Positions 1-64,000 of a DNA stretch of 64,000 nt are shown piece after piece (positions within the stretch are counted from its first letter, which is position 1; each line of letters starts with the position of its first letter). Source of the stretch: Chrysochromulina tobinii (Eukaryota > Haptophyta > Prymnesiales > Chrysochromulinaceae); assembly GCA_001275005.1 (NCBI GenBank), contig JWZX01003118.1, positions 1-64,000 on the forward strand. The letters run 5' to 3'. The notes beneath the pieces are model-generated. The model was not told the DNA's origin. It did no database searches and was given only the letters and a program-made list of their open reading frames with translations. The translations under genes and the position numbers were made by a program.

Positions 1-2186
1 GGGGCGGAATCGGCAGCGGTGCGGCGGACGTCGACGGCCAGGGCGCGCTCGACTCGGCGCTCGACGCGTCCGGCGGCGGCGCTGGCAACGCGGCGCTCGT
101 GCCGCCCACCACGGCGCTCGTGGGCCTGGTGTTGAGCTGCCTGCGCGCCTTGCTTGTGGGTGCGCAGCGCGCGCAGGCGTCGATTGAAATGAGCCGGTGG
201 CGCCAACCGGGCGGCGGCGCCCTGCGCATCGCAGCCGAAAGCGGGCGTCTCGATGCCATCGCTCCGAGCGGCTCGGGCTTCTTTGAGAGAGGCATCGTGC
301 CGCCGCCGCGTACCTGTGGCGCTCGCTTCAACGCGTCCGGCATGCTCGCGTGCTTCTACCATTCGCCCTCGCCGTACGCGGGATTGAACGAGGCGGAGCT
401 GCCGCGGACGTACGCGGATTTCGAGGGCCTCGTGCGCGGATGGCAGCTGGCGCCGATCGTCGAGTTGCAGCGAGCTATGCAAATGGGGGGCCTCGCCGGT
501 ACGTGGACGGGCTCGAGCCTGCTTGGTGAGGAGGACGCTGAGGATGAGGACATCGACGACGAGGGCGAGATGTACGGCGGCATGGACGAGCGCGCCGCTG
601 CTATCTTGGGTGCGCCGCCATCCAGCGCGCTGGGGGAGGTCGCTCGCGGCAGCGCCGACGGCGGCGGTGCCGTTGGGATCGCTCAACACGGCGCTCGCAG
701 AGGGATGCGCCAGAGCTGCGGACGCAGCCTGCTGCGCGGACTGGGAGACGCCGCGCGCGGTGCGACGCTCCTCGTCGATCACGTAGCACACGCCGAGGTC
801 GATCGCTCACTGGCCTCGCAGTACCTGGTGGCCTCGCGCCGCTCGGCGCGCGCGGATTCGGCGAGCGACCTCTGCCGACACAACGCGGCGGTCGCGCTCG
901 CGAGCGGCCGAGCGGACCTTTGGCGTGTGTGGATGATGGCGGCATGTGCGACCGCGGCGCAGGAGCCGACGCGACTCGCGGCCGGCGGAGTGGCCTTCGG
1001 CTTTGCGTCACCCGTCCTCACGGCCCTGGTGCATCAGAGGCTCCGCCAGCGGGACGTGCAGACGGTGGCCCTCCTCTCGTGCCTCACCACGAACTCGCGC
1101 GCGCCGCGCACCTGTGGGGAAGAGGAGCGCCGTGGTGAGCACTTACATGCAAGGCCTCCTCACTCGCGCGCGCCGCGTACGCCGCTGCTGCCGCGCGAGG
1201 ACGAGGCCAGCTACCAGCGCTGCCGCCAGATCTACTGCGACCTCCTCGTCCGCTGGCAGCTCGTGGTCCCCCTTGCCGAGATTGCCAAGTTTGGTGGGAG
1301 CGGCCCCTCGCCCGTCGAGTCGCCGCCGCCGCCGCCGGGCGCCGCGCCCGCGCCTGCAGGCACGATCCTCGTCATGGTCACGTCGGCTCAGTTGCCGCCG
1401 CTCAGACCTCAGCTCTCAGTCAGCACCCCCGGCTGCGCGGCGCGCGGTGCGGGCGGCGCGGGCGGCGCGGGCAGCTCGTGCCAGGGCGGCGGCGGCGCCC
1501 ATTACGGCGCGTCGGTGCCCCTGGCCGAGGTTGCCAAATATGGTGCGAGCGTCGGGCGGCGCGTTCCCAGCACGTCCCGCGATGGCAAGCTGCGCGTGTG
1601 CTCGAGCGAAGACAGCTTCCGCGGTGCATGGTACTTTGGCGGCGTCGACACGAGCAGCACTCGAGGTGCCCTCTCCGTATCGACCTCGGCCCACAGCCTC
1701 CCCACAGTCGATCGAGGTGCCATCTCCGCCTCGACCTCGACCCTCAGCCTCCCCACAGTCGATGAGGCGCCTCCGGACGAACACCAATCCTCGCGCCGCG
1801 CCGAGCGCACGCGCTGCACCGTGTGCCAGCTGCCCGCGCGCGGCCTCGTGTGGTTCTGCGGCGTCTGCGGCCACGGCGGCCATCTGCGCTGCATGCGAGA
1901 GTGGTTTGGGGTGCGCGGCGGCGGGCAAGCGCTCGGCATGGCGCTCGGCGGGTGCCCTAGCGGGTGCGGCTGCCGCTGCCTGCACGCCGCGCCGCCCGAG
2001 CCCTCGTCTTGCTGCTCGCCGCTTCCGTGCGGGACGAGCGCCGGCGCCTCGCAGCGCGGCGCGCGCGTCACGCCCTCCTCAAGGCAGGCACGCGGGCCGC
2101 GCTCCGGAGGGGGCTCCGCGTTTGGGGCTTCGGCCGACGCGCGGCAGCGTGCGCGCGCAATCTCGGCTTTGCTCACAAGTCCTTGA
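1..2186 (+). CDS. WDR59: WDR59-like GATOR2 subunit, C-terminal part (5' end outside window)
   Basis: The frame is open from base 3, and the first candidate start (base 99) is GTG, so the gene begins upstream. The C-terminus carries a paired-zinc RING of the type found in WDR59 (yeast Mtc5/Sea3): CTVCQLPARGL, then FCGVCGHGGHLRCMREWF, then CPSGCGCRC (about 1818-1980). Upstream are the WDR59-type helical segments: LCRHNAAVALASGR (about 880), QRDVQTVALLSCL (about 1050) and YCDLLVRWQL (about 1235). WDR59 is a subunit of GATOR2, which antagonises GATOR1 and so supports TORC1 activity at the lysosome or vacuole; this role is known for the family and inferred here. The N-terminal WD40 propeller and most of the RWD region must lie outside the window. 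Low-complexity Pro/Gly/Ala stretches and an in-frame imperfect repeat (VPLAEIAKFG and VPLAEVAKYG) separate the conserved blocks, and stopless introns could be hidden there. Confidence 0.8.
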   Translation, partial: GGIGSGAADVDGQGALDSALDASGGGAGNAALVPPTTALVGLVLSCLRALLVGAQRAQASIEMSRWRQPGGGALRIAAESGRLDAIAPSGSGFFERGIVPPPRTCGARFNASGMLACFYHSPSPYAGLNEAELPRTYADFEGLVRGWQLAPIVELQRAMQMGGLAGTWTGSSLLGEEDAEDEDIDDEGEMYGGMDERAAAILGAPPSSALGEVARGSADGGGAVGIAQHGARRGMRQSCGRSLLRGLGDAARGATLLVDHVAHAEVDRSLASQYLVASRRSARADSASDLCRHNAAVALASGRADLWRVWMMAACATAAQEPTRLAAGGVAFGFASPVLTALVHQRLRQRDVQTVALLSCLTTNSRAPRTCGEEERRGEHLHARPPHSRAPRTPLLPREDEASYQRCRQIYCDLLVRWQLVVPLAEIAKFGGSGPSPVESPPPPPGAAPAPAGTILVMVTSAQLPPLRPQLSVSTPGCAARGAGGAGGAGSSCQGGGGAHYGASVPLAEVAKYGASVGRRVPSTSRDGKLRVCSSEDSFRGAWYFGGVDTSSTRGALSVSTSAHSLPTVDRGAISASTSTLSLPTVDEAPPDEHQSSRRAERTRCTVCQLPARGLVWFCGVCGHGGHLRCMREWFGVRGGGQALGMALGGCPSGCGCRCLHAAPPEPSSCCSPLPCGTSAGASQRGARVTPSSRQARGPRSGGGSAFGASADARQRARAISALLTSP

Positions 2187-2742
2187 GTGTGAAAAGGTTG
2201 GAGGGCCCATCCGTTTCCGAGAGCTATTCGAGAGCTATCGTACTGAATCTATTACGCCGGTCCGGACTCGCCCGTGTCCTTGATGGGATGATGGGGTCTC
2301 AGACCGCGGTCTCGTCTCGACTCGAAAACACGAACGCCGAACAACCGCCTCTGGGGTAACCAGACTACCCTTGCTAACCAAGACCCCCCCGCTCAGGGGG
2401 CGGCCAGAACGATGTGTCCAGCCCACGCCACAGCAAAGCACGAAACATCCAAACACACGCCCCGTCGGGAAAGCGTGGTTCGAGGTCGTGGCACGTGCGG
2501 GGTTTGCCCCTGGGGCTTGCTTGCTTGCGAAAGGGTCAGTTGAATCGACACACAGGCACCGACCAGCCACTACCACACGATTCACTGCCACGCAGTGGTC
2601 GCGTCGCTCGGTGGACTAACACACCGGCGAGGATTTCAAGGTTCCGGCCCCCACCCGGCCGTGAACGACGGTGTTCCAGATTTGGAAATCGCCAATACAG
2701 GAATGCGTGTTTCCGGCCACTTGCCTAAGCCGACTCGTGGCG
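2187..2742. other. Intergenic, no gene seen
   Basis: This stretch separates two tandem + strand genes. It has no ORF with family resemblance and no clear RNA gene. It should hold the 3' end of the WDR59 transcript and the promoter of the next gene. Confidence 0.5.
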
Positions 2743-4002
2743 ATGCTTGCCAATTCTTTTGAGGACGCGCGCGTGCAGCTGCTCTGCATGCGCTGGCTCG
2801 ATCATGAGCGCAGATGGATCTCGTGCCGCGAGGATCCCACCGAAATCCCCGCAGCTCCATGTGCAATCGGCAGCCTGCCTTCGTCGCAGTTCTCGCTTCA
2901 CGAGGTGCGACGATTGCCTGATCGGCCGCCAGTCGCAGGCGAGATATCCGACGTGCACCGCTTCGTTTTGCAAAAGGAGACGGCCGCAGCGCTCAATGCT
3001 CAACTCCAGCGTGAGGCGGTCCATCATCATCGATGGCCCATGGCTTGGTTGACGGGTGAATCGAAATCCAACAGTGGCGGCTACCACTCGCGCGAGGAGG
3101 CCTTGCGCCGCAGCAGCCACGGAGAGGCACTGTGGTACGATGCGCTGCTTGCACAGGTGGTTCTGCCTGCGATCCGCAGCATCGCCATCGACGCGCGCAG
3201 TGGGAAGCCCATCGCGCACGAGGCTCCTGTGCTTGCAGCCACCCTGGCTCGTGTGCTTGCAGAGCCCATCAGGCTCGATGATACGACCGCCCTGGCCGCC
3301 GCCGCTGCCGCGGCACGCGCAGGCCTCGGACTGGACGTAGACGGAGTGCCGACGGGTGGGCGCATCACTGGTTGGCTGAACGTCAACGGCCCTCAGGATC
3401 TCAACTACCTCCACGACCACGGCGCCGACTGTGCCTGGAGCCTGGTGTACTACGTTGCCTCAGGCGAGGAATCGGAGACCCCGAGCCCATTTGACTTTGT
3501 GTCGCGGCTGCTCTCAGATCGGCCGAGGCCCGCGATGATCGTCGAGCCCTCCTCGCACACCTCCGCCGCTGCAGACTCCACCGCATCGGACCCGCCCCCA
3601 GCGGCGGCCGCGCAGCCAGCCTCGGTTTCCAGTCTCGGCGGCGCCTTGCTTCTGAAGACGCACGAGGACCCTTGTACAGGTGCGCACAGCTTCCTCTCGG
3701 TGGCGCCTGCGGCGGGCGAGCTCTGGTGCTTTCCCGGTCACCTGCTGCACGCGGTCATGCCGCGCGAGCTGCTCGACGGCGCGGGCGGCAGCAGCGGTGC
3801 AGCGACCCATCGGCGCGGCTTACGTATCTCCGTGGCATTTAATGTGTACTGCAAGTCCTCGCCCTTCCGCGACGCCAGCATCGGCTACCGGGGTGAGGAC
3901 GCATCAGCCGCCAAAATGCAGTCCGGCAATCTGCGCACGTGCTCTCTTTCGTGCCTTGAGCCGCGAAAATCACGAACTCAAAATGATCTCAAACATGAAT
4001 GA
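2743..4002 (+). CDS. Putative 2OG-Fe(II) oxygenase
   Basis: A 419-residue protein if translation starts at the ATG at 2743; the open frame extends upstream to 2671 but only from GTG. The conserved core is in the C-terminal half: GWLNVNGPQDLNYLHDHG (residues about 206-226), SLVYYVASG, LLLKTHEDP, then GELWCFPGHLLHAVMP (about 325-342) and RRGLRISVAFNVYC (about 355-370). The order N-N-x(n)-H-x-H, YYV, FP..H and RxSxAFN matches the small family of putative 2OG-Fe(II) oxygenases with a double-stranded beta-helix. The H-D-H element and the later His would bind iron and the RIS arginine would bind 2-oxoglutarate; these assignments are inference from the family. A Pro/Ala/Ser-rich insert (about residues 260-300) interrupts the core. 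The substrate is unknown. Confidence 0.6.
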   Translation: MLANSFEDARVQLLCMRWLDHERRWISCREDPTEIPAAPCAIGSLPSSQFSLHEVRRLPDRPPVAGEISDVHRFVLQKETAAALNAQLQREAVHHHRWPMAWLTGESKSNSGGYHSREEALRRSSHGEALWYDALLAQVVLPAIRSIAIDARSGKPIAHEAPVLAATLARVLAEPIRLDDTTALAAAAAAARAGLGLDVDGVPTGGRITGWLNVNGPQDLNYLHDHGADCAWSLVYYVASGEESETPSPFDFVSRLLSDRPRPAMIVEPSSHTSAAADSTASDPPPAAAAQPASVSSLGGALLLKTHEDPCTGAHSFLSVAPAAGELWCFPGHLLHAVMPRELLDGAGGSSGAATHRRGLRISVAFNVYCKSSPFRDASIGYRGEDASAAKMQSGNLRTCSLSCLEPRKSRTQNDLKHE

Positions 4003-4303
4003 TCTCTCCACCGTAGTTGATGCCAGGGATCCCCGTACTAACGTCCGGTTGATGTCAGGGATCCCCATACTATAGTCGGGATGATTATGTCAATTAGGAT
4101 TGCGCAATGTGCGTAAATAAATCAGCATTCGTCAGAATGACAGTGAGAGAAGACAGTGAAATGTGATGATGTTATTCACATCCGGAAAAAGTCGAAGGAG
4201 GCCCCCGCCCCTCCTCAACACCTAATCCTGCGTGCCCTTCCTACAAGAACGGATTTCCGAGCAGGGCGGCCGGTATGCACAGCCGATTCACACTTGGACT
4301 TCG
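4003..4303. repeat. Intergenic with an imperfect 25-bp direct repeat
   Basis: A unit beginning GTTGATGYCAGGGATCCCC occurs at 4016-4040 and again at 4048-4072, with two differences between the copies. The rest is AT-richer sequence leading to the next gene. No gene is visible. Confidence 0.7.
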
Positions 4304-5533
4304 ATGCGCAATCCCGCTCCGCTGCTGTGCATCCTACTCACCACCAGCTTGGTCGCTGCCTCCGGAGACTTCGTCACCACTCAAGTGTCCGGCATCGGCC
4401 GCTACTGCGGCGCTCCAGCCCTATTCCTCGAGCAGCAGCGCGGCAGCTTAGTGCTGCCTGTGCCCGTGCCAGCGAATGCTGTGGCAGCCATGGAGCAGGC
4501 TCTGATGGCGCCGGCGGCGGCCGCCGCAGGCTTTGAGGTGCTGCGCAATGGCCGGTTCATCATCGAACGCGATGGGTGCCTTTTCGACAACCTACCGTGG
4601 GGAAGATTTGCGCCACCACAGGCCAAACGAGACTTCGCCGCACGCTTCGCTGGCCCGGGCCCAACGAAGGCAGCATTCGCATCTACGTACCATCTGCTGA
4701 TGGACGCGATGCAGCGCGAGGCGAATGCCAAAGTCAAGCGGGTGGTGATCGAGCGCTCCGATCTTTTGCTAGCAGGCTCGACGCTCATCCTCGGTGCATG
4801 CGTCTGGCTCGATCCCGTAGTTGCACCGGCCGCGTCGGCGGAGTCGGAGCTGTGCGAGTGTGTTGTGGACGAAGCGCTCGGCCTGGCCCTCGCAGCAACA
4901 GCCGGCCAGGTGCATGTCGAGCGTCTCGTGTGGGAGGCGGCAGCCACGCAGCCGCGGTACTCGGAGCAGCGCGGCAAGATGCGGATGGAGCTGGGTCGAC
5001 TACGTGAAGCAGAGGATGGCAAGGAGGAGGGCGTGAGCGAGCCCGGCGGCGCGTTCGTGCCGCTGCCGTGGGAGATCCGGAGCTTTGCCGAGCTCGAGTC
5101 GCTCACGCTCGAGGAGCGTGCCCTGTCGGCACTCCGAGCGGGGCTGCGACTGCCTCGCCCGCGCGACGCGACATCGGTGACCATTACGGCACTCCTCGAG
5201 CCGCTCCTCGACGAGGATGTGCGCCGACAGGTGCGGCTGCGGCGCGCGCTCGACATGGGCGATGTGGGAACTGCCGCCGCGCTCGACGCGTCCACGTCGA
5301 CGCGTGGACGCTTACTGGCCTCCCTTCGCCTCGCCGTTGAAGAAGAGAGGTACGGGGAGGCCTCCGAGCTCGCGATTGAGATCTCGATTGAGACGAGCCG
5401 GCGCATGGACGTGACGCTGGACGAGGGCACGTACGATCCGTTCCTCGACCAGGACGATTGGTACGCGCGCTCGCTCGCCAACGAGCGCGCGAGGCTCCTT
5501 GAGCAGGAGCGGCGCAAACGCGAGGGTGGTTGA
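4304..5533 (+). CDS. Bifunctional-nuclease (BFN/DUF151) domain protein with UVR motif, targeted to plastid or secretory route
   Basis: A 409-residue protein. The ATG at 4304 is chosen because it opens a clear leader (MRNPAPLLCILLTTSLVAAS); the frame upstream has only GTG. Residues about 40-215 look like a BFN domain: ALFLEQQRGSLVLPVPVP, then TYHLLMDAMQREANAKVKRV and VVDEALGLALAATAGQVHV, in the places where bacterial and plant BFN proteins have LxxxERRLPI, a VxxVVI strand and DARPSDAIALAL. Near the C-terminus, RLAVEEERYGEASELAIEI (about residues 340-360) resembles a UVR helix pair. The same BFN-UVR order is known in plastid bifunctional nucleases of plants. Nuclease activity is not shown here; the DARPSDA-like block is diverged. 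The leader suggests a bipartite plastid signal, as expected in algae with complex plastids. Confidence 0.6.
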   Translation: MRNPAPLLCILLTTSLVAASGDFVTTQVSGIGRYCGAPALFLEQQRGSLVLPVPVPANAVAAMEQALMAPAAAAAGFEVLRNGRFIIERDGCLFDNLPWGRFAPPQAKRDFAARFAGPGPTKAAFASTYHLLMDAMQREANAKVKRVVIERSDLLLAGSTLILGACVWLDPVVAPAASAESELCECVVDEALGLALAATAGQVHVERLVWEAAATQPRYSEQRGKMRMELGRLREAEDGKEEGVSEPGGAFVPLPWEIRSFAELESLTLEERALSALRAGLRLPRPRDATSVTITALLEPLLDEDVRRQVRLRRALDMGDVGTAAALDASTSTRGRLLASLRLAVEEERYGEASELAIEISIETSRRMDVTLDEGTYDPFLDQDDWYARSLANERARLLEQERRKREGG

Positions 5534-5652
5534 ATTTCCGTACGTCCTTGATGTGGGTCGAGGACACGCCACTTTTTGGTTAGAGTCTTGTTGTCAGACA
5601 GGGCCGATGATTGTTCACAGCACAAACTTTCCACGTCGACGCGGTCACGATC

Positions 5653-7521
5653 ATGGCCGACGCGACGCCAAGCGCACGGCCAAGCGCACGGGCCCGCGGC
5701 CAGCCCTACATCTGCCAGTTTGCAAAGTGCTGGTACGAGTGGCGGCTCGGTGAGCTTCGTGCGGCGGCTGCCGTCACCGACGTCGAAGTGTTCGTAGACG
5801 CGGACGAGGAGAGGGCGTGGGAGGCGCGAAGATATGGCGTGCTGCTTCGTGCCTTCTTGCCGGACGACGAGGCGGTGCGTCGGCTCGCTGGGCGCGCGGT
5901 GCTCGTCAAGAATATCACTGAGGAGTGGGGTAGTGGGCGTGACTGGGACGAGTTCGCAGCTGCGCTGCGCGCCTTTCCCGCAGAGCGGTCTGCGCCCTTC
6001 CTGGCGGCTGGGATCACCTTCAAGATCAACGTCACTACTCTCGGCCGACGCTTGCTCGAAGAGGAGCGGCAGCAGCTGATCAAACAACTCGAGCCGCTGC
6101 TCGCGTTCCGCGGCAGCGTGCGGATGCGCGATCCGGACGTCACCTTCGTTCTCTTCGTGGACACGCCGTCCATGAAGGGAGAGGAGGGATGTACCAGCAC
6201 GACGGCGCGGTACCGGTTCGGCCGGTGGATCGCCGACGGGCGGCGCGACCTGGTGCACAAGTACGACCTGAAGACGCGCAACTACATCGGCACGACCTCG
6301 CTCGACCCGGAGCTCTCGCTCGTCATGGCCAACCTGGCGCGCCTGCGCCAGCACGACCTAGTGTACGACCCCTACTGCGGGACGGCGGGCACCCTCGTCG
6401 CTGCGGCTGCCTTCGGCGCACGCGTGCTCGGCTGCGACCTGCACGGGCCGGCGATTCGTGGCCAGCTTCGTACGCGCAGCGGCCCGGGCAAACAAAGCTG
6501 GGACGCTGCCGTACAGGGCATCCCGGAGACGTTTGCTGCGTACGGTCTGCTGCCGCCGGTGGCGCTGATCCAGGGCGACAGCGGTGCGCACCTTGCATTC
6601 CTTCGCGCCGTTCCGGGCGGACTCTTCGATGCGATCATCACGGACCCGCCGTACGGGATCCGCGAGAAGCCTGCCGAAGTGGCCGACGAAAAGTTGCTCA
6701 GCCGCGCCATCGAAGAGCACCACCTCGCGTCGCATGTGCCCAAGACCGCGCTCGCCCCGATCGAGCACATCCTTGCGGACTTGTTCCTCCTGGCGGAAGG
6801 TTCGCTCGTCGACGGCGGCCGGCTCGTCTTCCTACTGCCCACGACGGCGCCCTTCACGGAGGCGGTGCTTCTCGCGCCACCCTCTCTTGTCTTTGAGGGT
6901 GCATTTGAGCAGATGATGGCCGCGCGTTGGTCTCGTTGGTGCATTACCATGCGCCGAAGGCCGCGCGACGTGTCTCAGCAGCACGCCGCGGCAGTGCCGC
7001 CCGTGCCCGCAGCTGAGACGGTCGAGACGCGCACACCGTCGGCCATTTTCGAGCGGGCTGTGTTACGCCCCGATGACGCGCATCTCATTGGGGATGACAA
7101 GAGGGCGGTCGCGGCGGCGCAAAGCTTGCTGCACCCCGAGCTGCTCAAAAAGAGCTCGAGTGCGCGCCGGCGGCTCGCGCGCCGCCTCGACAAGCTCACG
7201 GGCGGCACCACCGCGCAGGCGGAGGGCGGCCACGACGGACACGGAGCCGGCAGTCCGCCAGTGCCCTTGCCTGGCGCGTACGGCGCTAGCACGAGGGCTA
7301 TGCGGCGGCAGGTGCGCAACCAGGGGCGTGGCAAGTACGAGGCGCGCGTGCGGGCGCAACTGGGCGCGATCGTGGCCGGCCATGATGAAGGTGTCCATAC
7401 GAACGCCTGGCGCCTTGGCGGCCCGTTTGTGCGTCGTTGGTGGCTGTCGACACTGGCGGCTGGCGCGGTGCTGCTCACGGCTTCGCTGCTCGCTCGCGCA
7501 GGGGCACGAAGCAAACGGTGA
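5653..7521 (+). CDS. TRM11: tRNA (guanine(10)-N2)-methyltransferase Trm11-like, with C-terminal membrane anchor
   Basis: A 622-residue protein from the ATG at 5653 (the frame upstream starts only at TTG). The family is recognised from GRWIADGRRDLVHKYDLKTR and YIGTTSLDPELSLVMANLA, then the SAM-binding VYDPYCGTAGTLVAAAAFGA (about residues 237-256) and the N-methyltransferase catalytic motif DPPYGIRE (about 330-337). Trm11, with its partner Trm112, makes N2-methylguanosine at position 10 of cytosolic tRNAs (family knowledge). The N-terminal THUMP-like region is present. Two things are odd. The protein is longer than usual, with a charged linker after residue 440. It ends in a single hydrophobic segment (WWLSTLAAGAVLLTASLLA) followed by a short basic tail, the layout of a tail-anchored protein. 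The frame is uninterrupted to the stop, so the tail is not an obvious read-through. Confidence 0.85.
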   Translation: MADATPSARPSARARGQPYICQFAKCWYEWRLGELRAAAAVTDVEVFVDADEERAWEARRYGVLLRAFLPDDEAVRRLAGRAVLVKNITEEWGSGRDWDEFAAALRAFPAERSAPFLAAGITFKINVTTLGRRLLEEERQQLIKQLEPLLAFRGSVRMRDPDVTFVLFVDTPSMKGEEGCTSTTARYRFGRWIADGRRDLVHKYDLKTRNYIGTTSLDPELSLVMANLARLRQHDLVYDPYCGTAGTLVAAAAFGARVLGCDLHGPAIRGQLRTRSGPGKQSWDAAVQGIPETFAAYGLLPPVALIQGDSGAHLAFLRAVPGGLFDAIITDPPYGIREKPAEVADEKLLSRAIEEHHLASHVPKTALAPIEHILADLFLLAEGSLVDGGRLVFLLPTTAPFTEAVLLAPPSLVFEGAFEQMMAARWSRWCITMRRRPRDVSQQHAAAVPPVPAAETVETRTPSAIFERAVLRPDDAHLIGDDKRAVAAAQSLLHPELLKKSSSARRRLARRLDKLTGGTTAQAEGGHDGHGAGSPPVPLPGAYGASTRAMRRQVRNQGRGKYEARVRAQLGAIVAGHDEGVHTNAWRLGGPFVRRWWLSTLAAGAVLLTASLLARAGARSKR

Positions 7522-7695
7522 GTGCAGAGGCCGAATAGTCGCTCTTAAAAATAAGAAGAATTCAAGAATTCACGCTCTTCAATCTCCAAAGTAACTGCAC
7601 ATGTCGCGTGAAGAACGCACGTGAGGGAGCCATGCGTCGCGAGAGGGCGCGAAGGCTCTCTGTGATCGACCCTGCTCCATCGGGAGTGCCTTCGA

Positions 7696-7950
7696 TCACC
7701 TCGAAGGTCGTGTATCTGCTCGCTCCATCGCTGCTATGGCCTCGAGCTCGCGCTCTCGGATCTGCCTCACCTTAATGTACATTTCCAGGTCCTCGTCGCT
7801 GAACCGCTGTCGGATTAGATGCTGCTGGTACCGAAAGCCGATGATCGTGGTGATGCTCATCGTGACGAAAGTGATCGCCATCTTGTACTTCTGTGGCAGT
7901 TCGCCCGGCGCATCTCCCGGGCAGCGGCCGAATCCACGCCCGAAACCCAT
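7696..7950 (-). CDS. Small single-pass membrane protein, unknown
   Basis: An 84-residue protein from the ATG at 7950; the frame extends further upstream without a convincing Met. It has a Gly/Arg-rich start (MGFGRGFGRCPGDAPGELP), a hydrophobic segment (MAITFVTMSITTIIGF, about residues 24-39) and a charged helical C-terminus rich in Arg and Glu (SDEDLEMYIKVRQIRERELE). This is the layout of a small mitochondrial inner-membrane or organelle subunit, but I do not recognise the family. It is convergent with the Trm11 gene (174 bp apart). Confidence 0.5.
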   Translation of the reverse strand: MGFGRGFGRCPGDAPGELPQKYKMAITFVTMSITTIIGFRYQQHLIRQRFSDEDLEMYIKVRQIRERELEAIAAMERADTRPSR

Positions 7951-8315
7951 CACGAGGACGAGTTGTCTTTTACAGCACTGTGAAAGTACTGTGAAAGGAG
8001 TGAACCTCCCCCCCGATACAAAACACAGGGGGAGCCGGGACACACATCGTGGTACTGCACCTGCTCCTCGGACGAGACTCTCTGTGGCCGCGAAGAGCTT
8101 CGACTCGTCCTCGGCCGGGTCGCTGCCACCATCGCTTGCCATTCTGCGCGCTCTTGTGCGCCAGTCCACCAGAGCAGAGCGAAGGCCAGCTCTATGATGG
8201 TGGCGATACGGTGAGACGCGAGGCGTGCATAATTCCAACGCAAGGTTTTTCGCTTTTTCCCCACAGCCCTCTCGCGGCAGTGGACGAAGGTCGACTCTCA
8301 CGACAACCGCGCAAA

Positions 8316-9500
8316 ATGCTTGCGCAACTAGGCAGGTCGAACCCGCACCGCCACTCGGAGGTACTGAGAACGAATCACTCTAAGCCGATAACATACAGCG
8401 ACCTTGCTGAAGCCATCTTGGGACCACTTGGCCGACACCCTTTCGCCGATAACTCCTCATGGCGAGGCGTGAGGCCAGAGCACTGGTATAAAAAGAGTGC
8501 CTTCTCGATGCAGCACAGGGACCTCGCCCTCATGTTGATGCGCCTCGCAAGTGAGGGCTGCTGGATCCTCGAGATTGGCTCCTTCATCGGCAACAGTGCT
8601 GTGACCTGGGTGAAGGCGACACGTGCCGCTGCCTTAGCCTCTGCAACCGTGGTCACGATGGACTCATGGCTGGGCGATGTCGGCATGTGGCAGTGGAAGG
8701 ACAAATGGCTCGGTCCTCGCTCCTCGGATGGCAGCCCACGGCTGTTTGAGCAATTCATGGCCAACATAGTGGACAAGAATGCCTCGGATCGTGTGCTTCC
8801 GTTGCGGGTGCCCTCTGCGGTTGGGCTGCGGTACCTCCTCACATTGCTGCACTCGCAGGCGATCCCGCCACCACACCTTATCTATCTAGACGCGGCCCAT
8901 GACTACCCAGAGACCTTGCAAGAAATCCAATTGGCTTGGCAACTGCTCGGACCGGGAGGCTTCCTCGTGGGCGACGACTTCGATCGGTTCTGGCCTTCTG
9001 TGCAGCAGAGCGTGATTGAGTTCACACAGACCCTTTCGGCGGACGAGGTCGACTTACCCAGCCGCTATGCGGCACACTGGGATGGTGTGCCGCTCAAACG
9101 CATGCGTGTCGCCGTCGTCAACGGCCAGTCGGCTAGCGAGGCGCGAATCCTTCTGAAGAACTCGCAGTGGCTTCTGCGCAAGGCGCCAGCGGACGAGCAT
9201 CTGCACGTGTACGGGCCACAACAGGTGACGGTGACGCCGTCGATGAGCACTTGGCCGTTCCTGCGCGCCACCGCACGATGCTGTCTGAACGGCTGGACGT
9301 CGGATAAGTTCACTACCTGTCATTCAGCCAAGCCTTTCATGTCACAGCGTTCGTGCAACGTTCATGGTGTGCATGCCGATGCCGAAGTGCCTGCCGGTGG
9401 ACGTGTGCAGCGTCCACGAGCTGTTGTGGGCGTTGGGCGTTGCAAGCTGTTTGCGTGCCATGGATGTACTGCGAACGACGAGAAAGGATGCAGCAGCTGA
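8316..9500 (+). CDS. Class I SAM-dependent methyltransferase (Methyltransf_24 type)
   Basis: A 394-residue protein from the ATG at 8316; the frame upstream is open only from GTG. The Rossmann core is clear: CWILEIGSFIGNSAVTW (motif I, about residues 82-98), ATVVTMDSWLGD (motif II), LIYLDAAHDYPETLQEIQLA (about 189-208) and LGPGGFLVGDDFDRFW (about 211-226). The LDAAHDY followed by GG.L.GDD pattern is typical of the Methyltransf_24/TylF-like group, in which the aspartates help bind metal or substrate. The substrate cannot be predicted. The C-terminal 100 residues, rich in Cys and His, are not recognised. Confidence 0.65.
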   Translation: MLAQLGRSNPHRHSEVLRTNHSKPITYSDLAEAILGPLGRHPFADNSSWRGVRPEHWYKKSAFSMQHRDLALMLMRLASEGCWILEIGSFIGNSAVTWVKATRAAALASATVVTMDSWLGDVGMWQWKDKWLGPRSSDGSPRLFEQFMANIVDKNASDRVLPLRVPSAVGLRYLLTLLHSQAIPPPHLIYLDAAHDYPETLQEIQLAWQLLGPGGFLVGDDFDRFWPSVQQSVIEFTQTLSADEVDLPSRYAAHWDGVPLKRMRVAVVNGQSASEARILLKNSQWLLRKAPADEHLHVYGPQQVTVTPSMSTWPFLRATARCCLNGWTSDKFTTCHSAKPFMSQRSCNVHGVHADAEVPAGGRVQRPRAVVGVGRCKLFACHGCTANDEKGCSS

Positions 9501-9954
9501 CGCTGTGCCGCCAGACAGGTCGCAAAAGCACCAGTGACGAGATGCCAGATTCGACGGTGCGAGGCGAGCACCGCGTCGCAGAGACTCTGAGTGACGTACA
9601 GCTGTATCCGCACAACAGTACGATAAGCGAACATATGTACGGTACTACACCGTAATGCGCTCGTGTATCACTCAGCGTGATCGGCGTGAATACCCCAGTA
9701 CGGATCGGATAGAATGCGGCTTATAATATTTCGTACGAGGGGGGCGCGGGGCCTCGTCAGTCATACCGACCCATACCCCCGACGTGCGCTCGTCTCGAGT
9801 GCACGCGCGGGCGTACACCGCACCCGCGACCGGTACAAGGCGATACGAATCAAATCAAAATCAAATCCCTGAAAAATCCCTGATCCGTGACTTGGAGGAG
9901 CCTTCCTGGTTGATTCGTTTCCATATCGATACGCAAACGCGGATCGGCTATAAG
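9501..9954. other. Convergent intergenic region, no gene seen
   Basis: It lies between two genes transcribed toward each other, is AT-richer than the flanks (for example GGCTTATAATATTTCG near 9718), and should contain both 3' ends. I see no RNA gene or mobile element. Confidence 0.5.
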
Positions 9955-10974
9955 CTATGAACGCGGTGCCACGTGACGCATGAGCAGCTCCAAATCAACG
10001 TTGCCGCCACAAACGACCGCGGCCACGTGCTTGAGGCCTTGTGCGCGGAGTGCGCCAAACTCGGGCGCGAGCAGCGCCGCCAGAGTGAGCGCTCCTGCGG
10101 GCTCCACGACTTGCTTCATCTCGACGAACGCCACGCGCATCGCCTCGCCTATCTGCGCGTTGCTCACGGAGAGCACCGTCGGGTCCAGGAGGTCGCTCGC
10201 ACTCGCCCAGGGAATGGGTCCGAAAGCCTTGGTGCGGATGGCGTCAGCGATCGTATCGATGGGTGCATTCGCCGTCGCCGCATCAAGCACTCGCTGCCTT
10301 TGGGCAAAGCAGAGCCGCAGCTCCTTACCTTGCGGTTCGACAGCGATGACGCGCACGGACGGGCGCAGCGCCTTGATGGCAACCGCGATGCCGCCGATGA
10401 GCCCTCCGCCTGAGACAGGCACGAGCACCGCGTCCAGCTCGTGGCGCCCCAGCTGCTCATGCAGCTCTAAGCCGATGGTACCTTGCCCTGCCAGCACCAG
10501 CGCATCGTCGTACGGGTGCACGAAGGTCGCGCCCATGGCCTTGACCTGGGCCGCAGATGCCTCGGTGCGAGCTGTTTGCGTCGGCTCGCAAAGCACCACT
10601 CGCGCGCTGTAGCGCTCAATGTTCTCAATCTTCGCAGCCGGTGTCGTGTGTGGCACAACAATGCAGCAAGGTATGCCGCGAGCTTGAGCCGCAGCCGCGA
10701 CTGCCGCGCCGTGGTTGCCAGACGAGTGAGCGACGACGCCGTTTGCAGCTGTTTTTGCATCGAGCGCACCCACCGCGTTCGTAGCGCCTCGATACTTGAA
10801 CGAGCCGGTGCGCTGCAAGTGCTCACCTTTGAAGTGGCACACGCAGCCCACAGACTTGTCTATAATGCTGGATCGCAAGATTGGCGTCGGCAGCGCTCCA
10901 ACAGCTTTGAGCCGCTCCGCAGCTTCCTGCACGTGCGCGAGCTGCACGCGGCCGGACGGCATGAACGAGCGCAT
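9955..10974 (-). CDS. Serine racemase / threonine dehydratase-like PLP enzyme (fold type II)
   Basis: A 339-residue single-exon protein from the ATG at 10974. The PLP lysine lies in TGSFKYRGA (Lys60). The substrate loop is AHSSGNHGAAVAAAA (about 82-96), and the phosphate-binding glycine loop is PVSGGGLIGG (about 188-197). Length and layout fit eukaryotic serine racemase and the short catabolic threonine/serine dehydratases; there is no C-terminal ACT regulatory domain. The likely reaction is racemisation and/or dehydration of L-serine, or ammonia loss from threonine or 3-hydroxyaspartate. Sequence alone does not separate these. No targeting leader is evident, so a cytosolic location is inferred. 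Confidence 0.85.
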   Translation of the reverse strand: MRSFMPSGRVQLAHVQEAAERLKAVGALPTPILRSSIIDKSVGCVCHFKGEHLQRTGSFKYRGATNAVGALDAKTAANGVVAHSSGNHGAAVAAAAQARGIPCCIVVPHTTPAAKIENIERYSARVVLCEPTQTARTEASAAQVKAMGATFVHPYDDALVLAGQGTIGLELHEQLGRHELDAVLVPVSGGGLIGGIAVAIKALRPSVRVIAVEPQGKELRLCFAQRQRVLDAATANAPIDTIADAIRTKAFGPIPWASASDLLDPTVLSVSNAQIGEAMRVAFVEMKQVVEPAGALTLAALLAPEFGALRAQGLKHVAAVVCGGNVDLELLMRHVAPRS

Positions 10975-11161
10975 GTGATCGAGCTTGCCCGGCCGCGAGC
11001 GTTCTCAGTCTCCCAGGTGTGAATTGGAAAAAAGTTTAAATGAAAACGGGCCCTGTGATTAAATACGCGTTGTGTCGGTCACCCGTCCTTTAGGGAAAAC
11101 CCGAGCGCATACATTGTACGCGCACGACAAGCGCGTCAGGCACGCCTTCACGCAACACCTA

Positions 11162-11620
11162 ATGGCCCTGCACGCGCCGCCCGATGCCTTCGTTCTCTCT
11201 TTTACGACTGGACTGCTGCCTACGGACGCACTTTTTGTGATGTCTTACATGCTGAAGGGCCGTACGTACGAGGAGCTTCCACTATCTGGCTATAGCTCTA
11301 CGCAACGCACGCAAGTGCTGGCGCTCGCCAGCCAAATTGACAAGATGCGATTCATGCGACGTGCATCTAGAACTTGCTTGGAGCTCCAGTGTGAAGGAAC
11401 TGATACAATGCAGCTCTATTTGACCTTTGGCCCGATCGATCCACGAGCAAGAGCTGCCGTAGCGCAGATGAACACGCCGCCGCCACCTGGGAAGAAGCTA
11501 AAGACTGACAGTGATCATGATGGAACACCGCATGACTCATCGAGCGGTGCGTCAGCCACTACATCGAGCAGTGGTAAATCTGGTGGCAGCTCAGCGAGCG
11601 ACCCGCCCGCTGTCAATTGA
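11162..11620 (+). CDS. Hypothetical protein
   Basis: A 152-residue frame from the ATG at 11162; it is open upstream to 11072 from GTG, so a short upstream exon is possible. The first 100 residues look folded (FVLSFTTGLLPTDALFVMSY, TCLELQCEGTDTMQLYLTFG). The C-terminus is a low-complexity Ser/Gly/Thr tail after a basic patch (GKKLKTD), which might be a nuclear localisation signal. I do not recognise a family. It is divergent from the serine-racemase-like gene (187 bp between start codons) and convergent with the thioesterase gene. Confidence 0.4.
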   Translation: MALHAPPDAFVLSFTTGLLPTDALFVMSYMLKGRTYEELPLSGYSSTQRTQVLALASQIDKMRFMRRASRTCLELQCEGTDTMQLYLTFGPIDPRARAAVAQMNTPPPPGKKLKTDSDHDGTPHDSSSGASATTSSSGKSGGSSASDPPAVN

Positions 11621-11882
11621 GGTCCGCATACGGTAACCTGGCTCGAGGCACAGCCGTAGCAGCTTCCGTTCGAAAAGAAATCGCCCCGCCGAGCCGCGGC
11701 GTAAAGCCGCACTGTAAGGAGAGGAGGCCGAGTCGTGCTCGTGCGCTCGCGCGCAATTGTACACAACAAGTATGCACGCTTGTGGCTGTCCACCGTGCGT
11801 GCGGGTCGAAAACAACTCCAGAGATACTCATTTATGTTACTACTCTCAAACTCTCTGCAAGTGATCGGCAATCAAGAATTTG

Positions 11883-12269
11883 TCACTCAGTACTTGGTCG
11901 ATTCGCCGAGCACTTGGTCGATTCGCGCCGGTGGCGAGCGAGGCCTTGCTCACTGCCAAACTGGCGGCCACACTCGGCACACTTGGCTCGCGGCGTAGGC
12001 ATCGATGACAGAGCGCCGCCTACCTCTTCCTTTGCGATGGTCTCCTGTGGCAGCAGCAGCGCCTCAGGCGGCTTCGGTGGCGCTTTGGGCGGCGGCGGCT
12101 TAGTAGTCTCGGACGGCACCGGTGGCGCTTTGGGCGGCGCCTTACCGGCGCCTGGTCCCGCTTTTGGCGGCGCCTCCCTGGTCTCAGCGGCGCCGCCCTC
12201 ACCACGCGGGGTCTGCGCCCTGACCTCGCTGGCCACGCGCCTCGCTGAGTATGCACCCGCAGCCTCACG

Positions 12270-12319
<50 letters not shown>

Positions 12320-13787
12320 TGCGCCGCCTGCTACCCTTGCCGCCCTTGCCTGCGCCGCTCACGGCCGGCAGTGGCTCGGCGACCTTCCAGTCGTCGAAGA
12401 GGCTCGTGGCGAGCAGCTTCGCCTCCTCGGCTGTCGATCCGCGGTGGTCGAGTAACGGCTGCACGTGCATGCGCATCTGACGAAACCCGAGCTCACTGAG
12501 CGTCATCAGGGGTCATCAGGGCTCATCAAAGGTCATCAGTGGCACTCACCTGACGAAACCCGAGCTCGAGCAGGCGTGCGTACGAGCGCAGCGCGAGGCC
12601 CGCCCCGATGACCTGGTCCGCCGCGCCGTTGAACGTGACGATGCGCAGCGCCTCGCGACCGGGCGCGGGCGCCGGGGTGACCGAGTACAACTGCCCAATC
12701 GAGCAGAAGAGACAATCAGCGGCCATCAGCGGCCATCAGCGGCCATCAGCGGCCATCAGCGGCCATCAGCGGCCATCAGCGGCCATCAGCGGCCATCAGC
12801 GACCATCAGCGGCCATCAGCGGCCATCAGCGGCCATCAGGCGAGATCGCACCTGCCCAATCGAGCAGAAGAGGCCGCCCAGGCACTCCTTGTATGTGAGA
12901 GCAGCATCGATCGCGCAGCACGATCCTTGCGACTGACCGAGCAGCACGAGGCGCGACGTGTGTCCCGACAGCCGTGCCGCCTCCACGTCGAGCACCCGGT
13001 GCACCTGCCTGCGCGTCCACTCGAGGTGCGCCGTGTCGAGCTCTTCCTCGAGCTCGGGCTTTCCCTCCTCACCGCCGTGGTCCGTGAAGTAATCATGCCA
13101 CGCCGCGTGCCGCTGCCGTGGCTCGCCATAGCATGAGATGCGCCGCTGCGGGGCCTGCAGGAAGACGAAGCGCACGTGCGCGTCGGGCGGCTGCTCGCTC
13201 GAGCCGAGCTCAGCGGAGAGCATCGGCAGCAGCGTCTCGGCGTAGTTCTTCGCGTTGTCCGTGAAGCCGTGCATCACGCTGCCGCCAACCGAGGGCACGC
13301 GGGAGATTCGGGTGACCCGTCAGACGCGCGGAGATGCCAGAGGATGTACTCTGGGCAAGGGGTGGGGCAGGTCGCGGGTTCGACGGCGGCTTCCGTACAC
13401 GACGGTCGCGCGGTGCACCGCCGTGGGCTCCACGATGTGCGGTGCGGGCAGCGACGCCGGCGATGCTTCGGAGGGGTACTTGCGAGCTGGAGGTCTATTC
13501 TCGGGTGCTGGGGCTTTGGCGGATGTGGCCTTGGCATCGATGGATGGTATCGGGTTCAGTGAGAGACCGATGAGTTTATCGAGAACTTCGAGCTGTCGAT
13601 CGTCCTCATCCTCATCATCAACGACCAAAGTGGCACCAGGTGCGGCTGCGGGCGTGGCACCCGGTGACGTCTTGCGATTGCGGCGCGGGCCTTTCCGCTT
13701 GCCGCCAGAACCAGGCGTGCGCGGCGTTTTCGAATCACCGGCTGTATTCGGCTCGGCGCTTGGCAAAAAAACCTCATTCTCCATCAT
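11883..13787 (-). CDS. Acyl-protein-thioesterase-like alpha/beta hydrolase with C-terminal C2H2 finger (4 exons)
   Basis: Inferred exons, in transcription order: 13399-13787, 12852-13278, 12550-12690 and 11883-12476, joining to 516 residues. After a disordered N-terminus comes ATVV-VMHGFTDNAKNY across the first splice (the LHGxGD-like oxyanion region). Then LVLLGQSQGSCCAIDAAL holds the nucleophile (Ser about 246), IVTFNGAADQVI the acid, and QPLLDHRGSTAEEAK the histidine. This is the order of the phospholipase/carboxylesterase family that includes acyl-protein thioesterases. Unusually, the last exon goes on through a poly-Gly tract (CCG repeat 12271-12318) and a Pro/Lys region to a single zinc finger, CAECGRQFGSEQGLARHRRE, just before the stop. 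Introns 2 and 3 belong to the decamer-repeat family and end in exact copies of the upstream exon end. The substrate is unknown; depalmitoylation is one option. Confidence 0.7.
12477..12549 (-). repeat. Decamer-type intron with an 18-bp exon copy at its 3' end
   Basis: Third intron of the thioesterase-like gene, 73 bp, GTGAGTGCC...TTTCGTCAG. The last 18 bp (12477-12494) are identical to the last 18 bp of the upstream exon (12550-12567). The middle is made of TGATGACC-type units. Confidence 0.8.
12691..12851 (-). repeat. Decamer-array intron with a 21-bp exon copy at its 3' end
   Basis: Second intron of the thioesterase-like gene, 161 bp. Bases 12721-12840 are twelve consecutive 10-bp units, on the sense strand GCTGATGGCC, with one unit changed at one base. 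The intron's last 21 bp (12691-12711) repeat exactly the last 21 bp of the upstream exon (12852-12872). Confidence 0.85.
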
Positions 13788-14047
13788 CTCGGCACTCGGC
13801 TCCTAATCGGGAGTACTTTCATATTCACGCCTCGCACACGTTCACAAATGGGTTTTTTCGATCCGAAGACACCGGACCGGCAGACATAAGGAGGCAAATC
13901 ACACTACACTACAGTACCGTATGACGAAGCCGCGGAGCATTCACATGTTGAGAAAAGGTGCAGAGAAAAGTGACTCAATTATCAATGGACAACGACTCGC
14001 ATCGACCATCGTTGTTCGTTGATACGACGCGAGGGGTCGCACAGCCC

Positions 14048-15547
14048 TCAAGTCCGTGCGAGCCCATCCAGCATCCTCCCCCTCGCGACCGCCGCGTCGA
14101 TGGCCGCCTTCTCCTGCGCCGTCAGCTCGAGGGCGAGCGCCCGCAGCGAGTCGCGTCGGTGGTCCGCCCCCGGCACGCCGCCGAGGCGCACGCCCACGAT
14201 CGCGGCGAGCACGTAGGGCAGCTGGAGCACGTACGCGAGCGCGACCACAGCGATAGGCGCGCCGCCGCGGGCGTCCACGTGTGCGTCACCCACAGAGCGC
14301 AGCGTGCGAAGCAAGCCCTGGAAACGCTCCCAGTCTCCCCACGCTCGAATCGACGCGAGGTAGTCGATTTGCTTCGAGTGGTCGGCGTCGGGTATCGGCG
14401 GCGGCTGACCGAGGTACCTGTCCGAGAGCAGCCCGCCCAGAAGTGGACCATACGCCACAAAGCGGCACCCGCGCGCCGCGCAAAAGGCGCGCGCCGCCTC
14501 TGCTGGTCTCACGAGTAGGTTCGTCTCTTGCTGCACGGTGGCGACCGGGACGACGCTCGCTATCTGCTCGAGCATCGCAGGGCTGTAGTCCTCCACGCCG
14601 TAGTGCCATACGCGCTGTGCGCGGCGCGCAGCCAGGTACGCGGCCAGGTTGGCCGATTGGAGGGCGGGAGGCCCCAGCTGTGGCACTCGATGGCACTCAA
14701 CGGCACTCAGCGGCACTCAGTAGCTATTAGCGGCACTCAGCGGCACTCAGTAGCTTATTTGCGGCACTCAGCGGCACTCAGTAGCTATTAGCGGCGGCAC
14801 TCAGCGCACCTGCACCCAGCGGAGTGCCTCCATCCCGAGACGCGCCTCGAGGAGTTCCAACCCTTGCTCCACCTCGTGCCCACGCTCAACAATGATCGAG
14901 TGCGCGAGCGGCACCGCCGCCGCAGTCTCGTTGGCCTTGGTCGCGCGTCGATGCGCTTCGAGGGCGGAGAGCACACGCTCGTCGAAGTCCTCGCCGATCC
15001 AGCTACCCAGCCCAACCGCGTCGTATCGGCGCATGCCCTCGACCACCCTGGTCGCGTCCACTTCGTCTAATGGGCTCGAGTACGCGCGCCAGCGCCGTGG
15101 GTCCAAGAAGGATGTCCAGATCCCATTGAGGATGGGGCAGATATGCACGGTTCGATCGCCATCACCGATTGTGCGCAGGTACGGCAGGCAGCTGGAGTTC
15201 ACGTCGTCCTCGAACTCTATGCCGTGCACGGCCGCGGCCGTGCCGCCGTCGCTCATGGCCACTCCAGCCGGCGCAGCGCGTGAGGTGCCGCCCGAGGCGG
15301 ATATGCTGTATGCTCGCGTGGGCGCGTCGGCAGCCGGGCTGTCGTCGGTGGCTCCGGGATAGCCGGCCTCGCCAGGCCGGCATAGAAACTGTGCGCCCGA
15401 ACAGCCACTGCACTCCATCTCAACTGCTCCATTTAGCACCGTACAAGGCTCTGTGCACCAAGGTTCGCAAGGGCCGCCATTGCGAACCTTGTAGCCATGG
15501 CATTCCGCTGCGAGCCACACGACCATCATCATGACCATGTTTGCCAT
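14048..15547 (-). CDS. Secreted/ER-routed aldo-keto reductase-like protein with Cys-rich N-terminal motif (2 exons)
   Basis: Exons 14810-15547 and 14048-14677 join in phase 0 to 455 residues. The ATG at 15547 is chosen because it opens a signal peptide (MANMVMMMVVWLAAECHG). Next comes a compact Cys motif, GGPCEPWCTEPCTVLNG...ECSGC...C, seen in many secreted algal proteins. The rest follows the order of the aldo/keto reductase fold: VHICPILNGIWTS, MRRYDAVGLGSWIGEDFD, LRWVQ joined to LGPPALQSANLAAYL, QRVWHYGVEDYSPAMLEQI, then VQQETNLLVRP and FVAYGPLLGGLLSDRYLGQP. The canonical catalytic Tyr and Lys are not obvious to me, so activity is uncertain. The intron belongs to the decamer family. Confidence 0.65.
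14678..14809 (-). repeat. Decamer-type intron of the aldo-keto reductase gene
   Basis: A 132-bp GT-AG intron (GTGCGCTGAG...GTGCCACAG). It is made largely of CTGAGTGCCG units on the sense strand, with a longer unit containing TAATAGCTACTGAGTGCCG recurring three times. Confidence 0.8.
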
Positions 15548-16085
15548 TCCGCTTCGGCCGTTACTTGTTCTCCCGAACCCCCCCCCGGCCGAGCCGGTGT
15601 TCCGGGTCCTCCGCACTGTTTTTGAACCAACACCGGTACCAGGTACGGTCCTGTTCCAAAAAGATAGCAGGAAAACGATTCTGATGTATGTCTCACCGCC
15701 CCGCTGCCCCGCCCTTACACGCAAATACAGCTGCCAGGGCCCACAGGCACCACAAATCCGTCACCAAGCTTCACCCCGAAGCAAATGAAATCATGACTCG
15801 ACACCACAGACCACACCCTCCGCTCGCTCCTCTCGCTGACCGCGTCCCGAGACGAGATTGCCCATGGATTTACGCACATCGATCCATTCATCTCGATCAC
15901 ACCTCGCTGCCATCCCCAGGAGAAGCATCACGCCTTCATGCCCCGTCATGGGCACACGTCACATCATTCGGAAGGTCATTCGGAAGGGAGGCCGGCAAGG
16001 CCGAAATCGTCGCGTCACACGGGGCGTTCCTGCCGGGCGCCGCCCTAGCCGCGATGGACCTTGGCAACGGTCAGGCTTGCGTTGC
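15548..16085. other. Intergenic, no gene seen
   Basis: Space between two minus-strand genes (promoter of the aldo-keto reductase, 3' end of the EF-hand gene). Frames on both strands are short and show no family resemblance. Confidence 0.5.
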
Positions 16086-17625
16086 CTACATCTCCGTGGC
16101 GCCCCTCTCCGCCTGCTTGAGGTGCTGCGCGTTCGGGTCGAACCCATCCTTGCCAAGGTAGTCGGCCGACATGAGTTTGATGAACTCATCCTTGGACAGG
16201 GTTTTGGCGTCGCCGTCGTTGTCGCAGAAGTCGATGAGGCCACTGATAAGGCGGTCGGGCAACATCTTGCTCATGCCAGTTAGGAAGCGGCGCAGCTCGG
16301 CACGGCGCAGCAGGCCTGAGCCGTCCGCATCGATGGTATCGAAGGCCTCTGAATAGGAGGAGAACCGAGCGTTGATCACCTTTTTGAGTGCCTTGTGGAC
16401 GTGGCGGAGCTGGTCGATGCTCGGGCCCGTCTTGCGCAGCTTTGGATGGTAGCCCTTGCCGAAGCCGCCGAGCGCCTGCTTGCGTCGCAGCTCCGCCATC
16501 TTGTGCTTGTCCAGCTCGAGCTGCACCTCCTTGGGGTCCTTGGTGCCGAACCCAGACACATCCGCCTGGAGCGTCTGCTTGAGGTTGGTAATGTCATCGG
16601 CGGTCACGAGGCGCGCAAACTCGGCAAAATTGATCTGACCGTCGCCATCATAATCGGCGAGGTCGATCAGCTTGTCCATGACCTTTTCAGGTACGGCAAG
16701 GTTGAACATCGCATTGAGCCTGCGAGGTGTGAGGCACAACGACACCGTAAGAGCTGTGGGGCGCAAGGCTGTTGGGGGTCGGGCGGTTGAGAACATCGGG
16801 CGGTTGAGAACATCTGTTGCAGCGAGCGCACATGTGCTTGAGCTCGCCGCGGTCGCACTCGCCCGAGTTGTCCTGGTCAATGAGACGGTATGCACGGCGG
16901 ATCTCGCCGAAGCGCGTCTCGAGCAAGCGCTTGATCGTGCTGTGCCAGTATATGAGTTCCGAGGCGGGGACCTCGTCCTTGGCCTCGAAGGCCTCGCCCG
17001 CCGCCGCCGCCTGCTGCTGTTGCTTCTGAAGCTCCGCGTACTCCTTGAGCTGGTTGAGCTGCTTGCGCGTGTACGGAAGCTGGCCAGGAAAATCACCAGG
17101 CGCGTGCAGCTGTGGATACGGGATGGACTTCTGGAAGCTGTCCCACAATACTCCCCGGGGCGTGCCATTCACGTCCCGGTTTGCAATGAGGTTGGAGGTC
17201 ATGAAGCCGGTGCTGTTGAACGACTGAAGCCCCACCTCGACGTTCTCCATCTTTGCCAGCTTGCAAGCAAGCTCCAGGTCCCGGGGCGAGACCACGCTGC
17301 CACCATTTGCAGCGGTGGCGAGCAGCTGCTTCAGCTTGTGACGTTGCTTGTTGTGCGCGATGCGAATCCGGGCCTCGTTGATCATCTCGTTCTCGGACAG
17401 GCCCGAGACCGGTGACTGCACGTACAATCGCCCACCACCTCGAATCTGCGAGAGCGGCGGATACGGCGCCGTATGCGGCCGGAATTCTCCCATGCTGCGT
17501 GGGCTGAGCGAGCCCGCCATGCTGCGTGGCGAGAGGCCTGGCGGTTGCAGGGGCTGAACGAGCCGTGGGATCGTCGGCCCACGCGGAGTCTGAGCTCGCG
17601 GCGACATCATTCCCATGGGCATCAT
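16086..17625 (-). CDS. EF-hand calcium-binding protein, four EF hands (2 exons)
   Basis: Exons 16832-17625 and 16086-16719 join in phase 2 to 475 residues, starting at the ATG at 17625. The N-terminal third is Pro/Ser/Arg-rich with repeats of LSPRSM. A conserved-looking block follows (TSNLIANRDVNGTPRGVLW, FPGQLPYTRKQLNQLKEYAE), then a short Gln-rich stretch. The EF-hand pairs are clear: DQDNSGECDRGEL in exon 1 with DYDGDGQINFAEF in exon 2, then DADGSGLLRRAEL and DNDGDAKTLSKDEF. The splice falls between the first two hands, and the joined reading KHM-LNAMFNLA restores the loop spacing. The 112-bp intron contains a 17-bp tandem repeat (16780-16813). The layout recalls flagellar and cytoskeletal EF-hand proteins, but no specific family is assigned. 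Confidence 0.75.
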
Positions 17626-18135
17626 CGCTTCGGTGGACAGGGGGCTGGTGGACGGGCTGCGCACGCTCAACAGAATGGACGATGGAGCGCTCCGACGTCG
17701 GGACGACAGGCCGACTGCTGTTCAGCGTCAAATCGGCGCTCGCGAAACCTGCCTGCGGTTACGGTTTCACCGCATGTGGGTGACCCGTTTCACGGACTTT
17801 CATGTTGGCCTACGGCGCGGGGACATACCGACCGGGGGGAATCTCACAAAGGTCTCGACATACTCGAATAGTAACGATCGTCAACGAGACACAAGGCGTA
17901 AGGCACACCGAACAGTCGCGACAACACAACACGGGATCACGGGACGTGCACATCTCCCCGCTTTCAACTAACGCGGTGCGGGTGCTCGCGACTAAATGTG
18001 CCACACAGCGCGCGTCGTCGTGCGTCGAGACACACCCGATACCCTGCGGAGTGGCACGGGAGGCAGCCCCACGCGAGGCCGAGACACGCCGGGGCCGCCC
18101 ATAGCGCTCGGGAGGCGGCACCGATGGGCAGCGCG
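17626..18135. other. Intergenic, no gene seen
   Basis: Space between two minus-strand genes. It includes the presumed promoter of the EF-hand gene. No supported ORF, RNA or repeat. Confidence 0.45.
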
Positions 18136-18960
18136 CTAGATGGTGCCAGTCCGCTTAAAATGAGTGAATTTCATCTTGAGCGACACCGAAGCCATCCGCT
18201 CGGGCAGCTCACCGGCGGCGTTCTTGGCCGTCATGTCGGCTCCCGCCATCAGCAGCAATTTGGCCACGTCAGTCCGATTGAACAGGCAGGCCATATGCAA
18301 CGGTGTGTTGCCTGCGCGGGGAGCGTGTGCGCCGTCAGACAAGGGGGCGGGGGGCATGGACACTGAAGAGGCGTGCGTCCGGGGATCGCGCGCACCCTGG
18401 CGGTCTCGATAAAGTGGGTCCGCCTTCGATTCGATCAGCTCTTTGCACAGCGCGTCGTCCCCCGCCTTGAGCCCCTCTCGCAAGGCCTCATTGACGTCCT
18501 CTGGTCGCTCGGGGACAAAGGCCGCATTGACGCCGCTGAAGGGCTGGAATCGCTGCAGGGGTTCGGAAGAGCTTGGGTAGGGGCCGTCGCCTGTTGCAAT
18601 GCCGCGTTCCGAGCGCTCGCTGGGCGGCGCGAAGACGCTAGCATCGATTTTCAGAAACTTGAGCAGCGCGATCGGTGGCTTCTCGCCCGAGAGCCGCACC
18701 ACATTCCGGAGGTATTCCTGCAGCTTCTCCACACGCTCGCGCTTGACCGCCTCGCCGTTAAACATGTTTTTCGCCACCGGGAACGTCGCGGGCAGCTTTG
18801 CGATCTTGGAGGCGAGCGCATCATGCAACTCAACAAAGTTGCTGAAGCGATGCTGCACGGTGAATTGCTGGTCGCCGACTGAACTCTTGATGATGTACTC
18901 GGTGTGCCCCGTCACATCGGAGAAGCCGGGGACGGTGATCGAGAGTTGCGCGGCGGCCAT
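18136..18960 (-). CDS. PX domain-ankyrin repeat protein (2 exons)
   Basis: Exons 18396-18960 and 18136-18311 join in phase 1 to 246 residues. The ATG at 18960 begins directly before the PX fold: LSITVPGFSDVTGHTEYII, QFTVQHRFSNFVELHDAL (phosphoinositide-contacting R-[YF]-S-x-F region), then LPATFPVAKNMFNGEAVKRE and REKLQEYL-like helix (RVEKLQEYLRNV). PX domains bind membrane phosphoinositides, usually PI3P on endosomes. After a linker come ankyrin helices: DVNEALREGLKAGDDALCKELI, then NTPLHMACLFNRTDVAKLLLMAGADMT split by the intron after DRQG. The 84-bp intron is a multiple of three and has no stop, so unspliced RNA would still be translatable with 28 extra residues. An endosomal trafficking role is inferred from the domains. 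Confidence 0.8.
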   Translation of the reverse strand: MAAAQLSITVPGFSDVTGHTEYIIKSSVGDQQFTVQHRFSNFVELHDALASKIAKLPATFPVAKNMFNGEAVKRERVEKLQEYLRNVVRLSGEKPPIALLKFLKIDASVFAPPSERSERGIATGDGPYPSSSEPLQRFQPFSGVNAAFVPERPEDVNEALREGLKAGDDALCKELIESKADPLYRDRQGARDPRTHASSVSMPPAPLSDGAHAPRAGNTPLHMACLFNRTDVAKLLLMAGADMTAKNAAGELPERMASVSLKMKFTHFKRTGTI

Positions 18961-19631
18961 CCTCCTCGCGTCCAGGGGCGCCAGCACCGACCAAGTGCAC
19001 CGCGCGTGTTTCCTCCCTCGCGGACACGGATACGCCGGGCAAGTTTCGCGTCCAGTTAGAGTGTAAAACCCGAGGAACTCGGTACACAAAGGAAGGTAAT
19101 TTGGTCCTTGCGAGGTCCTTGTCCCAGTTTCCTCACTACAAAATAAAACTAGGTCCCTTCTTCGTCCCTGCATCCTCACCAACCCGTTGCCACTCAAGCG
19201 GCAGAGGTTGCTCGTGGTCACTTGCCTGATGGTCGAAACTGCTCACATAAATTGTTCCTCAAATGGCTCGATACACTAATTTACTACGAGCTCGTACCCC
19301 TTATGCCCAATATCCCAAACGGCCGGTAGACTCGGCTGCAACCCCTTGGAAGGGTTCTGATGGCTCTTCACACGGTGGTTCACGGCCGCTTGGTCCGAAG
19401 CGACCGTCCGTGGGGCGGCTTTGACTGCAGCGGCAAGCGCTGTTCGGCTGCCGCGTCAGGCCCCTTCGCGGGGAACACCTCCGCCGGCGCGCCTACGCCG
19501 CTTTAACAGTGCTTAGTGCTTTTTGCCTGGAAGGTAGATTGAGGCCTACTCGCTTTAACAGTGCTTTAACATGTACTCCCTCCTTTGATGTTTGAACGGC
19601 TTTTATTTGATTATCAACTTGACGAATCTCA
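18961..19631. promoter_or_regulatory. Divergent intergenic region
   Basis: It separates the minus-strand PX gene from the plus-strand dioxygenase, so it should carry two promoters. A 16-bp direct repeat, CGCTTTAACAGTGCTT, occurs at 19499-19514 and 19550-19565. No TATA box or other known motif stands out. Confidence 0.4.
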
Positions 19632-20897
19632 ATGACGCGCCGCTTCCCTCTCGTCAACCTCGAGGGGCTTGCTTGGTACGTGGCTGGCCGACCGCCACCC
19701 GCTGCAGCCATAGCGGCTGTCAGGACGGCGCTCAACTCTGCCGGAGGCGTGTGGCATGTCGACGGCCATGGCGTGGGTGATACGGCATCGCTTCTGACGG
19801 CGAGCAAATCATTCTTCGACCAGCCTGCTGCTGCAAAACGGCTCTTTTCGGTTGGCGATATGGATCGTTCGCGTGGATGGGAGATGTATCCACAGCATAT
19901 GAAGTTCCATCGCACGTGGATGGCGCGTTACGGCCAGGACGCATTTCCCCATGCAGGGGAGCCGAGCTCCGCCGAAGGCATCATGTGCGAGCGTTTCGTT
20001 TGCGGCCCGCCTTCAGTGTGTAACCAGGACACGCGGGCCCCACACGCGGCGCATCCGTTCTATTCGAGCGATTGGGGCAAGGTCTTCTACGAGCATAATG
20101 TGTGGCCAGATGGCTCGATGCGGGCGGAGATGGAGGCCGCCTACCCCAAACTGGAGCGCGTGGCGCTTGCATGCGTGCAGCTGGTCGCGGCCGCGCTGGG
20201 CGCGGATCACACCGCGTTCGAACAGCTCGTCACACCCTCTTCCACCGCTCACCCGGAGGCACCGCTCCGCCACCACTCGCGCCTACAGATCAACAACTAC
20301 CCGTCACAGCTCGGCCGCCGCCGTGAGCTCAAATCTCCAATACGCGCGAGTCGCCACTACGACACGAGCTTCCTCACGGTCCTGTGCCGAGAGCCGAGTG
20401 TCGAGAACGAGGGCCTCGCCAGCCCGGGCACTTCGGGGGCGCTCGAGGTCTTCCTGGACGCAGAGCAGCGCTGGGTGTGTGTGCCGGCTGGTGAGGGGGA
20501 GTGTACCGTCTTCCTAGGGAACCTAGCGGCACTGCTGACAGGGTTCGCCATCCAGGGCACTACCCACCGCGTCTCGAATCCTCGCCATCACTGTTCCACC
20601 AACAGGCGACGCCTCTCTATCGGGTTCAATCTGAAGCCCGACTACCTCCTACCGGCATGCCCTCCCCCCGCTGTGCGAGAAGCTCTGCCGTGGCTGCCGG
20701 CTGTGGCTCCGGAGGAAGTGCCGCTGATCGGCTTGGTGGGCCGTGTTGGATGGCAGAACCATGCGATGCTCACACGCGGGCTAACACGACTCCAGGCCGT
20801 TGCCAGCTTCAAGTCCTGGAAGAAAGAGACCGTTGCTAGGCTGAGGGCGGAACCCCGTACGGAAGGCCTGGGCATGGCCTGGGCTGGCCGAACGTAG
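19632..20897 (+). CDS. Isopenicillin N synthase-like 2OG-Fe(II) dioxygenase
   Basis: A 421-residue single-exon protein from the ATG at 19632. The N-terminus has the DIOX_N-like start (FPLVNLEGL) and a helix-rich domain with FFDQPAAAKRLFSV, corresponding to FF.LP...K. The core has SRLQINNYPSQ, then ASRHYDTSFLTVL (the H-x-D iron pair, about residues 240-243), ALEVFLDAEQRWVCVP, GNLAALLTGF, and THRVSNPRHH with the second iron histidine. RRRLSIGFNLKPDY supplies the R-x-S that holds the co-substrate. This is the canonical order of the plant/fungal dioxygenase family that includes isopenicillin N synthase, GA oxidases and flavonoid oxidases. The substrate is unknown. The protein is somewhat longer than usual because of a C-terminal helical extension. 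Confidence 0.8.
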   Translation: MTRRFPLVNLEGLAWYVAGRPPPAAAIAAVRTALNSAGGVWHVDGHGVGDTASLLTASKSFFDQPAAAKRLFSVGDMDRSRGWEMYPQHMKFHRTWMARYGQDAFPHAGEPSSAEGIMCERFVCGPPSVCNQDTRAPHAAHPFYSSDWGKVFYEHNVWPDGSMRAEMEAAYPKLERVALACVQLVAAALGADHTAFEQLVTPSSTAHPEAPLRHHSRLQINNYPSQLGRRRELKSPIRASRHYDTSFLTVLCREPSVENEGLASPGTSGALEVFLDAEQRWVCVPAGEGECTVFLGNLAALLTGFAIQGTTHRVSNPRHHCSTNRRRLSIGFNLKPDYLLPACPPPAVREALPWLPAVAPEEVPLIGLVGRVGWQNHAMLTRGLTRLQAVASFKSWKKETVARLRAEPRTEGLGMAWAGRT

Positions 20898-21064
20898 TAC
20901 TAGAAGGTGCTTTACTCCCCGCTGTGTTGGGCGAAACTTCCGAACGTCCCGCGAAACTACGGGTACAAACTTGATCGTTAGTGCCACTCTTCTCCGACAG
21001 TCTGCATTGAGGCGGCGAACCTCACTTACGTCAGGGGGGATCTGCGTCGGCACTGGGCAACACG

Positions 21065-21346
21065 ATGTCAAACTCGTCCGCGCCGCCGCCACCACTTTCG
21101 CCGCCGGTGGAGGCTACAATGAAGACGGCCACAACTACGGGGATTGGCGCGCTGCTTGTATTCCTTCTCGTGGCCATCATTTTAGCCGGCATCTTTCTTC
21201 GTTCCCGGCGCACGGCGAAGAAACAAACCAACGATCGCGCCCGCGCCGCTGCAGATTGGCTTGATGAGGGCAATGCCATGGACTTTGAGCTCAACGATGC
21301 GGCTTTGGAGGCTCAGGAAAGTGCAAAAACAGCCGGGAGGGCATAG
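21065..21346 (+). CDS. Small single-pass membrane protein, unknown
   Basis: A 93-residue protein from the ATG at 21065. It has a short Pro/Ser-rich N-terminus, one strong transmembrane segment (GALLVFLLVAIILAGIFL, about residues 28-45), a basic stop-transfer patch (RSRRTAKKQ) and an acidic helical tail. The charge pattern predicts an N-out, C-in orientation. Family unknown. Confidence 0.5.
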   Translation: MSNSSAPPPPLSPPVEATMKTATTTGIGALLVFLLVAIILAGIFLRSRRTAKKQTNDRARAAADWLDEGNAMDFELNDAALEAQESAKTAGRA

Positions 21347-21658
21347 AGGTAGTGTGCGTGCTAGACGTGATGCTTGTGTGTGGGCGGCGCGCGCGCGCGC
21401 GTGTGTGCTACGCGTGCGTCTGTATCGGGGCTTGTCCGCGTGCGTGTTACAATTTCGGCTTCGGGCCCCACCGCAGGTGACGCACCAGCCGGGTGGACGT
21501 GCGGGGAGCCGGCGCACGCCGATGCGCGCGGCCGCGCGCGCGGCCGAACGCAAACCGGACTCCCGGAAGCAAGCAACCGCAGGCCGGGCGCCCCCCTTGC
21601 TGTTGGCGTGGGGTCAACCCGACCCAATAACCCACTGGGGAACGGCCCTAGACTCCGC
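21347..21658. other. Convergent intergenic region, no gene seen
   Basis: Very GC-rich, with an alternating (GC)n(GT)n run near 21388-21405. It should hold the 3' ends of both flanking genes. Confidence 0.5.
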
Positions 21659-23704
21659 TCACTTGGTAATGTCCTTCATGCGGCCGCCAACATCATACTG
21701 GCGCCGCTTGACTGGGTCGCTCAGCACCAAGTTGGCGAGGCAGACCTTGCGGAATTCGTCCTCGATGCGCGCGCGCTCGGCCTCATCGGCATCCGCGTGT
21801 TTGTCCGGATGCCATTTGAGCGCCAGCTTGCGGTACGCATCCTTGATCACCTTGGCGTTAGCGTCGCGTGCCACGCCGAGGAGCTCGTACGCGTCGAACT
21901 CGTCCAGCTCGTCGCTCTCGGCACTCCCGCCTGGTCCATAGCCCGGCCCATAGCCGTAGCCGCCTTCGGCGGGCTGCTCAGCGCGCTCCTTGGCGCGCCG
22001 CATCGCGTCGTGTCGCCTCAGAAAGTCGCTCGCAAGCTGGCAGGTTGGCTCTAGCTTGAGGGCCGCCGCATAGTCGTAGCGCGCCCGATTAGGATCGTGG
22101 AGGGCTACGTGGCACGCTGCACGCCGCAGGAGCAGCTTGACACTGTGCGCATCCAGCGCGAGCGCAGCGTCGCAGTCGGCGAGCGCCTCGGCGAACCGCT
22201 CCTCGTGCATCCGCGCCTGCGCTCGGTTGGCCAGCAGATGTGGACGCAGGCACCCCTCCACGTCAGCCTCAAGTGCTCGCGAATAGGCCGCCGCCGCGCG
22301 TACAAAGTCGCCCGCGGCGTAGGCGGCGTTGCCGTCGGCCTTGAGTTGCATACCCGCGCGCAGGCCACGGAGCGCGCGCGCCGCGCGGCCGTCGCTCTCA
22401 GCCTGTCGACTGCGCGCCAGGCTCAAGAGTCGTTCCTCCGCGTCCGTGAACTTTCCCCGCTTTCCGAGCACCCTCGCCAACGCGAGCACGAGCTCCTCCT
22501 CGTCGTCTGCCCCGGCGCTCGGGCCAGGAAGGTGCTCGGCGAGCGCCATCTCGGCCTCCTGCTGCGCCTGCCACAAGCGGCCGCTGCTCTCCAGCACGCC
22601 CACCACCAGCCGCTGCCCGAGCGTAGAGTGCGTGCAGGAGCGGCACACCGCGCGGCACAGGTACAGCGCTTCGTCCACTCGCGAGGCCGCCCCGAGCGCG
22701 CGCGCACGCTCCACGTGCGACAGCAGCCGGTTGGCGTGCTGCTTGCCGTCGGCGGCCTGCTGTGCGGCCTCCGAGAGCGCAGTCTTGCCGTCTGGCGCGA
22801 CCAGCCTCCTCCGTTCATGATCAGCCATCGGGGGCGCCCAGCGTAATTGGACTCCACCGACTGGCGTCGCGGGCTTCTCAACGCTGTAGGCGACCTCAAA
22901 GTGGCCAACGGCCGCCTGCAGCTCGCCGAGCATGATGCAGCAGCGCCCCGCACGCAGCCGCCCCTTGACGTGCCTCGGCAGCGCCGCAAGCAACGGTCGC
23001 AGCCTGCGCATGGCCGCCACCGGATCAGGCGGCTCGCGCGCGAGAGCGCACGCCGCCAGGTTGCTCAGCGCTGCCGCGTGGTCACTGTGCATGCCGCCCA
23101 CGCAGTCGTCCGTGGCCGTGGCGAGCATCTTTTCGTACCAGCGTTCGGCCGTTGCGAAGTCCTTGCGCCCAAAGGCCGCATTGCCGCGCTCGCGGTATGT
23201 GCTCAGTGTGTCGTTCACGATCGCCGTGGCGGTGCCAGCGCCTCCGGTTGCGGCGGTGGCTCCGGATCCCGTGTCCGGGTAGTTGACCGTATCAGATGGT
23301 GCGACTGTAATGGGCACTGGCGCTGCTCTGGCATGCGATAGCACGCGGCGCACGGGTTGCGCATGCTCAGCAGCAGCGAGCTCGCCCACTGACATGGCCT
23401 CGGCGTTCGCGTCCATGATGCCAGTCCAGAAGCTGTCCAAATCTGCAGCCTTTGGAGCTGCTGGTGGGAGTGGCGTCGGCATGTCCACTGGCGCAGGCAC
23501 ATGTGGTCGCTGCTCGCGCAGCACACGCGCCACCTTTTGACGCACGCCCATCTTTACGACTCCAAGGTCTTTGAGGCGGTCGAGCAGAGCCTTCTGATCG
23601 GAAGCAATTGTGCACAACTCGGACGCCTGTTCGAGGACGACCTCGATGACATCGGCATCAACGTGGGCCGCTTCCAGGGCGAGCATGAGCTCGTCAACTG
23701 GCAT
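21659..23704 (-). CDS. TPR-DnaJ co-chaperone (DNAJC7-like)
   Basis: A 681-residue single-exon protein from the ATG at 23704 ([16 protein letters not shown]); the frame upstream begins only with GTG. TPR units occupy the middle: [23 protein letters not shown] (as two overlapping helices) and [17 protein letters not shown], then near the C-terminus [39 protein letters not shown] and [20 protein letters not shown]. The last 75 residues form a J domain, [20 protein letters not shown] then [10 protein letters not shown] with the HPD motif intact, so it should stimulate Hsp70 ATPase. The order TPR then J matches DNAJC7 (TPR2), which shuttles clients between Hsp90 and Hsp70. The N-terminal 200 residues, partly SAM-like in helix pattern, are specific to this protein as far as I can see. 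Confidence 0.85.
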
Positions 23705-24206
23705 GTCGAATTTGTGGACGACCCGAGAAAAAGTTTGCGGACCCGGGACACCTGAGCTCGAAACAAGAGTCCTGGGCCCTGGCTTCGGTGTGACATGAGA
23801 ATTCACAACAACACCGACACGTTCACACGCCCGTTCACACACCCGTGCGTGCGTGCGTCATCCCGGCTCCCCCCGGTGGTTTTGAACCGGTGACACAGAC
23901 GGTTATACAAAGGTCGCGTGCGACAGCCCTCAACGTGGTCATAATAATATTCAAAGCTGGTGCGTGGTGGCAGGCTGGCAGGCGACCTGTCATCTGAGCG
24001 TCACTTCCCGTAGAAGTCTGCAGTGCCAGTGAGCTCGCAGCTCCAACGCAACGGGTGGTTCGGTTGTTACTGTACCATCAATACAACTCTGCGCACTCTG
24101 ATTGTGATACCTAGCCCCGATTTCCAGAACACTGAACACAACTCGAAAAGCCAACACCCGACTGAGCTCCTGTGCACGCTCACTGAGGGCGTTCACATCT
24201 CAATTC
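23705..24206. other. Intergenic, no gene seen
   Basis: Space between two minus-strand genes, with the promoter of the DnaJ gene and the 3' end of the NIPA gene. No supported features. Confidence 0.45.
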
Positions 24207-26503
24207 TTAAATCCGATCGGCCGGTCCTCCCTGCACCCGCCGCTGCTCGCGGCGTATGCGTTTCATGGTCTTGTCCACGTTCATCGCGATCGCCGCAGCA
24301 TTCGCCGTGGACACGCGCCGCATCGGGACCTCGATGACGCCGACCTCCTCGCCGTTGCCGTCGCCGTTGCCGTCCTCAGGGCCCTCGGTAACCTCTGCAT
24401 CAATGGTCATGCGCGTGGTGGTACTCGTAACCTCGTGGATGGTCACTTCCGCCTCCACGATCTCCCTTTCCTCACTGCTGGAAATCTGGAGCTGCAGCGC
24501 GCGTCTTGCTGGCGATGTCGGCGTGGCGTTATGCGGCCCCACGTACTCCGTGCGCAGCTCCGCATCGTCATCCGCATCGTCAGGCTGTTCTGCCAAAGGA
24601 AGTTGGCTGCTGCCACCATTCGCCTCGCGCATCGCACTCGCCGGCAGCTTCGGCATACTCGTAGGCACACTCGTCGCGGGAGAACTCGCCAGCTTCGGTG
24701 AGGGCGGCTGGGAGAGGACGCTCTCGCCGATGGCCGCCTTGATGGCGCTGTCCGCGGCATGGGCAGCGACGTTGACGCCGCTGAGCGATCCTTGGAAGGT
24801 CCCTTCCCACGTGTCTCGTCTTTGCAGTCTGCGGCTTGCCCTCCTCTGGAGGCTGCCCTGCTGCGCGCCATTGGACGACGAGCCCATCGAGTCGTCGGTC
24901 ACGCCCACCGCGCGCTGATGCTCGGACTGGTCCGAGTTGTCCTGGAGAGAAGGACTCGCCCCGTTCATGGCGGTAGTTCCTGACGTGAGGTCGGCCGCCT
25001 CGCCGCCCGCATCGAGCACATTCTTGAAGTTGGGTCTCTCTTCTTTCTTATCAATGACATTCTTATCAAGGTCCATCGAAGCCTTCGCGATTATGTAGAG
25101 CCCAACCAGCACGAAGACCATGCCAAGAAAGTACAAGACCCAGCTAGCCGCGACCCCGACCGAGCACGCCGGGTTCGGACCAAATTGGCATGTGCCCATG
25201 AGGAGGAACTCCTCGAAGAAGATGCCACCCGCAACCTGGGCGGGCAAGCGGTGCGGTCAGCGGAGCACGCGATGCGGGGCGGAAGAGGGGGCTGGGGGGG
25301 TGGCGGGAAACTGTGCGAGGCGGGGCGGGAGAGGGGGCTTGGGGGTGTGGCGGGAAGCTGTGCGCGCACCCCGCCGAAGAGGATGTACGTGCCGACCATG
25401 AGGGGCAGGATGAGGAGCGGGTTGTACAGGCCGAGGCATTCGGTGAGCTTGACGATCCAGATGATGCCACATGCGACGACGAGCACAATCTCGACGTAGA
25501 GAAGCCAGCCCATGAAGATGGACAGATTGCCCTGAAAGATCATCGCAAGGAGCTCGGAGAAGACTTTAGACTGCACAATCATCTGGGCGCCGCCCGCGAG
25601 CGACGAGTAGAGAGTGAAGGAGACCGGCAGCACCATCTCGTGCGCCCAGGGCTCCGGCTCGCCCGTCTGGACGCGAACGAGCTTCATCTTGCGCGTGTAG
25701 ACGATGTGGGTGACGTACGATCCTATCGCGATCGCGAGGGAGATGATCAGGTACACCAACCAAGTCGGTCTGCTCCAATAATTCTCGAGCGTCCGGACTG
25801 AGTGGCACGGGACACCGACTGGGCCGAAGATGACGGTGAACACGGTGCCGAGCACCGTGAGCCACGTCCCGCCCTGCATCGCCCACGAAATTTTCGCCTT
25901 GTTGACAAACTTGTTGTAGAAAATGTTGGTCACGAACTGGATGCTCTCGAGCGGCGTCAGGATAGACGCCGGCGCGAGCGCGAGCGCCGCAAAGTTGATC
26001 AACGAGAAGCCGACGAAGATGACCATCCCCCAAATCCAGAGCTTACTTTTATGCGGTTTTGACTTGAGCTCTTCGGGTAGCTCATCGAGGGCGGTAGCCT
26101 GCATGTTCTGCCCCACGTTGATGCCAATCGAGCCAGCAACTCCCATCAGGACGCCCACGCCAAAGCCCCATGCAGGCAGCGCCGTGCACTTGAGGCCGGG
26201 GTCTGACCAAACGGCATCGACCAAGGTCGCATTGTCCAGGGTTTCGTTGTACAAACTCACATTGCTCGTCGCGTTGTTCGTGGCGTTGAGCGGCGGCGGC
26301 GCTAGGGGCGGGGTCAGCTGTGGCAGCGGAGGCGAGGGTGGCGGCGGCGAGGGAGGGGGCGAGGGTGGCGGCGGCGATGGTGGGGGCGAGGGTGGCGGAG
26401 GCAATGTCGGCGGCAGCGGAAAGGGTTGCGAGGCCACCATCTGCACCAGCCCCAATGTGACGCTGCGCAGAAGCAGCCCACGCCGGCGGCTGTGCCCTCG
26501 CAT
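24207..26503 (-). CDS. NIPA-like magnesium transporter (DMT superfamily), proline-rich N-terminus (2 exons)
   Basis: Exons 25370-26503 and 24207-25235 join in phase 0 to 720 residues, with the ATG at 26503. After a signal-like start and a long PPSPPPP tract (about residues 30-70) with several N-x-S/T sites come about nine transmembrane segments. Recognisable NIPA features are WGFGVGVLMGVAGSIGINVG, KLWIWGMVIFVGFSLINFAA, TWLTVLGTVFTVIFGPVG, the FSELLAMIFQGNLSIFMGWL region, and LLILPLMVGTYILFGG spliced to VAGGIFFEEF, as in the YxxF..GGIxFQEF block of NIPA proteins. These carry Mg2+ and related divalent cations across plasma or endosomal membranes. A 250-residue acidic, Ser/Thr-rich cytosolic tail follows. 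The 134-bp intron (25236-25369) contains a 46-bp imperfect tandem duplication (period 46 from 25274). The proline-rich ectodomain resembles algal wall-type hydroxyproline-rich modules. Confidence 0.8.
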
Positions 26504-26572
26504 TGAAATAGCTCTCAGATCGCCCGCCGCGCCGTCGGCAATGCGGTTGAACTACTGTGTTGAACTTCGACT
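26504..26572. promoter_or_regulatory. Very short divergent promoter between NIPA and DNA-PKcs genes
   Basis: Only 69 bp separate the two ATGs (156 bp if DNA-PKcs starts at the next good Met at 26660). Both promoters and both 5' UTRs must overlap here. No recognised motif is seen. Confidence 0.5.
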
Positions 26573-29500
26573 ATGATGTATCTCGCGAGCCTGGGACGGA
26601 TGCCCAAAATACCCGTGGGGATGGGGCGATCTTTCCCGCCGGCTCGGGGCCTTCGGGCGATGGAAGTCGGACGCCATCTCGAGGAGTTGCAAACACTCCT
26701 CAGCCTGGCCGAGGGCGGCGCACCGTCTATCTTCATCGCCGCAAAGGACTCGTGCGTCTCCATCGAGAACACGTGCAAGAATGCGCTCGATGATGAGCTC
26801 GCGGGCGCGGTCTCGCAGCTGTTCAACCGCACGAGCGGGCTGCCCCAACTGCTGCTGCGCTCCATTCCCATCCAGCAGAACGATGCCAACAAGAAGCTGC
26901 TTCAGGACCTGCGCGTTGAGGTGCTCAGCCTCATCGATGACCTCATCTTCGAAGTGCGCGCCCGAGAGCGGCTCGGCATCCTGGGTGAGTACGTCTGCGA
27001 GATGGTGCACGCGTGCCTGCAAATCTTCAAATGCGTGAACGACTCCAAGGTGCGCGTTGAGGCCATCAGCACTCTCATCCCCGCCATCCAGCTGCGCGAG
27101 CACGTGCCCAACCTGTCGGAGCTGCTCTCGATGCTCTTCCCACCCGATGCGGATCCGGTCAGGAACCCGAACGCGCCGGGCATCTTCTGGAAGCACCTTA
27201 CGACTTACAGCAAGTCCAAGATGGGCTCGTCCGAGACGGTGCGCGGCAGCTGCCTGCGCGCGCTCGGGGCCTTCGCCATCACGTACCCGGTGCAGGTGTC
27301 GGACGACGTTGTGTACAAGGAGCGCGGCCAAACGGGCGCCATTGGCCCCCCGCTGTACTGTTTCGTCGTGAAAACCCTGGACCCGAGTGCTGGCATCGGG
27401 CAGCCGGAGCTCGCAGGCGCGCTCGACGCACTCGACGGCATCCTCGCCGACGAGACCGCTCTGCGGCCCGACCAGCTGCGCGTCGCCTTCCAGCATGCAA
27501 TGAGGCTGCTCACCCTCCGGAAGGACGGCGCCGTCGTCGGCGAGGACGAGAAGCCCAAGGAAGAGCTCCGCCGATTCGGCACGCCCAAGGCGGCGCTGCA
27601 GGTGCTCGGGAGCAGCCTCAACCTCTTTGCGGCGCAGCCGGGAACAGCGCTCGCCGAGCAGGCGATGGCCGACGGCGGCGGCGAGGGCCGCCGGCTGTCG
27701 CGCTCGTTGCTGCTTGAGCACGCAGAGGCGCTGTGGGATGCTCTCGAAGAGCTCTGGGATCACAAGAATGCGGAGCTGCGCGCACTTGCAGACGAGGTGC
27801 TCCGCGGCGTCGTGCGCACCGTCGGGCAGCAGATGGCCGAGGTCGAACGCGCAGCCACGTGCGAGAGCGAGGCTGACTTCTTCAACGCAGAGTGCACACA
27901 GCTGCGGCCGAACGCCAAGCGGGCGTTCCACTCTCTGTTTAGGAGGATCTCGGAGCGTGTGGCAAGAGCCTCAAGCGAGGCGACCGGCGCGACCAGCCGC
28001 GGCGCCGAAGCGACCGCGCGCCTCGGGCTCGCCATGAACCTGCTCGGATCCTTTGCACGCCCCGTAGGCGCTCTCGAGGGCGTGAGTGCTCTCGAGGCGC
28101 AGTTGGTGCAACTCTCCGAGTTCGCTGCGAGCCACCTGCAGCCCGAGGCGGCGCGGTACTACGAGGCGGGCAAGCGCTCGATCGACCGGTCGGCGCGCCA
28201 GCTGCCTCCCTTTCTGGCAGCGCACGCGGCGCTGCTTGAGGTGGTGCCAAAGGCGCCCGAGCGCACGCTCGACACGTGCGCTGCACTCGTGCTCCACCTG
28301 TTTGCCACCGTGGACGCGCTGCCTGAGAGCTCGGCGAGCGTGGTGCGCCAAGGCGCCATCGGCGTGCAGCAACTGCTGCTCGCGCTGCAGACGCGCGGCG
28401 ACGCGCTCGAGCGCTTCCTCCAGCGCTGGGTGTACAACGCGGCGATCGTCACCGTCGACGCGGCTGCGCAGGCGCGTATGATCGCTGCGGCCGAGGGCGT
28501 CGAGCATGCGAGCGACTTCTTTGGCGGCCTCTCGGCGCGTCGGCTGTGGATTGCCATGCTCGACTTCACGCTACGGCCGCCCTCGAAGCTCGCGCGCGCG
28601 AGCGCAGCGCCGCCGGTGGCGGCCGAGGCCGAGACGTTCGTGACGTTCGAGGCGGCCGCCCGCGATGGCGTGGGCGCAGGCCTAAGCGAGGGCGGGAGCG
28701 AGGCGGCGCGGAAGCGGGCGGCGTGCTCGGCGACGCTCTCGGCGCTACTAGATGCGATCTGTACCATGCTGCGCCGCCTCGACCTCGCGGCAACGGCAGC
28801 CAACGCTGAGGCGGAGGTCGAGGCAGACGGATCGGCAGGGGCGCCTGCGGCTGCTGCGGCTGCTGCGGCTGCTGCGGCGCCGAGTGGCGACGGCAGCAGG
28901 AGCGGCGGCGGCGATGGCAGCAGCGGCGGCGGCGGTGGCGAGGGCAGTGCCGCCGAGCGAGCGAGCGACGAGGCGGATGCGACAGCGTCCGCGAGCCTGA
29001 GCCTCGAGGCCGCGGCCGCGCGAAATCCGAGCGATGTGCAAATCTTTCTGTCGCTCAGCGCGTTCACCGATGTCCTACTGCGCGAGGTGCACCCGGAGCT
29101 GCTCCTGCGGTGGGGGCACGTGTTGCTCCTCGAGCTCATAGGGCGCTCGGGGCGCTACCCGCACATCTCGGGCTTCTACCGGCTCATACGGATCGTCACC
29201 ACTGTGCTCGACGGCGCTGGCTACTTCCCCAGTGCCGGCGAGTGCGTGGCGATCGACACGGCGGACGCGATGGAGGTGGACGGCGGAGGCGATGGCGATG
29301 GAGGCGGCACGTGCAAGGAGCGCGAGAGCTGCTACGCGCTCCTCGGCACCTTCCTCGTCCAAGTGCAGCAGCGCTGCCGCCGCTTCCAGGGCGAGCTGCT
29401 CGCGGCAGCGCTGGAGCTGCTGCTGAGCGCGCCGCTCTCGTTTGTGAGCCTACGCGGCTTCGAGCAGCTGCCCTCTCTCTGTGACGCGGCACAGCTTGCG

Positions 29501-32500
29501 CTATCGATGGGGCACACTTACGCGCCGCTAAGCGCCGCCGCACTCGACGCGATTGAGCGGCTACATGGCGCCTTCCCGTCGCGGCTGCAGCCGCATCTGC
29601 CCGCGCTGCTGCCTCGGTTGCACAGTTACCTCACCACGTCGAGCGAGAGTACCGGCCACAACGGCACCATGCGAAAGGAACGAGATGCGCGTCGCCACCA
29701 CTCAGCCTCGACGCGCGCGGCCACGATGAACGCGGCGCGCTCACGGTTGCGGCGCGCGCAAGACGACCTGACGCAGCAGCGCATCGTGCGGCTGCTCGGC
29801 GCCGTCGGAGGCGATGCGGTCTCGCTCGTGCACGGCGCTCGGGCGGCTCCAACGGCCGAGGGACGATGGGAGATCTCCTCGCGCATCAAAGTGCACTTAC
29901 CCCTCACGCACGAGTCGGCGCTGGACCTGCCCATCGACGCTGTGCTCCCTCGCGTGGTCGAGCTTGCCACCTCGTCGATGGTGTACCGCGAGAAGGCAGC
30001 TGCATGCGAGCTGCTTGACGCGGTCGTCAAGTACTGCATTGGTCGTCAAGCACAGCGTGCCGAGGAAGACTGGACTGGGCAGTACGCGCATCTCTTCCCG
30101 GCGATGCTGACGCTTGCTACCGACGTAGACGCCTTCGCTCGCTCACTCTTTGAGCCGCTCACGATGCAGACGATCCATTGGCTCAGCGCGTCGACGCGCA
30201 AAGAGACGCCGGCAAGCGCCAAAATGCTCGAGGCGATCATGGGCGCCGTCGCGGACCAGGTGCACTCGGGCCGTCGCGACTTTGGGGCGCGCTGCCTAGG
30301 CGAGTTCATTCGTTATGCAATCAAGCGCAAGAGGGACGACGGGCACGCGGCCCAGCCGATCGGCCCTCTGCTCTCGCGCCTCTACGGCCTCGCGCACCAT
30401 CCCAGTCCGATGCACCGCCTCGGCTTTGCCTTTGCTCTCAACTCGGTGGAGGTGTATCGCGAGCTACGCGAGGATGCAGACACGCTCAACGTGCACCTGC
30501 TCGAGCTTGTGCAGCACGCGCTGCTTGCGCTGCGCCTCGCACAGACCGACCCGGAGGCCCTCGGCACATGCGAGGCGCTCGGCAGCGTGCTGGTCCACCT
30601 GCGCAAGATGCTGCTCCGTGACCAGATCCTTCAACTGCTGGCGGAGCGCAATGAGGAGCGTCCCGCCTTCAAGGAAGGCCTACACACCTTTGCCATGTGG
30701 CTCTTCGAGCAGTGCATGCAGCCACGGGCAGCGGCCCGTTTGGGAGCCATGGACCTCTTCAATGCGCTCTGCCCCAAGCTCACGAAGCTCAAGCAGGGCG
30801 GCGGCGGTGCGCGTGGGCGCAAGAGCAGCGGCACCGGCGCGAATGGTGGCGCGTCTGGCGGCAGCGCCGAAGGCTCTTCGAAGGAATGGGTGCACGAGCA
30901 GTTCGGCATGCGCACTGATGCGCTGCCGATTGTACGCCTCTTCACGCCCATCTCTTCGAAACCGCCGCCGAACCCGTCGGTCGCAGTAGGCACGCCACCC
31001 GCCGCCGATGCCATGCACTTGAGCGAGAGCGCGCAAGGCCTCTCTGGCGGAGATGGTCTGATGAACTCCATCGAGGGGCAGTGCGCCGCGGGCGCATGGG
31101 CGGCGCTTGCGCACAACGTGCCGCTGCCTGCCAGCACGAGCTCCGCGAGCTCATCACTGAGCTCAGCCTCACCCGAGGTGATCGAGATGGCGTGGCTCGA
31201 GCGAGTGCAGGCGGCGCTCGATGCGACCTTTTGGACGCTGCGCAGCCGCCACCTCACAATCGATGCGGTGCTCTCCTCGTCTGGCTCACTACGGCGCGTG
31301 CATGCAACTGTGCATGCATTGTTCGGCTACGTGGCGCGGCGTGCGCCGACGCAATCCTCGGTGCTGATGAGCGATGCGGAGTCGCGTCGTCGTGCACACG
31401 TGCGGGAGGCGCTCAAATCCGCATTTCGGCTGCTGCGCAAGCTGATCGCGGAGGCACCTGCACAGCCTGGCGGCATGTCGGCGCGCTTGAGTGCCTTTCT
31501 CGTGCCGTCGGTGGACGCTGCGCCCTCGTCGGCCCCTGGCGCCACGTCCTCGCTGCCGCTCTCGTGCATGCATCTGGCGCTGCTTGCGACGCTGCGCCCG
31601 ACGCGCGTGGGCTTCGACGCGTCGGAGCTCGAGGCGTGCGGGCGCATGCGCGTGCTCGCATGTGAGCTCTGCGGCGAGCTGCATGCGCGGCAGCCCGAGC
31701 AGATGGTCGAGGAGTTGCGCGCCCTGCTGCAGCAGGAGGATTCGAACCTGCACCATCGGCCGCTCGTCGACCCGCGTGCGGACGCGCTCGAGACGCTTGC
31801 GCTGCTCGAGGGGTATCATGGGCTCCTGGGCTGTTCACAACCGTTACTCTTGCGCGCGCTACCCAACGGCTGTGAACAGCCCAACGGCGCGCCCGCGCTC
31901 GTGTCGCACCTGCTCTTGCAAGTGTGTGCGGCGCCGCTCTCCGCGTCGCCTCTGGATATGCGTCTCTATGCGAAGGCGCTCGAGCTCTGCCTTGCCCTCG
32001 GCATCGAATCGCGCCACCTGCTCGAGCGTCTTCTTGATGAGACGCCGGCGACGGACGGGCGGCGAGGCGGCATCGCTGCCGCCGCGCCGGGCGTCGCAAC
32101 GCGGGGTGAGCTGCTCAGCGGCCGGTTTCGCTCCGTGCTGCTGCCTCAGTTGGCGTTGGCCGAACGCTCCTCCACCTTGGCTCCTCTTCTGCTCGCCGCC
32201 GCTCCGACCAATCTATCGGCCTTCTCCATGCTGCTGGCGCTGCTGGAGTTTTTGGATACGAGACGCGATCTGCCTGCCGAGCCTCTCGTGAGGGTCTTGG
32301 AGGCCCAACTCCCGACTCTGCTGCTTCAGGTTGGCTGGGCCAACGGTCGTGTGTGGACGCCGCCTGCCGACGCGGTCGGCACACGGGTCGTCGCCGGCGC
32401 TGATGGAGCGCTTTTACTCCAGCCCTTTCTGTCCCTCTTCCGCTTGCTTCTGCGCCTCGCGCCCCATCTCGTTCTGCAGCCGAGTTCTGAGCCCAGCGCG

Positions 32501-35500
32501 CCGCCGTCGCCGCTCCTCGGCGCCATCCTTCAGCTCCTGAAGGCATCCCTCACCTCCTCGGAGGCGATGAGCGGTGACTGGGGCGCACCCGGTGGCGCGC
32601 CACGCTCGAATGAGCGCCATAATGAGCGTCTGCTCTACGAGGCCGTGAAGCTCATGCCATTAGTGCTCCGGTCGCTCAAGCTGCCACTGCCGCCACCGCC
32701 CTCTCAAGGACAGTACTATGCCACGGTGAGCGGCTTTCCAAACACGGCAAGCGAGCCGCTTGCCACTCTGAGACGGCTCTTACAGGCTGAGGTACCTCAA
32801 TCGCTGTTCGACTGCGACGAGGTGCGCCGCCGTCGCGTCAACTCCGTGCTGAGTCCGTTGCTGGATGCCATTGCGCACCCAGAGGGGCGTGCGTACGCTC
32901 TTGCCGCGGAGCTGCTCTCCCAGCCGGCCCTCACCGAGTACCATCTCGAGGCGATCTCGTCGGAGCACGATCAGGCGAATCCCTTTGCGGACGGCGTGCG
33001 CTCGGCGCTGTGTCGGCTCGTCGATGCTGCCTGCCAGCGCGGCGCGCCCAAGAGCGTCTACATTGGCACCGATGCACTGCGCTTAGCGGCAGCTGCTGCC
33101 GTGGATGCTCCCGTGACGAGTACCACACCCGCGACCGAGCTCTGGCGTTGCCTCGTGGTCCCGTGCTTGTGTGCTGATGCCGCCGACGCGCACGGTCGGC
33201 CCATCGGCCGCTGGTCTGAGCGCCTCGCCCGTGTGCGATGGGTCGGCTTGCCGCTCATGCACCGTGTGCCTGTGGCAGAGCTCCTCGGATCATTTCTCGC
33301 TCCAATCCTCCCTCAGCTGCGGGCGCTGCTCAACGCTGCCAACCCTGGAAAGCCCGGGGAACCATGCAAAGCGACGCTCTTCAGACCTGTGTGCACGGCC
33401 ACCCTCAGCCCTGAACGCGCCGACGCCGCTCATTCCGATGGGGCCGCTCTGCCTCCCGCTGCGGCGGACGCGGCGGAAATCGTCAACGCACAGCTGGCGC
33501 GGTGCATCGTTGCTTGCGAGGTGTTGGGCGGTATGATGGGGCGCCTAGGCCGCGAAGGCAAGGAGGCCCTCCAGCCCGGTGGCGTGCTCTCGCCTGGCGC
33601 CGAAGACCTCTATAAAGGGTTTCTCATTCAAGTGCTGGCCTTCTTAGGGTGCAAGAAGATCGAACTGCCGCCCGCACTCGAGGAGTCACCCGACCGTCCG
33701 CCACCCGCGCTCGCGAGCACGCCCGCGGTAGGCTCCGGCTCCCGCCAGCGCCCGTCAGCTGCGGCAGTCGCGCAGACCCTGCGCCGCGCGTTGATTGCGG
33801 CGGCGTACGCCGCGTTCGTAGAGACGGTGGTGCAGACGCAGAAAGAATCATCGGCCATCGAGAAGACTATCTTCAAGAATGGGCTCAACGTATGGGAGCT
33901 CGCCGTCGACTTGAAACGTACGTACAAGCTGACCGCCGGCACCGCCTTTGAGACGACCACCGACTCGGCGCTGCTGACGCTGCAGGGGCGTGAGCCTGCA
34001 ACGCGGCAGGATGGAGCGCGCGGTGCAGGCGCAGCCTACCTACCATCGCAGGCGCTGCTCGGCTCATCGCTCTCGCAAGCGGCGCACGACCTCGGCGTGT
34101 ACGACCCGGATCCAGCCCCAGCAGGCGTACCCGCCGCCTCCGTCTCGCCGAGAACGGTCACTCAGGCATCTCAGCCTGCATCGCAGGCAGGCGAAGTGAA
34201 GCTGGAGACGACGAGCGACTTGGGCCTTGACGACGATGACAGCGACGGGCGCCGTCGCAAAGGGGGAGGGGGTGAGCTGAGCGGCAGCGGCGGCGTGGTG
34301 CTGGTTCAAGGATACGAGCTCGACGAGCTTTCAAGGCATCCTTTGATGGGTACCATGCTGCGTGCGATCTCGGAGCTCAAGCTGCGCGGCCTCGACAGGC
34401 CCGCGAGTGTGGGCACGCTGTGTTCGGAGCGGTGCCCGTGTGGAGCTGGCCAGCAAGGGCCCATGATGCCCGCGTGGATGCACGTGCTCTTCACCCAGAT
34501 GATGAAGGGCTATGTCCCGATGGAGACGGCGCGTCGCGAACTTCATCGGTCGCTACAGAGCGATCCAGCTGCGCCGCATGACACCTTTTGGCAGGCGGAG
34601 GCGAGCTTTGCCAAGACGTTCAACGTACGCCTCATCATCGCCAGGCTAGTGTACAACCTCACGCGCCAAGAGAAGGCCGCCGCTCAGGCGAGCGCTGGCT
34701 CCGATGCGGCGGCCGGAACGCCTTCCTTCGAGAAGCACGCGCGCTTGTGGGCGCGGCCGCTGCTGCAGGTCGTTCTTGACTCGCTGAAGGACAGCGCCAA
34801 TGCAACCTTTAATTACCTTGCGCGTGACCTGGTCGTGCTTGTGGCCGAGTGGCAGCGCAATGAAAACCATCGTGCATCGACAGCTGGAGGGATACCGACC
34901 GATCTGCTGCAGTCGGCCGCGACGCTTCCGTCGGTGGGCGCTCGGGTTGTCGATCCGCTGCTCGATGACCTTTTGGAGAAGCTCATCTTCTACTGTGGGC
35001 ACCAGAACACCATCGGCAATGCCATGTCAGTGAGCGAGCTCCTGCGTGAGAACGTGAGGGTGGTGAAGCTGATCATGGAGCTGTGGAGGGATCGGCTGCA
35101 TGTGCGCCTGCATGGGCTCTGGCAACTCCTCAGGTACTCAAAGATCGAAGAGAACAGCAAGAAACGCCTCGAAAATCAGGAGACACGCTTCCGTCTGTGC
35201 GGCATCCACATTTGCGGCGCACTCCTGTTCAACAAGTTGAGCCTCGACGACGATCCCAATTGGAAGCCGTACGTCAAGAACAAGGAGAATAAGTTCGCGC
35301 CATATGTGCCCGTGAAGGTGGGAGAGATTGGCCTGCAGCTGGTGCTGCACACGCAAGACGAGCGCAAGGCACAGGCCGATAAGCAGACGCCGACGGCCCG
35401 AAAGGACTTGTACAAGCCAGCCTCTGCGGTGCTCGGCATGCATCTCATGGAGCTTCACACCCAGGCACAGAGCTCCATGAACGCCCTGGCAGCGCAGCAG

Positions 35501-38500
35501 CTCGAGCAATTATTGAAAGAGCTGACCCCGAGGCTGACCAAGCTGATGGCCAAGACACAAGATACGATCAAGCGCATCCTCACGATCCTCTTCGAGCTCT
35601 CCGTGTACTACCCAAAGGTGCTCCTGCTCAACACCGCCACGTTTGGGCGCCACGTGCGTACTCTGCTCACCGAGGTGTATGGCGGTGCGCGCGTGCAAGT
35701 CCTTGGCTGCCTCGAGCGCTGCGTCGAGCTCGAGGTCGGGAGCGCCACGCAGGAGGAGCGGCTGCGCGTGCGCATCCAGGACTTCGTCGCCGACGCGTCG
35801 CAGCGCTCGCATGCTCTGCACTCGCTCAACGCGTATGAACGCCTCTTGGCGCACCGGATTGCGGAGGAGCTCGGGCTGGTCTCAGAAAGCGCGTCTCACG
35901 GAGACGGCCAGGAGCGCTTCATCACCCTCTACAAGAGGGGCTCCGGAAACGCTTCTGTGCGCGCGCACGTGGCGCCGCCGACGACGCGGCCGGCAGAAGC
36001 CGAGGCCATGGACGTCGACGCGGACGGCGCACCCTCCTTTAAGGTGGAGCTCAGTACGAGGGAGCTGCAGCTCATCCTGCAGCAGCAGCAAGGGGATGTG
36101 CAGATCGCCGCCTTGCGCCTCGTGACTGCCTTTTGCAAAGCGCGCGGTGCGCTCGTGGTGGCGCCGTACGTGACCGTGCTCAACACGGCGTTCGACGGGC
36201 ACAAGGACAAGGAGACGCGTTCGTTGCACCTGCGTCTGCTGATGAAGATCCGCGAGGATCCGGCAGTCCAGATGCACTCGCCCGCGATGACGGACGCTGC
36301 GACGGCATCGCTGCTGCGTGGCCTGAGCGACCCTGATGAGGGAGCACGATGCGTCTCATGTGCGGCCCAGCATGGCGGCAGCGGCGGGCGGCCTGTGCCC
36401 GGCTGCTGGCGCTGCACGCAGGGGCTGCGCGCGGAGGTGGTCACCTTTTGGAATCAGAGCGTGCTCACGAACCAGCTGAAAGATCGAATGATCTCTTGCT
36501 TTGGCGAGCTGCATGCGCCCGCTGTCGAGTCGCGATGGCTGCACTACTGCGGCGTGCTGATGCTGCAGCTCCCTCTCGACTCGCCGAACGCGGGCACGTG
36601 CACCACGCCACCGCTCGTCGATAAGGACGGCAAGCCGATCGCCTTCACGACCAACACGGCCGCCGTACCGGATGCCAATTCGTCCTCCGTCGCCATGCGC
36701 CCGTGGGGCTCACTGTCGCAGTCGCAGTCGTCGCAGGATGACGGGGGCTTAGGCCCATTGCGTGCCACGCAGTCGCAGCGCCTCTTCACACAGACGCAGA
36801 CGCAGGGCGGCGGCACTGGCGGCGTGGGACTCCCCATGACTTACTCGACACAGGACGCCTCGGGGTGCCCCGATGGTGTTGTGGGGCACGGCCACTCGGC
36901 GCGTCGCCCCGCCCGTGCCCCTCTTCCACCCGTCCTCGGCGTCACAGGCTCCGTCGGCAGCGGCGGGCGGCGCGGTGGCCTCACAGGGCGACCGCTCCCA
37001 AGATGCCTTCTCGCAGCCGTTGGGGTCGCAGGCCCCCGATGATGTGGCGCTTGGCAAGCGGTTCAAGCCCAAGCTTGCCTCTGGCTCGTCCGCCGAAGTG
37101 AACCTCGTCGCCCTCCGCCGCTCGCGCGCCCTAGCCGCTACGAGGCGCAGCGGTGCGGCGGTGGGAGCCTTCCGCACAAATTACCGCAAGGGGGAGCTGC
37201 CCGACGTCGAGATCTCGCCACGCGACATGCTCTTGCCTCTGCAGGCGCTCGTGCACCACGATCCGCTTGTCGCCAAGCTGACTTTCACACAGCTGTACAC
37301 CACAGTACGTCAACAGTTCTCGGCCGACTCCAAGGCGATCGAAGGGTTGCATAGAGGCGTCACGTCGCTCCTGGCCTCGCGGCACGGCGGGCCGGCCTTC
37401 GTTGGCTGCTTGCACGAGCTCGCTCTCTCCGAGCAGCACGAGCTCCAGTGGCTGCCCGCTGAACTCGTGGCCGAGTCGGCCAAGGCGAGCGGTAACCTAC
37501 ACTCGGGCATCTTGATCCTCGAGCAGCACCTCGCCCAGAGCGGAGGATTCGAGGGAGGACGCGGCCACGCAGACGGTGGAGCCGCCGAGGATGCGGAGAA
37601 CAGCGGCGGGCGCAAGGCGAAGCGCTCGCGCGATGTTGGCTCTACCGACGCTGGGTTCGCGGGCTCTCACGAGGCACGCCAGCGAGAGATGCAAGTCAAG
37701 GCCCAGCTCGCCGACCTGTACCGTGCGATTGGGGACGAGGATGTTGTGCGTGGCATCTCGTCGGAGATGGCCACCTCCGAGAACGTGCGGCGCGCTCTGG
37801 CTGCCGAGACGCGCGGAGATGCCTCCGAGGCTTTGAAGCACTACGAGAAGGCGCGCGCGCCGAAGGATGACGCCATGTTGGGCGCCATGGACGGCAGCAC
37901 CGGCAGCTGGAGCGCTGCGAGCGGCGCCCTCGGTGCGCTCCCTGAATGGGAGGCGAAGCTCATCGAACGTGGCTCGCTCGAGGCGCGTTCGCTGCTCGGC
38001 ATGGTGGACCCCAAGGCAAAGGACGCGCTGTTGAAGCTGTGGACACACGTGGCTCAGCAGACCACGGATCGCATGATCCACACGTGCGAGCCGTCTGTCG
38101 CGGCACGGCCTGGCGCAGCTGCTGCCCGTGCGGCCAGCAGCGATGCTCGCGGTCCGATGACGTTTGAGGGCTCGCTCTCTGAGGGCTGGGTGCGGACGTG
38201 GATCGTCGCGAGCGCCAAGGCGGACGGCGCGCAGAAGGCGATCGGATGGGGTGTGTGGCCCAATGAGCCCGCCGGCGCTCCGTGCCCGCAGCGCGACACG
38301 TCGCGGCTCCTCGATGCTGGCCACGGCGCGCTGCTACTCCTCGACCGCTTCGCCGTGGACGACCTGAATGCAATCCGCGCCCTGCTGCCTCGGTGCGCGC
38401 ACGCGTTCGTGCGTCGCTGGGCGACGCTGCACCCATTAGCCGAGCAGGCGCGCCTCGCCGAGCTGCTGCCGCTGCAGCTGCTCACCGAGGCGGCGGAGGT

Positions 38501-41500
38501 GACGAGCTTGCTCGAGGAGGCATCCACCTTGAGCGAGGACCCGATCAGCGGCGCCGTCGGCCAGTCGGCCGAGTTCACCAACCTGCTCCGCGCGTGGACC
38601 CAACGGCTCCCTTCGGTCACGCACCACAACACGAGCGTGTGGGACGACTTGATCTGTGCGCGCTCACGTCTGCTCGCCACGCTCCACCAGGCGACCCAAG
38701 AGCGCCTCAAGAGCTTCCAGTCGGGCCGCACCTTTGTCGACGGGCCCCAGCAGGCGACTCTGCTCAAGGCGTTCGAGCGGGAGCGAAACCGAGCGATGCT
38801 AACGCTGTATGAGGCGGCCGCCGCCGCCACGCGCGACCAGGGCAACTTTGGCGCGGCGGAGTCGTACATACGCGAGTCGGGGAACCTCCGACGCACCCTC
38901 GGGCTCACCAAAGACGACCCGTCGTTTGCGTGCTCTCTCTACCGTCTCATGCTGCAGCGCGAGCAGGCGCGCAGTGCCGAGGACGGTGGCGGTTGGAGCA
39001 AGACGCTACGGACGGTGCACACTGACGCGCAGCGCGTGGCCGCGCTCGTGGGCACCAGCGGGCCGAATGGCACGGCAGCCTCCCCGGCGGAGGTGTGCGA
39101 GCTCCGCACTGTACAAGCTTACGTGGCCTGGGAGCTCGCCGCATTGCCCTCCGCTGGCAGCGGGAGCAGCGCCGAGCTCACGGCGGGCGGCTCAACAGCG
39201 AGCGATCTCGTGCGTTCGGCATACGACCTGCTCAAGCAGAATGCGTCGCAGGCAGAGGGCCTGGGCTCGACGGCGGCGGACCTCAAGCGCCACGCGGCGA
39301 TGAGGCTTGAGCTCGTCGACCTCATCGACAAGGTCCTCACGTCGCCGAGGGCCGAGCTCTCGCCCGACGCGCTGCGGCTGCACAAGGCGGAGCTCACGGC
39401 GGTCGCGATTGAGCAGGTGGTGCGAGCGATGGCGGCTGGCTCACTCGCGGCTCGCGAGCGGCTGCCCTCGGCGCTTGCGCTCTGTCGTGGCGCGCCGGAG
39501 CTTTGGGCGCAGGCGACGGAGCTGCTCGAGCTGCCGCCGCTCTGGATGTCTCTCGCGTGGGCTCCGCAGATGATCGCCATGCTGTACGAGCCGCACGGCA
39601 CGGTGGTCGCGCCGCTGCTGCAAAAGCTCACCGCCGCCTACCCACAGGTGATTGCCTTTGATTGCCTTTGATTGTCTTTAATTGGACTTGATTGCCCCTC
39701 GATGGTCTTTGATTGCATTTGATGACCCTCACCGCCGCCTCCCCGCAGGCTCTCTACTTCCCGTACCACGTGTCTCGTGCCGCGCTGACCAAGGAGCTCA
39801 AATCCTCCGAACAGGCGCCGGGCGATGAGTCGGTCGCACCGCGGGCCGCCGCACTGCGCGCGATGGACAAGGCGCTGAGCTCGCCCATCATCGAGCGGCT
39901 CGTGGCGGGGCTGGCCGACCTGACGCACCCACACCTGCGCATGCAGGACTTGCTCAAGGAGCTCGTCGCCAAGCTCGAGGACGGCGACGGCGAGGGAGCG
40001 GCCGCTGCGTACCGGGCCGAACGCGCCGCATGGTTTGTGGAGCGTAAAGGAGCAGATGGCAAGGATGAGCGCGGCGACATGGTCATCAGCTTCGCCAAGC
40101 AATTCGTGCCGATGCTCGACGCGGTCTGCGGCAAGGACGGCGACAAGCTCAAGGTTGGTGCACCAGCCCTCAAGCCGCTCAGGGACGCGATCAGCAGGCA
40201 CATGAGCGCCGACATTCTCAGGGAGTGGGAGCTTCAGAGGGAGCAAAAGGCGTTTCGTCCTCATCAGGACGGCTCATCGCCGCTCAAGGCGCTCTCCTCC
40301 TTCCTCGCCCTCTACCAACGCTCCGATGCGGCCGCCGAAGGGCCGCTCGACTTCCTCGAGCTCCCCGGCCAATACGCGCGCGACACGCCGCCGCAGCCGA
40401 GCACGCACGTACGCCTCGAGGGATTCGCGCCGACGCTCCGAACGATGGCGTCGCTCCGTAAGCCCAAGTGCATCGTGCTGCATGGCTCGGATCAGAGGGA
40501 CTACCGCTTCCTCGCCAAGGGGGGCGAGGACCTCCGAATGGACCAGCGCGTGCAGATCCTGTTCGGCTCGATGGACCGCGCGCTGCACGCGCACGCGCCC
40601 GCGTCCAAGCGCGACCTCGGGCTGCGCACGTACGCGGTGTTGCCCCTCTCGGAGCACGTTGGCATCATCGAGTGGGTGCCGGACACGGAGACACTCAAGG
40701 GCCTGATCTCTAAGGAGGCCAAGGTCCATCCGATGGGCAGGGGCCCCAAGGGCGAGCCGTGCGATGAGATGGCGCAAGGATTTTACCTGACGGAGCTCTA
40801 CCCTCGCATCAAGGGCGACGCGACGGACTACCTCGGCAAGCTCAACGTGCGCCGCGAGAAGCTCGCCGCCAAGTTCACCGAGATTGTGGAGAAGGTGCCT
40901 GCAGATCTGCTCCAGCGCGCCGTCCACAAGCGCTCCGTCTCGTCCGAAGTGTACCTGGCGATGCGCGCGCGCTTTGCACGCTCCCTCGCGACCCTCACCG
41001 CGTGCATGCACATCCTGGGCATCGGCGATCGTCACCTGGACAACTTTTTGCTCCACACGCCCACGGGCAACGTGGTGGGCATCGACTTTGGGCACGCGTT
41101 CGGGTCGGCGACCTACCTTCTCCCTGTGCCGGAGCTCATGGGTGTGCGGCTCACGCGCCAGATCACAACCTTCCTGCGCCCGCTCGACACGCCGGTGCTC
41201 CTCAAAGGGCATATGGAAGTGACGCTCGAGGCGCTGCGTGGCCGGCGGGTCGACCTTATGCGCCTTCTCGAAGTCTTCCTCTCCGAACCCATCGTCGACT
41301 GGGAGGCCCAGACGCGTAAGCTCTCCGCTGAGCAGCGCAACAAGCTCGAGGCCGAAGCAGTGACCACTCAAGAGGGCGGGGCTGCCGCGCTGCTCGTCGC
41401 CGGCTCGGCCGTGCCCGATGCGGCGGCGCGTGGCGGCGTCAGCACCAGCTCCGGCGCCGCCCACGGCGGCGCCCACGGCGCCAGCATCAGCAGCGCTGCT

Positions 41501-41854
41501 GCGGCGGGTCGCAGTGCCAGCCGGCCCGGAAGCCTCGCGCCGGGGGGCACTGCCGTGACGCTCGGCTTCACTCGCAAGTGGGCGCATGAGAGGCTCCGTG
41601 CGGTCGAATGCAAGCTGCGCGGCGGCAACTCGGCGAAGCTCACGCTGCGCGACCTCGAGGCGTCGAATAACGGACACGTGAAGAAGGCGCTCGCGTCGCT
41701 CGAGGACGTGGTGCTCGGCCCCAATGGCTCGCGCAGAAGGGAGTGCGCGGCCGAGAACCTGACGGTGGCCGAGCAGGTCGACGTACTCATCGAGCAGGCC
41801 ACCGATCCGAACATCCTCGGGCGCACGTGGCAGGGCTGGGCGCCGTGGCTGTGA
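26573..41854 (+). CDS. PRKDC: DNA-dependent protein kinase catalytic subunit (DNA-PKcs) homologue, about 5,000 aa (3 exons)
   Basis: Inferred exons: 26573-36880 (the donor may be 3 bp earlier), 36948-39647 and 39749-41854, giving about 5,037 residues versus about 4,130 in human. MEVGRHLEEL at 26660 is an alternative start. A long HEAT-type helical region fills exon 1. Near its end is an SQ/TQ cluster (LSQSQSSQDD, RATQSQRLFTQTQTQ; 36711-36830) that continues in exon 2 (SQGDRSQDAFSQPLGSQ). Then YRKGELPDVEISPRDMLLPL opens the FAT region, close to the human ..GDLPDIQI.. block. The kinase has KPKCIVLHGSDQRDYRFLAK (about 40460), KVPADLLQRA, ILGIGDRHLDNFLL with catalytic D and N (about 41020), and GIDFGHAFGSATYLLPVPEL. 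The gene ends in FATC, ATDPNILGRTWQGWAPWL. The active-site residues exclude TRRAP, and KVPADLL plus GHAFGSAT favour DNA-PKcs over ATM, ATR or mTOR. Its role is NHEJ signalling with Ku (family knowledge). Confidence 0.88.
39648..39748 (+). repeat. Decamer-type intron of DNA-PKcs with an exon copy at its 3' end
   Basis: A 101-bp GT-AG intron inside the FAT region, made of TTTGATTGCC-type units. Its last 21 bp (39728-39748) match the last 21 bp of the upstream exon (39627-39647) at 19 positions. Splicing gives AYPQ-ALYFPYHVSR, the conserved FAT reading. Confidence 0.85.
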
Positions 41855-42610
41855 AGAAGGTCGAGCCTAAGAAATACGATTGTGACTTAGTAGTTTGGTA
41901 GAACGCCCCGGGTACCGTAACAAATTACGTTTCACTACAATAACAGTCACTTGACGCTCATCGACATCACCCGGTAGGAAGCGCTATCAACGATATCTTG
42001 GAATCTACTCCCACTCAGGCGCACAAGTGCAGGCGCGGCGGCGAAAAGCAGTAGTACAGATACGTACGGTCCTCGGTCGACTGTATGCGGGTATGCTCAT
42101 CCGAGGTCATCAGGCATGATATGCTCGACCCATGATATGCTCGACTGTATGATATGCTCGACCCATGCCCAAACCAGCCAAGCTCAGCAACCGCCGATCA
42201 AGTACTGCTCAGACACCACACCGTCCATGAGCACCACAAGTACGCTCCCCACGTCGCCTTCATTGAGATCCAAGGCACTCGCGTCGCTCATGTGAAAACC
42301 CATCTCCATCGCCCAACGGCCAGCTTCCCCTTGCCATGCCCAACCACTGCAGCCTCAGCATGCCATTGAATTCATTCTCAATGCCAGCGGATGGATGACG
42401 AACCCCCCGGCGGATGACGAACCTCGGCGGATGACGAACCCCCCCGGCGGATGACGAACTCCGGCGGATGACGAACACCGGCGGATGACGAACGCTCTCA
42501 CGTTGCTTGGTCGTGGTGAGCAGTTCGAGCACTCCCGTTGCATGCAATTGGAATGCACGCGTGGTGGGCCGAAGAGACGAGCTCTCACCACCCAGACGAG
42601 TTGATGCGAT
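41855..42610. repeat. Convergent intergenic region with two minisatellites
   Basis: It separates the 3' ends of DNA-PKcs and SulP. About 42116-42165 holds three copies of ATGATATGCTCGAC spaced 16 bp apart. About 42387-42494 holds six copies of GCGGATGACGAAC with C/G-rich spacers of 4-7 bp (the first copy carries an extra GGAT). No coding signal was found apart from that. The second array lies in the likely SulP 3' UTR. Confidence 0.7.
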
Positions 42611-45600
42611 CTAAATGTTGTCGAAGTGGTCGAGGACGGTCAGATCTTGAGCGGAGGACGATCTCGGCATCTTGAGCTCCTTAGTCGAGTGGTTCCGAAA
42701 GTCCTTCGCGTGCTGCAGCTGATTGGGTGCATGCAATGAGGGAGGCAATCAGCATGCAATCCGAAAGTCCTTCGCGTGCTGCAGCTGATTGGGTGCACGC
42801 ACGGCGGTATCCATCAGACGAGGGCGCTCAGCATGCAATGAGGGAGGCAATCAGCATGCAATCATCGCTCACCATATTGATTGCATGCACGGCGTCGCCA
42901 ATCGAGAGGAAGACCCAGCTGGCCTCATTGCCACACTGGTGGGCGACCTTGGAGAGGAGGCCCGAGCGCACCAGCGACCTGATGAGGGAGATCATCAGTG
43001 AGACGTCGTCAGAGGTCATCAGTGACGTCGTCAGAGGTCATCACTTGAGATCAAGGGAAATCATAGGCAATTAGCGTACCCCATGACGGAGTTGTTAGGG
43101 CCCGTGATGGTGAGGATGACTCCGCATGCATTGAGCTGTTCGGTGAAGCAATTAGAGGCAATTAGAGGTAATCATAGGCAATCAGATGCAATCGGAGGCA
43201 ATCAAGGTACCTGCTCGGTCAGCTCGGTGGCTAATCATAGGCAATCAGATGCAATCGGAGGCAATCAAGGTACCTGCTCGGTCAGCTCGGTGGCTAATCA
43301 TAGGCAATCAGATGCAATCGGAGGCAATCAAGGTACCTGCTCGGTCAGCTCGGTGGCCGTCTGGATGAAGGTCGAGTCGACAAAGGGCACCGCGCACATG
43401 TCGAGCACTACGCCCTTGATGAACTGGCAATCCGTCACCTGATGAGGGAGGCCATCGGGCGTCATTAGAGGTCATCAGAGGTCATCAGTGATCATCAGAG
43501 GCCTTCAGAGGCCATCACCTTGGTGGTGATCATGTGCGCCAGCCTCGGAGCGTTCCCAAAGAAGAGGGTGCCCTCTGGCTTGACGATGTAAATGTCCTGC
43601 GCAGGCGCCGCGCTCGTGTACTGCGAGACGGGCGCGTACTGTCCGGAAGGCATCCGGCCCAGCTCGTACCTGATGAGGAAGGTCATCAAAGGTCATTAAG
43701 GAAGTGGTCATCAGGGAGGCGATCAGTGTGGTCATTAGGGAGGTCATCAATGGTCATCAAAGGCAATTGAGGCAATTCGGCCATGAATTATGCAATTCGA
43801 GGCAATTCAAGGCAATTCGCGTGGTCATCAGTGGTCATCAGTGGTCATCAGTGGTCATCAGTGGTCATCAGTGGTCATGAGTGGTCATGAGTGGTCATCA
43901 GCGTACGTTGGCGAGAGGATGTTCTCGACGAGCAGCACGAGGAAGGAGGAGCTCGCCCCGATGAGCAGGCCTATCTCGACGCCGAGGAAGAGCACTCCGA
44001 TAAACGTGGTCACCTGATGAGGGAGGTCATCCGAGGGTCATCAGAGTGCTCATTAGAGGCAATCCATCGAAATCCATCGCAATCAGTGCCCACCCAGATG
44101 AACGCATCCTTGACGCTGTTGACCAGCAGCCACTTGAGGATTCCGAAGTCGATCAGGTTCTGCAGCGCGATGAGCACGACCGCCGAGAGGCAGTTTTGGG
44201 GCAGATAGAAGAAGACCTGATTGGGGAGGCAACATCGAGGTAGTCAGAGGTCCTCGTGGCAATCAGAGGTTATTCGTGGATGAAATTCATCTAGAGGGTG
44301 GGCAGCACTGATCTAATTAGGGAGGTGATCAGAGGCAATCAGAGGGTGGTCAGCACTTACGGGCGCGATGGACGCAATCTTGGTGATGATACCCACGAGG
44401 ATGGCGACGACGAGCACGGAGATGGGTGAGGTGGCCCCGACTTCGTCATTCAGAGCGGTCCGCGAGAAGGAGCCTGAGATTGGGTAGCCTCCGGTGATGG
44501 CTGAGAAGATGTTGGCGAAGCCAAGCGCGACGTACCTGATGAGGCAGACCATCAGTGGTCATCGGGCGTCATCAGAAGGTCACTAGACATCATCAGAGGT
44601 CATCAGAGGTCATCAGAGGCAATCAGAGGCAATCAGGAGCGACGTACTCCTGGGCCACGTCAGAGGTCATCAGTGGCAATCAGAGGCAATCAGAGGCAAT
44701 CAGGAGCGACGTACTCCTGGGCCACGTCGAGAGTATTGGGGCCGAGGTGGGTATTCTTTTGGGCCATGAGCTTCGCGATTGCAATCGACTCGAGGGACAT
44801 GACGATCGTGATGACGAACCTGATTAGGGGAGGCAATCTCAGGTCATTAGAGGTTCTCATCAGGGGCTCTCCGATATGGCTCGATCGTGATGACGAACGC
44901 GTTGATCAGCAACTCCCCCGAGGTGTGCTTCTCGAATTGAGGCCGAACGAAATTGGGAGGATCGCCGAATTCTCCGACGATTCCGATGCCACGTGTCGAG
45001 GGCCACGGCGTGAGGACGTACCTGATGAGGGCGGCCATCCGTCGTCATCAGGCCATTAGAAGCCATCAAAGGCATTAGAGGCCATTAGAGGGAGTAAATG
45101 GAAATAAAGCACGTACGAGGTGTTCCGATTGTCAATCTTCTTTGGCATCGGGACGCAGCCCGGGTTGTCCTTTCCGGGATAGTATCCGGTGATGATTCCT
45201 TGGAAGTTGACGGCGTACCTGATGACGGAGGCCGTCATATGCAATAAGAGGCAAATAGTGACTCTGTAGGGAAACAGCCCACGGCGGCCAGCGGGGCGGG
45301 GACGTATGCTCGCAATGAGTGGTAATCAGTGGTAGCCAGTGGTAGTCAAGTACGTACTAGTACTTGATCTTGGAGCTCGTGTTCCAGGCCTTTGCGTTAA
45401 TCAGTGGTACTCAGTGGTACTCGTGGTACTCATCAGTGGTATCTCTCAGAGGTAATCAAGTACGTACTTGATCTTGGAGCTCGTGTTCCAGGCCTTCGTG
45501 TTGTTCACAATCGACGGTACGAAGATGTTTGCGACGTTGGTGACCTGGTCGTAGTGCTCGCATCTGCCCAATTGGGGAGTTAGGGAGGTGCTCTCAGCAT

Positions 45601-48046
45601 GCAATGAGGGACGCAATCAGCAAGATGCCCGCGGATTTCGCACCCCGGGCTCAAGTAGAGCTTCGACTGCCACGTCACCAAGATGGCGATGATGCAGACC
45701 AGGATCGGGCCGATGAACTTGAACGGCTTGAAGACGGGAAAGCCGTACGCCTAATTAGGGATGCAATCAGCATGCAATCAGCGCAACTTGGGCCCCTTCA
45801 TCCGGCCAAGCTTCGGGTTAGGTGGGGATGCGATCAGCATGCAATAGCATGAAATTAGCATGCAATCGGCGCACCTTGGGCCCCTTCATCCGGCCAAGCT
45901 TTTTGAAGAGAAAGAGGAGACAGAGCCAAACGACGGCCGTCCTGCGAGCCCATCAGAGGCCATCCGATGTCATCCATTGGCAATCAGGGGTAATCAGGAG
46001 CAATCAGTGGCAATCAGTGGCAATCAGAGGCAATCAGAGGCAATCAGAGGCCGTCCGATGTCATCCAGTGGCAATCATCGGAGGTCCGATGTCATCCAGT
46101 GGCAATCAGCGGAGGTGAATCGGGAAGAATCGGGGAAATTCGCACCATGAGGCCAACCCGTTGACCGTCGAGGCGAACTCGATGAGGGAGCCGACGATCA
46201 TGTGGAGGGTGCTTACATTGGTCACATCGCGGCTGAAGCCAAAAAAGGAGCGTAGCTGTCCGAGGCCAATTGTGATTGCGGCGGAGGCTGAGAAGGCGGA
46301 GATAACGGGAGGTGCGAGCAGCTCGAGGATGTATCCGAATTTGGTCACCCCGATGACGAAACTGAAGACGCCGCAGTAGAAGGCGAGCAGGCTCGAGATC
46401 TCGACCTGACAAGGGAGGCAATCAGAGTGTCAACAGAGGGTCATCAGAGGGTCATCAGAGGGTCATCAGAGGGTCATCAGAGGGTCATCAGCATCATCAG
46501 TCGTCATCACCTGCTTCGTGATCAGTGCGGACTGCGCCTCGAGCGAGTTCCACAACGTCTGATTCGCAAGACCGGCAAGGGACGAGTTGGTGGACGCTGC
46601 GACTGACATGCTATCCGCGAGCTTTTTGAGCATGTCGTAATTTGCCTGATGAGCAAGGGTCGAGGTCATCAGAGGGCATCAAGGAGATCATCAAGGGAGA
46701 TCATCGTGGAGGTCATCAGGGCGGTCATCTGGGAGGTCATCGCGGAGGTCATTACGGAGGTCATTACGGAGGTCATCAGAGGTCGTCAAGGAGGTCATCA
46801 AGCTATTGACTCGCCTGGTCCTCAGTCACTTGAGACGCGATCGTGTCGAACGTCAGGAGCGACACGATGGCCACGGCTCCAATCTGCAGCTGCCTCGAAG
46901 TACCTAATGAGGAAGGCGGAGGCCATCAAGAGGCCATCAAGGGGTCATCAGGTGACAGCGATGAGCGTACCAAATATGACGTACATGAAGAGAGGTGCAT
47001 AGTCTGAGTAGAGTCCGCGGATGGCGGGCAACCCAGCGATACCCGCGTACGAGAGGCCCTGTGGCACGATGAGGAGGCTCGCAATCAGAGGCAATCCGAT
47101 GCAAGTAGCGGCAATTTGTGGGCATCAGCAGACCTGCGGCACGATCAGGAAGCTCACCTGTAGCATACACAGACACAGCGCACAGTGAAAAGAGTGCGGG
47201 GGGAGTGCGGGGGGACTGTGTGAGCCTCGGCTGCTCACGGCAAAGCCAGCGCAGATGTCAGGGACGAGCTGCCTCTTCACATCGTACTTGACCAGCCATC
47301 GCAGACAGGGGAAGAAGGACACCTGATGAGGGATGCAATCAGCGGTTGATCAGGAGGCCAACGGGAGGCCATCAGGAGGCCATCAGAGGTCGTCAGAGGT
47401 CGTCAGAGGTCGTCAGTGGCCATCGGACCTGATGAGGGAGGCTATCAGAGAGGTCATCAGAGAAGTCATCAGGAGACCATCAGAGGGACCTCAGAGAGGT
47501 CATCAGAGGTCATCGGACCTGATGAGGGAGGTCATCAGAGGGTTCTCAGTGGTCATCAGTGGCCATCACCAGCACGCTCCAGAGCTTCTGCCGGGGAGTG
47601 TTGCCCTCGGGCTTGAGTTTCTCGAGCGTCCACCTTGCCATAAAAGGGATCCCAAGCGCGGGCTTGGCGACGGCGTCGGGGGCTGGGGTACCGCCGGAGG
47701 CGAGCAGCGACAGCTCATACTCGGCCATCTTCTTCTTCGTCGTCTTGTCTGGCAAATTCAGGTGGTCCATGACGGCCGAAGTCACCAGAGGTCACCAAGG
47801 AGGTCACCAAGGAGGTCACCAAGGAGCTCATCAAGGAGGTCATCAAGGAGGTCATCAAGCTAATGACTCACCTGGCAGGTGCAGGTGGTCCATGACACTC
47901 GCCGACCGCGGGTTGTACACTGCAGGATTGAACTGATTACGGACGCTCAAGGGGCTGGGAGTATCGCGATCGCGGATCTTGGGCTCGTCACCCGCAAGCG
48001 TGCCGGCCGGATCCTTTGCCAGGTCCATCTCGCGTGCCGACGTCAT
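42611..48046 (-). CDS. SulP/SLC26 anion transporter with STAS domain (22 exons)
   Basis: Exons in transcription order (plus-strand coordinates): 47872-48046, 47570-47748, 47239-47322, 47134-47157, 46971-47058, 46815-46903, 46511-46645, 46158-46405, 45875-45941, 45644-45750, 45468-45563, 45117-45218, 44899-45021, 44715-44819, 44361-44535, 44094-44216, 43907-44013, 43519-43669, 43337-43438, 43080-43135, 42873-42978, 42611-42718. They sum to 2,550 nt, 849 residues, with phases agreeing throughout. Recognisable parts are FFPCLRWLVKYDVKRQLVPD, IVPQGLSYAGIAGLPAIRGL, YVIFGTSRQLQIGAVAIVSL, NIFSAITGGYPISGSFSRTA (family signature), FFYLPQNCLSAVVLIALQNL, then STAS with IYIVKPEGTLFFGN and VVLDMCAVPFVDSTF. 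SulP proteins move sulfate, bicarbonate, molybdate or other anions; the substrate here is open. The start ATG (48046) follows an in-frame stop 21-24 codons upstream. Confidence 0.85.
42719..42872 (-). repeat. SulP intron 21 with an internal copy of the next exon's start
   Basis: A 154-bp intron. The 37 bp at 42695-42731, spanning the acceptor and the start of exon 22, recur identically at 42761-42797 inside the intron (period 66). The rest is TGATTGC/ATGCAAT-type sequence. Confidence 0.85.
43136..43336 (-). repeat. SulP intron 19: 63-bp tandem repeat carrying exon-end copies
   Basis: A 201-bp intron. A 63-bp unit repeats with its edge at 43205, 43268 and 43331. Each unit contains a copy of the exon 19 end (the sequence for ATELTEQ) directly followed by GTACC, so two extra donor copies lie inside the intron. 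Confidence 0.85.
43670..43906 (-). repeat. SulP intron 17: pure decamer array
   Basis: A 237-bp intron. Bases 43821-43900 are eight consecutive 10-bp units (plus strand GTGGTCATCA, sense TGATGACCAC), two with one change. The intron ends in TTCCTCATCAG, and the next exon repeats the donor start GTACG. Confidence 0.85.
44536..44714 (-). repeat. SulP intron 14 with a 28-bp copy of the exon-intron junction
   Basis: A 179-bp intron. The 28 bp at 44701-44728 (end of exon 14 plus donor) recur identically at 44634-44661, period 67, with the adjoining GGCAATCAGA decamers also duplicated. Confidence 0.85.
45219..45467 (-). repeat. SulP intron 11 with a 33-bp exon-end copy
   Basis: A 249-bp intron. 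The 33 bp at 45464-45496, spanning the exon 11 end and donor, recur identically at 45360-45392 (period 104). TGATTACC-type decamers lie between the copies. Confidence 0.8.
45751..45874 (-). repeat. SulP intron 9 with a 27-bp exon-end copy
   Basis: A 124-bp intron. The last 27 bp of exon 9 (45875-45901) recur identically at 45787-45813 (period 88). The copied junction has TT instead of GT, so its donor is dead. Confidence 0.85.
46646..46814 (-). other. SulP intron 6, inferred GC-AG intron
   Basis: The phase-0 join TEDQ-ANYDML requires the donor CAG|GCGAGT and the acceptor CATCAG|GCAAAT. No GT gives the same frame nearby. The interior is TGATGACCTC-type repeats. Confidence 0.65.
47323..47569 (-). 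repeat. SulP intron 2: three head-to-tail GT...AG units
   Basis: A 247-bp intron. On the sense strand it is three successive blocks, each starting GTGATGG or GTCCGATG and each ending CCTCATCAG (block ends also near 47517 and 47427). Every block is filled with TGATGACC-type units. Confidence 0.8.
47749..47871 (-). repeat. SulP intron 1 ending in a 25-bp near-copy of the upstream exon end
   Basis: A 123-bp intron. Bases 47749-47773 (intron 3' end) match 47872-47896 (exon 1 end) at 22 of 25 positions. The interior is TTGATGACCTCC and TTGGTGACCTCC units. Confidence 0.8.
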
Positions 48047-48667
48047 TGGATGTCGCAGCTCCTGCAGCACACGGGAGTCGACTCGCGGCGGTCAGCAACA
48101 CTGAGCCGTCGAGGTGTTTGGAGGCAGCGAGCTGCGCCGACGCGCGCTCGCTGCGCTCAAGAAGTCAGCTGCGTGGTCCGCGCCGGGCCCACGCGTGCTG
48201 CCCAACCTCAGGCCACGAAAGTCGGACGCTATCGGACGCTCGGCCTCGGGGCGCGCGCGCGTGGCAGCAGGGAGGCTTGCAGCGGATCGCGTTCGCGCGG
48301 CCTGGGACGGGAGACGGACTCCACGACGCAAGGGTGGAATCCGGACCAAAATCGCACGCGGGCGGTCTGGCTCGGCCCGGCACGGGCGGCTCGGCACCCG
48401 ACACGTTCCCAGGAGACGTCCATGATATCGCGTTCCTAAATAGGAATTAGAAGAAATGTCAGTTAAATTTTTTCTTGGTAGCGATCAACCCCAATGTGTT
48501 CGTGGGGGGGGTCAACGAACCGCCCATGGGGAGTTCTCGAGCCGCCCGGCGCGCGCGCGTCGCGTTCGTTAACGTCAAAATATCTAGTGTGTCCTCATCA
48601 TACACGTGCCGTCGCTGTCCCTTATGCTGCGCGTCGCGATTGCGAGCGAGGCAGAACCGCGCACGCT
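48047..48667. other. Intergenic, no gene seen
   Basis: SulP promoter side and desaturase 3' side, both on the minus strand. Frames here are GC-driven shadows. No decamer repeats occur outside the SulP introns on this side. Confidence 0.5.
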
Positions 48668-50017
48668 TCAGACTTGCTTGAAGAGCGGCGTCGAATTCGG
48701 GTTGCCGGGCACGGCAGGCAGCGACGACATCTTCTTGAGCTGGTCGATGTTTTGGACGAGAATCTCCCACTCGCCCGACGTTCGGAACTCGAGCTTGTGC
48801 TCGCGCGCCCACTCCTTGAGCAGCGGATGGAGCGCCTTGTACTTGTAGCGCGGCATCGTCGGGAACAGGTGGTGCTCCAGCTGCCATTGCATGCCGCCCC
48901 ACAGGATGTCGGAGAACCAGTTGCTGCACATGGCGTCGCGCGTCGAACGGAACTGCGCCTCGCAAAAGTCATATTTGCGCAGATTCTCGTTGATGAACAT
49001 CTCCTCGGACTGGTGCGTGACGGTCACGATGGTCGCGGTGAGCAGCCCCGAGAGCCACACACCTAGGAAGACTGCCTTCGCCGGCAGGAAGGCGCAGAAG
49101 GCCGCCCAGTGGACCGCGAGCCGCGCAGCCTCGTTCCACTTCTTCCATTTCATCACGTACTTGATCGAGTCGAAGCGCCAGTAGAGGAAGAGGACGGAGA
49201 ACGGGATGGGCCAGTAGAGGTGCTGGTACTTGCGCAGCCACGAGTCGACCTTCGGGTCGGGCTGCCATAGGTAGATGGCCGGCTCGAGAGCCACGTCCTC
49301 GTCGTACCCGATCTCGTTCGTGAGTGCGTGGTGCATGTTGTGCTTCATCGACCACCACGTGGTGGACATGCCGCCAATCAGCTCGCCAAACCCGCGCATC
49401 GCCATCGAGAAGGGCGAGCGGCCATGCACGTAGTCGTGCGACAGCCAGCCGGCGAGCGTGTTGCTCACCGCATAGCAGACCACCGTGGCTAGCGAGGCGA
49501 GCGGCCCCACCTGGAGAGAGAACACCTTGGCGGCCGCAAGGCAGGCGGCCCACGGTAGAAGCTTCTGCAGCTCGCCGCGCCAGTGCGGCCGGTACCAGCC
49601 CTCCGCCTCCAGCTTCCGCCGGAACTCGCGGAAGGCGTACGATGTCGCGACCGGCGGCGGCACGTTCGTGGGCGGCTCCTTGCTTTTTGGGAGCCGCTTG
49701 ATCATGCCCATCGCCTTGTCCGAGTGGAAGCCGTACATGACCTCGGTCGCGTCGAAATTCCTGTACGCGTCAATCCAGTGCGCGCCCGCCGGGTGCGCCG
49801 CACGCCAGTTGGTCAGATCATACCACTCGTCGTCGATGCGAACGTTGAGCCTCTCGCGCTTCCGCTGGAGCGGCGCGGCTGACTCAGTCTCGACGACTGG
49901 CAGTTGCAAGCTCGCCGGGTGTACGCGCAGCTGCGGATGCCGAACGCTGAGTGCACCACTGCGCAGCAGACCGGCTGAGCCGGCTGCGGCGGCGATGCAA
50001 AGCAGGGTGCGTAGCAT
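48668..50017 (-). CDS. Front-end fatty-acid desaturase with fused cytochrome b5-like domain
   Basis: A 449-residue single-exon protein from the ATG at 50017. It opens with a hydrophobic leader (MLRTLLCIAAAAGSAGLL), then a cytochrome b5-like domain with HPAG (in place of the usual HPGG) and a second heme His in YGFHSD. The desaturase part has the three His boxes: HDYVHG (about residue 185), HNMHH (about 220) and QWQLEHH (about 385), the Q-x-x-H-H marking front-end desaturases that insert a double bond between the carboxyl end and an existing one (delta-4, -5, -6 or -8 type). This enzyme class makes long-chain polyunsaturated fatty acids. Regiospecificity cannot be read from the sequence. The leader suggests ER or plastid import, which is uncommon for the microsomal members. 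Confidence 0.85.
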   Translation of the reverse strand: MLRTLLCIAAAAGSAGLLRSGALSVRHPQLRVHPASLQLPVVETESAAPLQRKRERLNVRIDDEWYDLTNWRAAHPAGAHWIDAYRNFDATEVMYGFHSDKAMGMIKRLPKSKEPPTNVPPPVATSYAFREFRRKLEAEGWYRPHWRGELQKLLPWAACLAAAKVFSLQVGPLASLATVVCYAVSNTLAGWLSHDYVHGRSPFSMAMRGFGELIGGMSTTWWSMKHNMHHALTNEIGYDEDVALEPAIYLWQPDPKVDSWLRKYQHLYWPIPFSVLFLYWRFDSIKYVMKWKKWNEAARLAVHWAAFCAFLPAKAVFLGVWLSGLLTATIVTVTHQSEEMFINENLRKYDFCEAQFRSTRDAMCSNWFSDILWGGMQWQLEHHLFPTMPRYKYKALHPLLKEWAREHKLEFRTSGEWEILVQNIDQLKKMSSLPAVPGNPNSTPLFKQV

Positions 50018-50628
50018 CGCTTAAAGCCTAGGCGATCGCCCTGACGCGTAAGAGATGTCGATCTGAAAACTCTGAAATTGCCGCGAATGCCGCGTCTGAC
50101 CTCAAAAGTTGTTCACGAAACGTAACGTCTATAGACACTAGGCCTTCACAGGCCCCGGAGATCACCCTTTGTAGGCCCTTTCATCTTGCCTTTCGTGACA
50201 GAGTCACAGAGAGCACATCACTAGATTTCGTGAGGGCGGCGGCCTCTCAGAGTGACCGTGCGACGACCGACGTGCGACCACGATCGCGTGTGGCATCGCT
50301 GTATTTGCTTTTCATATTTGTCTCTCGGTCTCTCTGTATACAGTTACAGAGCGAGCACGAATGGCCACGAAGGCGCCAGCGGCGCAGAGAGGGGGAGAGG
50401 GAGTCGAGAGAGGGGACGAGAGGGGTCACAGGGGAAGACTCCTTAACGAGACTCCTGCAAATGAGTACTCTGTGAGGGAGGGCTGGGACGACCCCGAGAG
50501 AGGCCGTGAGGCCGCGCGGAGCGCCGTCAGTTCGCCGGTTTTCCGCGGCGAGACGAGATTGCAGGCAGAACCGTATGACCTACTGTGGCATCTTCCGCCG
50601 CTTTCTCTCCACCGTCTCTCACAAAGTC
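50018..50628. other. Intergenic, no gene seen
   Basis: Space between two minus-strand genes. It contains a GA-rich stretch (50391-50460, GGGAGAGGGAGTCGAGAGAG). No supported coding or RNA feature. Confidence 0.5.
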
Positions 50629-51657
50629 TCACTCCGCCCGCACGAGCACAAAGGGCGCGCAGTTCCTCACGCCGCCGGTCGCCCGGAACGATCCGAGACC
50701 GACGAGCACCCCAGGCGCCACCTCGCGCAGCTCGTCGCGCATGCCGAGCACGCTTCCTAATTTGGGCACGCTTCCCCACCAAAAGTCTCCCTTGCCATCG
50801 CCCTGTGCTCCGTAGTCGAGGATGAGCGCGGGGCGGCCGTCGAGCCGGCTCGGCTCGATGCGCGCCGTGAAGCTGCGACGACGGAGCTCGGGCTCGGCCT
50901 CTAGGGCGCCGCTCTCGCCCGCCTGCTGCCGTCTCACCGAGTCGCTCGTAGCGACGGCCGTCGACTGCCCGCCACGCTGCTGTAGCTCTCCGGCCATAGA
51001 CTGGCGGAGTAACGGATCGGAGAGCGCCCTCTGCTCGCGCAGCTGCTGGTTGAGCACGCGTTCAAGCTCGCCCCCCGCGCTGCTCGTGATGCCGAAGCGA
51101 TTAGGGACGTTCCCTCCGAAGCGGTTGCAGCCGCCGGAGGTGAAGAAGACCTTCCCTCGCCACCGCCGGAAGGGCGCAAACAGGCGATGTGTGATGAAGG
51201 AGGAGGCCGGGGCGAGGACGCCGCGATGGAGCAGCATCCCATCGTAGACCTCAGCCTGAGCCTGACCTGGCAGCTCTGGCGCCGCGCCGTTGCGCCATGC
51301 GCGGACGACATCGGCCTTGGTGCGGAGGGTCATGACCTCCTCGAGGCATCGCGGGGAGGTGTCCGTTGGCGTGAAGGCGCTCGAGACAATATAGCCTCCG
51401 TCGCCCATATTGTCAATGGCACCCTCAAAGGTGAGCGGCACATCGTCCCGTTTCAGAATGGAGTCCAGGTTGGTCGGCTGCGATGGGCCATTTTGTGCTA
51501 TGTTCAGTGCGACCAATGCCACTGTCGAGGCAGGAAGGGCGAGGCGCAGTAGAGACATGCTGGGCGGCGATGTCCTGCATGAGGTGGAGCTCGTCATGGT
51601 CATGCGCATAGACGCGACCATCGTCACGCTACCTAGGAGGAGTCGGCTAGAGAGCAT
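50629..51657 (-). CDS. Hypothetical protein with N-terminal targeting/membrane segment
   Basis: A 342-residue frame from the ATG at 51657; a second good start at 51558 (MSLLRLALPASTVALVALNI) would place a signal or anchor directly at the N-terminus. Conserved-looking blocks include VPLTFEGAIDNMGDGGYIVS, EVYDGMLLHRGVLAPASSFI, HRLFAPFRRWRGKVF, then ARIEPSRLDGRPALILDYG and LGMRDELREVAPGVLVGLGS near the C-terminus. The strand-rich core ending in L.G.PALILDYG and PGVLLGLG resembles small lipocalin-like algal proteins, but I cannot name the family. It is divergent from the AP2 gene (245 bp between ATGs). Confidence 0.5.
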   Translation of the reverse strand: MLSSRLLLGSVTMVASMRMTMTSSTSCRTSPPSMSLLRLALPASTVALVALNIAQNGPSQPTNLDSILKRDDVPLTFEGAIDNMGDGGYIVSSAFTPTDTSPRCLEEVMTLRTKADVVRAWRNGAAPELPGQAQAEVYDGMLLHRGVLAPASSFITHRLFAPFRRWRGKVFFTSGGCNRFGGNVPNRFGITSSAGGELERVLNQQLREQRALSDPLLRQSMAGELQQRGGQSTAVATSDSVRRQQAGESGALEAEPELRRRSFTARIEPSRLDGRPALILDYGAQGDGKGDFWWGSVPKLGSVLGMRDELREVAPGVLVGLGSFRATGGVRNCAPFVLVRAE

Positions 51658-51902
51658 TTCACGAGATCTCCAGATTTTCGGCAAAAATTCGTGTTGAGAT
51701 GGAATACATTGTACATGTAGCGTGTAGAGGTGCCAGTCACCGCATCCGGTATTTGCCGTGTCCCTGAGCAGTCACGGGTCAGAGTCGGGGCGGCTTGTTT
51801 GACAAAACTTGACTGGATGGGCGATTCTCCTGGGGCACGGCAAAAAAGCTCCAAGCCCGGACGGTGCGCCCCGCACGCTCTCACACTGACTTTGGGTTCA
51901 CT

Positions 51903-53096
51903 ATGGACGAGAGTAGCGACGATGACGGCGATATACCTTTAGTGTTTCGGCGACGTTCTCATCAGTCGACCACTTCGGCCACGTTGCGAACGCCGCAGCC
52001 AGACGCACCGCCCGAGATCGAGTGCGCGTCCTCCTCTGGCGCGGTCGCGCCCACGCCGGCGAGTGCGCGCGCGCCCGCGCCGCCGTCTCCGCCCAGGCCC
52101 ATGCAGGTGGAGTCACCTGTACCGCCTGCGTCGCTTGTGCCGCTCGTGCCAGCCGTGCCGCTCGTGCCACCCGTGCCTGCCGTCTCGCTCGTGCCGCTCG
52201 TGCCGTTCGTGCCCGCCGTGCAATCTGTTCACGTCGCATGTGCCGTTGGAAGCTCGCTGCTGTCGGCCCCGCCATCTGCAGCTTCGGCCACAGCAAAAGC
52301 TTCTCTGTGTGCCCCAGCCGCCGCAACCCACGAGGCCTCAACACCTGCTCCAGCCGGCATTCCCCCAGCCGCAGCAGCGCATTGCCCTGCTGCCGCTGCA
52401 AACCTTGCGGCCGCGTCTTCAACCGCCATGGCCGCCGGAGCAAGTGAGGCCTCAGCCAGCACCCTCGCCGCGGCAGCGGCTGCGGCAGCCGCCAAGGCCG
52501 CCGGTGCGAATGAGGGCACAGCCAACGCCATCGCAGCGACAACTTACACTATCGCAGCGACCATATTCTCCAACGGGACCAGTGCTGGCACCAATCCTGG
52601 TACCAGTGCTGCCCCTGCTTCCTCTGCTGCCGCGAGCGTGAGTGGCTCAATCCCAGCCCAGGCCGGTGCGGCGTGCACTCAAGTGACGCCGGATGCAGAA
52701 ATGAGGGCAAGAGCTGCACCGGCTGCCGAGCAAAGTCTGCAGCTTGCGAATCTCGGTTGCAGTCTACGTTGGCAACATCAGCCGATCAGCCATGCACACG
52801 AGGTCGCCACCGCCTATACGGCAACAACCCCTCCTGCAACCGCGGTAAAGCCACCAGCTTCTCAATTGCCGATCCAATTGCCGATCCAATTGCCGATCCC
52901 GTCAAACGTGGTGGCGGCGGCGGTGCAGAGCCACTGCAGTTCACTGCAGTGGGCCTGCAGTGGGCGTGCTGCAGGGTGCAGCACTGCACCAGGGTGCAGC
53001 ACTGCAGTGGCTCAGCATGCAGTGGCTCAGCATGCAGTGGCTCAGCATGCAGTGGCTCAGCAGCATCAGCATCAGCAGCAGCAGCAGCAGCAGCAG

Positions 53097-53142
<46 letters not shown>

Positions 53143-56100
53143 AGCGCTCCTTCTCAATGTGTGCAGCCTTGCGCGCGCTCTCGGAGGCCCCGCGACCGCT
53201 GGTGCACCCTGGTGCAGTGCTGCACCCTGGTGCAGTGCTGCACCCTGGTTCAGTGCTGCACCCTGGTGCAGTGGTGCACACTGAAGCACGCCCACTGCAG
53301 TGGCTCAGCAGCACTGCAGTGGCTCAGCATGCAGTGGCCACTGCAGTGGCTCAGCAGCAGCAGCTGATGCAGGTTGAGCTCGTGCAGAATGTGATGCTCC
53401 AAGGGCGTGAGGCATGGCGGCAGATGGTGGTGCTCACGCAACAGCTCGTGCTGCCAGGCCGATGGGAATCAGCTACGGCCGAAGTGGAGAAATTCCACAC
53501 CAACATGCAGCAGTTCGCCGTCAAGAACGCGGAGTTTATCGCTGCGCAGGCGCTGCAGCAAACGCGCGTCAAAGAGCGTGATGCCATTGCCAAGGAGCGC
53601 ACAGATATGCTGCTGGCATACGCAGAGTTCTCGAGCGTCTCCCAAGCTCTTGCACAAGCTCTGAGAGCCCAAGGTGACACATCGAGGGGAGCTGCAGAGT
53701 TCATCAGGCAGGCCTCGATCAGGCAGGCATTGATCTCAAAGCTTCAGAATGCGTGTCGTCTCATGGCAAGATATGAGGCTGGAAAGTGGCATCTCGAGAT
53801 TCTAAAAGCCAATACTCAACGTATGGACTTGAACACTCAGGTTGTAATGGCATCTGAGTTAGCACGCGGCAGAGTTGACTTGCTCGAGAAGCGCGAGGTC
53901 GAGCTGGCATCGTTGGTGGTGCACCACCATCCTAGGCCGGTGGCGCCAGCGCCGCCGCTGCTCATGCGACCCATCCAAATGATTTGCAAGACCCGCGAGG
54001 CGGGGCTGTACAAGCTGCTCGATGAGCTCCTTGACCAGAATGTGGCCATGCAGACACGGGTGGTTGCGGATGATGGTTCCGCTCTGTTGCCAAATCTGGA
54101 TGCGTTCAACTTCGCCAAGACGCATATCTCGGCTGTGCTCGCTTCGGGGCTTCTCGTCATGGCTGCAGAGCTTCGGATGTCTTGGTGGGTGAAGCTGCAT
54201 GTTGAGCTTGTGGTCGCGTACACGCTCACCAGAGGCGTGCGACTTGGCCCGGAAGGTCTCGAGAAGCTGCCGCATGCGCCGCAGCCGGCCGACGAATCGT
54301 ACAGCCGTCTGCACGATTCCACAGCCGTGACGTGCGCCGTGCACCACGCGTGGCACCTGGCGACGGCGCTCGAGTGCGGGCTATGGCGTCGCCTGGGCAA
54401 GACCTCCCTGATCCAGACCGCGAATGATAATGTGGCACTCCGAGCCTTCTTCGCTCGACAGTACGAGCCCAAGCTGGACGCTCTCTGCCGCCGGGTGCAC
54501 CAGTCGAACGTGGGGGTGCTCGCGGCGGCGGGGCTGACCGAGAGACTGCACGCAGCGGCCCTGCACTCCATACCCATCGACCATGCGAAGCTGATGAGCG
54601 CCCTCATTAACGAAGCCTGCCGGACGTCTAAGCCTCCGCCCGTGACGGCGCCGGTAGCTAAGCCTCGGCCGGAGTCGACTCCGCCCGTGACGGCGCCGGT
54701 TGCCGAGCCGCCGACCCCACCTCCTGGGAAGCCACATGGGCAGCCAGAGCAGATGGTGGTGGAGTTAGACGATTCCGAGGACGAGTCCCCTTCGCCTACG
54801 GCGGCGGCAGCAGGAGCGGCAGTAGCTACGGCATCGGCGATGGAATTGCGCCGCATGCCGAGCGCTGTGCCGGGCGTTCCGGACGTGCCGCGCGTTGTGC
54901 CGGGCGTTCCTGACGATGTGCCGGGCGTACCGAACGCGCCACACGCTGTGCCGGGCGTACCAGACGAGCCGAGCGCCCGCCGCCTCGCTCTCGTGCTCTT
55001 GAAGCATCGGCGTCCATGCATCGACTATCTTCTCTCGATGCATCAGCGAGGCTCACGCTACCAAGTTGGGTCCACCGCGCTACTAGTGAGACTCACGCTC
55101 GAAGATTTGGTATCGACTTTGAGTGGTGTCTGTGAGCTGAGCGTGGACCAAACGGTACACTGCCTTGGGCTGGCGGTGCTGAACCACGTGGAGCAGCAGC
55201 AGAAGCTCGAAGAGGCGGCGCTCAACCACGTGAAGCAGCAGCAGCAGAAGAAGCCCGAAGAAGCTCGTGAAGCGTACGCGTTGAAGATTCGTCAAGCCGA
55301 GGCCAAGGCTGAGAAGGCCAAGGCTGAGAAGGCCAGGCTGGCCACGAGGTGGGCCAGAGAGAAGGCAGCAACGACAGCTGCCAAGACGGCTGCCAAAATG
55401 GCCTCGGAGACGGCTGCCCAAATGGCCTTGGAGACGGCTGCCCAAATGGCCTTGGAGACGGCTGCCAAAATGGCCTTGGAGGCTGCCGAGGAGCGTCTGT
55501 GGACCGGCTCGCCGGACAGCGTGGCGGGCCGGTTGCTTCATGAGTCGACGGGATTGGTACGTGGCTCTCCCTGATTGCCTCTGATGAGCTCTGATTGCCT
55601 CCCTCATCAGGTACGTGGCTCTCCCTGATTGCCTCTGATGAGCTCTGATTGCCTCCCTCATCAGGTACGTGGCTCTCCCTGATTGCCTCTGATGAGCTCT
55701 GATTGCCTCCCTCATCAGGTACGTGGCTCTCCCTGATTGCCTCTGATGAGCTCTGATTGCCTCCCTCATCAGGTACGTGGCTCTCCCTGATTGCCTCTGA
55801 TGAGCTATGATTGCCTCCCTCATCAGGTACGTGGCTCTCCCTGATTGCCTCTGATGACCTCTGATGACCTCTGATGGCCTCTGGTGGCCTCTGATGGCCT
55901 CTGATGGCCTCTGATGGCCTCCCTCATCAGGTACGTGGCGGCGTGCCCACCTTGTGTGGGCTCTCCCTCTTGGCCCTCGCCCGGCGCCGTGTCTCCACAC
56001 CGGACTTCCCCACAGAGGGCTATTCCCCACAGGGCTATTCCCCACAGTGCTATTCCGCCCCCCCACTCGACGAGTTCCGGGCGAAGGAGATCACTCGCGC

Positions 56101-59100
56101 GGAGGTGACGTCGGTGGCCAGATCCGCAGCGGATGGCGCGCCGGGTGCGGCGGGTGGGGCTGCAACCTGTGTGGCCGTCGCGAGTGCGATGGTCGTTGAC
56201 GAGGCTCAGACAGATGAGATGATGGTCGAAGTGGTGGTCGAGGAGGACTATGACCCGCAGGTGCGTATGTACCACGCTTCCCAAGATTCCATCTTGCGCG
56301 TCACGCCCGAGGGCCTCCGCTCGCACGTTGAGCGCCTCATCGGCTGGCGCAACGCGTTGCGCGACGCCCGGGATGCCTTCGAGGCGCAGCAGCGATCGCG
56401 GCGTGAGAAGCGGCTACGAGCGCTCGAGACGGCGCGCAGGGAGAAGCAGCAGGCCCAGACGAGCTCGAGACGACGCGCTGAGCTCGTGGCGCGTGCGCAT
56501 GCGCTGCAACCGGCCCTCCGGCGTATCGTCGAGACGTCTGTCCTCGAGACGGCCATCATCCTCGAGACGATCGATCAGATGATCTCGAGAGTGGAGATTG
56601 AATCTGAGCGAGCTCGAGGCATCTCGAGAATCGAGATCGAACAGCGGCGCACGGGCGACGGGGGCATGGAGGCAGCTGAGCGACGGGCACACCTGAGTCG
56701 CGAGGCGCAGGTGGAGGCCGCTGTGCGCCATCTCATCGACAAGGTCGTGCGCATCAATAGCGAGCGCCATGCGGAGCCTGATGCAGCTTACTACGCCGCG
56801 TGCATCGGCGCGCTCGGAGCCTACGTGCGCGACTGCGGCGGCGAGGAGGGCATGGTGGCCGGCTGGCGCGTGAAACAGGAGGTACGCATGACGGGCAATT
56901 CGGCCGGTACGACCGATCTCTACTACTTTGACCGCAACGGGCGCAAGTTCCGCTCAGCCAAGGAGATCGCAATCTGGCTCGGACTGCAGCCCTCCAGTGG
57001 CCACAAGATGCAAGTGAGAAGGTACGTGCCGGCCGAGACGATCACGGGCGGCGGCAGCGCCTCGGGGGGCGGCAGTGCCTTGGGGGGTAGCTCCTCGGCC
57101 GAGAAGCTGCCGCCGGTCGGGTCTGCTATCCAACGGCCACTCGAGCGGGACGAGGTGCAACGGCTAAATTCCAAATATGGCAACCTTGTAATCGAGTCCG
57201 CACTGCTGGTCTCGCCATCGGCCGCGCTGCAGCCCTCGCAGCCGCCCATGCCCCGACTTGGGCTGCTGCGTTCTGGGCTCTCTCCAGTGGCAACGCTGCC
57301 CGTCCGGACGGTGGGAATCGAGGATGAGCTCGCGGGGGAGATCTATGATGAGCTCAATCACGAAATGTCCATGGCGGACCTCGAGCAGCGCCTGTGGAAA
57401 GGTGCGCGCGCGCAAGGCTGGAGAGGAACGCAACACGGTCGCTCCCTCCTCGCGCCCGATGGTGCCAAGTTTCACATCAAGACCGGGGTCGACAAGGCGA
57501 CGCTGCTGGCCAGGGCGTTGGACCACTATCATCGCACGCTCCTACCCGCGCTGCTGCACCAGAGGATCGAGGTCTACTGGCCACTCGATGATCAGTGGTA
57601 TGCCGGTCAGATCGTGCAGATCGTGCACGCGACGGAGGGCCCTCAGCCCGACGAGACCAGGGATGAAGAGGCCCACGGCGCCTTGTCGGCAGTCGCGCAC
57701 TCGTCCGAAGCTGTCGCTCGGATGGGAAGTCGGGAGTTGCGCCGGGCGGTGCGTGCGGCCATCACCGAGTCGGGCAAGGCGCAATCCGCTTTCGGCAGTC
57801 TGATAGGCGTGAACAACTCGTACCTTCATAAGTGGCTGAACCAGAACTGGTACGGCATGCAGAAGCCCAGGGGCGTCGACAAGATCATCGAGGCGAAGGT
57901 GCGCGCCTATCTCTACCGCCAGATATCATCTCGCGCCGCTCTTTTCGCCGCCGCCATCAGAGGCAAGCCCATCTCTCAGCCGGCCTCTGCGGTTGTACCG
58001 TTGCCGCCACCGGCACTCACGCATGTCATCCTGTACGACGACGGCGAGTTCGAAGGCCTCAATCTGTCTGTCAAGGGAACACCGAGCAGCGGCGCTGTGC
58101 ACGTCGCCTCCGAACTTTGGCGACCGTGCGCCACGCCATCGCCGGCGCCGGTGCTCGCGCGGAGCTCTTCCGCGGCGGCGCGGTCGGCGGCCAATAAGTG
58201 GCAGGCGTCATGGGGAGGGGAGGGTGGTGGTGGTAAGGGCAGTAGTGGCAACAGTGTAGGCGAACTGTCGACGGCTGGCGCGGAGGCGAGGGGCGAAGCG
58301 CCGCCGCTCACGGCGGACGAGGCCAGGGCGGCCGCGGCGGCCGAGGGGCTCGAGCTCGTGCCGTCGTCGAGCCGTTACAGCGGTCAAACGGGCTTCAAAG
58401 GCGTGATTAAGAATGGTGGCAGGTACGCAGTGACGATCTGTAAGAATGGCAAGCCGCGCTACTTGGGCACCTTCGCAACGCCTGAGGAGGCGGCCTTGTG
58501 CTACGCGAGGCACATTGGGGCGGAGCGAGCGGCGGCATGGGCAGCTGAGGCGAGGGTCGCAGCGCCGCAGCCGCTCACGGCGGACGAGGCCAGGGCGGCC
58601 GCGGCGGCCGAGGGGCTCGAGCTGGTGCCGTCCTCGGTCAGCGAGACGGGCTTCAAGGGCGTGACGAAGTCGGGCTTCAAATACATGACGAACGTTTCTA
58701 AGAATGGCAAGCAGCGCTACCTCGGCACCTTCGCGACGCCGGAGGAGGCGGCCTTGTGCTGCGCGAGGTACATTGGGGCGAAGAAAGCGGCGGCTGCGCT
58801 CCGCGTCACTCGGACATCCCCCCCGCGCGCTCCGGCTGAGGCAAGGGTTGCAGTGCCGCAGCCGCTCACTGCGGACGAGGCCAGGGCGGCCGCGGCGGCC
58901 GAGGGGCTCGAGCTGGTGCTGTCCTCGAGCAATGAGACGGGCTTCAAGGGCGTGACGAAGTTCAAGGGCAAATACAAGACGACCGTTTCTAAGAATGGCA
59001 CGCACCACTACCTCGGCGCCTTCGCGACGCCGGAGGAGGCTGCCTTGCGCTATGCGAGGTACATTGGGGCGAAGCGAGCTGCGGCAGAGGCAAGGGTTGC

Positions 59101-60613
59101 GGTGCCGCAGCCGCTCATGGCTGCGTGGTCGGCGGCCTCGGCGATCAGCCGGAGCAAGCCGCCCGCCGGAGCTCTTTCGGTGCCAATAACGGGCGTGTTG
59201 GGGTATGTTGACGAGAGTCCGGCGGAGAGTGGAGCCAAGCGCAAGCGTACTGTCACGCAGCACCTCGGCGTTGGCGACAACTGGGGATTGGGCTCGTCCA
59301 GAGGTTGGACCAGTGAGGCCACAGCGGCAACCGACCCGTACCGGCTGTGGCCTCCAGCCGAGATCCCTTGCGTGCGGCTCAGGATCGCGTATCCCGAGGG
59401 CGCCCCCCCGCCGACCGACCGTGCCGCAGCGCTCCTCACGTCCGGCTGGCGCCGCCGTTTTGAGCACTTGCATGCAGGGGGAGACGTCGGCGGCCACGTC
59501 TTCAGGTACGGCGAGCGCCGGCAGCTCGGCATCGAAGACTCTGCCGGCCTATCCCACGTGCCCGCCGGCTGGGCGCCGGCCGAGGCGCCGCCGCCGCTTT
59601 CGCGCGGTACGTCACCGGAGTCTCCGGAGCTCCTGACGAGATTGACGAGATTACCGTCTCTGGAGCTCGTGCCTTCGTCTGACGTGTTGCTCTCTATGCG
59701 CGAATGCATCCGTCTTCTGTCCTTTCTCGAGGACGACGTGCCTACTGCCCTACGTGGCGTGTCCAACGCCTTTGGAGGTTTGAACGCGATCAGGGAGCAG
59801 CTGGCCAAGAACGCGTTTGGCTCTGCTGCGGACTTTGTGGACGTGGTTCGTCGTGTGTGGGCCGGTGCACGCGCCGAGCATCCCCCGACGTCGAGCGCTC
59901 ACCAGGCGGCGCTGCGGCTCGCGCTGCGCTTCGAGCAGCTGCTGCAGGCCTCGACCACGCCGGGGGTGGCGACCGGGGTTGCGCCCGGGGCGGCGCCCGC
60001 GTCTACGCGAGGGTCCCCATATGAACACGACTGGGTGCACTATGTCGACTGGGACGACGAGGTGGTGGAGGTGGATGAGGTGGATGAAATGGAGGAGGCG
60101 GAGAGGGAGGAAGAGGTGGTGGAGGACGACGAGGAGGAGGAGGATGAGACGGGCGAGGTGCTGGGCAGACAGGGCGATCAGTCCGACGATGCTGAGCCAT
60201 GCATGTCCACCACGGCGGTCACGCCCACCACGGCGCCGGCGCCCGATGTGGAGGACGGCATGACGGGCTCGGGGAGTGGCATGGAGATTGAGGAGCTCGA
60301 GGACTTCGATGTCGAGGGGCTCGAGCAGTCCCTCCTGCCATATTTGGAAGTCGATGGGCTCGAGCAGTCCCTCCTTTTGGCAGATGGGCACGAGCTGGAT
60401 GGTGCTATCCAGGATGTGCAAGCAGCGGTGCAACAGGCTGACGGCGGGGCCGAGCAAGTAGCTCAGGCCACGGCCGTCGCAGCTCATAGCAGCCCAGCCC
60501 CAGGTTACAGCAGATTTCGCTCAGGCTGGTTCGATCTGAATTCTGACGTCGTCGAAGACGACGTCGAGGATGACGTCGAGGACAACGTCGAGGACGACGT
60601 CGAGGACGACTGA
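51903..60613 (+). CDS. Large nuclear protein: MBD-like, Tudor-like and three AP2 domains (2 exons)
   Basis: Exons 51903-55556 and 55931-60613 join in phase 0 (STGL-VRGG) to 2,778 residues. The ATG at 51903 (MDESSDDDGD) is chosen over the upstream GTG. Exon 1 is Ala/Pro-rich, with Gln and His runs (53061-53140), a helical middle, and a coiled coil ending in repeats of MALETAAQ. Exon 2 has a charged helical region, then an MBD-like domain (GWRVKQEVRMTGNSAG, DLYYFDRNGRKFRSAKEIA; about residues 1530-1585). A Tudor-like strand (IEVYWPLDDQWYAGQIV, about 1762) and a helical block follow. Three AP2/ERF domains come next, with TGFKGV, Y.GTF.TPEEAAL and AR.IGA.. (about 2031-2087, 2119-2172, 2219-2269), each preceded by LTADEARAAAAAEGLELV. 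The C-terminus is acidic (EDDVEDD repeats). DNA and chromatin binding is inferred from the domains. Confidence 0.7.
52938..53346 (+). repeat. Coding minisatellite and CAG/CAT trinucleotide run
   Basis: Inside exon 1 of the AP2 gene. Units of GCAGTGGCTCA and GCTGCACCCTGGTGCAGT recur on both sides of a (CAG)n(CAT)n(CAG)n run at about 53061-53140 that encodes Gln, then about ten His, then Gln. The frame is preserved. Confidence 0.8.
55557..55930 (+). repeat. Intron built of six head-to-tail GT...AG units
   Basis: A 374-bp intron of the AP2 gene. Five 54-bp units (starts 55557, 55611, 55665, 55719, 55773) are nearly identical, each beginning GTACGTGGCTC and ending CCTCATCAG. A sixth unit (55827-55930) is lengthened by CTGATGRCCT decamers. 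The downstream exon itself begins GTACGTGGC, so this 9-mer occurs seven times. Confidence 0.9.
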
Positions 60614-60786
60614 GTCTGAGAATTACGCTGATTAAGCGGAGTGCCGATCCCGACTTGAGGTTCGTTTATGTTTTCGTTTTTAGCCGACGTGCTGTAGCGT
60701 TTATTATTTTGTAGCTAGTGGACGTAGAGGAAACAGCTGTACATCTGACGGGTCAAATTATATATACTTTGCCGTTTTGGTGGGCA

Positions 60787-61527
60787 TCAGCGCTCAGGCA
60801 CCGCGGGACTCTCCTCAGGCTCAGCCTTCAACAAGAGCGCCTCGATCTCCAGCTGCTCTCGCAAGAGATCATTTGTGTCGTCCAGATGCGCCCGAATCGC
60901 GCCGTAGGCGTGCACGATCTTGTAGTCGTACTCAGGGTAGGCTGCCGCTAGCCGCTTCCCCTGCCACTCCGCGAGGCGGCCGTGGAACGAATCGCCGCCG
61001 ATGGCGATGCTCTGTTCCCTTGCAAACTGCATGCACAGCAGGAAGAATGAGAGCGCTCCCGTGCTGGGCTCCATCCACGCCCATGCCCACATGCCGACCT
61101 CGAGGCAGGTATCCGCGTCGCCTATTTCGGGCGGAGCCGCCGTCACCAAGTAGTGATTGAAAAGCGAAGCGCTCGGGTAATGAAAGAGGAGAGGGATGGA
61201 CACCCATCCGGTAATGAGCGCGCCGTAGATGGCCACCTTATGCGGTGCCTCAATGATGGGATCGTTGGGATCGATGAGCGCTCCCATTTGACAAAGTCTT
61301 GCCGTCGTATGCTGGTACTCGACTCCATCGACAGCCATGATCTCCCGCCGTAGTCTCTCGCGCACGGCGGCCGGATGCGCTGGCGATTCCTCTGCGAGCC
61401 GAAAGATTGTGAATGGGTCGAGTGCGCGCACGTCACACGCGCTCCTCGAGCGCACGCACAAGCGCCTGGAAGTCGTGCGCAGCGGCAGACTGGCGGCGCT
61501 GCTTGCACGGGCCAGGTGTTGCAGCAT
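60787..61527 (-). CDS. Conserved membrane protein, probably mitochondrial, unknown function
   Basis: A 246-residue single-exon protein from the ATG at 61527. The N-terminus is Arg/Ser/Ala-rich without acidic residues (MLQHLARASSAASLPLRTTS), the style of a mitochondrial presequence. Two hydrophobic segments follow: VAIYGALITGWVSIPLLFHY (about residues 97-116) and the GALSFFLLCMQFAREQ region (about 159-172). They are separated by CLEVGMWAWAWMEPSTG, a block that looks strongly conserved in type (LEVG.W.W.WMEP). I recall similar uncharacterised proteins in algae but cannot give a function. The C-terminal 70 residues are charged and helical. Convergent with the AP2 gene. Confidence 0.55.
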   Translation of the reverse strand: MLQHLARASSAASLPLRTTSRRLCVRSRSACDVRALDPFTIFRLAEESPAHPAAVRERLRREIMAVDGVEYQHTTARLCQMGALIDPNDPIIEAPHKVAIYGALITGWVSIPLLFHYPSASLFNHYLVTAAPPEIGDADTCLEVGMWAWAWMEPSTGALSFFLLCMQFAREQSIAIGGDSFHGRLAEWQGKRLAAAYPEYDYKIVHAYGAIRAHLDDTNDLLREQLEIEALLLKAEPEESPAVPER

Positions 61528-61879
61528 ATATCCGATATCAGCGGTTGGGGCTGACTGCTGGGGCAGACAAAGTAGTTTGAACTTGAAATTTTCGCGACTG
61601 TGAACGCACCGTGTGAAGAGACTGTCCTCCGGTCGCCTCGCCAGGCTGCTTGTGTATGTACTGTAGAATCACAGTACATGCGGAGCCGAGCGTCGGCAAC
61701 ATATATGGCTCTCGGGTCTCACGAGAATCCTTGGAACATTAGTGGCACAACCGAGAAGGGGGCTGCCAGAGAGTGGTCCCCCGCGTCCCACCGTGGTGTC
61801 CACGAATCCAACGAACTGTACTGCTCTCGTGAGTCGGGTGCTCTGCTGCTCGGCTGCTCGGCTGCTCTGGCGTCTCTCT
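61528..61879. other. Intergenic with a perfect 9-bp inverted repeat
   Basis: ATGTACTGT (61656-61664) and ACAGTACAT (61671-61679) are separated by six bases. They lie upstream of the membrane-protein gene and downstream of the P5A ATPase stop. No other feature is seen. Confidence 0.6.
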
Positions 61880-64000
61880 TCACTGCTGTCCCTGCCGCCG
61901 CGCCCGACCTGCAGATACTGCCGCCGTCACCGAGCTGGCCGCCGCAGGCCCCGCAGCAGCTGCGGCCGCGCCAGCCTCCGCCTCGGGCCGCTTTGTGGCC
62001 CGTGTGTAGCTCCAGTACGCGGCCATCGCGAGGATCATGTTGCCTTCGGTGTAGTAGAGCCACGCCGCCCCGGCCACGCCGACCGCAAGGTACTTAGCCG
62101 AGTTGGGCCCCCAAAAGTCGGAGAGAGAGAGAGAGGCGGCCTCGCGCAGCTGCGAGCGGAAGATCTGCGGCGCGAAGATCGCGAGGCACAGGCGGTCCCA
62201 AACGAACGCGCCGAGCAGCGTGACACCGATGAGGCCGAGCAGCATGTAGCGCATCTCGTCGCTGGGCAGCGGCACGAGCCCAAGCGTCGAGTTCAAGACG
62301 GGCACGAGCTCCCATGCAGCCACTACGAGGCCCGCTACGAGACCGAGCAATGAGTAGAGCAGCGCCGGGTTCTCCGTCGCGCCGCGCATCCACGGGCGGC
62401 CCTTGTAGTTCACGAGCATCACCGCCACCTGCTGCGCCGTTTCGACGAGGAAGACGACGGTGTTGAGCAGATTGGGTTTATGGGCGGAAAAGGAGACGCC
62501 TCCAGCCGCGGCGGCGTCGGCGCTGCCCCCCTCGGGCGGCGTGGACGGCTCGCCCAAGGCTTCGAGCTTCTCCTGCTTGCGCTGGAAGGCGATCGCGGCG
62601 GCGAGCTCGGACGAGGACATGGAGGTCTTCGCCAGCTGGAGAGCGTAGAGCATGCAACTTGCATGCACGGCGAGCTGCCCGAGCACTGAGAGGAGCAGCG
62701 CAGGGTGGAAGATGGAGGCGAGGGGGAGCGTGGGCGAGAGTCGGTCGAGCGGACGCGCAAACGAGAAGGCGATCGACGCGACCGAGAGCAGCAGCCCGCT
62801 CGCGATCAGCTGCGGCTCGGACGAGCGCGAGCCTTCGAGCGAGAGCGCTGAGAGGGAGTAGGCCGAGATGAGGCAGTGTAGCATGAGGATCTGCTGCTGC
62901 TGGACCGTCGACACGAGGGTGCAGTGCCCCTGGCGCACAATATCGACACAAGAGCGGATCGACGGCAGCTTGGACGTGAAGGGCGCCGCGATCGACGCAT
63001 CGCCCAGCTTCACCATCGGGGGAGCCAGACCATTCTCGTCCTCGTCCATCTCCATGGCCGCCGCGATGAAGGAGGCTTGCCCAGCGAGCCCACCGCCGTA
63101 CTTTTGGCCGAGCACGCGCTGCTGCTCCACCATCTCGTTCTTCATGCGTTGCGTGGCGGCCGTGAGCGCCTTGAACTGCGCCATCACGGGCCCCGTGCCT
63201 TCCGCCACCAGCCGTGCAAGCTCTTCCTGCACGTATTGAGGCTGCCGTGCGCGGATCTCGGCCTGCTTCGCCTTGAGCTCGGCCTGAAACTTTTGGGCCA
63301 TGACGCTGCGCTTCTGGTCTTGCCCTTTGGCAATGGCCGCGAGCTCCTCCTCGGCGCTCACCTTGGCGCCCTCCTTGCCCGCGTCTGCCGCGCCGCCCAC
63401 CTCGGCGCCTTCTTTGCCCGCGTTGGCGTTGCCAAATCCGGTGAGCAGTGAGACGCCCACGTCCGCCGTCTTGAGCGCACCCACGTCGTTGCCGCCGTCG
63501 CCGCACATGAGCGTGGCGCGTCCCTTCTTGCTCAGAATCTTGTTGAGTGCGCGCACCACAGTCTCTTTACCCTCTGGCGACATTCGCGCAAAGACGGCCA
63601 CTTGGTCGGCCACCGGCCACATGTCGATGCCTGCGGCCTCGGCGGCGCTGACTAGTGCTGTCCAGTTCGCGCCGGTCACGAGCAGGTCGTGCCCCGCCGT
63701 GCGCAGACGCTTGACCGTGTCCATCGGGTCCTTGTCGCCCGCCGCGATGGGCGCGAGCACGTCTGTGGAAAGCGCCGGCCTCCACGAGAAACTCTCAAGG
63801 GCGGCAGGTGGCGGCGGCGCGCCGCCCGCGCCCACGACGGCGGCGCCCACGCCCAGCGCCTCGTAGTGCAGCAGCAGCGGCGGCTTGACGGCGATGCCCG
63901 CGCTCGCGACGGTGCCCGTCATTCCCACCTGCTGCGCTACGTAGAGCGCGGTGAGGGGTGCGTCACCGGTGAGCATAATCGTCACGTGCTGCGACTCGCG
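61880..64000 (-). CDS. P5A-type ATPase (ATP13A1/Spf1-like), C-terminal part; 5' end outside window
   Basis: The frame is open to the right edge; the first in-frame GTG (63985) is a Val inside the conserved SQHVTIMLTGDAPLTALYVA segment, so the start lies beyond 64000. The C-terminal half of the P domain is present: VADQVAVFARMSPEGKETVV, then TLMCGDGGNDVGALKTADVG with the GDGxND Mg-binding loop. Six or so transmembrane segments follow, including IVRQGHCTLVSTVQQQQILM, which matches the P5A-specific M5-M6 region. In yeast and animals P5A ATPases sit in the ER and remove misinserted transmembrane helices. An Ala/Gly- and charge-rich insert (about 63160-63420) lies between the P domain and M5. The nucleotide-binding and phosphorylation (DKTGT) parts are outside the window. 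Confidence 0.85.
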   Translation of the reverse strand, partial: RESQHVTIMLTGDAPLTALYVAQQVGMTGTVASAGIAVKPPLLLHYEALGVGAAVVGAGGAPPPPAALESFSWRPALSTDVLAPIAAGDKDPMDTVKRLRTAGHDLLVTGANWTALVSAAEAAGIDMWPVADQVAVFARMSPEGKETVVRALNKILSKKGRATLMCGDGGNDVGALKTADVGVSLLTGFGNANAGKEGAEVGGAADAGKEGAKVSAEEELAAIAKGQDQKRSVMAQKFQAELKAKQAEIRARQPQYVQEELARLVAEGTGPVMAQFKALTAATQRMKNEMVEQQRVLGQKYGGGLAGQASFIAAAMEMDEDENGLAPPMVKLGDASIAAPFTSKLPSIRSCVDIVRQGHCTLVSTVQQQQILMLHCLISAYSLSALSLEGSRSSEPQLIASGLLLSVASIAFSFARPLDRLSPTLPLASIFHPALLLSVLGQLAVHASCMLYALQLAKTSMSSSELAAAIAFQRKQEKLEALGEPSTPPEGGSADAAAAGGVSFSAHKPNLLNTVVFLVETAQQVAVMLVNYKGRPWMRGATENPALLYSLLGLVAGLVVAAWELVPVLNSTLGLVPLPSDEMRYMLLGLIGVTLLGAFVWDRLCLAIFAPQIFRSQLREAASLSLSDFWGPNSAKYLAVGVAGAAWLYYTEGNMILAMAAYWSYTRATKRPEAEAGAAAAAAGPAAASSVTAAVSAGRARRQGQQ

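Follow-up and report, generated by a model that had tools for sequence, protein, structure and literature searches.

An estimated several thousand predicted introns of Chrysochromulina tobinii are built from a ten-base unit, many ending in a common 3' block, and were probably born by insertion

The window examined here, that is the whole stretch of 64,000 nucleotides from position 1 of contig JWZX01003118.1 (assembly GCA_001275005.1; window G+C 63.8%), includes a gene for a SulP (SLC26/SULTR-like) transporter whose 2.6 kb of coding sequence is broken by 21 introns, against two predicted in about 15 kb of the adjoining DNA-PKcs-like gene (Table 1). Splicing of SulP at these introns would yield an open coding sequence of 853 residues plus stop; the product matches the Pfam domains Sulfate_transp (7.3e-68) and STAS (1e-11) and aligns through several junctions (e.g. 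LIVPQ/GLSYA, IFG/TSRQL) to the solved plant sulfate transporter SULTR4;1. Predicted borders are GT-AG in 20 of the 21 introns and GC-AG in one, as in spliceosomal (U2-type) introns, and predicted removal restores a conserved coding frame. With one mismatch allowed, 18 of the 21 contain at least three matches to a decamer of the pattern nCTGAnnrCC, and 20 at least two.

An earlier note on this DNA had named SulP and four other genes (the AP2 gene, thioesterase, aldo-keto reductase and DNA-PKcs) as carriers of this repeat. All five do carry it where the note placed it, and GT and AG do stand at the intron borders that it gave for the latter four. In the DNA-PKcs-like gene the PI3_PI4_kinase and FATC domains lie downstream of the array intron. 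The 54-bp unit of the AP2 gene is in itself a complete mini-intron, having a possible splice site at either end, and is present in 7.2 copies over 55556-55939 (TRF). The further claim that the conventional introns of the window lack the decamer holds for four of the six checked, which have no match (EF-hand 16720-16831, DNA-PKcs 36876-36960, 13279-13398, SulP 47158-47238), but not strictly for 25236-25369, with one match, or 20832-21034, with two; since 14.7% of random 150-base exon pieces reach two matches, that number by itself is weak evidence.

Table 1. The SulP gene, its predicted introns and the other array introns of the window (matches are to the decamer).
Feature	Position	Strand	Remarks
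SulP (SLC26/SULTR-like) gene	42611..48046	-	22 exons of 24-260 bases, 21 introns
SulP intron, exon-end type	47749..47871	-	last 25 bases repeat the preceding exon's last 25, with mismatches; 2 matches
SulP decamer intron	47323..47569	-	19 matches; 3' block repeated internally
SulP intron without decamers (contrast)	47158..47238	-	0 matches
SulP intron	47059..47133	-	last 22 bases repeat the end of the preceding 24-base exon, with mismatches; uninterrupted in both paralogues
SulP decamer intron	46904..46970	-	end is CCTTCCTCATTAG; site uninterrupted in paralogues
SulP decamer intron	46646..46814	-	reads as GC-AG
SulP decamer intron	46406..46510	-	11-bp units
SulP decamer intron	45942..46145	-	12 matches; uninterrupted in paralogues, weak alignment there
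SulP decamer intron	45751..45874	-	site uninterrupted in paralogues
SulP intron	45564..45643	-	2 matches
SulP decamer intron	45219..45467	-	GTACG at start and right after; holds copy of upstream exon piece
SulP decamer intron	45022..45116	-	end is CCGCCCTCATCAG
SulP decamer intron	44820..44898	-	first 17 bases, GTTCGTCATCACGATCG, exact copy of next exon's start
SulP decamer intron	44536..44714	-	11 matches; GTACGTCGC opens both intron and next exon; uninterrupted in paralogues
SulP decamer intron	44217..44360	-	site uninterrupted in paralogues
SulP decamer intron	44014..44093	-	end is CCTCCCTCATCAG; site uninterrupted in paralogues
SulP decamer intron	43670..43906	-	14 matches; GTACG opens both intron and next exon
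SulP decamer intron	43439..43518	-	end is CCTCCCTCATCAG
SulP decamer intron	43136..43336	-	two extra copies of own exon-intron junction; 63-bp exact tandem, 43169-43357
SulP decamer intron	42979..43079	-	end is TCTCCCTCATCAG
SulP decamer intron	42719..42872	-	TGCATGCTGATTGCCTCCC type; 3 matches
Thioesterase-like (Abhydrolase_2) intron 1	12477..12549	-	decamers; 18-base exon end GAGCTCGGGTTTCGTCAG exact at intron end
Thioesterase-like intron 2	12691..12851	-	13 decamer units; 21-base exon end CTCTTCTGCTCGATTGGGCAG exact at intron end
Aldo-keto reductase intron	14678..14809	-	CTGAGTGCCG units; spliced protein matches Aldo_ket_red 1.6e-18
DNA-PKcs-like gene intron	39648..39748	+	TTTGATTGCC units; 21-base exon end at intron end, 2 mismatches
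AP2-gene intron	55557..55930	+	54-bp unit GTACGTGG...CCTCCCTCATCAG in tandem; last copy with more decamers

A scan of the whole genome, which the earlier note had proposed as a check, counted 5136 places in the assembly (53.15 Mb, 2253 contigs; 2550 forward, 2586 reverse) where three exact units of CTGANNRCC follow one another in phase, against 8 for the same pattern read backwards. Arrays of at least three units were then counted in the window and 20 other stretches, two of them (L010 and L011) picked for holding arrays and one (L009) adjoining the window; L003, L004, L005 and L007, being overlapping copies of L002 and L006, had been dropped beforehand. There were 62 arrays, compared with 2 after local shuffling that kept base composition and 1 in reversed sequence. 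Chance or base composition as the source of the arrays is ruled out by these controls, together with that for the 3' block described below (626 against 0). In arrays of at least four units, 548 of 660 steps measure 10 bp, 71 measure 11, 24 measure 12 and 17 measure 13-14 (mean 10.26), in keeping with the ten-base, sometimes eleven-base, units first described; with head-to-tail units of 10-12 bp, homogenised locally, the arrays are minisatellites. The assembly-wide number of arrays is estimated at about 4400 from their density in the 17 stretches not selected for arrays, and at 5500-6500 from the ratio to the exact-pattern count, both estimates resting on few arrays (14, 28 and 42). We put the predicted introns of C. 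tobinii built from this unit at several thousand. Distribution is patchy: 12 of the 17 unselected stretches have no array and one has 8. Viral contigs gave 1 and 2 short decamer matches, which look like chance, and no longer array, and a prokaryote genome collection gave no match to a decamer array. Strict avoidance of AG within arrays can be set aside, since about 10% of units are CTGAG and AG is thus present inside them. The same assembly has an AT-rich contig (37.6% G+C) with the Rubisco large subunit gene, rbcL, which from its sequence and matched entries we take to be of the red type.

Arrays were placed relative to genes with a model blind to the repeat and run on both strands jointly, which still fuses some same-strand neighbour genes; one-strand models, which merged genes and made arrays of the window wrongly antisense, were discarded in its favour. 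Predicted sense introns hold 134 of 154 arrays (28 of 28 in the window and L009, 12 of 14 in the 17 unselected stretches, 94 of 112 in array-selected stretches), and antisense introns none. Four of the others lie in sense exons, two in antisense exons and 14 between genes, all 14 belonging to the array-selected set, whose stretches are mostly short. Under two other parameter settings sense introns hold 121 and 106 of the 154 and antisense introns again none, with 26 and 41 arrays between genes. Arrays equally common in intergenic DNA, which the earlier note had said would refute an intron class, are not seen here. The TGA of each unit and the ten-base step, which carries it through all frames, make arrays poor coding sequence anyway, so that the model is hardly able to put them in exons, and the value of the placement lies in the strand result and in the scarcity of arrays between genes.

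Units differ by 1.37 mismatches per 10 bases within an array, by 2.59 between arrays of one locus and by 2.72 between loci. The impression that each gene has its own variant is therefore right as to local homogeneity but not as to the gene, the variant going with each array. By their sequence the arrays look as though they have grown in place rather than been copied whole. Whole mini-introns are also repeated in tandem, as in the 54-bp unit of the AP2 gene; elsewhere, contigs 2060, 807 and 107 among them, the 3' block recurs every 66-70 bp.

Many array introns end in CTGATTGCCTCCCTCATCAG or a near variant. In the whole assembly the 22-mer CTGATNRCCTCCCTCATCAGGT, which is this 3' block followed by GT, occurs 626 times, a 28-mer with the same end 93 times and a 33-mer 23 times on 18 contigs, the control count being 0 in each case. 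SulP and the AP2 gene, in which a common 3' end had first been noticed, both have CCTCCCTCATCAG ends. The block can be read as splicing signals, with a branch-point-like CTGAT placed 16 bases from the end, then a run of pyrimidines and finally AG. In a sample of 89 sites with CTCATCAG directly before GT, chosen with the preceding sequence disregarded, 80 have TGA at -19..-17. The decamer CTGATTGCCT is the first half of the block, and arrays often pass into it without a break. Of the array introns located with the gene model, 23 of 77 end in CATCAG, which is absent from the 12 commonest ends listed for 64 introns without decamers. The 20-mer block is also an imperfect palindrome with arms of five bases (CTGAT/ATCAG), which lie inside the block and not at both ends of the intron. 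The 5' ends of the listed elements are ragged and differ from one another, and unit variants differ between arrays, while the 3' block is common. The piece common to loci is, on these comparisons, a putative 3' splice-site block of 20 bases more than it is the decamer array.

Copies of exon sequence are found at the edges of array introns. Among 47 distinct introns whose CATCAG end follows a decamer-like unit, 17 open with a copy of the start of the next exon at a score of at least 9, against 0 in swapped pairs; the 47 were obtained from 54 sites by removing repeated exon starts, and candidate donors directly behind a TCATCAG were left out. Of these copies twelve measure 11-28 bases and five, flagged by their length as whole-intron duplications, 34 or more; four of the five enter array sequence and are for that reason likely to be joint duplications of intron and exon, and the fifth (L048) looks like exon. 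When array flanks were compared directly, leaving out arrays less than 100 bases from the start of a stretch or less than 160 from its end, 26 of 100 had a flanking repeat scoring at least 14, against 0.2% of swapped pairs; a second pass with slightly different flanks gave 32 of 100 scoring at least 11, of which 9 were decamer-like and 23 were not. In a second kind of intron it is the end that copies the end of the preceding exon, exactly over 18 and 21 bases in the thioesterase-like gene, and with mismatches over 21 in the DNA-PKcs-like gene and 25 and 22 in SulP. Other exon-end copies are of 14-23 bases, and one intron (L034) has a copy of 6 + 13 bases around AG/GT. The 11 exon-end or mid-type introns identified all lack the CATCAG end. 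Copy lengths overall are mostly 8-28 bases, one being about 40, with no single length of the kind that would characterise the target duplication of a DNA-transposon introner.

When the best coding frames on the two sides of a junction were compared, they matched in 15 of 20 exon-start cases scoring at least 8 (13 of 15 without the copies of at least 34 bases) and in 11 of 11 exon-end cases, one with misplaced borders, where chance would give 1 in 3; in this test the borders of thioesterase intron 1 were off by 1 and 10 bases and its copy length there was 0, the 18-base copy being read from the sequence. At junctions set by the gene model alone, 13 of 155 decamer introns have an exon copy scoring at least 10, where swapped pairs reach 0.19%, as do 2 of 79 introns without decamers. 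Most decamer introns thus carry no exon copy at such junctions, whether through age or misplaced junctions. Array purity was tried as a clock and set aside, as purer arrays keep copies only weakly (p=0.04) and array-derived repeats are mixed in. The trace that repair of a staggered break would leave, exon sequence from one side of the intron repeated directly at its far end, is seen in 17 of 47 introns against 0 and in the 11 of exon-end or mid type, but at only 13 of the 155 model-set junctions.

Contigs 1346 and 1320 of the same genome carry two paralogues of SulP, each a single open frame (552 and 549 codons, respectively) free of arrays. At 8 of the 21 SulP sites (residues 146, 154, 183, 344, 367, 544, 603 and 644) they are uninterrupted, by which we mean that the alignment spans the junction, shows no intron and has gaps in no more than 3 of 24 columns; identity is 8-12 of 24 at residues 146, 154, 183 and 544 and 2-6 of 24 at the other four. 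At the remaining 13 sites the paralogous proteins align poorly or not at all. Since the paralogues are 27-45% identical to SulP, absence of the introns at those sites is demonstrated rather than their recency, and the comparison does not date the gains.

On balance, judging from these sequence features, the predicted introns probably form a genome-wide class born by insertion, in which staggered breaks in exons would have taken in a 3' splice-site module, the array then growing locally. A short module of this kind, or an array piece holding it, would be captured at a staggered break whose filling-in would copy mostly 8-28 exon bases to both sides of the insert. Where the insert brings the AG, the GT would come from the copied exon start, and where it brings the GT, the AG would come from the copied exon end; the copied exon piece would in either case give the missing splice site, so that splicing would return the original message. 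The array would then lengthen in place through slippage of the branch-point-like decamer and tandem duplication of whole introns, growth that would be tolerated, since a branch-point-like CTGAY is present in most units and the tract need not keep any coding frame. The inserted DNA could come from another array or have been copied from intron RNA. Such a process would act as intron gain by break repair with an introner-like common insert.

Of the mobile or self-expanding intron class that the earlier note had proposed, what survives is a class that is genome-wide, on the sense strand, with a common 3' block and flanking duplications derived from exons; a mobile element with fixed ends finds no support, given duplications of no fixed length (mostly 8-28 bases), ragged 5' ends and arrays that look locally grown. 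A more specific version of insertion, on present evidence rather doubtful, is that the 20-base branch-point-plus-acceptor block itself breeds introns, being copied into broken exons throughout the genome without a transposase and taking one splice site from exon duplicated at the break, its branch-point half growing into the decamer array and the resulting mini-introns multiplying in tandem. If this were true, break repair with a preference for one filler that amplifies itself would yield intron gain as a by-product.

Four other origins were weighed against capture at breaks. In the first, the source would be a non-autonomous introner of the DNA-transposon kind, bounded by short inverted repeats (CTGAT...ATCAG), which a transposase moved and decamers later filled. 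The common end at unrelated places, evident in the 22-mer, 28-mer and 33-mer counts, is what this would produce, as is the imperfect palindrome of the 20-mer, and one splice site comes from the duplicated target in known introners as described (PMC9860276). We nonetheless think it unlikely: duplication length is not fixed, being mostly 8-28 bases where the introner families reported earlier have 3-9 bp (PMC9860276), 5' ends are ragged, and the 11 introns of exon-end type are without the CATCAG end.

Those same ragged 5' ends are less of an obstacle to insertion by reverse-transcribed intron RNA or by a LINE-like machine that copies a 3' end into nicked exons. LINE target priming leaves a precise 3' end, a ragged 5' end and duplications of variable length, and these are the traces found here, copies of varying length being left by this route as by capture at breaks; passage through intron RNA would besides account for the sense-only placement. 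Selection for a working AG/GT accounts equally well for the precise 3' end, however, and the exon-end introns do not have that end, which leaves this origin quite improbable.

It is also conceivable that no intron was gained at all, and that old ordinary introns were invaded by a minisatellite spread by slippage. Homogenisation array by array would follow, and most decamer introns do lack an exon copy at model-set junctions. Against this, exon-start copies abut the upstream exon, with frames that agree across the junction in most cases, and slippage does not account for the common 3' block, nor for the CATCAG end of 23 in 77 array introns, an end missing from the commonest ones listed for the 64 without decamers; we regard such an invasion as very unlikely. 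Pure tandem duplication of an AGGT-holding exon segment (the Rogers model), for which copies spanning AG/GT such as that of L034 might be cited, is highly implausible, as the bodies of the listed introns are decamers and not copies of the neighbouring exon, and as arrays and a 3' block that are found genome-wide, common to different places and unrelated genes, cannot copy each gene's own exon.

The class described here shares features with several known systems. Nearest in effect are introners, described in Micromonas, Aureococcus, Symbiodinium and a Chrysochromulina MAG (Gozashti et al. 2022, PMC9860276), and the likeness in spirit that the earlier note drew to them fits: as in that account, many similar introns lie across unrelated genes of one genome, the target is duplicated at the flanks, and the duplicated target may supply one of the two splice sites, whichever the orientation. 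Compared with the introners described there, the body here is a 10-bp tandem array, the duplications are mostly of 8-28 bases and varied, it is mainly the 3' block that is common, inverted ends are not clear, and similarity of copies from end to end looks doubtful. The survey as described removed low-complexity families by hand (PMC9860276), so that a decamer-array class would likely have been dropped from it, and similar classes may be overlooked elsewhere. Neointrons of Daphnia pulex attributed to repair of staggered breaks resemble ours in their exon-end repeat, its variable length and later internal duplications (PMC4202315); the repeats given there are of 4-12 bp, here up to 28 bases or more, tandem arrays go unmentioned there, and the insert here, unlike those described, carries a common splice-site block and decamers. 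Introns attributed to tandem duplication, such as that of potato RdRp (PMC4974935), likewise draw a splice site from a duplicated exon piece and leave the message unchanged, whereas the intron here is mostly not duplicated exon. The introner elements of Amoebophrya also have direct repeats across exon/intron borders and genome-wide spread, but are described with inverted repeats of 8-20 nt, direct repeats of 3-5 nt and mostly non-canonical splice sites (PMC7789003), where SulP has 20 GT-AG introns of 21 and one GC-AG. A literature search over the titles and abstract openings of the matches listed, covering few subscription journals, turned up no paper on decamer-array introns.

How spliceosomal introns come to be born in large numbers has long been asked, and most of those gained cannot be traced to a source. 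One genome appears here to hold introns of many ages with one recognisable source, array-rich genes adjoining intron-poor ones as SulP adjoins the DNA-PKcs-like gene, and intact exon copies would mark the recent events. If the likely origin by insertion is the true one, the birth of introns would be open to direct study in this genome.

The decamer introns, which are predicted introns built of tandem units of about 10 bp, are strongly patchy between genes: the DNA-PKcs-like gene (26573-41854) has two predicted introns in a coding sequence of about 15 kb, whereas the adjoining SulP gene (42611-48046) has 21 in 2.6 kb. Two of the three copies of the 63-bp tandem in SulP lie within the intron, with a possible 5' splice site in every copy; most of the 24-base SulP exon recurs, in diverged form, at the end of the intron that follows it.

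Single features in and near SulP (window positions)
Feature	Position	Remark
17-bp tandem, unit GGATGACGAACCCCGGC	42393-42493	intergenic, two flanking genes
63-bp tandem, 3 exact copies	43169-43357	spans SulP exon-intron border
SulP intron	46646-46814	GC-AG borders, not GT-AG, as read from sequence
24-base SulP exon	47134-47157	encodes VSFLIVPQ

Long open frames surrounding the AP2 gene contain long tandem duplications (258/291 bp) and repeats of 9-18 bp (58283-59085 and 52132-53360).

Across the arrays of all sampled loci, decamer unit spacing averages 10.26 bp; the helical repeat of nucleosomal DNA is about 10.2, a closeness that is possibly due to chance. Contig 2186 of the assembly, sampled outside the window, carries rbcL (488 aa) at a contig G+C of 37.6%, and is likely a plastid contig.

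In another sampled stretch (L053), an intron with the CATCAG end common to many array introns is filled by a 14-mer, GTGACGAACCCCTC, similar to the 17-bp intergenic unit, though the reading frame disagrees across the chosen junction. Judged from these repeats, the same kind of intron may be occupied by another unit as well.
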